The position numbers and the translations under genes were made by a program. Positions 1 through 64,000 of a DNA stretch of 64,000 bases are shown one piece after another; within the stretch, counting starts at the first letter, position 1; the number at the start of each line of letters is the position of its first letter. The stretch comes from Diphasiastrum complanatum. Its lineage: Eukaryota; Streptophyta; Lycopodiopsida; Lycopodiales; Lycopodiaceae. Location: the NCBI GenBank assembly GCA_029204225.1, contig CM055113.1, forward strand, positions 19,797,798 to 19,861,797, in the 5' to 3' direction. The notes below the pieces were generated by a model. The model was not told the DNA's origin. It saw only the letters and a program-made list of their open reading frames with translations, and did not search any database.

Positions 1-72
1 CTAGTAGCCATACTTACTAAAGCTCTAAGTGTTTATAAATTTGAGTTTTTTTTAGAGAAAAGCTCTTTGTAA
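1..72 (+). pseudogene. Ty1/copia polyprotein tail (end of RNase H)
   Basis: Frame 1 reads through an ILTKAL motif to a stop at 70-72. This matches the extreme C-terminus of copia RNase H (family form: ADIxTKxL followed by about 15 residues). The rest of the element lies outside the window. A polypurine tract (TTAAGGGAGAG, ending at 100) and an LTR start follow at once, which confirms the plus orientation and the assignment. Confidence 0.75.
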
Positions 73-100
73 GAAAAATGAACTAGAGCTTAAGGGAGAG

Positions 101-170
101 TGTTAAATTTAGTAAGCCTCAGATTTCTTAGTCCTACGACTATTTTCAGTTTTAGTAGTTTTTGAATTTT
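101..170 (+). repeat. 3' LTR start of the edge copia element, truncated
   Basis: TGTTAAATTTAG follows directly after the polypurine tract, as expected for a 3' LTR beginning with TG. By about 170-220 the sequence is minus-strand gypsy integrase, so only some 70 bases of LTR remain. The right edge is approximate. Confidence 0.55.
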
Positions 171-218
171 CCATCTATTCTAACCACTTCGGATACAATC
201 AAGGGCCACTTGCAACAT

Positions 219-648
219 TTAATGCATATCATGCAAGAAATCCGCAACTTTTTGGATCTTAACAGACTTTGTCTCCACATTTATCGGAGATCTAGGTTGA
301 AAATCGTACATCAACATAAACGGACTATAACCAGTAGCAAAATGTTTTCTACTATTGTAAGCAACCTCAATCAAAGGAACATAATCTTCCCACTGAGATT
401 GCTTGTGTATGATTAGTTCTCTCAGTATGGCCATCTGATTTAGGATGATCAGCAAAGCTAAAACTAAGCGAGGTTTCTAGCTTATGGAATATAGCTGACC
501 AACAGTGTCCTGTAAATGTAGGATCTTTATCACTTGGCAATCCATAAAGCCTAAATAATCTTTCCACAAAGATTTGGGCTAAATCCGAAGCCTTAGCAGT
601 TAATTTGATTGGTATAAAAGTAACTAACTTTGTTAACTTGTCCACCAC
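219..648 (-). pseudogene. gypsy integrase core (DDE) and C-terminal part
   Basis: Two overlapping frames (648 to 367, then 455 to 219) carry the rve integrase core. In the first frame the catalytic residues are D3 (VDKLTK), D40 (LPSDKD) and E76 (DGHTER). The 35-residue D-to-E gap is the family norm. The second frame supplies the following segment (WEDYVPLIEVAYN and SPFMLMYDFQPRSP). A frameshift around 370-455 separates them. An active enzyme would join retroelement cDNA to chromosomal DNA; this copy cannot be made as one protein. Confidence 0.8.
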
Positions 649-860
649 AACCCAAATAGAATCATTTTGGCATCGGGTCCTTGGAAGTCCAACAAAGGTC
701 TACATTTAACCACATAAGACTCGACAAATGGGTTGAGTTTTGTTCAATAAAACTCTCTTCTGACCAAGTCTAGAGTCCTGTGTATACCCGAATGACCTAC
801 ACATGGAACATCATGACATTCATAAAGAATCCTCTTCTTTATCTCATCATCCACTGAGAC
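649..860 (-). pseudogene. gypsy integrase N-terminal zinc finger (HHCC), degraded
   Basis: The minus-strand translation near 740-850 contains YECHDVPCVGHSGIHRTLD, the usual H2C2 zinc-finger sequence between RNase H and the integrase core. A TGA after the REFY segment and an indel separate it from the core. The second cysteine pair is only partly recognisable (VVKCRPLL). Confidence 0.6.
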
Positions 861-977
861 ACAAACTTTAATTTCTCATTTCGAAATAGTAATCCACCTT
901 GGATAGAGAGTTGTTCCGCTATCTTATTATCTTTCCTAGGAACCTGAGACCCTTGTGAGTAAATCTCTATTCCATTT

Positions 978-1436
978 TCATTTTTTCCTATCTCCACCAT
1001 CTTCCAGATGGGACCAGATTGAGAAATCTAACTCAAACCTCCCTCTGCCTTTGACATATCGGATCTCATGATCAAATTCCTGCATAAGCTCAGCCCAACG
1101 AGCTTTAGGACCTCTCAGATCGTTTTGATCACAAAAGTATTTTAGAGGCTGGTGATCTGTATAAAATATAAACTGACTACCATAAAGGTCATGCCTCCAA
1201 GTTTTAAGTGTATGTATCATAGCAAATAACTCCTTCTCCTGAGTTGTGTAACGCAACTGAGGCCCTATGAGTTTCTTGTTTTCAAACCCTATCGGCCTAT
1301 CGTCATGTAGAAGAATTGCTCCTATCGCCGAATCACTTGCATCAGTTCGCACGACGTAAGGTATATCAGGATTCACGATCTGTAAAATAGAAGCTGAAGC
1401 AACCGCTTTCTTGAGCTTCTCAAGGCATTGGTTCAA
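978..1436 (-). pseudogene. gypsy RNase H domain
   Basis: This 152-residue frame is a near-complete RNase H of the gypsy type. The metal-binding acids are present: D32 (RTDASDSAIG), E69 (TTQEKEL) and D94 (FYTDHQPLKYF). The domain would degrade the RNA strand during reverse transcription. It follows the RT pieces after a shift near 1440 and is one of the better preserved parts of this relic. Confidence 0.8.
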
Positions 1437-1445
1437 TTCATCATT

Positions 1446-2335
1446 TCACTCAATAGGTGGACTAGGTTGACCTCTCTTTTTCTTGTTATTAACTCTGCCT
1501 TTAGTCAAATAATTTAAGGGTGCCGCTACCTTTGCATAATCTTCAATTGACTTACGAAAGAGAACTTTAAAATCGAAAGAAGATCTAACTTCTCTAACTG
1601 TCTTCGGTATTGGCCACTCAAGCACTATCTTGACCTTACTCTCATCAATCTTCAAGTGATCTTATGACCGAGATACAATAATGCATGCTTAAAGAACTAA
1701 ATTCTTTAGCATACAGTTTCTCTCGTTTGAGATTATCTAAGATAGTCTTAAGATGACTCAAATGCTCCTTAAGTGTCCTATGGTAGATGAGAATATAATA
1801 TAAGCATACAACCACACACTTTCTCAGATATGGACGAAAAAAATTGTTCATCATCTGCTGGAACATAGCTGGTGCATTTGCCAACCCAAAACGAAGCACG
1901 AGAAATTCATAATGATCAAGTCTCGTCCGAAAATCAGTCTTTTGCACATCACTCGGATGAATCCTAATCTGATGATATCCGGTTCTAAGGTCTATCTTTG
2001 TGAAGTATTTAGCTGCATCTAGTCAATCTACCAAATCATCCATCCAAGGCAATGGATATTTATTTTTACTAGTTACCTCATTCAACCCCTTGTATTTAAC
2101 ACACAAATAGAAGCCTCCATCTTTCTTCACTTTCAGAAGAATAGGAACTTGGCTGAATATGACCCATCTTCAAATTATTTTCAATTTGCTTAGTAATCTC
2201 TATCTCTTCTTCTAAGAAAACCGATATGGTTGTCTAGAGATAGGGTGACTACTTGGAACTAACTCAATCTTATGGTCTAGCAACATGGATGGTGGTATTC
2301 CATGAGGTAATTCTTCAAGAAACACATCTTGAAAT
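1446..2335 (-). pseudogene. gypsy reverse transcriptase, multiply broken, YxDD lost
   Basis: From 2335 downward the minus strand gives the RT entry (SEFQDVFLEELPHG, then DHKIELVPSSHPISRQPYR), fragments of the palm domain, FGLANAPAMFQQMMN (1947 to 1645) and the connection region (1655 to 1446). The catalytic box, normally VVFLDDILI, reads VVVCLYYILI here, so both catalytic aspartates are tyrosines. There are several frameshifts and stops. The enzyme is certainly dead. Confidence 0.8.
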
Positions 2336-3028
2336 TCAGACAATATCATTCTTCTCCATTTGCTCCTTATCTAAGTCTACTAGGTTAATAATATTTGACA
2401 ATTTACAACTACTTAGATGCATTTCAGATAAATCCAAAATTGGCTTAGCAAATAGAAAATAAACTTCATAATAAAAAATTTCCATTACATTAGCAAATGA
2501 ATTCATCCCAAATGGATGTACATATTTGTCTCCAAACAGTGTGACTATTTTTTTACCCTTCAGAAAAGAGAGAACATGCTTCTCAAAATCTATATCAGGA
2601 TGCTTATTAAATAACCACTCGTACCCTAGAATTATATCCGTACATGCTAAATCTAAAACATGGAAATCTATTAACTCTCTATAATCTTGTATCCATACCT
2701 GGAGCCTTGGAACGTTAATATCCCATGTCTCCAACTCCACACCTGAAGCTAGATATACTCTGTATCTATGGTTACTGGCTTCAGTTTTTGGGCCAAGTTT
2801 TTGCACAAGACCAGAGTTAATAAAATTATGAATGGATCCACTATCCACTAAAATACTAACTTCATGTCCTTTAACAGTGCCTTTCAAACGAAATAATTCA
2901 TTTGGCAAGAATGGGTCAATACTATAAGAACAATCACACTCACGATTAACTTTGTTAATTTCCAACTTAAAATTTTCTTTACCTGGCATCTCAATGACTT
3001 GAGTTGCACCTTTCTTTTGTTCTAGCAA
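2336..3028 (-). pseudogene. gypsy aspartic protease region
   Basis: This 230-residue frame contains an aspartic protease of the retropepsin-like gypsy type: ILVDSGSIHNFI holds the catalytic DSG, and DIILGYEWL is the conserved downstream flap/ILG motif. It would process the Gag-Pol precursor. It lies between the zinc knuckle and RT as expected and stays open at both ends into neighbouring frames. Confidence 0.8.
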
Positions 3029-3282
3029 AAATTCATAACGTGTCTAGACTTAGAACAATGAAAACACACATTCCTTTTTCTAGCCTTTTTTTGGGACACA
3101 TGTTTCTTTTGTCTAAACTCATAGGCAGCTTGATCCAGTTCATCAAAATACTTGGATTTATTTCCATGAACTCTTTTCTTTCCTTTCTTTTGGCTGGGTC
3201 CCGATGGATAAGCCTGTAATTGCTTTCTAGATGCCACCACTGTGGAATCATATGCTTTTGCAACCCGTACAACGTCATCCAT
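3022..3282 (-). pseudogene. gypsy gag C-terminus with one CCHC zinc knuckle
   Basis: The 86-residue frame ends in CFHCSKSRHVMNFC, a CX2CX4HX4C knuckle that binds RNA during packaging, preceded by a lysine-rich segment. The N-terminal capsid part of gag is absent: upstream (3283-3470) is short open sequence without a gag signature. Confidence 0.65.
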
Positions 3283-3873
3283 ACACTAGATTGACGATCT
3301 ACTGGCGATTTTCTTGATCTCGTACACGATATTGGCGCTCTCCATTTCTGTGTATCTGTCATCGCTTCCCCACCATCTCCACTGCCTATCAGCCATCCTC
3401 GTTTGTTTCCCATTGAGAGCGCCATCACAAACCATCTCCAAACCTAAGATCGCCAATGGAAAACAAAACATTTGAAACTTTTTGCATGCTGAGGGGTAGT
3501 GTCACGCAAGCACTCATCACGCTTCCATTACACTATTGAATATCACGTCATAATCATCAACACTTGTTATTCATCATCACCATACATTCGTTTCCACAGA
3601 AACCTACCTGTCTTACATCTCCATCTCTGCCCACTATCTTCACCTCTACAGCTCCTTCACAACCATATACCCCCACCTCCATTTTAACAAACTTCTACTT
3701 TCCATCGTTCTTATCCCACCTCATTCTGTTCCAATCTTTTTATTTCATTTGACACACATCCTCCACACCGTTCTATCCCCAACACCTCTGCTTTCACACA
3801 TCTTCCCTTCCCAACCTCAGTTCTTCACATTTCTTTCCATTCGCACCCTAACTCCCTTCACACAGACTTCCTC

Positions 3874-3969
3874 TCACATCTCAACCGACGCCCTCCGCTC
3901 ACATCTCAACCGACGCCCTCCGCTCACATCTCAACCGACACCCTCCGATCACATCTCAACCGACACCCG
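3874..3969. repeat. 25-bp tandem repeat, about 3.8 copies
   Basis: Four units begin TCACATCTCAACCGAC at 3874, 3899, 3924 and 3949. The first two are identical, the third differs at two positions and the last is cut at 21 bases. The array lies in a cytosine/thymine-rich tract (3500-4030) just upstream of the 126-aa ORF. Confidence 0.9.
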
Positions 3970-4034
3970 TTCACCTTGTCTGCCTTCTCGACCGACACCT
4001 TTTTTCCAGAACCCTGTTTCCCAATTTTTTCATC

Positions 4035-4415
4035 ATGTCTATCAACCCTGCCTCCAATTCTGATGACCCTGATGCCAATAAGCTCGACATCCAATTGTCC
4101 AAATTGGATATTACTGAAATGCAACACTGGTACCAACAGGCAGTATCCTTCTTTAAATTCATTGACTTCCAGATGCCTATCTTGATGAGGTATCAAAGCC
4201 CGTACCTAATGCACATGATATATGCCAACTACAATGCTACAGCAAGGTCGTGCCAGCTAATAGTTCCTCCTGGGAGGAACTATGTTTATAACATATCATT
4301 TGCACCGGCCTACAACCTTTTGGGTTCCCACGAGGACCAAATGCTGTCACCAAGACACTTCAAAACTAACTTGACAATGACAGCAGCCACCCACGATCTC
4401 CAACAGACAGCATAA
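4035..4415 (+). CDS. Hypothetical 126-aa protein
   Basis: This ATG-initiated ORF lies just after a pyrimidine-rich leader and ends in TAA. I do not recognise a family. The N-terminal 30 residues are Asp/Ser-rich, and the middle is aromatic and methionine-rich (MQHWYQQAV, MRYQSPYLMHMIYANYN). There is no signal peptide or clear membrane segment. A consensus AATAAA at 4471 follows the stop, so an expressed small gene is possible. A gag-like leader ORF of a lost retroelement is the alternative. It is the only uninterrupted unknown ORF between two element remnants here. Confidence 0.35.
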   Translation: MSINPASNSDDPDANKLDIQLSKLDITEMQHWYQQAVSFFKFIDFQMPILMRYQSPYLMHMIYANYNATARSCQLIVPPGRNYVYNISFAPAYNLLGSHEDQMLSPRHFKTNLTMTAATHDLQQTA

Positions 4416-4470
4416 CGGCTCTACGCTTTTCATATGCACTAATGTAAAATTGTATATGGTTGATCATTGT

Positions 4471-4476
4471 AATAAA
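4471..4476 (+). terminator. Possible polyadenylation signal (AATAAA)
   Basis: AATAAA lies 56 bases after the stop of the 126-aa ORF, in a TG-rich 3'-UTR-like stretch. It is suggestive only, because the hexamer is common by chance in AT-rich DNA. Confidence 0.35.
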
Positions 4477-5322
4477 ATATTGATGTAATCAATGAGACAG
4501 ACATTGTAGATGCTTTCATGCATTTGTGAGCACATTGTTTCACCCGCAATTGTCTTGTGCTCACCTGCATCACTTACTGTCTAGTTCTGCGTTTAGATTC
4601 TTTGTTAGTATTGCATGCTTTCCACTTTTTGTATGACTTTCTGATTGACTTGTCTGATTATCTGCTCTTTGCTTCCGCACACAACCGTGCAGTTCAAATT
4701 TACTATTATGTTCGCCTACTTAGTTATCAGTAGTGCATGCACCGAGGGAACTCGTCGGACCCTGCCTTCGAGCAGTAGTAGGATCGTCCCAATCCGATTC
4801 GTTCGACAAGTTCGACTTCTATCGTTGTCGGGACCTCACTCGATCCGTTCCCAACAAAATGGTGGTCTACCTAGTTACTAGCCTATTTACGAAAATAAAA
4901 TTCAATTTTTCAAAAAAGTTAGTGCATGCCAAGTTTAATGCATGCAGGATGTTTCGAAACGATTTCGATATGTGACAGTGCCTGTGAATATGATAGATCG
5001 ATCTTTTTAATCGATTCTCACAGTTGGTCCATTTCGAACAGATTTCAAAAATCCCAATTTTTTCGTAAATTTTAAAATTGGTCCTAAGAAGCTGTTGTGT
5101 TTTAAATCAATCTGATATTGATTAAACAAAATTTTCTTAATGAGTTAAAGACCTTGCTTAGTAATATCGGCCAGTTAAAAAGGCCCAAAACATTTCACTT
5201 GTTAGTTGAAGACTTGGATCTTGACTAATTAAGTTGATTTTGTGTTTCGGGAAATCAATATGGCAGATGATAATGTAACTACAGCTCTCATGTCTAGGTG
5301 CCGATGCCTACCTATCTACAGA
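4477..5322. other. Intergenic stretch without recognisable genes
   Basis: AT-rich sequence with short open frames only. A GC-richer patch around 4740-4830 (CGTCGGACC, CGTTCGACAAG) shows no family signature. The stretch ends at the copia A insertion site. Confidence 0.5.
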
Positions 5323-5327
5323 TTTGT

Positions 5328-5959
5328 TGTGAAAGATTCAACTAGTTTGATCATATTTGCTTTATTTCCATATTTGGCATATTGAGGCCAACTTTGTTTC
5401 TAGACTTAGAGATTGACTTTTTAAAGTTCATTAGTCTAAATGTCATTTGAATAAACACTTTTTGAAAGTGTGGGAAACTTAGAAGGCAAGTTTGAGTATA
5501 TTCAAATTTGAATGTTGGGTACTTTGAATCTAAACCCAAAAATAGTAGGATTAGCATTTTGGAGGGAAAGCCAAGTGGCCTATTATAAAAGGATGTAACT
5601 CGTTGAGAGACATATCTTCTCTCTTCTCTATCTCATTTCATGCTTATACATGGTTCTCTTGGGTTCTACTATCCATTGGTGCACGATACTTGTGATTGCA
5701 TGCAATTCTATGTGTAGAATGATCTATATTTGTTATATTTGGATCCACACGTGTGAAATACAGTAGCTTGCTGGTTTTGTACGGACAGCAACAGTACATA
5801 ATTATTTGATTCATGTTTGATCAAGTTCTATTAGAAGTTTCATCTCATTTTGTGTGTAGATGCTGATTTTTCTACATTGGTGAGATTGGTAGAGTATTTC
5901 TCTTTGTAACCCAAGATCTTTCAAGTGGATTGGATCATAATGATATGAAATCCTTCACA
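5328..5959 (+). repeat. Copia A 5' LTR (632 bp)
   Basis: Begins TGTGAAAGATTC and ends CTTCACA immediately before the primer binding site. It contains a TATAAAAG box (5584-5591) and the palindrome CACACGTGTG (5746-5755). It is closely similar to the copia B LTRs, so A and B belong to one family. Confidence 0.92.
5584..5591 (+). promoter_or_regulatory. LTR TATA box of copia A
   Basis: TATAAAAG in the 5' LTR at the position where copia B has the same box. In the 3' LTR of copia A the matching site reads TATTAAAG, so the downstream promoter copy is damaged. The transcription start would lie about 30 bases downstream. Confidence 0.6.
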
Positions 5960-5971
5960 TGGTCTCAGAGC
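5960..5971 (+). other. Primer binding site (initiator Met tRNA)
   Basis: TGGTCTCAGAGC directly follows the 5' LTR. It matches the plant copia primer site TGGTATCAGAGC at 11 of 12 positions; copia B keeps the consensus. The 3' end of initiator tRNA-Met would prime minus-strand cDNA synthesis here. Confidence 0.85.
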
Positions 5972-6529
5972 TTGTGTTTCAGGTTATGAAGGAGGAAATC
6001 AAATCTATCAATGCTTTGGTGAAGATATCAAGACTAGAGCATGCTAGAGTTGTAGATTAGATCTTTTGTAGATCAAAACCCTATATAGGTTTACAAACTT
6101 AATTAATTCCGAATTTTGATTTCACATACTAGACTTGGCCAATTTTTGGATCATTGGATCAGCCTAAGTGGTGGCTATTAGATTGCATAATCAAGATTTC
6201 AGCATTTGCATGTAGATTTAGAATAGTCAATCTTTTGCGATTTTGACAAAACTCTAATTTTGATTGGATCTGTAGATAGTGAGGTTGATGGACTTCATTT
6301 GAGTGTGTTTCAATCTTAGGAAGTGACAAAAGTCATTAGATTGAGAATAGATCATAGGTTGATCAAGCTTCCATGATTCTATTTGTTGATTTGCTTGGTA
6401 TAAGTGCTAGAAGAGAATTTTTGAGATAGTTTCAAATCTTGGTGATTTCTTTTGAAAGCATTTGTTGTTGTTCAAAGGAGTGCTTTGTGCATTAAAACAG
6501 GTTGAAAGAGAAGATCAGGTCAATGCTAC

Positions 6530-7319
6530 ATGGCAACCTCAATTGGAGTCATGTTGGAAGCCAATGATAGGCTTACCTCAAATAACTATTCATTGTGGAA
6601 AGTGAGGATGGAATCACTTCTTGAGATGAATGGTGTTTTGGATATTGTTGTAGGTCTGGAGAGGCCAGCAATACAACAAGAACAAATGAGGTATGACAAG
6701 AGGGCCAAAATAGCATTACACATGATCAAGATGAATGTTACCAATGAATTTCTCAAAGAAGTTGGTAAGTGCACATCGTCAAAGGATGTTTGGCATTCAT
6801 TAGTGAAGCTTTATGAATCCAAGTCTACTTCTAGAGCGTTGACTCCAAGAAGGCAAATATTTCAATGTTTGCAAAAGAATGAAGAGAGTCCAAATATTTC
6901 TGTTTTGAGAGTGACGGCTTTGAATGATGAGTTAGCTTGCATTGATGAGAGGATTGGGAAAGGAGAGCTTGTTCAAGCTGTTCTTAATGGCTTGTTGGAT
7001 GCTCATTCTAACATTGTTCAAAGTATTGCTATTCAAAAGACTTTGCCAAGTTTGATGGATCTTCAAGAGATCTTGATCAATGAAGAATATAGGCTTCAAG
7101 CAAGAGGTGGATCTACATCGACACTTCAAGAGGATGCTATGTTCGCAGAGGGAAAATTCAAGGGCAAAACCAAAAGTAAGTGGTCAAAGGGCAAGATCAA
7201 GTGGATGCTTCTTCAAGTGACAAAAAGAAGGATAGATCAAAGCTCAAGTGCTTCTATTGTGGCATCAAAGAACACTTTGCAAGTGAGTGCTACAAGAAGA
7301 AGAGAGATTATTGTGGCAT
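6530..7319 (+). pseudogene. Copia A gag with zinc knuckle
   Basis: Starts MATSIGVMLEANDRL, the usual N-terminus of copia gag (UBN2/gag-polypeptide family), with NNYSLWKVRMESLLEMN and LVQAVLNGLLD typical of the capsid-like domain. A frameshift near 7180 moves the CCHC knuckle (CFYCGIKEHFASEC, about 7240-7281) into the next frame. The leader from the PBS to this ATG is about 560 bases. The reading is cut at about 7320 by the first inverted RT block. Confidence 0.85.
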
Positions 7320-7323
7320 CAAA

Positions 7324-7448
7324 ATTAGATCAAGTCTAGTAATGGTTAGATATATGAGTGAACCAACTAGCTTCCTATAGAGAGTAATGTCCCCGAAGGA
7401 TCTTTCATTACCTCTTATAGTTAGCTTTACATGAGACTCCATAGGTGA
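7324..7448 (-). pseudogene. Inverted copia RT fragment 1 (C-terminal RT)
   Basis: On the minus strand this reads MESHVKLTIRGNE and LYRKLVGSLIYLTITR, the copia RT segment that follows the IDxPME motif; the same segment occurs in copia C near 25570-25680. It lies opposite to the rest of copia A, between zinc knuckle and protease. It continues exactly the text broken off at 7848 in the second inverted block. Confidence 0.8.
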
Positions 7449-7847
7449 ATGATCAAGTGTGGTATGTTGACTCGGGAGCCACAAGACACATGACATGTAA
7501 CAAGAATTGGTTCAATAGCTTGAAAGTGTTGGATAATGGAACGTCCGTTTCACAAGCAAATGGCGATGTGTGCATGATCAAGGGGATAAGCATCGTTTTA
7601 GTCCAACTACCTGATGGCAAAAGCAGGATGATCAGGGAGGTACCAAGTTTGAAGAAAAATCTACTTTCTGTTGGAGTCATTACCGATCAAAAGTTGAAAG
7701 TAGAATTGGCCCATGATCGTTGTTTTGTAAAAGATGTGAACCAAAAGTTCAAAGTTATTGCGGATGGAGTAAGGGAGCCCAATACAAAATTGTACAGGCT
7801 GAATGCTACAATCAAGGGGCAACATGGACTTGTATCATCCATTCCAT
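7445..7847 (+). pseudogene. Copia A protease segment
   Basis: Plus-strand frame with WYVDSGATRHMT: the catalytic aspartate (D9 of the frame) is in the copia-type DSGA motif. It is followed by the conserved VPSLKKNLLSVG region. It would cleave the Gag-Pol precursor. The GAG-pre-integrase segment (WHxRxGH) that should follow is missing; inverted RT sequence begins instead. The segment itself separates the two inverted RT blocks. Confidence 0.8.
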
Positions 7848-8557
7848 CGCAATCAATAGCTTTTGCATCTACCATATGAAATCTTTCTAGAATAGAATTA
7901 GCATACTTCTCTTGACAAATGAAAGTAGATTGAAGACTAATGACTTTTATTCCTAAAATATAATGCAAATTAGCAAGATCATGCACCTCAAACTCCTTCT
8001 TAAGAGCATTCTTGATATCCTTCACATTTTGATTGTCTCCACCACTCAAGATGATATCATCCACATAGATTAGCAAGATGGTAACATCATTTCCAGCAAA
8101 CCTATAATAAAGTGAATGATCATACTCACTCATAACAAAGCCTTGAGGGAGTAAAAAAGTGTAACAGCTTCGCATACCAACTCCTTGATGCTTGCTTAAG
8201 ACCATACAAACTCTTTTGTAGAAGACACACATGATTTGGCTTTGTTGATGAAATGTAGCTCTCGGGTTGCTCCATGTATACTTCCTCCTCAAGATCACCA
8301 TTCAAGAATGCATTTGAAATGTCCATTTGCCATAGATCTCATCCATAAAGTGTAGCAAGTGAACTGATGACTCAAATGCTTACCATCTTTGCCACGGGTG
8401 CAAAGGTCTCATCACAGTCAATTCCTTGTTGTTGAGCACATCCTTTTGCCACTAGCCTTGCCTTGTACTTGTTGATAGATCCATCTTGGTTTGTCTTCAC
8501 CTTGAAGATCCATTTGCATCCAATAGCTTTCTTGTCCTTAGGCAACTGTGGCATCAA
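7848..8557 (-). pseudogene. Inverted copia RT fragment 2 (main RT body)
   Basis: Read from 8557 downward: [75 protein letters not shown] (catalytic YVDD intact) and ILGIKVISLQSTFICQEKYA. This is the whole copia RT palm and fingers in at least three frames. It breaks off at about 7848 inside the DAKAID motif, and the text resumes at 7448. It lies between plus-strand protease and plus-strand integrase. Confidence 0.85.
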
Positions 8558-8559
8558 AT

Positions 8560-9361
8560 ATGTTTGTGAGTCTTGTGCTTTGTCTAAGTCACATAGACTA
8601 CCTTATACTAGATCTATATCTAGATCTACAAAGCCTTTTCAACTTGTACATTTGAATATTCATGGATTTACTACAATTAGCAATAGTGGAGCTAAGATGT
8701 ATGTAACATTCATTGATGATTTTAATAGATTTTGTTGGATCTATCTACTAAAGAGCAAGGATGAAGTGTATGATGTCTTTGTCAAGTTCAAGAATGCAAG
8801 GGAGAACCAACTTTCCACAAGGATCAAGTGCTTAAGGAGTGAAATGGTGGTGAGTACATATCTACCAAGTTCAAGGCCTTTTGTGATGAGCATGGGATCA
8901 AGAGGGAGTATACAGCATCAAGGACCCCACAACAAAATGGAGTGGCTGAAAGGAAGAATATGATTATATGTGAAAGTGCCAAAGCCATGAAGTTAAGTGC
9001 TAACCTTGACAAAGCAGTTTGGGATCAAGCTTTGTTGTGTGCCAATTTCTTGTGCAATAGGTGGCCGAGTGCTATTTTGGATGGAAGGACACCTTTTGAG
9101 ATGCTATTCAAGAGGAGGCCGAGTGTCAACTTTCTAAGAACCTTTGGATGCACATGCTATGTCAACGTTACTCTTGATGATAGGACCAAGGAGGATCCAT
9201 CTTCAAGAAGACGTAGTTTTGTTGGATATAGTGAGGTGAGTAAAACCTACAAGGTTTACATTCCTTCTACTAGCAAAGTGATTGTTGGTAGAGATGTCAT
9301 CTTTGATGAGGGGAACATTCCAAAAATGTCTTCAAGCATGATTGATAATGGTGTGGATTGA
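8560..9361 (+). pseudogene. Copia A integrase
   Basis: Starts inside the zinc finger (CESCALSKSHRLPY) and runs through the rve core to the C-terminal FVGYSEVSKTYKVY and FDEG motifs. The first catalytic acid is lost (LVHLNIHG where copia C has LIHSDVHS). A one-base deletion near 8842 destroys the SDNGGEY box. The third acid survives in GVAERKN at the second frame's start (about 8938). The HHCC histidines are missing because inverted RT replaces that region. Confidence 0.82.
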
Positions 9362-9397
9362 TCTAACATTCTTGATGTTGATGGAAAAGATCCTACT

Positions 9398-9739
9398 TTG
9401 GATGGTGATGATGATGGACCTTCATCAAGTCAAAAGCCAAGGAGAACATCAAGAGAAAGACAAGTATCTTTGAGGCTCACATATGATCAAAAGGATAAGC
9501 AAGTAGTTTCTGGAAATTATGTTGCTTTTCTAACCTCTTTTGATGAACCTACAAGTGTAGATCAAACAAGGAAAGAAGAGGAGTGGATCCAAGCAATGGA
9601 TCTTGAGTATCAAGCTCTTATGAAGAATGAAACATCTTTTGGAGGATCTTCTTGTGTAGATGGAGCTACGCAAGTGGATGGATGTTATCTTGCTGTAAAA
9701 TCAAGTAATAGATCTGGAAAACAAATTTTGTTCAAATAA
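9398..9739 (+). pseudogene. Copia A integrase-RT linker, then lineage-specific sequence
   Basis: The 113-residue frame opens with the acidic/Ser linker (SSSQKPRRTSRER, LRLTYDQKDKQ) and the first RT residues (EEEWIQAMDLEYQALMKNE). It then switches abruptly after residue about 80 to SSCVDGATQVDG, which is not RT but matches copia B near 20600. RT on the plus strand is therefore deleted and replaced. Confidence 0.65.
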
Positions 9740-10330
9740 TTTGATGGTCAAGTTGATGATCAAGAGGTTGATCTCAAAGGGCTTCAACAAGGCAAAAAGG
9801 AAGTTGGCAATTTGGAGCTAGTCAAGAGCATCAAAGGAGAGTCAATTGGCAAAGATGTTATGAATCTATTTTTTCAGCTTATTGAAGACTCAAGGAGAAT
9901 CAAGGAAGTGTTGTTCAAGTCTACTTTACTTGTTCTATCTCATGTTTGAGCATTTTCATGTGGATGTGTGCAAATTGTCAAGATATGGTCAAACTAGCTA
10001 CATTGGTGAACATCATTTTGATGTTGGATTTGTACTAGCATTTTTGGCTGATTTTGCTAATGGAAATGAAGCTACTGGAGGCTCATTATGTCACTCATTC
10101 ATGGCCAAGTCATCAAGTGATGATGACATCTTATGGCAAGATGGAGATGGAGGCTCATTCATGGAGTGTCATGGTGGATACATGGCAACAAAGGACAAAG
10201 GAGGAAACATGCAAGCAAAAGTTGATCACTCACATTTATTGTTTGTTTGCTGTATTTTTCCAGAGAGTTCAGAGCTGGAAGCATGGTGGAATCATCTCAT
10301 TTACATGCTATGTGATTTTTCATGGCTCAT
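9640..10330 (+). repeat. RT-replacing segment shared by copia A and B
   Basis: This sequence is also present, in the same order, in copia B (about 20580-21290), including CTTCTTGTGTAGATG, GGAAAACAAATTTTG and ATGGAGATGGAGGCTCATTC. Two frames stay open over about 100 codons in both copies and the few length differences are multiples of three. I see no known protein family. It could be a 3' untranslated module or an extra ORF of this copia family. Confidence 0.6.
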
Positions 10331-10523
10331 TGAAGTGGTATTGCAACATTTTGTGAGGGAGCAAGTCATTGCAAAGGAGGTAGAGCTTCAACATGTGTCT
10401 TCAAGAGAATGTGTAGCTAATATCTTCACCAAAGCATTGGAAAAGGACTTGTTCATGGAGCATAGGACTTCACTTGGAGTGCTATCAAAGTCTGTGCTAA
10501 AACTAGTTGAAGAGGGAGTGTGA
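10330..10523 (+). pseudogene. Copia A RNase H C-terminal tail
   Basis: HFVREQVIAKEVELQHVSS followed by ECVANIFTKAL is the C-terminal end of copia RNase H (family: HFVREkV..g.i.l.hv.s..q.ADi.TK.L). The acids D, E and D of the main domain are missing. The stop is followed after a few bases by the PPT. Confidence 0.75.
10508..10518 (+). other. Polypurine tract of copia A
   Basis: TGAAGAGGGAG immediately before the 3' LTR; copia B has the same tract at 21453-21463. It would prime plus-strand DNA synthesis. Confidence 0.75.
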
Positions 10524-11164
10524 AGATTCAACTAGTTTGATCATATTTGCTTTATTTTCATATTTGACATATTGAGGCCAACTTTGTTTCTAGACTTAGA
10601 GATTGAATTTTTAAAGTTCATTAGTCTAAATGTCATTTAAATAAACACTTTTTGAAAGTGTGGGAAAGTTAGAAGGCGAGTTTGAGTAGATTCAAATTTG
10701 ATGTTGGGTACTTTGAATCTAGACCCAAAAATAGTAGGGTTAGCATTTTGGAGGGAAAGCCAAGTGGCCAAATAGGGTCTGGACCTATTATTAAAGGATG
10801 TAACTCGTGGAGAGACATATTTTTCTCTTCTCTATCTCATTTCATGCTTATACATGGTTCTCTTGGGCTCTGCTATCCATTGGTGCACTATACTTGTGAT
10901 TGCATGCAATTCTATGTGTAGAATGATCTATATTTGTTATTTTTGGATCCACACGCGTGAAATACAATAGCTTGCTGGTTTTGTATGGACAACAACAGTA
11001 ATTTATCATTTGATTCATGTTTGATCAAGTTCTATTAGATTTTGCATCTCACTTTGTGTGGAGATGCTGATTTTTCTACACTGGTGAGATTGGTAGAGTA
11101 TTTTCTCTTGGTAGCCCAAGATATTTCAAGTGGATTGGATCATAATGATCTGAAATCTTTCACA
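10519..11164 (+). repeat. Copia A 3' LTR (646 bp)
   Basis: Begins TGTGAAGATTCA and ends TTTCACA before the flank TTTGC. The palindrome seen in the 5' LTR is changed to CACACGCGTG, and a block around CAAATAGGGTCTGG absent from the 5' LTR is kept. Many single-base differences from the 5' LTR indicate an insertion that is not recent. Confidence 0.92.
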
Positions 11165-11228
11165 TTTGCCAATCATTAAGCCAAGAGCTAAATGAAATAA
11201 ACAACATGAACCTTTAAGGGATTAACAG

Positions 11229-11656
11229 ATGGAAGTACCGTTGAATCAAGTGAAAATTCTATCCGTACCAAATTTGGGCTTTCAGTCTGAATCAATTTCA
11301 AGGGAGAAGAAAGAGAAAAAACCCGAGGTTGTAGATGACTTGTTAACCAAGTGGACCAGATATTTTAATGTACATGGAATTTCTAAAAGATTAAAAAGAT
11401 TGAGAGTGTTATTATGACCATTCAAGGGAAAGCTTCATCATGGTGGCGTGACCTACAACCAAAACCTACCACATGGGAAGAGTGCATGGACGTGTTTAGA
11501 ATGTTTGTGGTTGTGGATGACTTAGACTTCTACCAAAGATTTGTCAACTACAAAATGGATACTCGGAGTTTGGACTCGTACCTACAAGATTTTATGGATT
11601 TGTGGAACAAAGTTCTCTCATTCGATGCAAACTGGCACTGTGGCATTTTATCCTAG
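11229..11656 (+). pseudogene. Ty3/gypsy gag fragment (retrotransposon gag domain)
   Basis: Two adjacent frames (11229-11417 and 11414-11656) give LTKWTRYFNVHGIS, then IQGKASSWWRDLQPKPTTWEECM and YKMDTRSLDSYLQDFMDLW. This is the retrotransposon gag capsid core (small residues-WW, then W in the tWeef motif). A one-step frame change joins them. The rest of gag and pol is absent; an unrelated LTR begins about 400 bases further on. Confidence 0.7.
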
Positions 11657-12060
11657 GTCTGCCAGCAGATTATCAGAATGAGTGCAAGCGTAATGTGCTT
11701 CAAACTTTTTGTTCACAGATTTCACTGAATCTGTGAACACGTTTTTTCTTTCTTCTTTTACTTCTTCCTTATTGTTCTTTCTTCGTTCTTTTGTTAGTTA
11801 CGGTTCTTATGATTCTGGACTTCCTATTAGAACGGTTACCAGCAGAAGTGTTTCCTCATACATCAACGAGTATTCCCTAGCCTGTCAGTGGGGAGAGACA
11901 GATTTGATTCTTAGCTACATGCATACACAAGTCATGCAACCAGTCCTAGCTCAAGAAGATCAACGTTCTGGATCAGGGAGCAGTTCTACAAACTCTTTAC
12001 CTAATCAGAAACAAACAAGAACTAGATTAAACTACTCAACCAAGAAACAAGAAACAAAAA
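11657..12060. other. No recognisable gene
   Basis: A plus frame at 11709-12074 is open for 121 codons but has low-complexity Ser/Phe content and no family signature. It probably belongs to the decayed gag element or to the edge of the following LTR. Confidence 0.4.
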
Positions 12061-12064
12061 TCCT

Positions 12065-12823
12065 AAATTTCTAACAGCATTCTAATAGTCCAAGAATCAA
12101 GAAACACCCATTTCTTGATGCTTAGAATGTCCAAGAACAATCAAGAACTGGAATGTAAGAAAATATGCAAGATCTACACCACAAGTCCAGCCTATTTAGT
12201 TTACTTGAATGCTGATTCCTACCTTATTCCATAAACAAGGAATAAATTCTAATCCACAACTAAAACAAGAGAGAAAACAAGAACCTAGCTAATCCACAAT
12301 ACAAAGGAAATCAAAGCATGCTCATAGAAACTTCACTCAAGAACATTGCCATGAACAAGGAGCTTAGCAATTATCAAGAACTCGTGGAGGATCTTCTTTA
12401 TTTACTCAAGAGAACTTGACAATACATTCAAAGCTCCCTCACAAGAGAGAGGGGCCCTTAAATAAGCAAGAAGGCTGCCCATGTGGAGCCCAAGTGGCAA
12501 TTCCACCAAACTAGAAATTACATGTGGATTTTGCCCTTCCACTAAAGGTCACCATAAAAAGGTGGCTCACTCTAAATTATTTAAGGGGGGTCTACCTTTA
12601 TTTACAAAGCCTAGGAAATATGACTAGCTCCTACATGGTGGTTTCTTCTCTGGGATACACCATGTAGGCTCACATAGATAATTCACTGTCACCTTAGCTA
12701 GTAGTTTCTCGGCTCTCATGCTCGGCTCTTAGCTTCTTCTGAGACCTCCTCGGTCATGGGTGAGAGATATTCTGTGTCTTCAGCTTGGCTCGGTATTTGG
12801 GAATTCTCTGGAATCCGCTAACA
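12065..12823 (-). repeat. LTR (family F, copy 1), 3' LTR of a minus-strand gypsy element
   Basis: Similar over most of its length to 56420-57185 and in part to 57795-58234 (shared CTATTTAGTTTACTTG and GAACTTGACAATACATTC, among others). On the minus strand it starts TGTTAGCGGATTCC directly after an AGGGGTGGATAA polypurine tract, so it is the 3' LTR of the element whose coiled-coil ORF lies at 13430-16013. The lower edge is approximate. Confidence 0.7.
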
Positions 12824-13429
12824 TTATCCACCCCTAATCTGTTGCAGGACCCACTGCAACACCGGTGATGTCTTTCCGCTTGGCACTTGGAAAAGCGTGG
12901 ATCTTCGTTCGCTTCCGTAAAATCAGGTGCTTATTATCCGCAACACTTATTTCTCAAAATTGGAAGTCTCTCAATTGGCCGCTACATTCCAGCCCTCTTG
13001 AGAACTTCTTGCGAGTCCTGCTCACCTCGTCGTCGTGCTGTTTGATTTCTCTCGCTCATCTTTCGCCCCAGGGCTTCAAACACTTGGAAGCAGAGCTTAC
13101 TTCCAAAGTTGAAAGGCCCCAGGTATTCTCTTATCTTTTCCAAAAAGCCCATTTCTTGTCAGTCTTCCACCATGGTCACATGTCGTGATGACATGAAGGC
13201 CGCGCTGTAGTATAGCCGGGCCATCATCTCATGGTCTTCTTCTGACTGGAGGGCTACATTGGGGTTGATCTTGATGGGATCTAAGCCTCAATCCCAAAAA
13301 TGATCTTGCTGCATCAGAAAGGCCATAGATATGTAATATTCGGCACTTTCTTGCACGCAAAGATCGGCACTTGTTTTTTACTTCTGTCCGAAGTTGAGTA
13401 ACTACAACCTCATATCATCATGGGAGGTT

Positions 13430-16013
13430 CTCTCTGAAATTCTCGGAATGACTGGCCAGTTTACCAACTCTACCCATGGCTTTTCTACCGGCCATGGATT
13501 TCTGCGTTTGAGTGGCATGTAGAAGGGATCCACTCGCTTTCATGCCGATGCCTTCAGGTATTCTTGGAGCCGCCTACTATCTTTCAGGATTTTATTTCGC
13601 CACTCTGGTTGCGGTTGTAATGCCGCAATGATCTCGGCCCTGGTGGAGTATTGGCTTTGATCTATATCCTCTTTGCCTCCCCTTATGTTGGGAGGGTATT
13701 TTCTCTCGAACTTCTCTGACTCTCTGGTGTCCGCCATTTTGCCTCTGGGCATGGTAGGGGAAGTTGTACTACATAGTTTTGATGGCCTTGCCAAGTAATC
13801 ATCTAGGGCCTTGGTGCCCATATCTTTTTCTTTGGCTCTCTTGCTTGTTGATGGTTCAGCTGCACCCATGTCTTGCTTGGGTGAGAACCTTCTGGTTTCC
13901 GGTTGATCTGCCAGGAAGTCATCATCACCCCCAATGTCGGTGTTAGTTTTTGGAAGGTCAGGGATGGAGTGATCTGGAGAGAGAGATGCGGGAACGACAT
14001 GTTTAGGAGGCGGTGGGTTTAACAAGTTATACGCCGCACTGGGGGAGTGGAGTTGTTGAAGGAACTCGTCCCGTCGGGCTTTGTATGTGTCAGTTGGACC
14101 TTTTGATGGGCCCATTAGTTTGCTAGGAGGTGGTGGAGAGAGGGAAGATGAAAAAGTAGGGTAAGTGAGAATAAATGTTTCGAAAAAATTAAAAGCAGAG
14201 TAGGAGAAGGGGTTAAAAGTGGGAGGGGGTTGGGAAAAAGTCCTGGAAGCAGCATCAGCTCTCTGGCCACCCGCGCCTTGATTCTCTGCTCCATCACTCC
14301 CATCATCGTCCTGTGGCTTCTTTGAATGAGCGTCTGCTTGGGCCTTGCACGTCGTGTCCCACAATTGGTTCACCTTGTCCAAGACTTGTTGTAGGGCCTT
14401 CGTTGTGTCTTCCAACTGCTTCTGGTACTTCATGATGATCTTCTCTTGCTTGGCCACAATATTTTCAAAATTTTTCTTCTTGGCCTCTCGTTCTTGGATC
14501 AAGCATACGTACTTTTCAATCCAGATGGCTAAGGCCTGTGGGGCCTGGAATTGAATATCTTCGGGCTTGACTAGAGGAGCATCGACTATCATTGCACCCA
14601 ATGATCCGTCTTGTACTTGGTCGATTTGGACCATCTGGTGCTTTAGTTGCTGCTGGACCTCTTCCAGAGTGGTCTTTTGCCCATCCATCACGGATCTGAT
14701 TTCGACTGTCTCTTTTTCTCTCTCTTTAGCCAACCTCTGATATTGCACAATTTCTTGGTCTTCATGCTGGACCTTGCTCTCGAGCTTACCAACCAATGCA
14801 TATGGTAGCTCGTTTCGGATAGGCCAATCATTGAGTGCTTGGCTGCTTTGGTGAGCTTCTCAGGGTTAGTGAGGGTTGGGTACTGATCTGGAGTGTGGGA
14901 TGGTGAGGCTAAACCAAAAAATAAACGTTGTGTTAGAGCTGAAGATGGAGGTGGGGGTGGAGGGAGTGGAGGGATGATGTTAGTAACCGTTGTGGTGGTG
15001 GTGGTTAGTGGAGGGGTCAGACTTCTTCCTGGCTGCTCCACCTTCTCTGGCTCGTCGTCACTTATTTTCATCAGGTCCGCAACATCAAAATATCACGATG
15101 TGTCGAATGTGTGGACTTGTTGGGCCTGTGGTTGTTGGTCTTGTGGTTGCTGAGCCACTTCCGTGTCTTGGGGACTAGATATCCCCACTCCTCCCCCCCC
15201 CAAAACTTGTGCCAGTGGTGATGTTGGTGGTGTTGGCGTGGTAATCAATGTGGGTGGGGTGGTGACTTTGTCTGGTTGAGCAGCAAGTTGTGACGTTGTC
15301 ATAATTGGGGCTGCTATAGATGTCGTTGCTCCATCACCCCCGTCGATGACATGTGAGGGTGACGAGTGTTGTTGTGAGGCCGTGGATGAGCTTCCATCAT
15401 CAAAAGTGGAACCATCTGAGACTGATCCTGCTGGAGATGTGCTCCTAGCATGAAGCTTTCTTTGCATCCTTTGTTGCCTTGTGTCTAGCAACTGGGCCTT
15501 GGAGGTATCGGCCTCTTGAGCTTCGGAGGTTGCGGCTGCTTGTGGGTCTGGTTGTGGGCTTGTTTGCTTCTGTATCAGAGGGAGAATGCTAGTGTTTACT
15601 CATTTTGGTTGGGATCCCGATGGTGAAGTAACTCTTGATCGTGCACGCTTGGACTTTTTTGACTCGATGAGAATGTCCCATGCCTTGTCTGCTAGCTGCA
15701 GGTGTTGTTGAAGCTTTGGCCCATTCTGTACTTGTTGAAGAGTGATATTTGTCATAAGATATCCTAGTACAATTATCGGCTGCTTGTTCTTAAGGCACTC
15801 ATGAAGGCAGTTCAAAACAACCTGTGCCCAATCATAGAGGTTCTGGGCATGCAGTCGTGAATCTACCATCATGTGAAACAGGGACATGGGTACCCTCTGC
15901 AACTTGGTTCTTGGTCGTTGTGTGCACTTTGTCAAGTACGCACATGCCGCTTGTAGTTGTGGGTCATTGATTGCTTCAACTCTGTACCCGTCCTTGTTCT
16001 TCCACTTGTCCAC
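13430..16013 (-). pseudogene. Large 3' ORF of a gypsy element (coiled coil, RVD motif), broken
   Basis: The minus strand from 16013 down is nearly continuously open, with two TGA stops (near 15598 and 15093), a frame change near 14796 and another near 13545, giving roughly 850 residues. Regions in order: an N-terminal helical domain (TKCTQRPRTKLQRVPMSLFH, DWAQVVLNCLHECLKN); Ser/Thr/Pro/Gln-rich linkers; a coiled coil with heptad-like Glu/Lys/Gln (EEVQQQLKHQMVQIDQ, KQEKIIMKYQKQLEDTTKAL); a Pro-rich linker; EWRNKILKDSRRLQEYLKAS; then RVDPFYMPLKRRNPW. Between this and the 3' LTR lies only about 600 bp ending in a PPT, so the ORF sits where plant Athila/Tat gypsy elements carry an extra env-position ORF. 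Similar C-termini occur at 33633 and 52623. The function is unknown. Confidence 0.6.
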
Positions 16014-16149
16014 GGAGGGATCAATGAATTTGAAATATGCTGTCTACAGTACAAGAAGTGAGCGTGAAGTCCGACATTAGGCTATCAAGGAATGGCTTCA
16101 GTCACTTTTGCGAAAAAGACAAAGGTGTCGGGACTGTGTGTGGTTTGCC

Positions 16150-16290
16150 TTGAGAAGACTTCGATGTCGATTACTTCGATGTTGTGGAATTCGATGGCAT
16201 GGAAGTCGAGTACTTCGATGTCAATGGAGTTTGATGTTAGGACGTCAGTGACTTCAATGTCGATGACGTGGACTTCGATGTCGATCCTGC
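16150..16290. repeat. Degenerate short tandem repeat (ACTTCGATGTCGAT)
   Basis: The word TTCGATGTCGAT and variants recur roughly every 12-27 bases. The minus-strand frame therefore encodes IDIEV again and again, and one plus frame encodes FDVDYFDV. It lies just beyond the start of the coiled-coil ORF. Confidence 0.7.
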
Positions 16291-16929
16291 TTCTTACAAG
16301 AGCTCCATTTTGAACTTTCAACGATCGTCGAAGACTTCGAACAAGAAAACGTCGGGCAAGTTGAAGTCCAAGGAAGTCACATGCAAACCAAAAGGACCCA
16401 AAAGGACACCTGTGGAGCATAAACCACCCAACAAAAGAGAAAGGCTAGTCAATACCCTAACCAATTCACCCCCAAGCCACTTAATGAATACAAGAGAGGA
16501 GAGGATCCTGGCTCATGAATATGAAATTCCAATAGGAAGATGGGTGAGTTTCCATGGTATATATTCTCTCCAAGAGGAGAGAATAAACCCCTTAGGATCC
16601 CCATGCAATCCTATAATAAGCTATTGACCTCCTATTCTTGCAATATAGTAGTCAATCACCATGGAAGTGCTCCTATGTCCAAATATAGGTCTGGGCCCTC
16701 ATATAATAATTATTTACTTAAACGACAACGCCCAGAATGACATATCATAAGTAATAATCACATACAACTGGAGTGACCGGCTATCCACGTCAGGAATTAT
16801 TCCGACTCCCTTATGCAGGACATGGACATAATAAATTTGATCTCCATCATGCTAGAGTAAAAATTGTTTCCCACTAGGATTATAAAATTGTCCCGATAAG
16901 ATCCATATACAAGTTGTATTAACTAATAA
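16291..16929. other. No recognisable gene; target region of copia B
   Basis: Short open frames only. Local features include the complement pair TCTCTCCAAGAGGAGAGA near 16565-16585. I see no LTR match to family F, so the 5' end of the minus-strand element at 13-16 kb has been lost. Confidence 0.4.
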
Positions 16930-16934
16930 ATTAA

Positions 16935-17588
16935 TGTGAGAGATTTCAACTAGTTTAGTCTAGTTTATTCATATTTTGGTAAATTGTCAATAAGAGGCCA
17001 AAACTCATTTTAGACTTAGAGATAAAATTTTTGAAGTTATATTAGTTTAAAATACATTCAATAAACACTTTTTGAAAGTGTGAGAAAGTTGGTAGTTGGG
17101 TTTGAGAGAGATTCAAATTTGAACTTTGGGTACAGTGAACCTAGACCCAAAAATAGTAGGGTTTACATTTTGGAGGGAAAGCCAAGTGGCCAAATAGGGT
17201 TTGTAAGCTCTATAAAAGAATGTAAGTCATGCAGAGACACATCTTCTCTCTTATCTCTCTCATTTCATCATTATACATGGTTCTCTTTGGGTTCTACTAC
17301 TCATTGGTGCATTATCTTGGTGATATCTTGCAATCTTGTGTGTAGAATGCTCATATTTTGTTATTTTTGGTTCCACACGTGTGAAATACAGTAGGGTACT
17401 GTAATTGTACGGAAAACAACCATATTTTATCTTTTGGTTCATTTTTTATCAATATCTCTTAGAGTTTTCATCTCATTTTGTATGTAGATGCTGATTTTTC
17501 TACATTGGCAGGATTGTTGGTTTGCTCCTTATTGTAACCAAAGATTTGGGACATGGATTGGATCTTGAATGATCTGAAATCCTTCACA
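16935..17588 (+). repeat. Copia B 5' LTR (654 bp)
   Basis: TGTGAGAGATTTC to CCTTCACA. It contains a TATA box (17211-17218) and CACACGTGTG (17374-17383). Confidence 0.93.
17211..17218 (+). promoter_or_regulatory. LTR TATA box of copia B
   Basis: TATAAAAG about 275 bases from the LTR start; the 3' LTR has TATAAAAT at 21739-21746. Copia A has the box at the equivalent place. Confidence 0.6.
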
Positions 17589-17600
17589 TGGTATCAGAGC
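17589..17600 (+). other. Primer binding site (initiator Met tRNA)
   Basis: TGGTATCAGAGC directly after the 5' LTR, the consensus plant copia primer site. Confidence 0.92.
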
Positions 17601-18093
17601 TCTTGTGTTTCAGGTTATGAATGCATCAGCCATCTTTAGCAAGGATTTGGAGGAGTTATCAATGCTAGATCAATTCTGATTTCACACTTGGCTTACTGGA
17701 TTTAGATGATTTTGGGTGCATTAGGAAGGTCTCATTGGAGTCTACAAGAAGATATATCAAATTTTTAAAAATTGCATGTAAAATTTGAGATATTCAATTT
17801 TTTGTTATTTTGTCAAAACCCTAATTTTAATTGGATCTCTGGTTTGTGAGGTTACTGAACTTCATTTGAGTGTGTTTCAATCTTAGAAAGTGCCAAGAAT
17901 CATTATATTGAGGATAGATCATAGGTTGATCAAGATTTCACTATTCTATGTGTTGATTTTCTAGTTAGAAGTGCTAGAAGAGATTTGAGAGGTTCCATAT
18001 CTTTGTGATTTCTTCTTGAGTTCATTTGTTGACATTCAAGAGAGTGCTTTGTGCATTGGAATAGGTTGAAAGAGAAGATCAGATCATTGCAAC

Positions 18094-20223
18094 ATGGCTA
18101 CAAGTGGTGGATTCATGTTGGAGAGCAATGATAGGCTTACCTCAATCAACTATTCTACTTGGAAGGTGAGAATGGAGTCATTATTGGAGATGAATGAGTT
18201 GATGGAGATTGTTGCAGGTGTGGAGGAGAGGCATCAAGAACCTCAAGATAAAGCGAGGTATGACAAGAGAGCAAAGAAAACTCTACACATGATTAAGATG
18301 AATGTTACCAATGAGCTTCTCAAGGAGATTGGTAAGTGCACATCATCTTTGGAGGCTTGGGAAGCTTTGAAGAAGCTTTATCAATCCAAGTCTACATCAA
18401 GAGTGCTTACTCTTAGGAGGCAAATCTTTCAAAGTTTTTAAAAGAAGGAAGAAAGTACTCATGCTTTTATTTTGAGGGTTAAAGCATTCAATGATGAGTT
18501 AGCATGTATTGATGAAAGCATTAAGGAGGTAGAACTTGTTCAAGTTATACTTAATGGCTTGTTGGATGATCATGCTAATCTTGTTCAAAGTTTTGCTATT
18601 CAAAAGACTTTGCGAAGTATTGTTGATCTGCAAGAGATCTTGGTGAATGAGGAGTATAGGCTTCAATCAAGAGGAGGTGGATCTACATCGACATCTCAAT
18701 ATGAAGAGGAGGCTATGTTCATCAAAGGCAAGTTCAAGGGTAAAGGCAAAGGCAAGTGGTCTAAAGGGCAAGATCAAGGTGAGACTTCCTCTTTTGACAA
18801 AAAGAAAGATAAGTCAAAGTTGAGATGCTTTTATTGTGGAATCAAATGGCATTTTGCAAATGAATGTTTGAAAAAGCAAAGAGATGAAGGTAGCAAGCAA
18901 ATCAACTTTACTACTAATGATGAGGATCTAGGTGGTGGTGATTCTCTTTTGATGTGTTCTTCAAGTCCAATATCAAGTGAAGGTGACAAAGATTCATGGT
19001 GGATTGATAGTGGAGCTAGTTCACACATGACTAGTCACAAGGAGTTCTTTATTTCTTTGGTCACTTATGATGGAGCCAAGAAAGTGATACACATGGCCAA
19101 TGGTGGTGAGTGTGTGATTGAAGGTATTGGTTCCATTCTTATTTGTCTCTCTACTAATAGGAAAGCAAGACTTGATGGTGTTCTTTACATTCCTGCACTT
19201 TCAAAGAATTTGCTAAGTGTTGGTCAAATGATAGAGAAAGGATACATGGTAAAGTTTGGTGGTGATGCTTGTTTCATTACAAAGGAAGAAATCTTGATTG
19301 CTAGGGGAAATAGACAAGGTATAATTTTCAAGCTTGATTCTTTTGTTATGGCTAACAAAAAGGATGGAATGGAAAAGAAGATTGGTCTCAACTTTCCAAA
19401 GTTACCTTTTAGCATCAATAAGATTGGTGGATCTTATGCAAAGTCTAAAAAGCTTTCTTATGCTAGATCTAGGTCGAGATCTAATATGCTTCTTGGAGAT
19501 GTTCATCTTTGTGCTAACTTGGCTAGTCTTGAGGATAATTATGGTGTTTCAATGGTTCTTCATGGCAAGTGCAAGCATGCAAAAGGTAAGGAAAGATCTA
19601 ACTTCATCAATGGAGGTGAAGGTTCTTCCTTGGAAAACATTGTTATTAATGATTTCTTTGGTCATATGTCAAAGGATGTTGCTAGGTGCATGCATGAAGG
19701 AGGTGGTTCTTCTACATTATTTTGCTATGATTTTAAGAAAGTCATTTTTCCAGCAAGTGGAGTCACATGTCTTCATAAAGAGAGTAGATCAAATGGTCCT
19801 ATCAAGAGACTTGGTGAGAGAGATAGTCACAAGTCAAGAAGAAGAGAAGTATGTCAAGAGTTCAAAGTAGGATGTCCTTTGAATGATGTCATTGTGAATG
19901 ATAATGAGGAAGAATCATTATCATATGAGTCATTACCTAAAACATTGAGTAGAAGTTCTTGTTTGAAAAAAGAGAGTATTTCAATCATCCTTATGTTGAA
20001 GGTACTAATCATTTTTTTCATGGCTTCTAATGTTTTTGAGGTTTCTACTTCTTATGATGCAATCATCAAGAGAGAGTCTTATGAAGGAAAGAGCAATGGA
20101 AGATTGGTTTTTGGGAAGATCCAAGGCATGGATCTCACATCTCTTCATCAGCTCAAAAGATTCTATGATTATGAATTGATCACTCATGATCAAGATGGCA
20201 AAAGGTTGGTTGGAGAAGACTAG
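18094..20223 (+). pseudogene. Copia B gag-protease plus long atypical extension
   Basis: Gag begins MATSGGFMLESNDRL at 18094. One TAA at 18439-18441 separates it from a 583-codon open frame (18472-20223). That frame carries the rest of gag, a CCHC knuckle (C119, C122, H127, C132; CFYCGIKWHFANEC) and a copia protease with catalytic D179 (WWIDSGASSHMT) and LSKNLLSVG downstream. After residue about 300 no integrase domain is found. Only KSKKLSYARSRSRS resembles the basic segment after the integrase zinc finger. About 250 further residues stay open but match nothing I know. Catalytic integrase acids and the WHxRLGH motif are absent. Confidence 0.8.
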
Positions 20224-20457
20224 ATGGAGCAAATCGAGAGGCAATTTCTTCAAGGCAAGGGAGATCTCATTGGTGAGATTATTGAGGTTTGTTATGGACT
20301 CAAGAAGGCTAGATTTATTAGGTTTGATACTCATCTTCACCTACTCTACTTCATGTTGTATGGAAAGTTTGGAATCTATATTTTGATTTATGATGGTGAC
20401 ATTGTTTTCACTAACCTTTGTGGAAATTTGAGATCAAGCAATGATGAGATCTTGTAG
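20224..20457 (+). pseudogene. Copia B vestigial RT (YxDD changed to YDGD)
   Basis: The short frame parallels copia RT from the MxQPEGF region to the catalytic box: VCYGLKKARF for [10 protein letters not shown], and LIYDGDIVFT where the enzyme has LIYVDDIVLT. The first catalytic aspartate is thus displaced. All later RT and RNase H motifs are missing. Confidence 0.55.
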
Positions 20458-21463
20458 GATCTAGATCATATGTTTGAGAGGGAGTATTTCTAGAGGTTCA
20501 TATATGAAGATATTCATATCTTTGATCTCTTTGATGATCAAGAGAAAGGTAAGCAAGTGGAAGCGACTCACTTTGCTTTACTCACATGTTTTGGAGATTC
20601 TTCTTGTGTAGATGATGCTATGCAAATAGATGGATGTCTTCATGATTTTACAACAAGTAATGGATCTGGAAAACAAATTTTGTTCAATGACTTTGATGTT
20701 CAAGAGGAAGATCAAGAGGTTGGTCTCAAAGGCTTCAACAACACAAAAGACAAGGTGGCAATTTGGAGCTAGTCAAGAGCATCAAAGGAGAGGTAATTGG
20801 CAAAGATGTTATGGATCTGTTTTTGCAGCTTATTTAAGACTCAAGTAAGGTCAAAGGAGCAACAAGGAAGTGTTGTTCAAGTTTACTTTACTTGCTCTAT
20901 CTCATGTTTGAGCTATTTCATGTGGATGTGTGCAGATTGTCAAGATATGGACAAACTAGCTACATTGTCTGAGTTTCATAGCATTTTTGGCTGGTTTTGC
21001 TGATGAAAATGAAGCTATTGGAGGTTCATTATGTCACTCATTCATGGCCAAGTCATCAAGTATTGATGATGTATTGTGGCAAGATGGAGATGGAGGCTCA
21101 TTCATGGAGTTTTATGGTGGAGACATATCAAGAAAGGACAAAGTTGGAGGAGACAAGCAAGCAAATGGCCATCACTCACATTTATTGTTTGGTTGCTGTA
21201 ATTTTCCAGAGAGTTCAAAGTTTGAAACATGGAGGAATCATTTCATTCACATTCTATTTGGTTCTTCATGTTCTAGTTATATCTTGATGTGTAAAATTGA
21301 TGTAAGGAATAGTGAAGCATCCAATTTGGACACTGTTCTCTATATCAATTATGAAAGATACTTTAGAACCTTAGAAAGGAGATCTATACTTAGGATGGAG
21401 ATCATTCTAAAGTTGGATCAATTTCTATTGTCAAAACTATGCCTAAACTAGTTGAAGAGGGAG
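20458..21463 (+). repeat. Copia B 3' internal region shared with copia A
   Basis: From about 20580 to 21290 this matches copia A 9640-10330. The last 170 bases differ from copia A and carry no RNase H tail. It ends in the PPT TGAAGAGGGAG (21453-21463). Confidence 0.65.
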
Positions 21464-22112
21464 TGTGATAGATTTCAACTAGTTTAGTCTAGTTTAGTCA
21501 TATTTTGGTAAATTGTTAATAAGAGGCCAAAACTCATTTTAGACTAAGAGAAAAACTTTTTGAAGTTATATTAGTTTAAAATACATTCAATAAACTTTTT
21601 TGAAAGTGTGGAAAAGCTGGTAGTCGAGTTTGAGAGAGATTCAAATTTGAACTTTGGGTACATTGAATCTAGACCCAAAAATGATAGGGTTTACATTTTG
21701 GAGGGAAAGCCAAGTGGCCAAATAGGGTTTGGAAACTCTATAAAATAATGTAAGTCGTGGAGAGACACATCTTCTCTCTTCTCTCTCTCATTTCATCATT
21801 ATACATGGTTCTCTTTGGGTTCTACTACTCATTGGTGCACTATCTTGGTGATATCTTGCAATCTTGTGTGTAGAATGCTCATATTTTGTTATTTTTGGTT
21901 TCACACGTGTGAAATATAGTAAGGTACTGTAATTGTACGGACAACAACCATATTTTATGTTTTCATGTTTGATCAATATCTCTTAGAGTTTGCATCTCAT
22001 TTTGTATGTAGATGCTGATTTTTCTACATTGGCAGGATTGTTGGTTTGCTCATTATTGTAACCAAAGATTTGGGACATGGATTGGATCTTAAATGATCTG
22101 AAATCTTTCACA
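21464..22112 (+). repeat. Copia B 3' LTR (649 bp)
   Basis: TGTGATAGATTTC to CTTTCACA, followed by the target repeat ATTAA. It contains CACACGTGTG at 21902-21911. Confidence 0.93.
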
Positions 22113-22189
22113 ATTAATACTAGTAACTAAATATTGCCTAAACTTGAGTTTGTTGTGAATCAACATTGCGCCATAGTGCATTTCTCCAT

Positions 22190-22694
<505 letters not shown>

Positions 22695-22715
<21 letters not shown>

Positions 22716-22840
22716 GGAAGGCCATTACCATAAATAATCCGACACCGGCAGCGAGTGGCGGAGTCCACGAGCTGCTCGGAGACCGAACTATTTATGGCAA
22801 TGGCCTGACCAAATGGCCATTATCGTGCATAATTGGTTTT
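22695..22840. repeat. Foldback repeat, possible MITE
   Basis: The left arm holds TAATGGCCATT, AGGCCATT and ACCATAAATA. The right arm holds their reverse complement (TATTTATGGCAATGGCCT, AAATGGCCATTAT). The arms are about 45 bases around a GC-rich centre (22738-22785). Each arm also contains its own AATGGCC/GGCCATT hairpin. GTGC occurs just outside both ends, a possible but unproven target repeat. Confidence 0.6.
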
Positions 22841-23180
22841 CAGCTTATTTTTGTGCCAATTTTTTGTGTTAGGCATAGTCACAAGGATCAGTCATTTTTT
22901 CATAATCTGTTACCACATGGGACAATTGTCTTGAAATGAGCAGAGCCACGTGGAATTTCTAAAATGTTTTACGGGTGATTCTAAAATGTTCCCGCGAGTG
23001 TCTATGTTCCATGGCGATGTGTCTTGGTAGCTCTAATTTTTATGAGGAGCGTCGAAAACTGAATGGTGGAACCATGGTTGATCGTGGTTTTCACGCACCA
23101 TTCATCAATTGAAAACATGTGCTGCATGTACAATCTCAAATCTAAACAGTTGTACAACGTAATTCTGCTACCTGCTCTTG
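22841..23180. other. No recognisable gene
   Basis: Short frames only. A local direct repeat TCTAAAATGTT occurs at about 22960 and 22980. Confidence 0.4.
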
Positions 23181-23185
23181 GATGA

Positions 23186-23281
23186 TACAAAGAAACATGT
23201 GCAGAAGACTACAAGTTTGATGCCATCAGTCTTGCGAATGACGTTTGGATATATGATACCATCACAAATAAGTGGAAGTAA
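23186..23281 (+). pseudogene. Possible kelch-repeat remnant
   Basis: A 31-codon open stretch between two stops encodes DAISLANDVWIYDTITNKWK. The NDVWxYDxxTNxW pattern is the core of a kelch blade. Only this single blade is present and nothing upstream or downstream supports a larger F-box/kelch gene, so it is at most a fragment. Confidence 0.3.
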
Positions 23282-23455
23282 GGAGAAAAAACCCTGGTGC
23301 ATTTATTCATAGGAAAAAGTAGTAGGTACATTGATGAAAAAGATATATACATCCCGAAGAGGAAGTTTAAACAAAAGTAGGCTCAAACAAGAGCGAAGCT
23401 TGTAGTAAAGTTAAGATTAATCCAAATCCTGGCATTAAAAATAAAAGTACATAAA

Positions 23456-24052
23456 CTATGATGATGTCCGTGGGAGTCTGCCAACTGACTGCAGCAGATC
23501 AGAAACGTGAAGAGGTGGTGAGTTATGAAGGGAGATGAGATGTAGCAGACCCAGCCACCGTCGCCCGTTGCAGAATAGATAGGGCCTGAGCACGTTGTAG
23601 GGCAATGGAAACACGTTGTTTGAAAGAAGCCACGAGAATAGAACTAGGGATGCCTTGACGCTCTGCCGCCTGATGAGAACACATGCGAAGAAAATCCTCA
23701 AAGCGTCGATGCAAGGTGCCATAAGTCTCAATAGCCAAGCGAAGGAAAGCATCAGTGGGGTGCCTATTGGAGTAGTTTTTTTTCTTCTCTTGTGCTGCCA
23801 TGTCTGCCGCTTCTCCTGGTGTGAAGGCAGAGCGAGGAAATAGGTCACCACACGTGGGATCAGCAACAACAACATTTGCCAAAGTATGAAGCCCATCCCG
23901 AGAGAGGACAATGTCAATAGGCCTGCGGGAAGAGTGGGACGTGGAAGAAGGAAGTACATGAGACTGCTCTCTGAGGACATAGAATCCTCCATCTTTGGCT
24001 ATAGCGGCCGCTGCATCTCTGGCAACATCATGCATAGCACCTGTGCGCTCAT
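23456..24052 (-). pseudogene. Non-LTR retrotransposon, C-terminal endonuclease half
   Basis: The minus frame from 24052 reads RTGAMHDVARDAAAAIAKDG, RRPIDIVLSRDG, ANVVVADPTCGD, then LAIETYGTLHRRFEDFLRMC and QRVSIALQRAQALS. This is the tail of non-LTR elements with a restriction-like endonuclease: the RPxD and (D)VVVxDP motifs belong to that fold, and the second aspartate is N here. It is the direct continuation of the half at 29513-30308, from which copia C separates it. Downstream (23330-23456) is a 3'-UTR-like stretch. Confidence 0.75.
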
Positions 24053-24914
24053 TGATAAATTTTACAGTTTTTAGGACAATAATGATTGTACTTTACAATC
24101 ATAGAGAGTTATTGGTTGCTTAATCAATGAATCTATCAAGTTCTACACATTAGAGCTTGATCTAGATTCACTACACTTGGATTTAAGCAAGAGCAATGGA
24201 TCTACACATCATTTTTTAGTGAAAGCGGCCTCACACGTGTGGAGTAATATTCACTGTACGGCCTGCACCTGAAACAACAAGTACAATGATACTAGATAGC
24301 AATCATACATAAAAATCACAAGACAAATGAGTAGAAATCTCACAAAAGTGTAGAGTACAAAAGTCTCATCAATCTTCTTAGCAAAATGATGATCCTTTTA
24401 TGGATCAAGTACATCCATGAGTCTGGTACAGTCCAGCAGGCCTTCACACGTGTGAAGAGTGCCACATCACTCAGATCTATCCATTTGATCCATCCTTGAT
24501 CCTTATCCAATAGTTGACCTTCTAGAATATGACTAAAATCCAAAAAGCTAGTCTCCTAAAATATAGGAATATTCCCTACAAAATAGGATCTAAGAAAAAT
24601 GGTCAACTCTTATCTTCTAGTACTCTATACACACGTGTGAACATCCACTTGCCATGTGGGAGTATTTACTCATGCACATGCAAGGAAAAGCTAATTTGTA
24701 GGTGACTAGTCAACTTGACTAAAAACTAGTCATTTCATGTTCACACTAACTAGAATGATACAAAATCAATTTGGATATATACAAACATGAAAAGTACATC
24801 CTTTCACACATAGGAACAAGCTCCACACGTGTGAAATCAGATCATCAACATATTCTAATGTTTGATCAATATTTACATGAACCAATGTCAAGTGAGAAGT
24901 GACAATTTTCAACA
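24053..24914 (-). repeat. Copia C 3' LTR (862 bp)
   Basis: Complete TG...CA copy. It contains CACACGTGTG at several places, including the 16-bp perfect palindrome CTTCACACGTGTGAAG at 24442-24457. Confidence 0.92.
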
Positions 24915-24929
24915 CTCCTCGTCACTTCT
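24915..24929 (-). other. Polypurine tract of copia C
   Basis: The minus strand reads AGAAGTGACGAGGAG directly before the LTR start and right after the stop of RNase H. Confidence 0.7.
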
Positions 24930-25950
24930 AACTTGGCAAATCTAGTGTACATCTATCTACAATTCCAAGAGCATATCTTAACTTAAAAAATGGATCTTTG
25001 GACAATGGTTTGGTTAAGATATCATCTATGCATTCGGATGATGGTACATGATGTAGTTGCACTTCCTTGGATTGTACCTTCTCCCTCACAAAGTGGTGAG
25101 CTATCTCAATATGCTTTGTTCTAGCATGGAAGATAGGATTTGAAGCAATTTGTTGAGAAGCTTGATTGTCACAAAATATGTAAGGGATCTCCTCGGCCTC
25201 TAGCACATGTAGTTCCATCAAGAGTCTTCTTAGCCATAGGAGCTCTTTGGTTGTTGAAGTCAATGCCTTGTACTCGGCTTCACAAGAAGATAGTGAGATT
25301 GTATCTTGCTTTTTGGAAAGCCAAGATATCACTCCTCCACAAAGAAATGTTGCAAATGCACTAATGGACTTCCTATCCATCTTGTCACCTGCAAAATCTA
25401 AATCCGAGTAGGCTCTCAAGTGCAAGTTAGATCCTTCATAAAGTATGCCAAAAAATCTAGTACTAGAAACATATCTAAGTACTCTCTTGGCACTTTTCCA
25501 ATTATGAACTAAAGGAGCTTGCATACTTTGACTCAACTTGCTTACACAAAAACTTAAGTCAGGTCTAGTGATGGTTAAATAGATTAGAGAGCCTATAAGC
25601 TTCCTAAAGAGAGTGATGTCCTCAAAGGATGTTTCATCACCTTCATTAGTTGCTTTCACAACATGCTCCATAGGGGTGTCAATCCCCTTACAATCTCTCA
25701 TACCAAATCTTTCAAGAATGGAAGTAGCATACTTAGATTGACTTATGAAAGTACAATTGCTACTTCTAAACACTTCTATCCCAGGTATAAACTTTAGGAA
25801 GCCTAAATCTACCATCTTGAACTCACTAGATAAGTCAACTTTTTCTTTGCCTATGCCATCATCATCATTTCCTATCATAATGATGTCATCAACATAAAGA
25901 ACCAAAATGATGATCATTACATTTGAAATATAAAGAAGGTTCATAAGCAC
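24928..25950 (-). pseudogene. Copia C RT C-terminal half and RNase H
   Basis: A 340-codon frame opens just before the catalytic YVDD (residues 19-22, LVLYVDDIIM). It continues through DLGFLKFIPGIEV, the IDTPME motif, YLTITRPDLSFCVSKLSQ and a full RNase H (YSDLDFAGDK, SSCEAEYKAL, CDNQAS, HIEIAHHFVREKV), ending at ILTKPLSKDPFF. All metal-binding acids look intact. It overlaps the previous RT frame and would be rejoined by one frame change near 25900-25950. Confidence 0.88.
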
Positions 25951-26211
25951 TTAGTACAAAGCCAAGGGAATAGAGAAAATCATGCAACCTAGAGTACCAA
26001 GCTCTAGGTGCTTGCTTCAAGCCATATAGGCTCTTCCTTAAGTAGCACACCTTTTGCTCCTCACCAACCTTGATGAAGCCCTCGGGTTGCATCATGTAGA
26101 TTTCCTCTTCTAAGAAGCCATTCAAGAAGGCATTTGTCACATCCATTTGGTAGAGATCCCATTTGAACAAAGTAGCAATGCAAATGATCAATCTAATAGT
26201 TACAAGCTTAG
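25889..26211 (-). pseudogene. Copia C RT middle part
   Basis: MDVTNAFLNGFLEEEIYMMQ, then [20 protein letters not shown]: the conserved copia RT palm before the catalytic box. It is separated from the preceding frame by a shift near 26230-26250 (the ETFAPVAKL motif lies at the break), and the following frame takes over at 25950. Confidence 0.85.
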
Positions 26212-27102
26212 CTACAGGTGCAAATGTTTCTTCATAAGGGCCAATTCTTTTATTTGAAGAAATCCCTTAGCAACAAGCCTAGCTTTGTACTTACTAATAG
26301 ATCCATCTTGATTGTACTTAATTCTATAAATCCACTTACATGCAAGTGGTTTCTTTCCTCTTGGAAGATTTACAAGATTCCAAGTATGATTCTCTTCTAA
26401 TGCATCATACTCTACTTGCATTGCATCTCTCCAAACTTTAGATTTACATGCTCCTTCACAAGATGATGGTTCTTCAAGCAATGTAGCTAAAAAAGAGTAA
26501 GAGATAGAAGATGTAGAGCCTTCCTTTTGCTTTCCCTTGTCCACATAGGTAAGCCTTGAGGGCTCGGCCTTGCTCCTTGATGATCTTCTCGGTCTCTTTT
26601 GACTCGGATCCAAATCTCCATCCTCGGGTTTGTCATGATCCTCCTCGGGTTTGTCAAGATCCTCCTCGGATTTGTCAAGATCTTCAATACACAATGGGTT
26701 AGATTCATTTGACAAGCTCTTAGCAAACTGTGACTCATCAAAAAGTACATCCTTGCTTACCTTTACTTTCTTGGATGTAGGATCATATATCCTATATCCC
26801 TTGCTATTTTCTCCATAGCCAACAAAGATACCTTTGAAGGAGGTAGCATCTTGTTTCCTTCTAGTCTCCAAAGGAATGTGTACATAACAAGTACATCCAA
26901 AGATCTTAAAATCTTTTACATTGGGTTTCTTATCAAACAAGGCTTGATAAGGTGAGATCCCATCTATAGCACTACTAGGAAGTCTATTACACAAATAATT
27001 AGCACATGTTATGGCTTCTCCCCAAAATGAGATGGGAAGTGATGCATCAAGCCTCAAGGACTTTGCACACTCACATAGACTCCTATTTTTCCTCTCAGCC
27101 AC
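26212..27102 (-). pseudogene. Copia C integrase C-terminal part and RT start
   Basis: The frame starts at AERKNRSLCECA, which carries the third integrase acid (E3). It runs through FGCTCYVHIP and KGIFVGYGENSKGYRIYDP, an acidic linker with three near-copies of EEDxDKPE, and then enters RT (KVWRDAMQVEYDALEENHTW, PLACKWIYRIKYNQDGS). One nonsense codon (TAA where CAA is expected, 27112-27114) separates it from the upstream frame. Confidence 0.88.
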
Positions 27103-27111
27103 CCCATTTTG

Positions 27112-28696
27112 TTAAGGGGTGTAGGAACAAGTGTATTGTAACTTAATACCATTGATCTCACAAATTTTTTTCATTTTATTGGAGGTGTACTCTCCTCCAT
27201 TATCACATCTTAGTGCTTTGATAGAAGTACTAAGTTGTTTCTCTACTAGAGACTTGAACTTAATGAAAGCTTCATAAACAAGACTTTTCTTTGATAGTAA
27301 CTCAATCCATGTGAATCTAGTACAATCATCTATAGAAGTTACATACATCAAGGCACCTCCATTACTTGCATGTGAAAAACTATGTACATCAGAATGTATG
27401 AGATCCAAGGGAGAGAGAGATCTTGATGAAGATCTCTTGTAAGAAGACTTGTGTGACTTTGCAAGGCCACATGCCTCACACATTTTTCCACACTTCTTGA
27501 AAGCTCTTGGTAGGCCGAGAGCTAGTTCCTTGCTTGCCATTGACTCCATAGATTGAAGATTAGGATGGCCTAATCTCTTATGCCAAAGCTTCACTTGAGT
27601 TAGATCCTCCCTAGCCAAGTTCACACTTTCACTTGCAACATTAGCATCCAACTTGAAAAGTCTACCTTGCTTAATGCCACTAGCTATGCACTTATCATTT
27701 TTCAAGATGGAACAAACTCCATTCTTGAAATGTACATCTAGTCCATTGTCCATTAATTGTCCTACACTAAGAAAGTTTCTTGAAATGGTAGGAACATACA
27801 AAACATTATCTAGATCTATCCTTTTAGATGTGCCTAAGCAAAGAGGTATAGATCCTATGCCATCTATCTTGAATGCTTGATCACTAGCAGTGTATATTGA
27901 CTTCTTAGAGTCATTACAAGATAGAAGAGTAGAAAAATAATGCTTGTTAAAGGACATGTGGGAACTAGCCCCACTATCTATCCACCATGTGTCTTGACTT
28001 GAAGTTGGTGTAGATGCAACCATTAAGGATGTGTTGAATCCATCCTCATCTTTTTCCTCTTGAGCAATGTTCCCTTGATCTCCTTTGGCTTGTTGATTCT
28101 TCTTCAAGTAGCATTTTGAGGCAAAGTGTCCTTTCTTTCCACAAAAGAAACACTTTAGTTTTGCCTTGTTCTTCACTTTGCCTTTGGAGGTAGATCCTCC
28201 ATTCTTCATCTCGGCCTCCTTGCCTTGATTTTTCTTGAATGGATTTTGCTTCTTCTTGCCTTTAGATGTAAAGTAAGCTTTCTCCTCTCCTCCATTAAGT
28301 GACATGCTATCCATTCTTGTCTTGAGGTGTAGAAGCCTACTCTTCTCATCCACAAGAACATTGTGCAACTTTTCAATGGATGGAAGAGAGTCTTGAATGG
28401 CAAATGATTGGACTAAGTTGGTAAACTCATCACCTAGACCATTCAAGATGATTTGTACTAGTTCTTGATCTTGGATCTTCTCTCCTATTGCACTTAACTC
28501 CTTGTTAAGAGATTTGATTCTAAGGACATACTCTTGTCCACTCTCTCCACTTCCTTTCATGCTTTGGAAAATTTGATTTCTTAGCATGAGGATTCTTGAA
28601 GTATTGTTGGATTCATAAATGCTCTTTAATGAATCCCAAGCCTCTTTGGATGAGGTACAAGAAGACCCCTCTTTCAAGAGGTCATTGCATACACAA
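27112..28696 (-). pseudogene. Copia C gag (5'-truncated), protease, integrase N-part
   Basis: Counting from the in-frame ATG at 28737, which lies in LTR sequence, 541 codons are open. CCHC knuckle C196, C199, H204, C209; protease D254 (WWIDSGASSHMS); GAG-pre-integrase H386/H391 (LWHKRLGHPN) with C420 and C423 completing the zinc finger; integrase D450 (LIHSDVH) and D512 (RCDNGGEY). Everything except the N-terminus is well preserved, making this the least decayed coding region in the window. It stops at the nonsense codon at 27112-27114. Confidence 0.9.
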
Positions 28697-29512
28697 TCAT
28701 AGAGAGTTATTGGTTGCTTAATCAATGAATCTATCAAGTTCTACACATTAGATCTTGATCTAGATTCACTACACTTGGATTTAAGCAAGAGCAATGGATC
28801 AACAGATCATTTTTTAGTGAGAGTGGCCTCACACGTGTGGAGTACTGTCCACTGTACGGCCTGCACCTGAAACAACAAGTACAATGATACTAGATAGCAA
28901 TCATACATAAAAATCACAAGACAAATGACTAGAAATCTCACAAAAGTGTAGAGTACAAAAGTCTCATCAATCTTCTTAGCAAAATAATGATCCTTTTATG
29001 GATCAAGTACATCCATGAGTCTGGTACAGTCCAGCAGGCCTTCACACGTGTGAAGAGTGCCACATCACTCAGATCTATCCATTTGATCCATCCTTGATCC
29101 TTATCCAATAGTTGACCTTCTAGAATATGACTAAAATCCAAAAAGCTAGTCTCCTAGAATATAGGAATATTCCCTACAAAATAGGATCTAAGGAAAATGG
29201 CCAACTCTTATCTTCTAGTACTCTATACACACGTGTGAACATCCACTTGCCATGTGGGAGCATTTACTCATGCACATGCAAAGAAAAGCTAATTTGTAGG
29301 TGACTAGTCAATTTGACTAAAAACTAGTCATTTCATGTTCACACTAACTAGAATGATACAAAATCAATTTGGATATACACAAACATGAAAAGTACATCCT
29401 TTCACACGTGGGAACAAGCTCCACACGTGTGAAATCAGATCATCAACATATTCTAATGTTTGATCAATATTTACATGAACCAATGTCAAGTGAGAAGTGA
29501 CAATTTTCAACA
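28697..29512 (-). repeat. Copia C 5' LTR, internal end deleted (816 bp)
   Basis: Nearly identical to the 3' LTR until the minus-strand ATGATTGT, where it is fused to gag. The last 44 bases of the LTR are lost. It carries the same CTTCACACGTGTGAAG palindrome at 29040-29055. Confidence 0.9.
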
Positions 29513-31353
<1,841 letters not shown>

Positions 31354-31572
31354 TTACTTTCCTTCGAACGACGTGGTAATCATAATGTCGCAAGCCCAAA
31401 GAGAACCTGATCAAAATCAGGAATCACCGGAACAAGTCTTTGAAGGACCTGCGCAAACACAACCTATGAATCTAGCTGAGCCAGGTGAAGAATAGAAGAT
31501 CGTACATGTGGGAGAACAACTGACACCCACCCAATTCAAAAGGCTAGGTGCATTATTGGTGGAATACAATGA

Positions 31573-32226
31573 TTGCTTCGCATGCAATTACAAAAATTTG
31601 AAGGGTATAGCACTGCACCAACCGTAGTCCAACATACCATACTTTTGGTGGACGGAGCAGTCCCCAAGGTGAGTGGCTACTATCGTTGCAATCCTAACTA
31701 CACTGAATTGATCAAGCAGGAGTTGCAGAAGTTACTTGATGCTGATTTCATTTATGAAATCGAGCACACAAATAGGGTATCACCGATAGTCATAGTACCC
31801 AAGAAGATTGACAAAATGCGAATCTATGTGGACTTGAAAGCGTTAAATGCAGTTACAAATAAAGATCATTTTCCCTTACCAGTTACAAAAAGTGTTCTGG
31901 ATAGAGTAGCAGAAGCAAAAGTCTACAATTTTTTGGACAGTTTTAGAGTCTACAATCAAGTGAAAATAACGCCGGAAGATCAGCACAAGATAGCATTTGT
32001 CACCGAATGGAGAACCTATGCCTACAAGGTGATGCCGTTTGGACTTTGTAATATGCCAAGTACCTTTCAACGAGTTATGCAAACGACATTCAAAGAATAT
32101 TTACAATTTTTTTTGGAGATCTTCCTAGATGATCTATGCGTGCACGGGCCTAACTCTGAGCACTTATCTAAATTGGAAAAGGTGCTGAAGAAATGCCGTG
32201 AATATCAGATATCCTTGAGCCCTTAA
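31573..32226 (+). pseudogene. Gypsy D1 reverse transcriptase
   Basis: RT motifs in order: ELIKQELQKLLDADFIYEIE, VSPIVIVPKKIDKMRIYVDL (catalytic D region), NFLDSFRVYNQVKITPEDQ, MPFGLCNMPSTFQRVMQ and the intact catalytic box EIFLDDLCVH. The frame is 217 codons and ends in TAA in the thumb. The CDLKALNAVTxKDHFPLP form and missing chromodomain fit the Tat/Athila side of plant gypsy elements; that is inference. Confidence 0.87.
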
Positions 32227-32481
32227 AAGTGTCAGTTTTGGATGACACATGGCCTCATACTAGGGCATATTGTATCAAGACACGGAATCGCCACGGACTT
32301 GTCAAAGATAAGGGTCATTGTTGATCTGCCACCTCCAAGGATGATTCACAGAGTCTACATGTTTATGGGTCACGCTAACTACTACCGGATTTTCATTCTA
32401 GATTTTGCAGAGTTAGCACGACAATCTACAAGCTCACAATGGAACCGCATTGGACATAGGAGGCCCTGCCGGCTTTCTTGA
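32227..32481 (+). pseudogene. Gypsy D1 RT connection segment
   Basis: GLILGHIVSRHGIATDLSKI followed by YMFMGHANYYRIFILDFAEL is the thumb/connection (family: vLGHivS..Gi.vd..Ki, FLGh.gYYRrFI.dFs). It lies one stop and one frame change after the RT frame. Confidence 0.8.
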
Positions 32482-32720
32482 AGCTTAAAGATGCATTGGT
32501 CTCAGTGCTAATACTAAGACCACCCAATTGGTCCATAGAATTTCATGTGCATATAGACGCATCAAAGTATGTAGTGGAAAGCAGTCTTAACTCAGCCAGG
32601 AGAATGCAAAAGGATTTTCCAATCCGATTTGCTAGCCGACAGCTCAGTGATTCAGAGATGAACTATTCGACCACAGAGTGGGAGGCACTAGCTATGATTT
32701 ATGCGGTTAAGAAATTTTGA
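32478..32720 (+). pseudogene. Gypsy D1 RNase H, N-terminal half
   Basis: FHVHIDASKYVVESSLN carries the first acid and TTEWEALAMIYAVKKF the glutamate. A TGA follows; the plus strand continues in another frame with HPFCFLYEPSTLALSC, where the last acid motif has decayed. Confidence 0.8.
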
Positions 32721-32830
32721 CATTATTGATGGCCACCCATTTTGCTTTTTATATGAACCATCAACCCTTGCTTTATCTTGTTAATAAAACTTGCAACACA
32801 GGGAGAATCACTCGCTGATTACTTCTATCG

Positions 32831-33169
32831 TTGGAGTTTGATTTTCGGATCGTCGTGCGCAAGGGAAAGCAACATTATATGGTAGATTGTGTGTCGCAAA
32901 TCAAGAGAAAAGAGACTGCAGCTCTACCTGATGATGAGTTACCATATGCTACCTTGTTTTACATTGACACTGTACCTAAATGGGCTGTGGACATAGTTGA
33001 ATATCTAATGCGGGGGCAACCGGACAAATTCTTACCCAAGGCGGAACAGCGAAAGTTGATTCTAAAAGCTAGACCCTGTCAGCTAATTGCTGACAATTAT
33101 ATCGAAGAGGACCAGATAGCATCCTTCAAAGATGTATTCTTCCACACGATGCCACCCAGGTTATTTTAA
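32831..33169 (+). pseudogene. Gypsy D1 RNase H end to integrase linker
   Basis: MEFDFRIVVRKGKQHYMVDC matches the RNase H end (family: efdf.ivyrkGk.n.vAD.LSR). A linker follows with DDELPYATLFYID. The SR of ADHLSR is degraded. Confidence 0.7.
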
Positions 33170-33499
33170 TTTCGCATCAAGACTTGGGTGGTGGTCATTT
33201 CGCATCTGACATTATAGTTCACAAGGTCTTGCAATCAGGATGCTGGTGGCCATCGATTCATAAGGACACGGATGAGAATGAACCATGTGCTAGAGGGCTA
33301 GAAGATGACAAAATTGAACGATGAACTTCTACATCCAGTCCTAGCTCAAGCACCATTCGAGAAGTGGGGATTGGACTATATTGGTCCTATCCCTCCTACT
33401 GCAAGAAGTTCACAAGCCCGATATATTATCTTGGTTACTAATTACCTCACCAAGTGGGTAGAAGCCAAGGTAGTGCGATTCATTTGGCACTTCACATAG
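33170..33499 (+). pseudogene. Gypsy D1 integrase N-terminal part
   Basis: A zinc-finger-like stretch (GGGHFASDIIVHKVLQSGCWW) is followed by APFEKWGLDYIGPIPPTAR, which holds the first catalytic aspartate, and YIILVTNYLTKWVEAK (usually TDYLTKW). The sequence breaks off before the second catalytic acid. Confidence 0.75.
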
Positions 33500-33632
33500 C
33501 GAAGCTCTACCGAGATTTTTCATAAAAATTCAAAGCTTTCTGATTTCGACCAAACTTTGCGTACACCTCCATCCGCTATCATAACCACCTACCATACTCT
33601 CAACGCACCCGTTTCTAGTTCTGTTCCCAACA

Positions 33633-33851
33633 TTGCCCACTCAACCAGCATGGCGCCAACGACTACTCAAAAGAGACCACACAATCCTCATGGCGTATGC
33701 CACCAGTCCAAGGCAACTACGGGTTGATGCCCACTACCTTCCCTACCCACACAAATCTAAATGGGCAGAGTGCGGCACCCCTCTAGACAAGATAATGATC
33801 GAGACAATGAATTGGTCGAGAATTCACTCAGAGTGTTACATACCTATGTAA
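33633..33851 (+). pseudogene. C-terminal fragment of the coiled-coil/RVD ORF
   Basis: AWRQRLLKRDHTILMAYATS and PRQLRVDAHYLPYPHKSKW match the ends of the ORFs at 13430-16013 and 52623-53540. It lies on the same strand as, and 3' of, gypsy D1 pol, as expected for an extra ORF between integrase and 3' LTR. The preceding tract (33500-33630) is pyrimidine-rich and non-coding. Confidence 0.6.
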
Positions 33852-33879
33852 CTAGCAATACTTCAGATCCCTATTAGTC

Positions 33880-34897
33880 CATTTAGCGTTGGGGGCTAAA
33901 TGGCAAGGTACGCTTAGGATTAAAGGTATTGCCCTTGGATTAGGACAGACAAGTGATTATACCTTAGTCGGAGGTATGGAGTCATGTAACCCTTGGATAA
34001 GGGGTACCCTTAGTATTAAGAGTAGGTGCCTTAGATTAAAATACTAGTGTCCTTGGTTAAGGGTAGGTAGGTGTCTATGGAACCTAGAGAGGTGTTAGAA
34101 AGTCATTGGATGACTATTTTTCTAAACCTTGGGCCTCAATCTTGAACCATATCATTTTATTGGTCTAAGACCAAAGCATACTTGCACAACTTGGGCATTG
34201 GGACCTAGTAGGAGGGCGCCCTCCCAAAGGGTCCATTGAGTTTGCAACTCCCACAAGAAAGGCATTCATAGAGTCATAGGTTATGGAAGGAGTCTCTTGA
34301 CATTCCATAACCTATGGAGGCTCTTGGAGATTCTTAAACTCCCCTAGGCTTCTCTCTCTCTCTCATTGGATGAGCATAGAACTCCATAGTGCATTGGAGG
34401 GGTCCATGGGCCATCTATATGAGGGTAGTAGGCTGCCCATTGGGAAGGGGAGATATCTCTTGTTTGCTTTGCTTACGCTCTAGTGTTGCTACTACTGTGT
34501 AGAGTGCTTTCTTGTGGTAGTATGCTTAGGGTCTGGATCTTGCTTATGGTATGGGACATAAGTAGGGTTTGGATCTTGGGTATGCTATGGAGTGTTGTGG
34601 TATGCTTGTGATTTGTTTATGGTTAGCAAGGGGGTGCTAGATAGGTCTTGCTTGGAGCTTGGATCTAGCTATGGTTGGGTGGTGAATACTTGAGGCCAGC
34701 TTGTTATCTATCTTTGTGTTTAAAGAGTAGGGACAGGGGTGGAGGAGAGATCCTTGGAGGCTTGCAGATCCTTACTTGCAGGTGGAGGCATCCTAGCTTG
34801 GAGTTGGGGAGCATCTTGGAGCTTGCAGGTTGCTTGGAGGACATTTGAAGGCTCTACCTTGGATTTGGAAGACTTCCTCACTTTCTACTTGTAAAAG
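33880..34897 (+). repeat. Probable LTR of gypsy element E
   Basis: Non-coding sequence rich in short direct repeats (GGTACGCTTAGGATTAAAGG / GGGGTACCCTTAGTATTAAG; GGATCTTG), ending at a tRNA-Met-like primer site at 34898. The start is not resolved; a second LTR is not in the window. Confidence 0.45.
34275..34316. repeat. Perfect 14-bp inverted repeat (hairpin)
   Basis: CATAGGTTATGGAA and its exact complement TTCCATAACCTATG separated by 14 bases, inside the putative LTR of element E. Confidence 0.9.
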
Positions 34898-34909
34898 TGG
34901 TATCAAAGC
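34898..34909 (+). other. Primer binding site of gypsy E
   Basis: TGGTATCAAAGC matches the initiator Met tRNA primer site except at one base. About 1.0 kb of leader separates it from gag. Confidence 0.65.
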
Positions 34910-35879
34910 TAGACAAAGGATGGTAACCTTTCTAACCTTCTTCAAGTTCTATTAAGATCACCAACTAAATTTTTTTGGGAAAGATTATTGGCTCTTCTAG
35001 TTGTAGGTAGCTTGCAGTTGAAGTACCCAATGAATCTAGTTCTCTTCGGAAGAGAGTAATGATACTTATAGAATTGTATAGGGGCTGATCTTTTATCATG
35101 TTAGAGAAGTTTTAAAATGGGCTTTGGGTTTGTAAAAGTTCTAAAAAAAGATTTGTGGGATGGGTAGAGGAAGTCTTCATCTACATACACAAACTTTTTC
35201 TTGCAAAAAGATTGATTCTAGCTATGTGGTTTGATCAAAACTAGTGTTTTTTTGCATAAATGAAGCGTTTGAAGTTCTGTTTTTCAAACTTGTAAATCTG
35301 GAAATCAGATCTGAAAAGTGAAGTTTTCATCCAAACTTTATTAGTTACACCTTTATCTCTCTTAGTTTCATGAAAATGGCAATGTAGGAAGGGAATGGTA
35401 GTGTAACTTTGTGCATAAAACAAGTTTTGAAGTTCTGTTTTTTGTCATTATGAAGTAATGATTTCCAGATCTGTAAATCTGAAAATCAGATCTGAAAATT
35501 AAAGTTTTCATAAAGCTTCATTAGTTATCCATTTCTAGACACTAATTTCATGGATTTGGAGATCTAGAATAGTGAGACATGTGAAAACGTTGGTTGCTTT
35601 TGAAATGACAAATGGAATTGGAATTGGAATGAGAACTTTATGTAAAAATTAGCTTGGTATAGTTAATTGAAGTTTACATAAAGATTTGGTTTTCATTTTT
35701 TGCTTTTGATTAAGGCAAATGTAGCTTCTTGTTGTTTTTTCTCTTAAGCTTGGATTGAGCTTACAAACAATAAGATTGAATGAATAGAAGTAAATGCTTT
35801 TTATTTGCATTGGATGTAAGAATTGAAGCATTTCTATCATTCTAATTTGAGCACTTGTTGTGTATTTGCATAATAGGAA

Positions 35880-36550
35880 AACACACAAGCAATCCCAATA
35901 AATCAAATCAATGAAAACCCAACATTTGACCTATCAAACTCATCCAATGTGGCACAAGCTCTTGAACTTTCATACCAACAAATTCAAGCCACTATTAAGC
36001 ATCTTCTTGAAACTAATCAAGAAACCAAGACTTAGAATCTAGGTTAGCCAATCAGAGGAAGCATGTAGTTCCACCTCCCGTAAAAGTGTTTAAGAGGGAA
36101 AAGAAAGATAAGAACTTACAAGTGGTAAGTTGTTGGCTAAATGTTTACTTTGCCATGAACCAATTCCCTGAATCTAACAAGTTATCCACTGTCACCATGT
36201 TCCTTGAAGGAAGAGCCTTAGTTTGGTGGGATGACTTAGTTGCAAAGGGCAATCAACCTTGTACATGGGACGATTTTTGCAAGCTTTTTAGGGATTGTTT
36301 TCTACCACTTTTAGATGACTATGAACACTTTCAAAAGTTGAGTCATCTAACTATGAATAAAGGTTTGGAACAATTTATTCAAGATTTTCATGAGTATCTG
36401 AATCCACTTTATAGCAATATTCCGCCTAAGGTACAAATGTTAATGTTCATTGATGGGTTATCAAAAGTTTATCAATTATGGAAATTTTGTAGTTGTGCTC
36501 ATTTGAATTCAAGAAAATTTATAGAAAAACTTTCCTATTTACCATTGTGA
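35880..36550 (+). pseudogene. Gypsy E gag
   Basis: An open N-terminal stretch (SNVAQALELSYQQIQATIKH) with stops near 36033-36050 is followed by the capsid core from 36086: WLNVYFAMNQFPES, MFLEGRALVWWDDLVAKG, TWDDFCKLFRDCF and KGLEQFIQDFHEYL. This is the retrotransposon gag family (A-x-x-WW followed by TWxxF). It stops at 36548; pol is absent. Confidence 0.75.
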
Positions 36551-36596
36551 TCATTTGAATCCAGGAAAATTTATAAGAAAACTTTCCTATCTACTA
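36497..36596. repeat. Tandem duplication of about 51 bp
   Basis: GCTCATTTGAATTCAAG and GATCATTTGAATCCAGG each lead into AAAATTTATA and ACTTTCCTATYTAC; the copies start 51 bases apart at the end of gypsy E gag. Confidence 0.8.
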
Positions 36597-36599
36597 GCT

Positions 36600-38720
36600 A
36601 AACACATTTATCAACTAAACACTTTAATTTATGTGCATTCCAACCAAGAATGAGTTCCACTTCATATATAAAGTAGGATACTCAAATATATAACATGGTA
36701 CTCTCCAGAAATACATGAGACTGATGGCACATCAATGAGAAAAGCCTAGAAACATTAGATAAACTGCAAGCTCCATTGACCACAGATTCGGTTGGTTATC
36801 TTATATTCTGAACAATCATATCAGTTGATGTCATAAAAAACCTGTGAATTTACTTGACTTTCAAAACATGCAAAGATAAGATCTAACTTTAGTAGGATCT
36901 TGACGTTGTATGAGGTATAATAGGTAAACACAATTGTAGTCCACATTTTTAGCAAAGTTCTTGATGCCTTGTGTATGTGTACACAATGCTGCCCAGATAG
37001 GACAATGTTGACAAAAGATTGTTGACTTTTCTCAGCGTCTATAATTTAACTCTCATCTATAGACAAATACCTTTTACTCAGTCGCCTCAAAAATTGTCTT
37101 TAAATCTTCTCATTCGCTACCCAAAAAATTTACAAAATCAATAAGCTGGTCAATGCAAATATCATTATAATGCTGAAAATTGTGCAGACCTGAATGTTAA
37201 AGGATACATGAATGAATTGGCATACTCAAACATAATCATTTTACCACTATTAAGTAGTTCACCATTGTTTACAAGGCAGTCATCGTATGCTTCATATGAA
37301 AACAGCCGGATTGACTAGTAGAGCTGAAGCAAACCGTCCACAAGACAAATGGATGCCAGAAGGAGCACAATCATATAGGCAGATGTTGATTATCTAAACA
37401 ATGTATTGCAGTATGCCAGATCTCGAGTTATCAGGCCTTTGACCTATGTCAATGTTCTTGTCTGTGCACATACCTGAAAATTATCACCAGCCACAATTAG
37501 GATCATCTCACTAGCTTTGTTCCGAGATTCTAATAAGAAAGCAATATTAAACTATCTGTGATTGGAATAGAAATCTAAATACATCAATAATTACAACTAA
37601 CTGAACAAATAAAGTTATGGATTGAGATCCCTCCCTCCTTGCTGATATGCGATCATTTGCATTGATTGCTTTATTAAAATGGTATAGGAACCAAACATTG
37701 GGCTGGGCCTTTTGAATCTTTGAGCAATGAGCTAATAATGTCAGGTCTAGATTGTTTCAATATTGCCCGAAAAAACAGCAAAGATCTGTACAATAAGTAG
37801 CAAAACTAAAATTGAGATCCAAAATGTTATTGAAGAGTTTATTGTAAGAAATTTCATTTCAGCTTTATTGAATATGACTCACCTGCCAATTTTTTGAGCA
37901 TAACAAGGACAAAGAAACCTCAAGGATCAGATACTTGCTGAGTCTTGACCATGCGTAGGTGTTGATTGTTTTCGGAAATGGCGGTAACATCGTTCACTTC
38001 GACCAAAGCATTCTGAGAACTAGCAGACTCTTACCTAGTAAAGCTACCAGCAGCAACACACTATAATGCGCACCTGTGCTGATCAACCACTCATCCACCA
38101 TCAACAGAAGAGACAAGCTTTTATGACGTTAGAAGTCAGCATTTGTCTCAAATACAGAGGATATAATGTTGTCTATTTTATTGAGAAAATTTAAGCTAAA
38201 CCAAATATTCCACTTCTCAACAACACTATAGACGGTCATTATTCTAGATGAGTATGAAGGATATAATATAATCTAAAGCATTGAAAAATTCAATATTAAA
38301 ACATATATTTTTAGTAAAAAATAAAATAGTGCCAAATACTAATGATCAATCTCTCAATAGATAGGGATGGAGGGCTTAATTCACCTCCAGATTTGTATCT
38401 TTACAAGCAATAAAAAAAAAGAGTAAGGTACAAAAAGACTACGACAAATCTTATGAACTACTCAAGTATGAAGAACCCTCACAAAATAGGTCTAACGACA
38501 AGCTGGATTACATCACAAAATGTCTATATCCTCTACATTCAACCTCCCAGGAGAGTAATTTCGGATCGAAATTCTGTTCTCTCAAATCAAAAATTTTGCC
38601 AAATTTGTTATCATATTCATAACAAAGTGATCACTGCCAAAACTTTTGCAAATAGAAATCTAGACCTAGTAGTTCTAGATAATGCAGAGTGGTATACTTT
38701 GATATCTTTATATAATTCAT
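36600..38720 (-). other. Mostly non-coding; two possible minus-strand exons
   Basis: No long ORF. Two minus-strand segments look like exons: one of about 57 bases ending in a strong donor (minus-strand TTTTCAG followed by GTATGTG, near 37475) and starting after CTTATTAG (near 37531), and one ending in GGCAG followed by GTGAGT near 37890, whose frame reads NDVTAISENNQHLRMVKTQQ with one TGA. They may be decayed exons of the multi-exon gene that follows. No family is recognised. Confidence 0.3.
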
Positions 38721-38721
38721 C

Positions 38722-39693
38722 TTAAGTGGGGATAAAAAAATACTTCATTAAAATCATTTTTCCATATTCTTCTGTCAAATTTTCTAAGTCAGCCACCTGT
38801 AATAAACATAAGACAAAACCTACATTTGAGTATTATTATCTGCTTTCTTTCTGATTTACGGTTTGGGGTTGCAACAGTTCAAACAAGTTTCAGAATGTCA
38901 AATTGAAACGTGCGTCGAAAATCAAAAACATAATGGTGTAGCTATGAATACTTAAGATTTCAAACACATTTTAAAAAGAATAAAACACAACCAAAACATA
39001 ATGAAATTCTCGTAAAAATAGTAAAATATACATGTGATTTCTGTAAAACACATGAATTATACTAGCCGCATGCAAAAGATAGGCAAATCCAATCAATATT
39101 GGGACAAAAGACTAATTACCTTCATTATTTTTTCTTTGAGAGCTCCATTGACTTCTCTTTTGTTGCATTGATTGTTTTGCAAACTCTCCAAATACTTTGG
39201 TGTCATCTACGAGGCAATATAATGGATTTGATCAATAGCAAGAAAATAAAAAGTAATTTTCTGCAGTTAACATCACGTTCTTTGTATACCTTCCATTTTC
39301 TAGTACTGTGAGATATCTTGCATGATGTCGATTCTAACTTTGTACATGACATCTCATTGTCCTGAAAAAAAAAAAAGACAAAAAAATGATTTATAACAAT
39401 TGTATAATTTATCTGTGAATTAAACAAGTTAGATGTGATTATCTTCCCATTGGTAACATGACCTGCAACTGCACTTTTTCAGTGTCGAGGGCCTCGTTGT
39501 CAGACGTCCCATCCAACAAAGTCATGTATGAAACATGACCTACAAAAACAGCAAAAGGCCTACAAGATTGACATTGCTCATTCGACATATTAGACTTAGT
39601 GAATACGAAACAATCCGAAACATTTCTGCATACCTCATAATGAAAAAACTGCATCAATGAGGTAGGTTGATCAACCTCTGCCAAGTCATTTAA
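38722..39693 (-). pseudogene. Candidate multi-exon gene, 3' exons, unknown product
   Basis: Minus-strand segments with acceptor and donor sites follow one another: 39693-39634 (60 nt), 39539-39473 (67 nt), 39361-39290 (72 nt, after a long T-tract and CAG), 39206-39120 (87 nt) and a terminal exon 38796-38722 ending in TAA. Four of the five have lengths divisible by three and all begin in phase 0; the 67-nt one breaks the frame. They encode hydrophilic sequence (LNDLAEVDQPTSLMQFFHYE, VADLENLTEEYGKM). They lie downstream of and on the same strand as the transposase C-terminal part, so they may be its last exons. I do not recognise the family. Confidence 0.35.
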
Positions 39694-39699
39694 CTGAAA

Positions 39700-40640
39700 T
39701 AACAATAAATGCATTAGTGTGGTCCACAAAATACAAACACAGGCCGACGTTACAGAAGAAAGAACCTAATTGCAAGTAACTTGAATAACCAAAAAACATG
39801 TTGTAAATAATTAACTATTATGCATTGTTATCATGTTACATGTGCAAATAACAAATGTTATCATCAATTGAACAACTAATCTTACTTGGACAAAGATGTT
39901 GGACACATTTCAATTGTGAAGTCATCTCACTTATTGGGATTATACATAATGTTATATGCATTATCCACACCAATTACAAGACTACCACAAAGGAATCAAG
40001 GATAATTAAGAAATTTGTATTGAACTTTAAAAATGACCACAATATCATATAACTGACGAATCATGGACATTTGCTCAACAGTGCTCAAAGGAAATTCTTC
40101 AAAATCAATATCAAATAAAAGCGAAAAAACTTTTTTTATTGTTCGCTATACCACATCACAGGTATTCATTTTGAGCTTGCACTTTTCTGGACGGTTTTAT
40201 ATTTAATTGCATGTCATTGCTCCAAAAGAGTAATGCACTAGTCCCAAGACACATATTCTGTATTTTTAGATTCAACTCTCCAAGTGCTGGGTCATGTTTT
40301 TTTTAACCAATTTACACAGATTGCTTTTGTGGAAGTGTCAATGTTGTGTATAACCCCAGGATGTTTGTTCCTTTAAGAGTGTTGCACCAATACAATATCA
40401 TTCTCCTCAAACCAAGGAGGGATACATCCTGGATAACCGAGCTCTAGCAGCCGTTTTCAGACACTTAAATCTCTGGTCTCGTAAGCAACAATATGAGATC
40501 TATGCGGGAGGGGAATAAAGTTGTGTAGCAATGATGTGATTGGCCTCACACAATCCCAGTTGTAAGGAAGGTGTGCCTTGTCCAAAATGCTCATTCCCGT
40601 TACAAAATCAATTTTTAAGCCTTATTCACCTCCTTCTTCT
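39700..40640. other. No recognisable gene
   Basis: AT-rich sequence between the candidate 3' exons and the transposase fragment. The open frames are short and lack signatures. Confidence 0.4.
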
Positions 40641-40661
40641 TGGATATGTTGTCGATAGTAC

Positions 40662-41724
40662 TCAGCGCCAAAGAAGATCATAATCTTTCCATGGTGTTGC
40701 ATGAAAAAAAAAAGACTTTATTTGTGCTTTCCAATGTCCAACGCCAACATTCACATTCAAACCATCCATTCGAACAACAACATGTTGTCCTAGGGCATAA
40801 ACATCACCATCAAAAAATACCTTTTTGTAAGCGGTGTCCTGTTCAAAGAGGCCATTGCATTCACTTACGTTCCAAAAATGTTTGGCATACTTCAATTCCT
40901 CTTCTAACGTCGGACGATACTATTTTCTTTTCTTGGTGATAACAATCCCCTTGGTTTCAAGCAACTCTTCGCACGATGTTCCACAATTATTTGCATTGCA
41001 TTGCTTCCATAGATTCCTTGCTTGTGACACTGATGACACCTCTAAGATACACTGTGTATGCATAGGAAAACATGTTGAAGCTTCCTCACCATGGCGTGCA
41101 TAACCATCAAGAAAAACCAGACAATTATGGAGATCATTAGGCATCCTATGATTTGGCATAAGACCATCCACATCTTGTTGACAATTCTGGAAAACCTTTG
41201 CAAACAACTTTCTTGCAAAAAAATGCGGATAAGTAATCTCATTCATTTTGTTGTTTGTCGAGATGTTTACGTAGGTGACAACCTTTCGTTCAAAATCATA
41301 GCACCAATATATATCGTGGGATCCATGGCGATACATGTCGTCCAACAATTCTCCATTTCTTGTAACAAAAAACCAATGCTATTTTTGGTACTTGAGAACT
41401 CACAAAGCCCAACAAGACAAACTTGAACAAATAGATTGACGTTAACGGTGTGAACCTACAATGTGTTCCAAACGAGATGAGTTAGCACCATAATATTCCT
41501 CACTGCGGACCCTCTATGATAGAAATAGGCATGCTCTCCATGGACCGACCCTCGCTTCTACTGTAATTGTAGAAAATATGTGCTATGTCTATCAACAGTA
41601 ATCCAAGCTCCAAGGATGTTCTTGTGATGTCGTCCATGTTTGTCAAGATACAAGGTAAGCACCATTGGACAAACTTTTTGGTTTTCTTCCACTTTAAAGT
41701 TGCCATGGTACTTGCTCGATACAT
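40662..41724 (-). pseudogene. KDZ/Plavaka-like transposase, C-terminal part
   Basis: Minus-strand frames 41724-41500, 41348-40920 and 40895-40662. The middle one has DIYWCYDFERKVVTYVNIST followed by NNKMNEITY, which matches the C-terminal W.Y.FER.......NNK..E.T block of KDZ/Plavaka- and CACTA-type transposases. The last one (KVFFDGDVYALGQHVVVR, then GHWKAQIKSFFFH) looks like the BAH-like tail found after that block. Frameshifts separate the pieces. The N-terminal DDE part lies at 50710-51457 on the same strand, almost 9 kb away. Confidence 0.55.
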
Positions 41725-41981
41725 GCAGTAATAGTTAGTTTAGCATGAGATGTAATAACTTCTCTTCATGCTCGTTCCCAAATTCAGGACTAGAGCTTTA
41801 AGACTAAAAATGTTGGTGTGCTCAATGCAAAAACTGAAGCGGGAGAGGCAAAACTTTTGAAATCACTGTATGCTTATAATGAAATATGAGGCGGGACGAT
41901 TTTTCAATGTGACATAAACATTACAAAAGTAAGGAATGCTAGATCTATTCATATTGATTTACTGTAGGTAGATTCATTTAC
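41725..41981. other. Boundary region between transposase and inserted block
   Basis: Short frames only. Somewhere here the minus-strand transposase text ends and the plus-strand ORF begins. I could not identify terminal inverted repeats. Confidence 0.35.
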
Positions 41982-43210
41982 ATGATTGTAGCTTTAACAA
42001 TGGCAATGTTCCATTTGCATGTTGCTCTTCTGATGGAATGCACTCCAATTATTAAGAAAAATGCGAAAGTTGTAGAGAATGTTGTAGCAATACTTAGAGA
42101 ATTGAGAATGAAGAATCATATGAATATAGATTTGTGGGTGGATGGATCAATTTATCCTAATGATCCAGCTACTAATTTGTGTCCAGATTTTAAGTCTGTA
42201 ACTCATCTTCTCAAATATGTATGTGAAGGAAATAGCGGATTACTTGGATATTGTCAAAGGTTGCGAGATATTGGAATGCATAGCATATCTTGTCTAAATC
42301 AACAATTATAGTTTGCTAATCAACAATTGCAACTTGCAAATCAACAATTGCTTCATTATGTGCAACACACTAGTGCTGAAAACAATATGAAAAGTGTTTT
42401 GCCAATTTCATTAAAATATGTTCACATATGCACATTGCATGCTGAGGTTCATATTATTGAAAAACTAATTTACTTGTATATTCTACTAGCATGGAATCAT
42501 AAACCAGAGTCAGTGGCTAAAGCAACAATTAGGAGGTTGGAAATAGTTCTGTCAAATGCAGGACTACATAAAGGGAATGTCACAATTGAAAAAAGTTATA
42601 GACTCTCAGGGAAAAAAGGAAACGTTCCTAATAAGCCATCAATTGGAGGTGGAGCTACACAAACATTGGAAGGAAGTAATCGAGTGGAAAAGGGACAAGT
42701 GTGGACCAACTTAGACAAACTCATAGGTTTTATCAAGAAAGAAAACCTATCATCAGAAGATATGAGGACTTTGCAAAATCATTGCACCACATTTGTAAAA
42801 TCTATACATGATTGTTGGGAAAAAGACAACGTTACTCATTACATGGTGCTAATCTATATCATTATCTGGTACTTTTCTCATTCAGGCTTATATTTTTTTC
42901 TCCTGATGTAACTAATCAAAACTATAGTTTGCAACACATCCTTCTTCATCATGCAACTTATTTTGCAAAGGGACATGGGAACTTAAGTATCTGGTCATCA
43001 CAAGGCATGGAAAAATCTCATTGGCAAGCAAGGGGAGCATTTCATAGAGCAACAAATCATGGAGGACACAATTCAAGAAATAAATATTTAGTTCAACTTT
43101 TTTAGTGGTTTTACAGAAGAGCACAATTTAGATATCAAGCTAAAAACTCGCCAAGTATTACAATATTTCGAAAGGCATTCAAATTCATTACAAAAGAGAG
43201 ATCCTTGTAA
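41982..43210 (+). pseudogene. Unclassified transposon-type protein, two exons
   Basis: Frames 41982-42311 and 42327-42868 read as one text apart from a TAG at 42309-42311. A 59-nt GT-AG intron (42869-42927) joins in frame to QHILLHHATYFAKGHGNL and SSQGMEKSHWQARGAFHRA, then a TAG (43103) before WFYRRAQFR. A short Gln-rich heptad (FANQQLQLANQQLLHY) lies in the middle. The combination CTLHAEVHIIEKL ... HGNL...SSQGMEK...RAT.HGG resembles C-termini of unclassified transposon-encoded proteins that I recall from invertebrate genomes. This is a memory-based likeness, not a search. It faces the 475-aa gene tail to tail. Confidence 0.4.
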
Positions 43211-43239
43211 TATATCAAAAATCTATTACAGAATATTAT

Positions 43240-44801
43240 TTAATTATCATCATCATCCTCTTCAAGATTCAGACGGATGGTATTGTCATGAAGGAATAAT
43301 CTCCTTTCATATGGATCCAAAAATTCTAAATTTTTCCTCTTGCTCATATCAATGTAACCCGAATAAAGGGCCATTGCAGATGATCTTTTGGTAGTCTCAT
43401 TGAGAGTATAACCCAATATCTTGATAGCCAAATCTCTTTTCACAAAAATTATTTTATATGTTTCCCTTTCGTACTTATGGCCTCCTAAACAAACCGATAA
43501 TGATTTGATGGCCATAATAACAGTGATTGCATATGGATTATAAGATGAATGATATATACAAATCTCATTATTCTGAAAGTTTTTCGAATAATGAGATAGA
43601 GAAACATCTTTTCTCCCGGTGGATACACCTCGGACGTCTCCATGTCTCATACCAAAGGCTTCTATTTCAATAGCATTCTATAAATGAGAAAAGAAAATAA
43701 ATTTAGAATGATACATAATACTGCAAACTCAATAAGAAAACTGAACAATATCAATACCAATAAGAAATAAGAAAATTGAGCAATATCAATACCAATATAA
43801 TATCTACTTACCAGATCATAATCATCGTAATCAATGACATTTGCTCTGCTGATGTCATGTCCTCCAATGGCCTCTACATTTTTGGAGGGGATATATCTAG
43901 CCCTAGGGGAATATCTTTTCTGAAATTCCAAAAATTCCTCCTCTGTAGGCAAAGTCTTTTCATAGGCTTTAGATTTTTCAATCATGACCTCCAAGGCCTC
44001 ATTGCCAGATTTCCAATTGCCATCCTTATCATAATCTATCTCACTTTCAAGGTCATCATATGAGTAATCAACAATGTCAGAAAATTCTGATAAATTTTGA
44101 GCAAAAATTGAGAGGATTTCATCCTCTCTCAGATTCAATACATCTTCTATATCATCAAATGAAATATAACATTCATTATTTATAAAATATAAAGGAACAT
44201 CAAGTAGAGTTAATTGATTAACAGAAGATGCAGATGGAAGAAAATCAGAGAGGATTATAGAACGAGGGAGAGTTTTTTGATAATCTGAAGCCATAGAAGC
44301 TTCAGCTTCAACCCCTATATCAGTATCTGCATCATTTACATCAACTAAAGCACGTGTAGATGCTTCGATCAATGGAACAGTTAAAGATTCAACAGACTCA
44401 TCATCTGGAATTTCAGCAGATATGTAGAACACAAAAGCCATTCCTTTGATTAGAAGGTGACATATTCTTTTGTGGATATCACATGATATATTTCTTTTGA
44501 AATGGTCATGCAGGTTAGAGTACTTTCTATTGTGTTTATGCTTAGAGGATGGTTGGGAATGTACGAGGTCCTGAAAATGAATGAAACAAAAATTATCTAT
44601 ATCCATGACAAGAGTACTAATAATCTGAGAAAAATTATCAAGATAAGAAATTAAATTATAACGATTTTCATAAACTAGCTTATCAATATCAAAGAGAGCA
44701 AAAAAAATACTAGCAAAATACTCTAATTTGTCAGATGGAATGTCACTGGCATTAAAAAAATCCATAAGTTTGTCATCTGAGGCCATGGAGAAACTAGCCA
44801 T
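43240..44801 (-). CDS. Unknown acidic protein, 475 aa, two exons
   Basis: Exon 1 is 44801-43812 (330 codons from ATG, MASFSMASDDKLMDFFNASD). Exon 2 is 43677-43240 (145 codons and TAA). The 134-nt intron has a textbook donor (CTG followed by GTAAGTAG) and acceptor (TTTATAG), and the junction keeps the frame (DYDL then NAIEIEAF). No stop or shift occurs in either exon, in contrast to all neighbours. Residues 1-130 are helical and aromatic, 140-330 strongly acidic (DDIEDVLNLREDEILSIF, DYSYDDLESEIDYDKDGN), and the C-terminus ends in EEDDDDN. No family is recognised. It diverges from the histone-ULP1 gene across a region with the 16-bp motif array; co-regulation is inferred. Confidence 0.6.
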
Positions 44802-45002
44802 ATTGAATCCGATATCGGTTCAACGCGACAGATAAATATCGGTAGAAAAATAAAGCAAAGTGCACGCGTTGATATGATATGGTAAGGCCGAGAATGAAAA
44901 TTTTTAAAAAGAACTGGTCGGCAGTGGCTGATATCGATTCAGCGTGCCAGAATACGAGCATGCACAGCAAGGGTTGGCGCGCGTCGATTTGATATCGGGA
45001 GA

Positions 45003-46297
45003 ATGAAGAAAAACAAGAAGGCTAGAGAGTTCAGAATAAAAGATTATAGAATCGAAATAAGGCAAGTGGTGCACATATTTATAGCCAATTCCTGTTGATC
45101 ACAGCCATACATCTGTCAAATAACGAATTGTGATTTACAGCCTATATTTATCAACCAATCAGAATGAGACTGTACCTAAACTGAAATACATTGACTAGTC
45201 CTGTACTAGATTCAACTAATCATCATTAGCCCTGACCCTAGAATCTGTACCTGCGCCGGAATGCAATAAATAGAAAATTACTAGCCTCCTAGAATAATCA
45301 TTAAAAAAATTGTAAACAATTGATTGATGGATATCATTGAAAAACGTGAACGAGGAGAATTATTACAATCTCTCGTCCTATTGAAGCACCGTAAAGACGA
45401 ATTTTTTTTTTTAAAGATAATGTTCATTCAGAACATTTTCATAAGTCTTTCATTATGCGTTCTAGTAATATTTTTCTGCATATGGGATATCGGATCAACG
45501 CGCCTAGCAAACGATGTATTAGTTGCATTTGGACCTCGCGTGTCAAATAGCTATTCCAGGAAAAAAAATATTGTTGAAATTTTCGAACCTATTGGACCAT
45601 ATATGCATGATCAAAGCTTGATTCGGAAGACTCTTCATAATGGCCAAAGTTATGCAGAATATATCGAATCAAGCTCCGATCATTCTTATTGCGTCCAATA
45701 TCGGATGAGCGCGCAAGAATACATACTATGGTTGTCAAATGATTTATATGCGCGTTGACTAGCTATTGGGTGAAAATCTGGCTTTTGGTATTTTCAAAAA
45801 TTATAATTATTGGATATAAAAAAGGTCTTATATTTAAAGCTTAACATTGTCGAATTCAGCATTAAATGGTAGAAGTGTGATATTATACTTTTGTAGCATT
45901 AATTGTAAATGTGATCATACTTTATTTGAAATTAAATCTGTTTAATTCGATATGGACTAATCATTTTGAAGATTGATGGATATTTAGATTGATTTGATTG
46001 ACAAGCCTCCTAGTAATCATCATCGTAATACGAACCACCACGTTTGCAATCATTTCTGATTTTCTCTATATATACTGATCGACGACGCTGAATTTTTTTT
46101 GCTTATAGTTAATTGCATCCATGCGATATTGATTGAGCGCACTCGAAACCAACTTTTTTCAATCTGTTACTACTCGCACACGCCCATCCGCTACCAGCTT
46201 ACGTAATTGTTGAGCTCCGGTATCGCTTCGACGCGTCCGACCTGAGATCTGATCTTGTAATCAACATTATCGCGCGCTGATCCGCTACTACACATTA
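45003..46297. promoter_or_regulatory. Divergent promoter region of the 475-aa and histone-ULP1 genes
   Basis: About 1.5 kb (44802-46297) separates the two divergent start codons. It contains most copies of the 16-bp motif and no protein signature; a 144-codon plus frame at 45324-45758 is Ser/Leu-rich and judged spurious. AT-rich stretches could hold TATA boxes, but none can be assigned. Confidence 0.4.
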
Positions 46298-46787
46298 ATG
46301 GCGCAGACCAAGCAGACAGCACGTGGGCATTCAGGTGGAATACCAATTTCAGGTGCGGGTCAGGGAAATCCACAACCGTCACCTCGTCCACCACCACCTC
46401 CTCCTAGGCCAAGGGGCAGAAAAAGAGACCCCCCATGGCTCAAGGATATTCGGAAGCTTCAAAAGACAAATAATCTTCTGATTCCGAAATCTCACATACA
46501 GAGATCCATCAGGTAGGTGACAAGAAGTCTATCTACAGATGTGAGATGGACGATAACGGCAATTGAGGCGCTGCACACAACATATGAGGATTTCCAGGTG
46601 AAAATTTTTTTTGATACTGTTGTTGCAAGTGTCCATGCCAAGAGGGTGATCATCATGTCCAAGGATTTCAACATAGTGTTCAGGCTTTGAGACACATATG
46701 ACAAGTTTGTTGAATAATTTAGACATGCTCCCTTCTCTCACGGTTCAGAGAGGAGAAAACGCAAGCAATCTCAACCAACCCAGTTTG
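46298..46787 (+). pseudogene. Histone H3 variant-like domain (CENH3-like fold)
   Basis: Starts MAQTKQTARGHSGG, close to the H3 tail ARTKQTARKSTGG, then a Pro-rich linker and RGRKRDPP. The histone fold follows in exact register: LKDIRKLQKTNNLLIP (alphaN), HIQRSIR-VTRSLSTDVRW (alpha1), ITAIEALHTTYEDFQVKIFF (alpha2), SVHAKRVIIMSKDFN (loop 2/alpha3). LLIP, RWT, YEDF and KDF are typical of plant CENH3 rather than canonical H3. Three nonsense codons lie at TAG 46514, TGA 46688 and TAA 46715, each explicable by C-to-T. A basic NLS-like RRKRKQ follows. It would have packed in nucleosomes; now it is broken. Confidence 0.75.
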
Positions 46788-48373
46788 TTATTCGTATACA
46801 GAGTGGGAGTGTTTCAAAGAAGAGGAGTCTCTTGACCCTCCATCTAAAGCGAGGGATTTTTCCAAGCCAACTCCTCTGAATACTATTCTTTATTCAATTC
46901 ATTCTCCTCCTAATTCTCCTTCTCCTCCTCCTAAGTCTCCTTCTTCTCCTTCCACTCCATCTTTAACTTCTCCTGCTAAATCTTCTTCTCCACCTCCTAA
47001 ATCTCCTCCTCCTCCTCAACCCGTAAATATTAGTTCCCCTTCTCCTGTTGTTGGAAGTGATTTAGATGATTTTGTTATCGTAAAGGTAGAATCAATTTTG
47101 AATGACAATTCTTTATGTGGTTTATATGTGTTACTTCAGGCACTCCCTGCACTTGCCTTTGTAAATAGTCCTCAATATGTACAGTATGACCAATTGTTAA
47201 ATACGTATTTTAAAGGTTTAGGTCCTCGATACAGTTTTAGGATGTCGAAGACCAATGTTGGTCTCCCCCTTTCTAGTTTAGATAAAGTAGGGATGAAATG
47301 CTAGGGGACAATGTAGGAGGTGGGGCCATTCAGTATTGGATGGAGTTCTTCCAGACCCCATTGTTTATAGATGTTGCATTGTTTCCCCTTCAATTCATGG
47401 CAGTAGTTGATTTCCCTGATTTCAAAAGTCTGCACGATGATATGCTCCAATACGTCAGACTGGGGACTCCAATTCTCGTGCTGCCATACATAACAAAGTA
47501 AGTGACTATTTTTCAGATTTTATTTTATTGAATTTTTCATATAAATTTTGATTTCACATTGATTCTCATAAATTTCTTGTTTTCTGATTTTAGTGATCAT
47601 TGGAGCTTATATGTGTTGTCCCTGTACGTCAATGATGAGGGTGTGTGTAATCTAGTTTGTTTGAAGATGAACTCTATTACACACACACACACACAAAATT
47701 GCCAGGACCCGTATACAGAAAATACTGGAACTATTTCCAGTACCAAATGCAAAAGCATACTCGAAGCTGAAAATGGTTGATGCAGAGGTATAAATTTTTC
47801 AATATTGGTTCGACGTGCCCTTGTAATTATTGATTGGTTTATTTTCCCAACGTGTGCGCTGATCCGATATTCAATCAAAAAATTTTGATATCGGATCGAC
47901 GCGCGCTTGTTTCCTTTGTAGATTTTATTCCTACATCCTGGGCATTGATCCGATATCTCATAATGTTCAAATTTGGATTTTGCAGTTGTGGCTGGTATAC
48001 CGTATGCAATGCCAAACACTTTTTTAATTGGCTTGAATTACAAGATGGACTTCCAAATCTGGAAGAGGTAGTATTCGATTAATTACTTTTAATTGTGTTT
48101 TTATTTTTTTCATATACAAACTCCTATTAACTGATCTTTGATTAATTACATTTAACTGTGTTTATGTTTTCTTTTTAGTTTAAATGCCCTAAGGTCTCCC
48201 CAATGGAGATAATGCACTTCAAGCAAGAGACCATAAAGATTGTGATCGAAAATTCATATCCAATTGCAGTGGCCGAGTGTTCTCCACCCAAGCTACTTCC
48301 AACTAGAGAAATGGATTTAGAGATCATAGATAGTTTATTCTGCTTAAATATTCATCTCACTTTATGTGGATGA
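46788..48373 (+). pseudogene. Proline-rich linker and ULP1/C48-like cysteine protease domain
   Basis: After a frame change the text continues EEESLDPPSKARDF and about 60 residues of Ser/Pro repeats (PPKSPSSPSTP). VESILNDNSLCGLYVLLQAL, a one-base indel near 47288 and YWMEFFQTPLF lead to LGTPILVLPYIT. Intron 47498-47593 (GTAAGT...TTTTAG) splices in frame to NDHWSLYVLSL with the catalytic His (47598-47600). The Asp position is Asn (KMNSI, 47670-47672). An (AC)8 run at 47679 shifts the frame. The Cys exon 47986-48067 (SCGWYTVCNAKHFFNWL) splices in phase to 48179-48373. This His-Asp-Cys layout is that of ULP1/SENP deSUMOylases, which plant CACTA and Mutator elements also carry. The phase from the His exon to the Cys exon does not fit. 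Confidence 0.7.
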
Positions 48374-48549
48374 GACACATGTACAAATTTTTTTAATAGA
48401 AATATTCTTACAGTTTTACTATGGTTGTTCTTACATGTTTTTTTTTCCTCTTATCAATTCAGGTTATGATTCATTCATCTTCAATTTCTACTGTTTTTCG
48501 ACATGTTTGTGTTTCATAGCCTTGGTCTGCCTTGCCTTTACCATGGTCT

Positions 48550-48680
48550 TTTTTTGGATAAGTTCAGAATGATGATCTGATCAAACCTTTGCCACAACCA
48601 ATCCAAACATGCAACATTAGTTCACTTAGATTTGTCGTAGCAAAGCTTTGATCAGATCATCATCTGAACATATCCAAATA
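48550..48680. repeat. Foldback/MITE-like inverted repeat
   Basis: The left arm from 48556 (GGATAAGTTCAGAATGATGA, then TCTGATCAAA) pairs with the reverse complement of 48637-48675 with few mismatches. The arms are about 40 bases and the spacer about 40 bases. The ends are TTTTGGATA/TATCCAAATA. Confidence 0.75.
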
Positions 48681-48783
48681 TGCCAAGACAAGGGCAATAC
48701 ATACCAAGACAATGAAGACCAAAAATACAACCGATATATACGAGACTTCAACAAGGGCAAGCGTTCAATTGGAGTTCAAGTGA

Positions 48784-48930
48784 CTGAAGGTCTCCCCAAT
48801 GGAAATAGTGCATTTCCTGCAGGAGACAATGAATCTTGCTATTGAAAACTCATATTATGTAGTTGCAATTACATTGTGTTTTGCACCATGGAAATGGAGA
48901 TCATAGAAATGAATGAGCCTCATAGAAAAA
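48784..48930 (+). pseudogene. Partial duplicate of the last ULP1-gene exon
   Basis: GAAGGTCTCCCCAATGGAAA and the following 130 bases repeat 48187-48330 with many changes, including ATGGAGATCATAGA at the end. The foldback element lies between original and copy. The copy has no open frame. Confidence 0.65.
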
Positions 48931-49899
48931 GTGGTTCATATATATTCTTAAATGATGTATACAAAAAATTGTATTACATAATACAAAATTCCATAGTTCA
49001 TAATCTGTGGATCTTCAATTTCGATGGATGTTCCAATGTCTTTGCATTTTATATTCTCTTCATGCCTTACTCTTACCTGCACAAGAGAAATTGTTTAGTT
49101 ATATATTTTATGAAACTGATTCACTTAGAAATAGAAAAAAAGGAATATTTTTATATGGCATAACGTACCTTTACACCATTCAATCGAAATTGATGGTACT
49201 GAGGTAGATCGAATTGCAACATGTCTAATTCTGATCGAATGTGATTGAGACACCAATCTTCCTCGACTTCAACCTTTGCAAGAATGTTGTCATTTCTTTT
49301 CACTGTTATCTAAAGTTGCTCTTGAGGGTTTATACCAAAATCTTGATCAAGTGGCTTCCAAACATTTTTGCATTCAATCCATCTTCTATAATACAGCAAC
49401 AAAGTGAGCATTTGCTTTTCGATGTGATATCTAAATGTCATGGATGAGTAACATATGCTGCACTCAACTTGCTGATTTTGTTTTGTATCCCAATCATCAT
49501 CCAACAACTCGGCGATTATATCAGCACTCAAGTCCTTACAAATAAACATTGTTTTCATTCTCCGAACATTGCATTTGGAAAAAAAATCAACAAAAATTGT
49601 AAAAGGTAGATACCAACTTAATCTATTATTCTTTGATCCAGTGCTGCATTTTAATATACTCTGAATATTAATATATAGCCTAGATCAAAAACTTTTTGAA
49701 ATTGCTGCATCAGGAGAAATCCATTCGTCACTCAAAAAATCTGGTAGAGGATATGGCTCTAATCTACCAACTAAACCATTTTTATCAGGAAAATATGTGT
49801 GATCATAATAAAAAACTCCTGAGTCTAAAAGTGATTTTGGAGAATGACCTTTATATTGTAAAATACCGATATCCGAATGTATGACATCAATTATTCCTG
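48931..49899. other. No clear gene; one weak minus-strand ORF
   Basis: A minus frame at 49558-49310 (82 codons) contains CSICYSSMTFRYH, a possible CxxC...H metal-binding fragment, but there is no family match and no splice support. The rest has short AT-rich frames. Confidence 0.3.
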
Positions 49900-50349
49900 C
49901 AATCGATTGAACTGATTGTCATTCAAAGAAACTTGATGGATACAAATCTGCAAAACCAGCAAAAACATCTCAAGAAAAATATAATTTAAAGACAATGATA
50001 AATATAAAGACATTGAATCTGAAAATTTACAATTGCATTTCCTTCTATCATTTGGATTCAGATCATGAATGTTGAGCTCATTGTGAAGATAAGCATGTTG
50101 AACTAAAACTTCCGTGATAGATTGATCGGCAGGTGATACTTTAAAATCCATTATCCTGCCTTTCCAAGAGCTTCTATATATGTTATTCGATCTTTTTCTT
50201 TTTTGGAATGAGCCTTTTGCAGAGGGATGCATTAGGATCCATTGATATTTTCGATATATTCTTGGTATCCATTGATCTTCTGCATTTTTTTCATTGCAAA
50301 TATTGATTGCATCAATGGTTCCTCTTGGTCTCTGATTATGTGTAGCCAT
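49900..50349 (-). CDS. Small basic protein of unknown function, two exons
   Basis: Exon 1 starts at the ATG at 50349 (MATHNQRPRGTIDAINICN) and runs about 106 codons through KGSFQKRKRSNNIYRSSWKG to a GTAAAT donor near 50032. An acceptor TTTTGCAG near 49950 leads to a short last exon. The unspliced frame stays open to 49891 (152 codons) but with a low-complexity SLYLSLSLN end, so splicing is preferred. The strand is that of the transposase. No family is recognised. Confidence 0.4.
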
Positions 50350-50359
50350 TATTTGAAAA

Positions 50360-50709
50360 TACGAGTACGCAAGTTGAGATCGGAGAGAATGTAGAGATTG
50401 TGAGGTAAACTTAAAAATGACAAGAAAATGAGAGATAGATTGAAGAAAATGAGAGGTATACCTATGAATGACAAGAAGTTTCTCAACTACAAGGATTAGT
50501 TAACCACAGTTTATGAATATTGACGTCAAATCAACCTCGAGTGAACAATTACGGGCAGCATAAGAGTATTCGGGCAGTAATTGTGGTCCAATCACAATTG
50601 TTTGTTCTGCCCGGCGGGATATTTGAAAATCACAAAAATTTGGCCAAGAAAGTTAAATACAATTTCCATCCGTCAACCACTGTTACAGTTCGTCACAGAT
50701 GGACACCAT
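50360..50709. other. No recognisable gene
   Basis: Upstream region of the small basic gene and downstream end of the transposase N-part. Local repeat GGGCAG near 50550-50578. Confidence 0.35.
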
Positions 50710-51457
50710 TCATTGGGACACATAAGTGTTGAAAGCGTGCGAAGTCAAAAACAGCATCTTGACAAAGGGCCCATTTTGAGTTCTAATATCTCCTAATGGA
50801 TTGAAACCGTATAGATCATACAATCTCCAAAATATAGATTCTCCAGACAACCCTACACCTTTTAGAATTTCATCTTTGTTGCCTCGGGATGATGTCTTCT
50901 TTGCATTGCATAGAGCCTCTACCATTTCATTGATTGTTCGTTTAGGGGGTGGATACCTAGCTTGGCACCTATTGCCATCATAAACATAGCGTCCAATAAA
51001 GCCATCCCCTCGTGGGTCAAGAGTAGCTCTTGCCATGTCCCGTCGACAAAATGCTTGTCCACCATCTTTGAAAAGCCCGAGTTTGCATTGCGCTGGATGT
51101 TCCCTAGTTGCTATCATTAACGTTGCACGTAGTGTGCAATTCCTTGTCATCGAGGCCATCACATTATAGCCAAATATAAGATCGAGCGGATAATTGTATT
51201 GTACATCCAATCCATCACAAAAGAGAGCTTCGAGGTCAAAAATCAAGGGTTGTAAAAATACAGCAAATGCACCATCCACAGTGCGTATAAGATTCTTGCA
51301 ACTAAGTGGAATAAATATAACTGGTAGAATATCCACACATGAGCTTTTTCCCGCATTCAACGGTCACAACTCTATCACATAACAGTCCTTTTGTGTCGTG
51401 CGTGATGTTTGAAAACCGTCAGTATGAAGGAGTAGTGCGAAATTTCTAGGGTCTCCC
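50710..51457 (-). pseudogene. KDZ/Plavaka-like transposase, catalytic part
   Basis: The minus frame from 51457 begins NFALLLHTDGFQTSRTTQ, whose aspartate (51418-51420) is the likely first DDE acid. A stop near 51370 is followed by 216 open codons: VIFIPLSCKNLIRTVDGAFA, FLQPLIFDLEALFCDGLDV, MIATREHPAQCKLGLFKDGG and CRRD, then RYPPPKRTINEMV, LSGESIFWRLYDLYGFNPL. The DHPAQ...CRRC and PP.R and GeSi..rLy..ygf.p blocks are those of KDZ/Plavaka transposases (CACTA relatives). The 5' part is cut off by the LTR that begins at 51458. Confidence 0.6.
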
Positions 51458-52233
51458 TGTTAAAAAACCCACGTGGGAGTTATTACTCTGTAGTGGGTTT
51501 CTTTCCTTGCCTATCCTCACCCCAAGATCTAATCAATCTAGCATCGAGGAGATGAAGTTAGTTGTCACGCGTGGATGCTCCCATGAGAGCGATAGTATAG
51601 TTCAGATTTCAGCATGAATAGAAGATCCAAATCTAACTCTAACATCCATTAACCCTAAGCATTAACACTACATCCATTAACACTAGATACACAATGAAGA
51701 TAGCTTACTCTTTCTCTCTCTCCCTTTCTCTCTCATAAAAAGTATAAAAACATGCAATCCCAACAACAATCAGATCCAACAATTAGCAAAACTCATTAAA
51801 AGCATGAGAGATGTAGGAAAAGTGATAGAGAGCAAGGACATTCATAAATTCATTTCACAAGAGAACCAATCTGCTTTATTGAAATGAAGATATGTACATG
51901 TGTAGGAACTCGAGTTGGTCCCTCTTTATAGTAGAGAGGAGGACCTTGGCTTCTAAATCCTATTGGTCCATTTTTGCCTCCCTAATTATGCAAATTTAAA
52001 AAAGAGTGGGAACCATCCAAATTGGAGGGAAACCCAACTTTATTCATTAACTTGACATTTAGGCCCTGCGACATTAAAAGTCCCGCAAAAAAGGCCTAAA
52101 GTCTTTTTATTGACTTATAACTAATCAAATAACTATGTGATCATCGGGTTGGACTTACACACGCAGGGTGCCAAATCCCTCTCACTTGTTAACTAGGGTT
52201 AGGATTGCCTTGGGATCCACAAACCCTCCAACA
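51458..52233 (-). repeat. Gypsy G 3' LTR (776 bp), inserted in the transposase gene
   Basis: The minus strand starts TGTTGGAGGGTTTGTGG after a TTTTGGTGGGGGATA polypurine tract and ends TTTTTTAACA, giving TGTT...AACA ends. On its outer side the transposase text begins at once. Family differs from the F/I LTRs. Confidence 0.75.
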
Positions 52234-52250
52234 ATATCCCCCACCAAAAT
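52234..52250 (-). other. Polypurine tract of gypsy G
   Basis: TTTTGGTGGGGGATAT on the minus strand directly before the LTR start. Confidence 0.65.
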
Positions 52251-52269
52251 TGGTGGCGGTCTCACGACA

Positions 52270-53650
52270 CCTGTGAGATGCAGTTATTGTGGACTTTTAT
52301 TTGCTTCACGTCGAATCTTTATTAAATGATACCGCACCTTCTCCATGAAATCGAGTTGGATAGTGTTGAAATCTAAATTGTGCAGCAAAAAACAACGGTG
52401 GGCACCAGCAATCCACTTTGAAGTTGTCCAGAATGTGAATCGAGATTACCAGGAGACTCCCATCATTGCGGCACGGAAATACAGTCGAGCCACATGCAAC
52501 TGATCCTTGATGCTTTCTGAGGCCATTGGCTTATTTGGATCGAATGCCAAAGGAGAAAGACAATCATCCCATCTCGATGCCACAGATGCCAACAGAGTCA
52601 AGTCTTTCGCAAAAAGCGTTGACTACCTCATTGTTGGATCGAGAGAGTGTATATACTCCTGCTGGTATGCTTGTAGTGCCCGGTGAAAATCCACTAAAAT
52701 TTTCCAACTGAAAGGTTGGTGGATGATTGGCCAGTTTGGCGCCAATCCCAAATCCTTCCACTTATTCATGCGCGGCATCGGTACATAATATGGATCTACG
52801 CGCAATTGGCGAGGGCTGGCCACATAACTCCTGATAGATTCTGGAGTTTTCTCAAAAACTGTAACTCTCCAAGCTGGCTGCTCTCTCAATGTGAGTATTT
52901 TATCCAATTCATTGTCGGCCTCTATTTCAGAGGTATTAAACTTAAGGACCCAACCACCACACGAGGACTCATGAGGATGTTGTGCTAAAAAGCTCTGAAT
53001 CTGGTCCTTGACGCTAATTGGTCTTCTGAACAACAATGTGGTCCTTGATGAAGATGGACCCGGTTGCACTACCTGTGGAAGTGGCTGTTGTTCTTCAACT
53101 TCAGGGGCTCCACCTTGGTCCATGCCCGAATCCAACCATGTATCCATAGGTGCATCAACTTGGTGCGGAGGGGAGAATTGCGGCATGACCGAAACTGATA
53201 TTTGAGGCCCAGCTTCCAGCACCTGAGTGGCAGCCTTTCCATATGCGTTGATGGTTGCTTTAGCCTTTGCCAACTCAGTTGAAGCTGTACCTTTGAATCT
53301 GTCAAAGTGGCCTTGGAATCCTTGAAGAGCCACTTTGTAGGTTTCAACCTTTTTAAACAAATATGCGATCTCTGTTGGAGTTACCGGATGATCAGGTATT
53401 TGCATTTGTAGATACACATCACGCTCAAGGGTGGTCGCATCCAATTCACCTTGGAGATGTGTGCGATCTTGGTCAGACATTTGCAGTTGACCCTGGAATA
53501 GCTGCACTTGTTGCTTTGCATCCTGCATGGCCTTGTCCACCTGATCTTGGGTAGATGTAAGCGCATTTTGCAGTGAGCTAACATATTCTTATAGGCGATC
53601 AGCCAATTGTTGTGCTGCCTTCTTCTCAGCTTCAAATTTAGCTTCATGTT
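52270..53650 (-). pseudogene. 3' ORF (coiled coil, RVD motif) of gypsy G
   Basis: 305 codons are open from 53540 to 52623, with extensions on both sides in the same or shifted frames. A coiled coil (MQDAKQQVQLFQGQLQMSDQ, ELDATTLERDVYLQMQI, KVETYKVALQGFQGHFDRF), a Pro-rich linker and the conserved end (PAWRVTVFEKTPESIRSYVA, SPRQLRVDPYYVPMPRMNKW) match the ORF at 13430-16013. The text after the stop continues QLHVARLYFRAAMMGVSW to about 52320. It ends right before the PPT, which places it as an env-position ORF. Integrase and RT are missing upstream. Confidence 0.65.
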
Positions 53651-54500
53651 ACGTGGCTTGTTTCTTCATCATTGACCCTATAATCCTGTCTTCCTTCAAT
53701 ATAACTGCCTTTGGCAGTTTTACTGTTGGTTCATCAGGAATATTACACACTCCAAATCTGGTCGGATCCATATGATTTAGAATTTGCTCATCAGTAAGTT
53801 CTGCATTGTCATCATAAGTCAAGGCATGACTCACAAGAATGAGTTCATCTTCAATCGGATTTAGGTTCCGTTGATATCCATGCTACATTCAGCACATTCA
53901 ATGAAAAAGTGATCGGTGTATCAAAAGTTCAATCCAATAATTAAATCTCGTTCCAATCTGACTGATTATCTTGTTGACACATATATCTTGTTGTACAGTC
54001 AATCGTTGCAAGAGCTTCATTCCAGTTGACAGTATCGGTTTGAGAATCGTAATGAACTCCCAAATTTTTCTCTGGTCGGTCACAAGTATGATCTGTTGTT
54101 GATGAATCATCATCCTCTTTTTGAACCACTGGTTTGATAGTCCAAGTTGTAGGATCAACCTTGACTGCACGTTCACGATTTTCAAAAGTGATTTTCCCAG
54201 TACTCCAGTTATGAATTACTTGCGCAACTCGTAACCGTGGGCGTCCCAATAGGACTCGGTAGACATTTAGTGCTTCTGGTAAGTCCATTACTACATAAGT
54301 AATGATGAACTGTACTCTGGCAATTCTGACAGGTATATCTTCAACCATTCCTCGTGGTCGAACTGTCATTTGATTAGCTAGGTTAATGGCAAAAGTCACA
54401 GGATTTATCTTTGTAAGACCCCATTTTGCACATAGCTTTGTAAAAATCAGGTTAACTCTCGAACCGCCATCTATCACAACTACTTCATTAGGAAATTGTC
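53649..54500 (-). pseudogene. Gypsy aspartic protease and protease-RT linker
   Basis: VVVIDGGSRVNLIF carries the catalytic D in a DGGS form used by some plant gypsy elements. MDLPEALNVYRVLLGRPRLR matches the conserved LGRPWL motif. A linker follows (53834-53649: LPKAVILKEDRIIGSMMKK) and breaks off exactly where the coiled-coil ORF begins, so RT, RNase H and integrase have been deleted. Confidence 0.75.
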
Positions 54501-54636
54501 TATGCTATATCGGTTGAGTAATATTTTTTTGTTCACTTTCCCAAGCTGCTCCGACATGGAGTACTTCATTAGATTCTTCAAATCCAGTACAAAAAAATGG
54601 TTCCTAATGGACTTCTGGTTCGATTTGAGTTAACTT

Positions 54637-56200
54637 CTACGCTAATACTTCTTTTACTTTTGGAACCAACTTCAGCAACTCTCCCAATGAAATATTGATC
54701 TTACTAGACAAAATATTCATGAGAAGTTCTATTTGCAGTGCTTCCAGTTCAGTCATCTTGAAGGGTTCTTCATGATGATGCAACTGAACATTCATATTTG
54801 TATGTGAATTTTTCGGTGACTGCACACGAACTTCGGCTGTTGCTCTAGCAGCTTCAAGCTCCTCTTCTTCTTGCAGATGTTTAATCCATTGCCTCATATC
54901 CCGATATCTTCTTTTTACAGTATGAAGATTTGGATAGACTCCAGATGCTGTTGATATATCAGTTAATGGTATAGAATCAGCAGGTACTAGATCTACTACC
55001 GGTTCTTTCTACTTCTGTGCTTTGGTGACCACCATCAAGGGTACACTTGGTTTATTCTGAGCTATTAGTCTTTGTTTGATTGTTGTCAAATTTATAGGAG
55101 CTGTAGCCGGTGGTGGCTTCATTTTTGCTGGACACTCCTTATAGCAATGCCCATAACCATAGTCACGACAGAATGGTACAAATTTTTCTTTATTTGGACA
55201 TTTTGCAACTCTGTGATTTTCTCCAAATGCAAAGCATCCAAGTGGTGCTCTGGTCCAGTTTCTAGATGCTTGTTGTTGCACGGCAACATAAATAGCATAT
55301 TGTTATGAAGATCCACCTTCTTGATCATTACTATAGTTCCATTGCTCGGCACTTCTGTAAGATTCTGGTTCCATCAAATTGGCAGGAGGAGCGAGGTGCT
55401 TTTGTGGGGCAAGTAAGGCTAACCATTCCGGGTATCCAAGAGCAGATTGTTGAGGTCTAGCTGTTGGATTTTCTCCATAATGTGGTTCTCAATATCCCAT
55501 CTAGGCATACCGTTGCTGAATTATCTGAGGATTGAAGTTGCAAAAAATAGTCTCATGATCAGAAGAATTACAGAAATGGCATATACTGATTTCTATTTAT
55601 TTTTTCAATTGAGAACACTCATTCACTGTGTGATTTCTTGTACAAATTGAACACCAGACATTTTCCCTAGTAGGAAAAGTCTTTGCAAACTTCTCAGGTT
55701 CCTTCTTCGCTTGTCCATGAAAATCTTCCAATGCTTTGATCTTCGCATCAAATTGCGACTACAACTTTTCCATCTGTTTCTGCTGGTTCTTCCCGAGATT
55801 CTCGAACTCACTGGGCATCATTTCTGTAGTAGCATTGACATTCGATGGTGTAATAGTGGTGGATGTCGTAGTGGTCTATCCTGCTGTATAAGGCAATATA
55901 CTGATATTCGACTCATCGTCTGAATCTTCATCTTCCTCCCAAATTGCATCAGCCATAGCATTTTGCAAAAGTGCGTACTCATTATGGCGTTTCAGCTCAC
56001 GTCTGATCCTTTAAGGTAAACCTGACAGAAACTACATAATCATGGCATTTTCATTAATCAGCTCAGGTTCACACTCAGATCTGAGGCGTTTTACCCGTTC
56101 AATGTAATCTCAAACCATTTCCCACTTTCCCATTTTAATTTTACTTAAAAGTAGGAAAGGGTCTTCCATAAACTTCCAAGGTTTGAACCATGTAATAAGG
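54637..56200 (-). pseudogene. Gypsy gag with four zinc-knuckle-like motifs
   Basis: From about 56200 down: the capsid end (YIERVKRLRSECEPELINEN), an acidic stretch, a Lys-rich helix (KKEPEKFAKTFPTRENVW) and four consecutive knuckle-like motifs: CSICTRNHTVNEC, CHFCNSSDHETIFC, CFAFGENHRVAKC and FCRDYGYGHCYKEC. In the last two the second cysteine is replaced by Phe or Tyr. A Glu-rich helix (HLQEEEELEAARATAEVRVQ) then leads to the protease. Several stops and shifts break the frame. Confidence 0.6.
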
Positions 56201-56419
56201 GCTCTTTTAACAGTCTCTCAATCTGCATGCTCAGTTTCATCTTAATTATAGTAAATGCACATGCATAATCAACCAAAATACAAGCCAATGCATTCAACAA
56301 ATGATCTACGTTACTGCTCAGTTGAACAACGATGGATTCCTACTTCTACTTTGCTGCAAAATGAACTGAAATCATATCCTAAGCACTACTATACTTGCAT
56401 AATTTGACAAAACAAGGAA

Positions 56420-57185
56420 CAAGAACTAATCTACAGCATGTTAGAAGTCCAAGAATCAAGAAACCAACCAGTCTTTTGATTCTTGGACATCCCAAGAACA
56501 TCAAAAACTAGAATGTTAGAGGATATGAAAGATTTATGCCACATTTCTAGCCTATTTAGTTTACTTGAATGCTGATTCCTACCTTATTCCACAAACAAGA
56601 AATAAATTCTAATCCACAACTAAGCAAGAGAGAAAACAAGAACCTAGTTATTCCACAACACAAAGAAAAACAAGCATGCTCATAGAAACTTCACTCAAGA
56701 ACATTGCCATGAACAAGGAGCTTAGCAATCATCAAGAACTCGTGGAGGATCTTCTTTATTTGCTCAAGAGAACTTGACAATACATTCAAAAACCTTCTCT
56801 TTACAAAGAGAGAGTCTCTTAAATAAGCAAGAGAGCTCCTTGGGTGGCATCCTAGTGGAATTTCCACATTTCACAAATCACAAGTGGAATAATGCTCTCC
56901 ACTAGAGGTCACCATCAAAAGGTGGCTCACTCTACTTTCTTTAAGAGGGGTCTACTTGCATTTACTACATTTGCCTAGAAATACTAGTTCCTACATGGTC
57001 ATTCCATCTTTCGGGATTCACCATGAGGCTTACACAGTTTTTGCTTGTCATTACTACTAGTATTTCTCGGCTCTCAATGTTCGTTCGTCTCGTCTTCTCA
57101 GATGCCTCCTTAGTCTAAGGTGAGAGGTGCTCTTGAGTTGCTCTGTCCAAATATCTTGGGGATTCATCAGAATCAGCCAGTATCA
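56420..57185 (-). repeat. LTR family F, copy 2
   Basis: Similar to 12065-12823 throughout. On the minus strand it starts TGATACTGGCTGATTC after a polypurine tract (ATTAGGGGTGAGA), so it is the 3' LTR of the fragment 57186-58234. The lower edge is approximate. Confidence 0.7.
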
Positions 57186-57790
57186 TCTCACCCCTAATGT
57201 GTTACAGGGCCCACTGCAACTCATATTGGACGATGTCGCTCCGCTTCTGCATTGGCGTCTTCGAGCGGCACTTGGAAAAGCGTAGATCCTCGTTCGCTTG
57301 CATAAAACCAAGTGCTTATTGTTGTCAGTCTTTATCAAAAACTGTTTTCGCAAATTGTTGCAATTTAGTCAGAATGTCTTATTGTTGTAATGGGTTGACA
57401 TTCTCAAAATTTGGAGAGCTCTCAATAGCTTCACAACTCTGCATGCATGAGTGCTTCTCGCATGTCTTCTTTCTTACCACTTGTATCTGCCATTGACGGT
57501 TTCATCTTTGGTTTCTTGGCAGGTTCTAATTTATGGGAGGTCTGTATCCTCCATTTGCTTCTGGGTGTCTCCACAGTTCTTTGCTCAGTCGAAGTCCCAA
57601 CCTTAAAGAAAACCTTCGATCTGCAGGTTGCACAAACTTCGATTATCAGTCTCAAGGGGGTGGACTCATCCATCAAAAATTTGGTGGGAGAAACATGATG
57701 AAGGCCTGGTGGAAGGGTGAAGGCACTGATAGTTCTATAGTTGCAGCCTTGGATCCTTACAATGTCGAGCTTTGACAACCACTTGTTGGG
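57186..57790 (-). pseudogene. Internal remnant between two family F LTRs
   Basis: The minus frame (57780-57431) reads YRTISAFTLPPGLHHVSPTK, FLMDESTPLRLIIEVCATCR and a Lys-rich end (KLEPAKKPKMKPSMADTSGK). It matches nothing I know. The stretch nearest the LTR (57186-57330) is homologous to 12824-12950. It is a deletion derivative of the family F element. Confidence 0.5.
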
Positions 57791-57794
57791 TGAG

Positions 57795-58234
57795 GAGATT
57801 TGCTCAAGAGAACTTGACAATACATTCAAAAGGCTCCTCTTCACAAAGAGAGAGTCTTTTAAATAAGCAAGAGAGCTCCTTAGGTGGCATCCTAGTGGAA
57901 TTTCCACATTTCACAAATTACAAGTGGAATAATGCTCTCCACTAGAGGTCACCATCAAAAGGTGGCCCACTCTACTTTTTTTAAGAGGGGTCTACTTGCA
58001 TTTATTACATTTGCCTAAAAATACTAGTTCCTACATGGTCATTCCATCTTTCGAGATTCACCATGAGCTTACACAGTTCTTGCTTGTCATTATTACTAGT
58101 ATTTCTCGGCTCTCATACTCGGCTTTCAGTCTTCATTCGTTTCATCTTCTCAGAGACCTCCTCAGTCTAAGGTGAGAGGTGCTCTTGAGTTGCTCTGTCT
58201 CAGTATCTTGGGGATTCGTCAGAATCAGCCAACA
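57795..58234 (-). repeat. LTR family F, copy 3 (partial 5' LTR)
   Basis: Matches 56750-57185; on the minus strand it starts TGTTGGCTGATTCTG at 58234. Only the first 440 bases of the LTR remain; internal sequence follows directly, so the LTR end, PBS and gag have been deleted. Confidence 0.7.
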
Positions 58235-58531
58235 AGTGTCAATAGTTACATGCTCCCATGTGACCCGATTATTTTGGGTATAGAAGAGAGGGTGAACGAT
58301 GGGAAATGCTCAAGACAACAATCATACACTTATAACGGAGCCTTGGGTGACGAACGGATTCACCAGCTTGTGAAATCACAAAGCTATGCAGTGGATAAAA
58401 ACCTTCATTTGCTTGTTTTTTGTATGTGCATGTGTGTGTCTGTGTGGTGGGGGAGTAGCTAGGGGAATAGATATAAATTTTATTAGTGAATTTTGTGAAT
58501 GACTTTGTCATGTTTGTTTATTACTCCAATG

Positions 58532-58534
<3 letters not shown>

Positions 58535-58587
<53 letters not shown>
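58535..58587. repeat. (CT)n microsatellite, 53 bp
   Basis: Uninterrupted CT run. Confidence 0.97.
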
Positions 58588-58589
<2 letters not shown>

Positions 58590-58658
58590 GGTCCCTGGAG
58601 TTGGGATGGAGTATACACAAATCTTATTTGTGGATTGTATGACATAACTCTTGTATGT

Positions 58659-58720
58659 GTGTGCTTGTTGCATGGGTGTGTTTGTTGCTTGGGTGTGCTT
58701 GTTGCTTGGGTGTGTATACC
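58659..58720. repeat. 17-bp minisatellite, 3.6 copies
   Basis: Units GTGTGYTTGTTGCWTGG start at 58659, 58676 and 58693, with a partial unit from 58710. Confidence 0.85.
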
Positions 58721-59140
58721 AATTAATCTCTCTATTTGTTTTGTGTCGAAACAATCCCCTATCAAACCCATGAAAATCAAACTAGAATACATGCAGCTTA
58801 TTCTAGATTTATTTGAATGCTTTGCAATTCTTTCATTGGAAGAACTTACAATTGTGGTTCCTTTACAAGTTTTAAGGTCTGTGTGACATGACTTTGAACA
58901 GTAGCTACCCTATAAGGGGTGTCTGAATATTGGATGGATTGACCTACCTCAAAACCAAAAGTGCCTTGAAAACATGTGGGGGAGAGCGAGTAAATATACC
59001 TCATTGACTATTTGCTTGTAAATGAGGGACTTTTCTTAAATGTGGGCACCTTAGAATGTGGAATGACTCCAAAACAACGCTACTTTGAGCAAGAGGTCGT
59101 CTCAAAACCAAAAGTGCCTAAAGAAGGGGGTCGTACATTC
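58721..59140. other. No recognisable gene
   Basis: Short frames. CTCAAAACCAAAAGTGCCT occurs twice (about 58950 and 59101), an old direct repeat. Confidence 0.45.
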
Positions 59141-59149
59141 ATTTGTTGG

Positions 59150-59600
59150 ACTTAAAATTCTTTAGAAGGTCTTGCATTTATACATTTTTGAGATTTTAGT
59201 TGGACCCTTACATTTTTTGAGCTGTCTATGTCTTGAATTTTTACTGTTTCAGTGGTTTTAATCTTTAGGACCCTTGGATATTTTAGGGCTTTCAAATGCT
59301 TTGAATTTTTACATTTTTTATGCTTTTCATCTTTTTGATGCATGAATTTTTACTTTTTTAGGCTTTTAATATTATAATTCCTAGCATTTTTTAGGACTTT
59401 CAATGTCTTCAATCAGTCTCATTTTTTGGGCTTTTAATATTTTAATCTCTAGAATTTTTTAGGGCTTTCAATGTTTTAAATTAATCTCATTTTTTGGGCT
59501 TTTAATTTGATGAACTTGCATTTTCTTAGGACTTTTAATGTTTTTAATTTTGACATTTTATGGGCTTAAATTCTACATTTAAGGGTTCTATTTAAGGATT
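59150..59600. repeat. Degenerate satellite, alternating units of about 34 bp
   Basis: T-rich units beginning GGRCTTTCAATGT or GGCTTTTAATATT alternate about every 33-36 bases, giving a 68-bp dimer; about 10 units are traceable. TTTTTTAGG or TTTTTTGGG precedes most units. Confidence 0.75.
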
Positions 59601-61720
59601 TAATGTTACCGCGGACTCGTCCTCTCAAACTCATTGGTCAAGAAGGCATTGTTTACAGAGACTCACATCATGATAAACTGCGCAATAGCAAATGAGCTCA
59701 GATGCGATCATGGAAGAGCTATAATGTCACACTCAGAGATTTAGCCTATCCAATGTGCATTTCCAACTGAGCTTAGGATTTCACCTCGACTCTGACTGTG
59801 TCAAAATAATATTGTAGTTTGCTCCGACAGTCATGAACTCAGCAGGTAGAACTGTTGCTCACACATTTTTGAGTAGAAGGAGATCATTTCTCAGCTATGC
59901 TGCTCAGCAGTGATCTTAGGATCTGCAATGACCGCAGATGATTGGAAGATCAATAGCAGTTCTGAAAATCATCTCTGACACAATTTCAGAGACCAAGCTC
60001 GTTCTACTCTGACTCAAGGAGTATATAATCTGCAAACGCAATTGCTTGACTTGAATTGATGCCATCACTCTGCACTCATTTGATTAGGTAGTCGGCCCAA
60101 AGTGCAAGCATCACACTGATCCGTAGGTGATTTGAACAGCCGGTTGACTCAGACGTCGCACTCTCAACGAGGACTTCTCTGTCCATTCAACTACTGGGTC
60201 TAACACCCATCTTTGCAAGTTGTCTGTCAACGATCTTGATCCTTGCTAATTGCTCAGAATGCAGCTTCAAGTTCTGCAGCTCATATTACTCAGTTTAAGT
60301 AGTGAACTCGATAGTATAAGATAGTAAGAGTTTGGCGTTCTACAATTCTGTGCCTGAGTTCTTGCACAACAATAGACTAAGCCGATGATCCATCGCTCTC
60401 ATGAAAGTTGGAATTCTCAGAATGATAAAGGTGTCATTCCCGTGAAGCTGTGACGTGCTCAGGTGACCAATGCTCTGAGAAACAAGATGATCTACAGTGG
60501 CTAACATCGCTCACAGAGTTCTGGCAATAGTGTTCAACTCAACTCAAAGGACCTCAAATCATGCAACAACATTCAAAACAGATAGCTAAGCCTTATGACT
60601 TAATCTTCATGCATGCAGAAGGTATACATGAACGGGTGCACTAGAATCGGATCACCGATACTCATACTCATCTACTATCCATAGGCTTACATCAGTGCGT
60701 TGAGTTACATGTAGAAAATAAGAAACCCATTCCATACCATATCACAAGAAAAATGAAACCATTTTCCATGTGGGGAAATCCCAAAATTTCCTAGTTCAAC
60801 AACGATTTTTTCATTTATATATGTTTTCCCTACTTGCAATGGATTTGTACGAATTACATGAGTATCCTTTCAGATGCGTTGACCTGTCTGGTGCGGCACC
60901 CCTTTCTTCTAGATCATCGTGTGTGAGACATCAAGACAGTATGAGCTTTCTCTGTCACCAGATGGTTTTTGACTTCCAAGGAAAGACCAAGCCGGCTGCA
61001 TAAGGCCATTACCTGCGAGTTGATGAGCTCCCTATCAACAACACTACGTGAAGAAATTCGCGTGATCAGGATAGGTTGGCAGAGGAGCAGACTGTCTACT
61101 GAAACAGTTGACTAATGGTTTGATTCAATTATCTATGCCTCAATTTCTCTGTGAGTCACTTGAGACCCAGCAAGCAGATCATTCTCTAAGTTGAGCTGTC
61201 ATAGCATGTCAAAAACTGAAGTTACTAACCTTGCAAGCTGCACTCCTACAGCACCCTCAGTTGGTCTCTGATTTCCTGCGGGCTAGAGCTGGAGGAGGCC
61301 TGAGAAGAGAATTCACATGTAAGCTTCCTTATTTCGTTTTTTATACTCTGATACTTGTGTATTGAATCTTTAATAGAAGATATAACTATGCATGTCGTAG
61401 GTGTTACAGCAGTGATTATAGCTTCTTAATACAAAAATCTCTGATGCATACTGTGTTCTTCCATGTGTTCATAAAAAAAGCTTATAGCATGCTAAAAGAA
61501 TTCATAGATGGTGTACTGTTATGAGAATGCAGGATGGTTTTGATTTGAAACGATGATAGTTTTAGACTATAGCAGATTGCTAATGTTCTTGAAGTGATTG
61601 CTTTTGTGTGAATGTATGAAAAAAGTCTTTAAGGGAAGTTGATTGGGTGTATGTGATGAGTAAATTAAGCAAATCACCCACACAGGAGAGAGGTTAAACT
61701 CACCACAGGAGAGAGGTTAA
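59601..61720. other. Long stretch without recognisable genes
   Basis: About 2.1 kb of moderately GC-rich sequence, dense in stops in all frames. GCTCAGA-like words recur, but no periodicity, tRNA, rRNA or transposon signature was found. Confidence 0.45.
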
Positions 61721-61724
61721 ACTC

Positions 61725-61830
61725 ACCCCTCTGATGCTTTCCTTCCCTTGGCTATTGAGTCTTATGGCACCTTGTATCAATGCTTTGAGGATTTTCTTCG
61801 CATGTGTTCTCATCAGGCGGCAGAGGGTGT
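61725..61830 (+). pseudogene. Short fragment of the non-LTR element
   Basis: PLAIESYGTLYQCFEDFLRM and CSHQAAEG match the endonuclease half at 23690-23790 (there on the minus strand), with most bases identical over about 100 nt. It is bounded by unrelated sequence. Confidence 0.75.
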
Positions 61831-62230
61831 CCTTATCGAGTACTTTGGGAAAGGGTCATATAATACAACCATCATTCACTACCTAATGACAATGAGCATA
61901 GAGAATGTTTCGTCCAAGCCCACCCATAGGTCCTACTATTCCATATACTGCCACACCTTATTTGTACATCACCGTCCTTACAGGTCTGAAAATAATGTTT
62001 CAACAACGGATTGTGTCCATCTTTGGTGCCGCTAGATTAGCAGAGATCTTAGCAAGTCCAGAGCCTTGCATATTACCGCTGCTTGACTATGGCAGGACTA
62101 GGGATGTCTATATTCTGATCCTTTTCTAGAAATGTCAAGAGTCCGCACATGCATAGAAGTTGATGGTGATGATTGACAAGTGTTAGTTACATGGTGAGCC
62201 TGATATGTCAGAAAAGCAGTCAACTATTAT
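61831..62230. other. No recognisable gene
   Basis: Short frames only. Confidence 0.4.
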
Positions 62231-62862
62231 ATGGCCTATATTTCAAACCTGAGGAAGTATTGTACTATAGTTAGAATCATTGGATGGGCTTCAGTAGAAC
62301 GGATATCATTAGACACATCCATTGGAATTGTAAGGGCTGGGGATTTAGACATTGAAGTTGATAATGAGGGATTTAGAGTCAAAACAACCATGTACATCAG
62401 AATGAACGACTCATGGATCTTGGTAGCAACACGCTCCATAGAACTCCAAAGTGCTATTAGGATGAGATCTGGGCCTGAATTGTTATGACTAGGCTAGGAT
62501 TACGAGAGCTACCTCTACTAGGTGACTTCTGCCAGTTGAGTAGAAATGGAAGGGTTTATCATTATTTCTATTCCAGGAATTTTCATAGACATCTTCTAGC
62601 AGGAGATAGATTGTTTAGAGTTAGACACAATGCCGACAACAATTCTCTTGAAGCCTACGAATTGAGTGAAGATTCTATGTGGAAGGAATTAGGAGGATCC
62701 TTTACTCAATATACAGAATTGAGGTTAAGGATTTCTGATCCATTGCCAGAGTATGTGTTAGAGTACTTAAATGATATCATGAAAGATTCTGAGAGAGATC
62801 CTCGAGAAGAATACGAAAGGGAGGTAGCTCAAGAACTTCATAAGCAATTAAGATATCACTAG
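62231..62862 (+). pseudogene. Two adjacent unknown ORFs (85 and 125 aa)
   Basis: 62231-62488 (SVERISLDTSIGIVRAGDLD) and 62485-62862 (RNGRVYHYFYSRNFHRHLLA, GDRLFRVRHN, DPREEYEREVAQELHKQL) overlap by four bases in different frames and look like one former reading frame. They lie upstream of gypsy D2 pol on the same strand and could be part of its gag, but no zinc knuckle or protease motif is visible. No family is recognised. Confidence 0.35.
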
Positions 62863-63000
62863 AGCAAGTTGTGAGTTTCAAGAAGACTGAGGAATGAGTA
62901 TAACCCTTTATAGGCTATGCCTCTAGAGGCCTGGAAAACCTCTTAGCTATAAAAGTACGGCTTGGTCGATGGAACATGTCAGGGATCCCCTAGTTAGCTT

Positions 63001-63139
63001 TGTGTTTGGGATGTGTACGAGCATTCTCGTAACATCACGCCACATAGTGGTGCTATATCCTATTATGTTTGGGACATGTACAAGCATTCTCGGAACAGCA
63101 CGACACTGAACACATAATGGTTCTATATCCTGTTATGTT
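63001..63139. repeat. Tandem duplication of about 65-74 bp
   Basis: TGTTTGGGATGTGTACGAGC and TGTTTGGGACATGTACAAGC head two neighbouring copies, each ending in CTATATCCTRTTATG. Confidence 0.85.
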
Positions 63140-63239
63140 GCTTTCCCCATAGCTTTGATCCCCTGAGTGAAAAATGTCGTAACAATCTACCGGAAGAAGC
63201 AATAGCCACGCTGGATATTGATATTTGTAATCATGAAGC

Positions 63240-64000
63240 GAATATCAACCCAGTTCTCAAGATAGACAACCAGGATGAATCCAACTATGTGAACAAAAAA
63301 GGAAAAAAGAAAGTGTTGGACTCCTTAAAATCAATCCGGTTGGAACCAGATACAGCGTCGACATCACAGACGAAACGAAGTGTGAAGATTACAAGTCGGG
63401 CTAAGATCAACATGCTGAAGGAGGAATTCTGCCGAACACTAGTTCACGAGATGCCAAAAACCTTCAAGAATTACACTTTGGACGACGTGGTAATCATAAT
63501 GCTGCAAGCACAAAGAGAACCTGACCAAAATCAGGACTCACCGGAACAAGTCTTCGAAGGACCTGCGCAAATACAACCTATGAATCTAGCTGAGCCAGGT
63601 GAAGAAGAAAAGATCGTACATGTGGGAGAACAACTGACACCCACCCAATTCAAAAGGCTAGGTGCATTATTGGTGGATTACAAAGATTGCTTTGCATGGA
63701 ATTACAAAGATCGAAAGGTTATACCACTGCACCAACTGTAGTCCAACATAAAATACCTTTGGTGGATGGAGCAGTCCCCAAGGTGAGCCGCTACTATCAC
63801 TGCAATCCTAACTACACTGAATTGATCAAGCAGGAGTTGCAGAAGTTACTTGATGTTGATTTCATTTATGAAATTGAGCACACAGAATGGGTATCACCGA
63901 TAGTCACCCAAGAAGAACGACAAAATGCAAATCTGTGTGAACTTGAAAGCGTTAAATGCAGTTACAAAGAAAGACCATTTCTCCTTACCATTTACAAAAA
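63240..64000 (+). pseudogene. Gypsy D2 pol start (pre-RT and RT N-terminus), cut by window end
   Basis: 150 codons are open from 63289 (KKKVLDSLKSIRLEPDTAST, VHVGEQLTPTQFKRLGALLV, DYKDCFAWNYKD). After a frame change RT begins (YTELIKQELQKLLDVDFIYE, then EHTEWVSPIV). It is nearly identical to D1 from 63481 onward, but unlike D1 keeps the EEEK stretch without a stop. A short deletion near 63905 removes part of the VPKK motif. The element continues beyond the window. Confidence 0.85.

Follow-up and report, generated by a model that had tools for sequence, protein, structure and literature searches.

In terms of function, the nearest model comes from Arabidopsis. The VANC proteins of Arabidopsis Vandal elements cause the copies that encode them to lose silent marks, according to one study (PMC10398659). 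ULP1 domains in plant transposons are already known, and the Vandal genes named KIU (Kaonashi) carry such a domain, whose precise role is called unknown (PMC13317346). In a further Arabidopsis study, ULP1d was needed for the arrival of aKNL2 at centromeres, and a SUMO-site mutant of aKNL2 lost CENH3 binding (PMC12903445). In the open-access literature, searched with limited terms and with most subscription journals outside the scope, no histone-encoding transposon or histone-ULP1 gene was found.

The window, the whole stretch of 64,000 nucleotides that was analysed (G000:C22:19797798-19861797), was taken from a Diphasiastrum complanatum genome of 1.745 Gb in 5,176 contigs. As judged from sequence, the analysis confirmed that positions 46298-48373 hold a decayed copy of a four-exon gene, with a predicted H3-like fold, a basic/proline linker and an Ulp1-type (C48) peptidase. 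All four exons lie on the plus strand. Exon 1 (46298..47497) contains the H3-like tail tip and the histone fold (together 46298 to about 46741), the basic/proline linker and a lead-in segment to the ULP1 domain. Exon 2 (47594..47787) carries the peptidase His (47598) and Asn (47670) and has a matching exon in the relatives L027, L031 and L034; exon 3 (47986..48067), matched by tblastn to L031, carries the predicted catalytic Cys (47987); and exon 4 (48179..48373), with a matching exon in the open copies, forms the C-terminal end. The MAQTKQTAR start at 46298 and the His, Asn and Cys codons were all located where an earlier note on this DNA had placed them. Intron 1 was identical in place and phase to that of the open relatives, and introns 2 and 3 lay at corresponding places, with exons 2 and 3 of the window out of frame. 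The copy is also interrupted, as the same note had claimed: the frame that opens at 46298 has stops at 46514, 46688 and 46715, together with a frame change after the histone part, and a (CA)n tract lies near 47678.

When the translated pieces of the window were compared with Pfam, the piece 46517-46690 alone matched the Histone family (E 3.3e-8, 34.2 bits; cut-off 26.4), and the histone piece upstream of it, taken alone, stayed under this cut-off at 13.1 bits. The pieces 46723-47304, 47286-47501, 47532-47780, 47834-48082 and 48179-48373 matched zero Pfam families even at E 10. The profile match expected of the window translations thus held for the histone piece and failed for the ULP1 pieces, so the ULP1 assignment of the window leans on its relatives. 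In the search for relatives, 46298-46822 matched L047 with 49% identity (E 6.9e-36), 47301-47690 matched the same locus with 26% identity (E 2.8e-6), and for the Cys exon (47984-48052) tblastn to L031 gave 61% identity across 23 residues (E 8.8e-4). As a control, the reversed window was searched and gave zero matches at E 0.01. A chance resemblance or an assembly artefact, which the partial histone match and zero ULP1 match of the window copy alone might suggest, was ruled out by the E value to L047 versus none in the reversed window, by 122 relatives and by C48 matches above the cut-off in open copies, and its probability is negligible.

In three relatives, L027, L031 and L034, the four exons joined at GT-AG sites to give an open protein with an H3-like fold, a basic and proline linker, and a peptidase with the motifs DHW, KMNS and PQQN(D/N)SFSCGWY, in that order. 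The spliced peptidase parts of all three exceeded the Pfam Peptidase_C48 cut-off of 20.7 bits (41.7, 41.8 and 43.3 bits, respectively). Since the gene is unbroken in relatives of the same genome, the fusion is real. The proposal that an H3-like histone and a ULP1-type peptidase share one gene was therefore upheld: the two parts stood in one open gene in these three loci and were joined in 122 of 122 scored joining exons, rather than always forming separate genes. A Pfam C48 search of the raw genome returned only three places, a low number that probably reflects the division of the peptidase among short exons.

The C48 catalytic set (His-Asp-Gln-Cys) was incomplete in this family. His, Gln and Cys were present, and Asp was replaced by Asn in L027, L031, L034, L047 and the window. 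The substitution that had been noted at 47670 is present; it is no sign of decay, since the open copies keep the Asn, and on the aligned sequences Asn for Asp is a family trait. Papain uses Asn in a Cys-His-Asn set, so by analogy the Asn would not exclude peptidase activity. In L047, a 527-codon open frame ran from MARTKQTTR through the histone, the linker, a read-through of intron 1 and the peptidase His and Asn, and the Cys exon lay just behind it. Damage was seen in the fusion genes of other relatives, namely a damaged acceptor with shifts or stops (L026 and L030), one shift (L032), a stop within the His motif (L029 and L033), or missing later exons (L028 and L025).

The fusion gene is carried by a mobile element, as had been supposed from the window alone. 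L030 is a complete element of 9,451 bp; its 35-bp inverted repeats are perfect and start with CATTAGAGGAG. Similar elements were found at L029 (9,371 bp) and L031 (9,245 bp, with one change in the left end). A 32-base end motif, searched with up to two mismatches, occurred 2,024 times in the genome (1,034 forward and 990 reverse), and the reversed control occurred 0 times. In the orientation of the fusion, the gene order was candidate transposase (+), second gene (-), fusion (+) and fourth gene (-), and tblastx revealed the same four genes in the window in the order and orientation of L030. It is a DNA transposon with terminal inverted repeats and many dispersed copies, and the window carries an insertion of it. 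A 3-bp target duplication was found at one of six end pairs (L030) and was absent at L027+L039, L029, L031, L035/L036 and L037/L038; L043/L044 and L045/L046 were left out as end pairs because their flanks are reverse-complementary to each other. The ends of these two pairs lie 32-42 kb apart, which points to large inverted duplications or to the assembly of both arms.

The candidate transposase was so named from its position alone. It matched zero Pfam families above the cut-off, and in a PDB profile search its alignment gave one match at chance level (E 0.55); the fourth-gene alignment gave no match in the same search. The structure model of the candidate transposase had a mean pLDDT of 38.1. 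In a deletion derivative, L048:72-1307, candidate-transposase coding sequence runs in frame into the H3-ULP1 exon within one 412-codon open frame. The C-terminal part of the fourth gene (window 49310-49684; L030:945-1796; L010:2989-3354) appeared beta-grasp-like by eye. ULP1-type peptidases cut ubiquitin-like proteins, so that a beta-grasp (ubiquitin-like) domain in the fourth gene, judged by eye, would suit a ULP1 peptidase well as a partner. In this reading, the peptidase might process the element's own proteins, such as the fourth-gene product, with the histone part merely holding it on element DNA. The presence of the fourth gene in lineages A and B (defined below) and in the window fits such a role, as does the appearance of this C-terminal stretch; the very low confidence of the fourth-gene model (mean pLDDT 39.6) speaks against it, and we consider self-processing improbable.

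In the window, the whole decayed element covers about 8.9 kb (41890..50798, without strand assignment), with four genes collinear with L030 and weakly supported ends. The probable left, transposase-side terminal repeat is a weak one (41890..41939, plus strand), obtained by local alignment to the family repeat including TAAGGAATGC with its first 5 bases extrapolated, and its score was reached by 45 of 1000 shuffles. Remnants of the candidate transposase gene were recognised by tblastx to L030 at 42054-42275, 42384-42650 and 42986-43150 (plus strand). The second gene (43240..44819, minus strand) consists of two reading frames and was 27% identical to its L029 counterpart. The fourth gene (49310..50499, minus strand) was 43% identical to the L025 counterpart and 48% and 56% identical to that of L030, and both genes were collinear in tblastx. 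The probable right terminal repeat (50764..50798, minus strand; ...CTCCTAATG on the plus strand) lies 6 bases away from the position that scaling from L030 predicts, near 50,804, and its score was reached by 19 of 1000 shuffles. Compared with each other, the two ends of the window element gave no match above chance (377 of 1000 shuffles reached the score), and when 36000-43200 was searched against 50300-56000 for inverted-repeat seeds, all pairs that emerged were short and chance-like.

The flanking sequence indicates that the window element sits inside another transposable element. One half of a gene of this host element was found at 40920..41378 and the other at 50803..51363, both on the minus strand, the latter with weak Transposase_21 similarity below the cut-off (E 0.081). 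The halves are close together in eight relatives, at a distance of 502-573 bp, versus 9,424 bp in the window. This spacing implies an insert of 8.85-8.92 kb, and the proposed ends are 8.91 kb apart. The host element is multicopy, and the split of about 0.5 kb in its gene in the eight relatives is probably an intron. On an unplaced contig, the stretch G000:C1022:31217-41546 contains the two host-element halves, with identities and match spacing equal to those in the window, and is probably a second haplotype or a duplicated assembly of the window locus.

To describe the family, a Pfam histone search of the genome was used, in which 153 matches were counted (6,325 candidates, 150 scored). Among the matches listed, 13 canonical H3 loci scored about 164 bits and the others were H3-like at 82-110 bits, many of them in long open frames. 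The 20 H3-like loci fetched first comprised 15 of lineage A, four of lineage B (L025-L028) and one of lineage D (L017); L029-L034 and L048 were later added to B and L050 to A, and L047, L049 and the window make up lineage C. Lineage B has the H3 fold, the linker and the start of the ULP1 domain in a single exon, and lineage A has a long proline-rich protein with the H3 fold at its C-terminal end. With exon 1 of L025 as the query, at least 122 places were found (9,841 candidates at first look); all 122 scored had 84-100% identity, and each covered at least residues 10-313 of 329. Stops were absent from 22 of these places and present, one or more, in 100. These places are no proof of an intact protease because the exon holds only the peptidase lead-in, without His or Cys. 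The L047 query gave at least 102 rows (85 candidates scored), 29 of which ran from residue 37 or earlier to residue 405 or later; six of the 29, L047 itself among them, extended through the His and Asn stretch. With regard to a viral origin, a scan of viral_contigs with the fusion alignment gave 109 pattern matches and zero confirmed relatives; as it was based on two histone peptides only, it tells little about the other genes of the element.

Both a histone and a ULP1 query matched all 14 of the B, C and D loci. At L017, the stronger ULP1 match possibly comes from a nested B-like copy at 8359-8719, and the locus's own frame holds only the ULP1 start. In lineage A, a nearby ULP1 match was seen at 0 of 16 loci tested, each having a histone match only, which indicated that the histone and peptidase parts are separable. 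Lineage A (L009-L016, L018-L024 and L050) represents a second H3-bearing element lineage. A MARTKQTAR-like tip, seen in ten of its loci, precedes the proline-rich stretch and the H3 fold; relatives of the fourth gene were present and, by eye, a second-gene relative lay nearby.

The histone part was then compared with H3 and CENH3. The exon-1 proteins of L026 and L025 scored 95.8 and 95.4 bits against Pfam Histone (cut-off 26.4), and the histone part of L031 matched PDB H3 with E 7.4e-21. R69, R83, H113, K115, R116 and D123 were kept in 10 of 10 element rows, and T118 in nine, with Ile in the decayed window copy; we take these seven to be DNA-contact or dimer residues. R49, R72 and C110 varied (Ser49 and Leu110 in lineage B, Gln72 in L025, Gln49 in lineage A). 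Identity to host H3 stood at 36% in the window copy and reached 44-53% in the remaining element rows. The element rows were 33-54% identical to fission-yeast Cnp1 and 38-49% identical to Arabidopsis CENH3 (HTR12). All element rows share LIP at 61-63 with HTR12, and RW at 83-84 is found in lineage C, HTR12 and Cnp1. Loop 1 had the length of H3 in the window, L047, L049, L017 and three lineage-A rows, and lineage B had only one extra residue; no row of A, C or D had the longer CENH3-type loop. In a 13-row tree, no grouping of the elements with CENH3 was found, HTR12 stood on a long branch, and four of ten inner branches were open. A search of the genome for a host CENH3, with HTR12 as the query, gave 150 scored places, namely 13 canonical H3 loci plus H3-like matches of lower score. 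In view of the length of loop 1 and the open branches of the tree, we call the element histone an H3 variant, without assigning its origin; the CENH3 identity given in the earlier note was not supported.

These comparisons also bear on integration targeting, in which the histone part would guide insertion into certain chromatin, whether centromeric or of another kind, and the peptidase would free kinetochore or chromatin proteins of SUMO so that the site opens. In favour of this reading, LIP at 61-63, and RW in lineage C, are shared with plant CENH3, and the need of aKNL2 for ULP1d to reach centromeres in Arabidopsis (PMC12903445) keeps the centromeric version alive. End motifs on C1 were visibly denser at about 65-67 and 95-101 Mb among the matches listed, but this density was read from the first 100 listed (C1 and part of C2). 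Fusion copies found with the L025 query lay on many chromosomes with no single cluster by eye, which together with the H3-length loop 1 of lineages A, C and D argues against targeting, and we judge it unlikely.

The tails of the element histones differed from those of the host. Lys9 was present in 0 of 24 element tails (23 tip-pattern matches and L027) versus 8 of 8 host H3 genes; the pattern search requires a tip-like start, so that tails without a tip are uncounted, which limits the claim about the tip more than that about Lys9. The tail of L047 contains RPKS with a Lys at position 10, one residue past 9, which from its placement could be a shifted Lys9. Past residue 8, the tails of the lineages were visibly unlike H3 and unlike each other, save for GG in the window. 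The tip itself was exact or nearly so in lineage A, L047 and the window; that of L049 was shorter, and lineage B (MDRRKQTRR) and L017 (MARTESTAR) had looser versions. The H3K9 methyl mark silences plant transposons, and a tail with the Lys4 tip and without Lys9 or the rest of the H3 tail would be unable to carry this mark. Taken furthest, this would mean a lineage of transposons equipped with a histone of their own: an H3 variant with a Lys4 tip, lacking Lys9 and other silencing sites and coupled to a SUMO protease, with which the element could build or seed, on its own DNA, chromatin that the host is unable to mark for silencing. We regard this stronger version as rather doubtful.

Selection was estimated from silent and replacement changes. 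Between L026 and six lineage-B copies, the histone part showed a dS of 0.46-0.52, a dN of 0.055-0.082 and a ratio of 0.12-0.17, the six comparisons sharing one branch. The ULP1-side part of L026 had a dS of only 0.08-0.16. At L026:4838-5227, silent divergence from the six relatives was thus roughly three- to sixfold greater in the histone part than on the ULP1 side. L026 looks mosaic because the high dS is confined to the histone part, and this pattern suggests exchange between element copies. Among themselves, the six other B copies had histone-part ratios of 0.49-1.14, which is as expected for copies decaying after insertion and gives no support for selection. Ratios in the ULP1-side part of B pairs ranged from 0.13 to 1.8 on few changes, and silent sites between lineages were saturated. 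Taken together, the alignments support past selection on the histone part and give no proof of it for the peptidase, for which the conserved motif residues are better evidence of constraint than the ratios. The near-neutral ratios among recent copies, like the stops in 100 of 122 exon-1 places, are what would be expected if the H3-ULP1 gene had been swallowed by chance and were merely carried as functionless cargo. Such cargo would hardly keep its domain order, exon layout and His/Asn/Gln/Cys residues across lineages with saturated silent sites, and the ratio of 0.12-0.17 at L026 and the existence of open copies also count against it; we give this explanation little credence.

The gene, its domains, the element, its copies and the tail differences were observed, and the window almost certainly carries a copy, old and broken, of a DNA element that has four genes and terminal inverted repeats, the third gene being an H3-ULP1 fusion. 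For the protein, we propose that it acts as a chromatin-targeted anti-silencing factor, a mechanism drawn by analogy that we hold tentatively, at somewhat less than even odds. The H3-like fold would bind H4 as its partner and either become part of the element's nucleosomes or compete for them, since it keeps several DNA-contact and H3-H3' interface residues. Its tail would escape H3K9 methylation, and the tethered ULP1-type peptidase would strip SUMO from nearby silencing or chromatin proteins. The action would be much like that proposed for VANC and KIU in Vandal elements, except that a histone, and not a DNA-binding protein, would direct it. We infer nucleosome entry, SUMO cleavage and anti-silencing from sequence and by analogy, and several observations count against anti-silencing, namely the Asn for Asp, the varied H3 residues, the separable parts, the looser tips and the Lys of L047. 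For the whole statement, which covers the identity of the element and fusion as well as the anti-silencing mechanism, we estimate a probability of about 0.5. The fusion may be the transposon's means of handling host chromatin, and the tie of ULP1 to an H3 variant points to chromatin as the place where ULP1 would work.

Compared with known systems, the element resembles Vandal elements with KIU in being a plant DNA element with a non-transposase gene that carries a ULP1-type domain. It differs in the partner of this domain: as described for KIU, ULP1 is joined to a VANC-type protein, whereas here it is joined to a histone. A review calls Vandals non-TIR elements, and this element has 35-bp terminal inverted repeats. 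Zero Pfam MULE transposase matches were found in the element proteins scanned, which speaks against membership in Vandal/KIU. The element is like CACTA/En-Spm elements in being a multi-gene element with terminal inverted repeats, and its terminal CATTAG resembles CACTA ends; it differs in that its scanned proteins gave no Transposase_21 match and a 3-bp duplication was found at only one of six end pairs. With H3 and CENH3 variants, the histone part shares the H3 fold, several nucleosome-interface residues and the H3-like tail tip, but it is encoded by a mobile element, is 36-53% identical to host H3, has the rest of the tail replaced and, in lineages B and C, is joined to a peptidase. The peptidase part resembles plant C48 SUMO proteases (ULP1/OTS/ESD4) in its His...Gln...Cys motifs and its Pfam C48 match, and differs in the Asn for the catalytic Asp and in the histone at its N-terminus. 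What sets this gene apart from the ULP1 domains already known in plant transposons is the histone as an unusual partner domain, and if nucleosome entry proves true, the element would bring along a histone of its own that is hard to silence.
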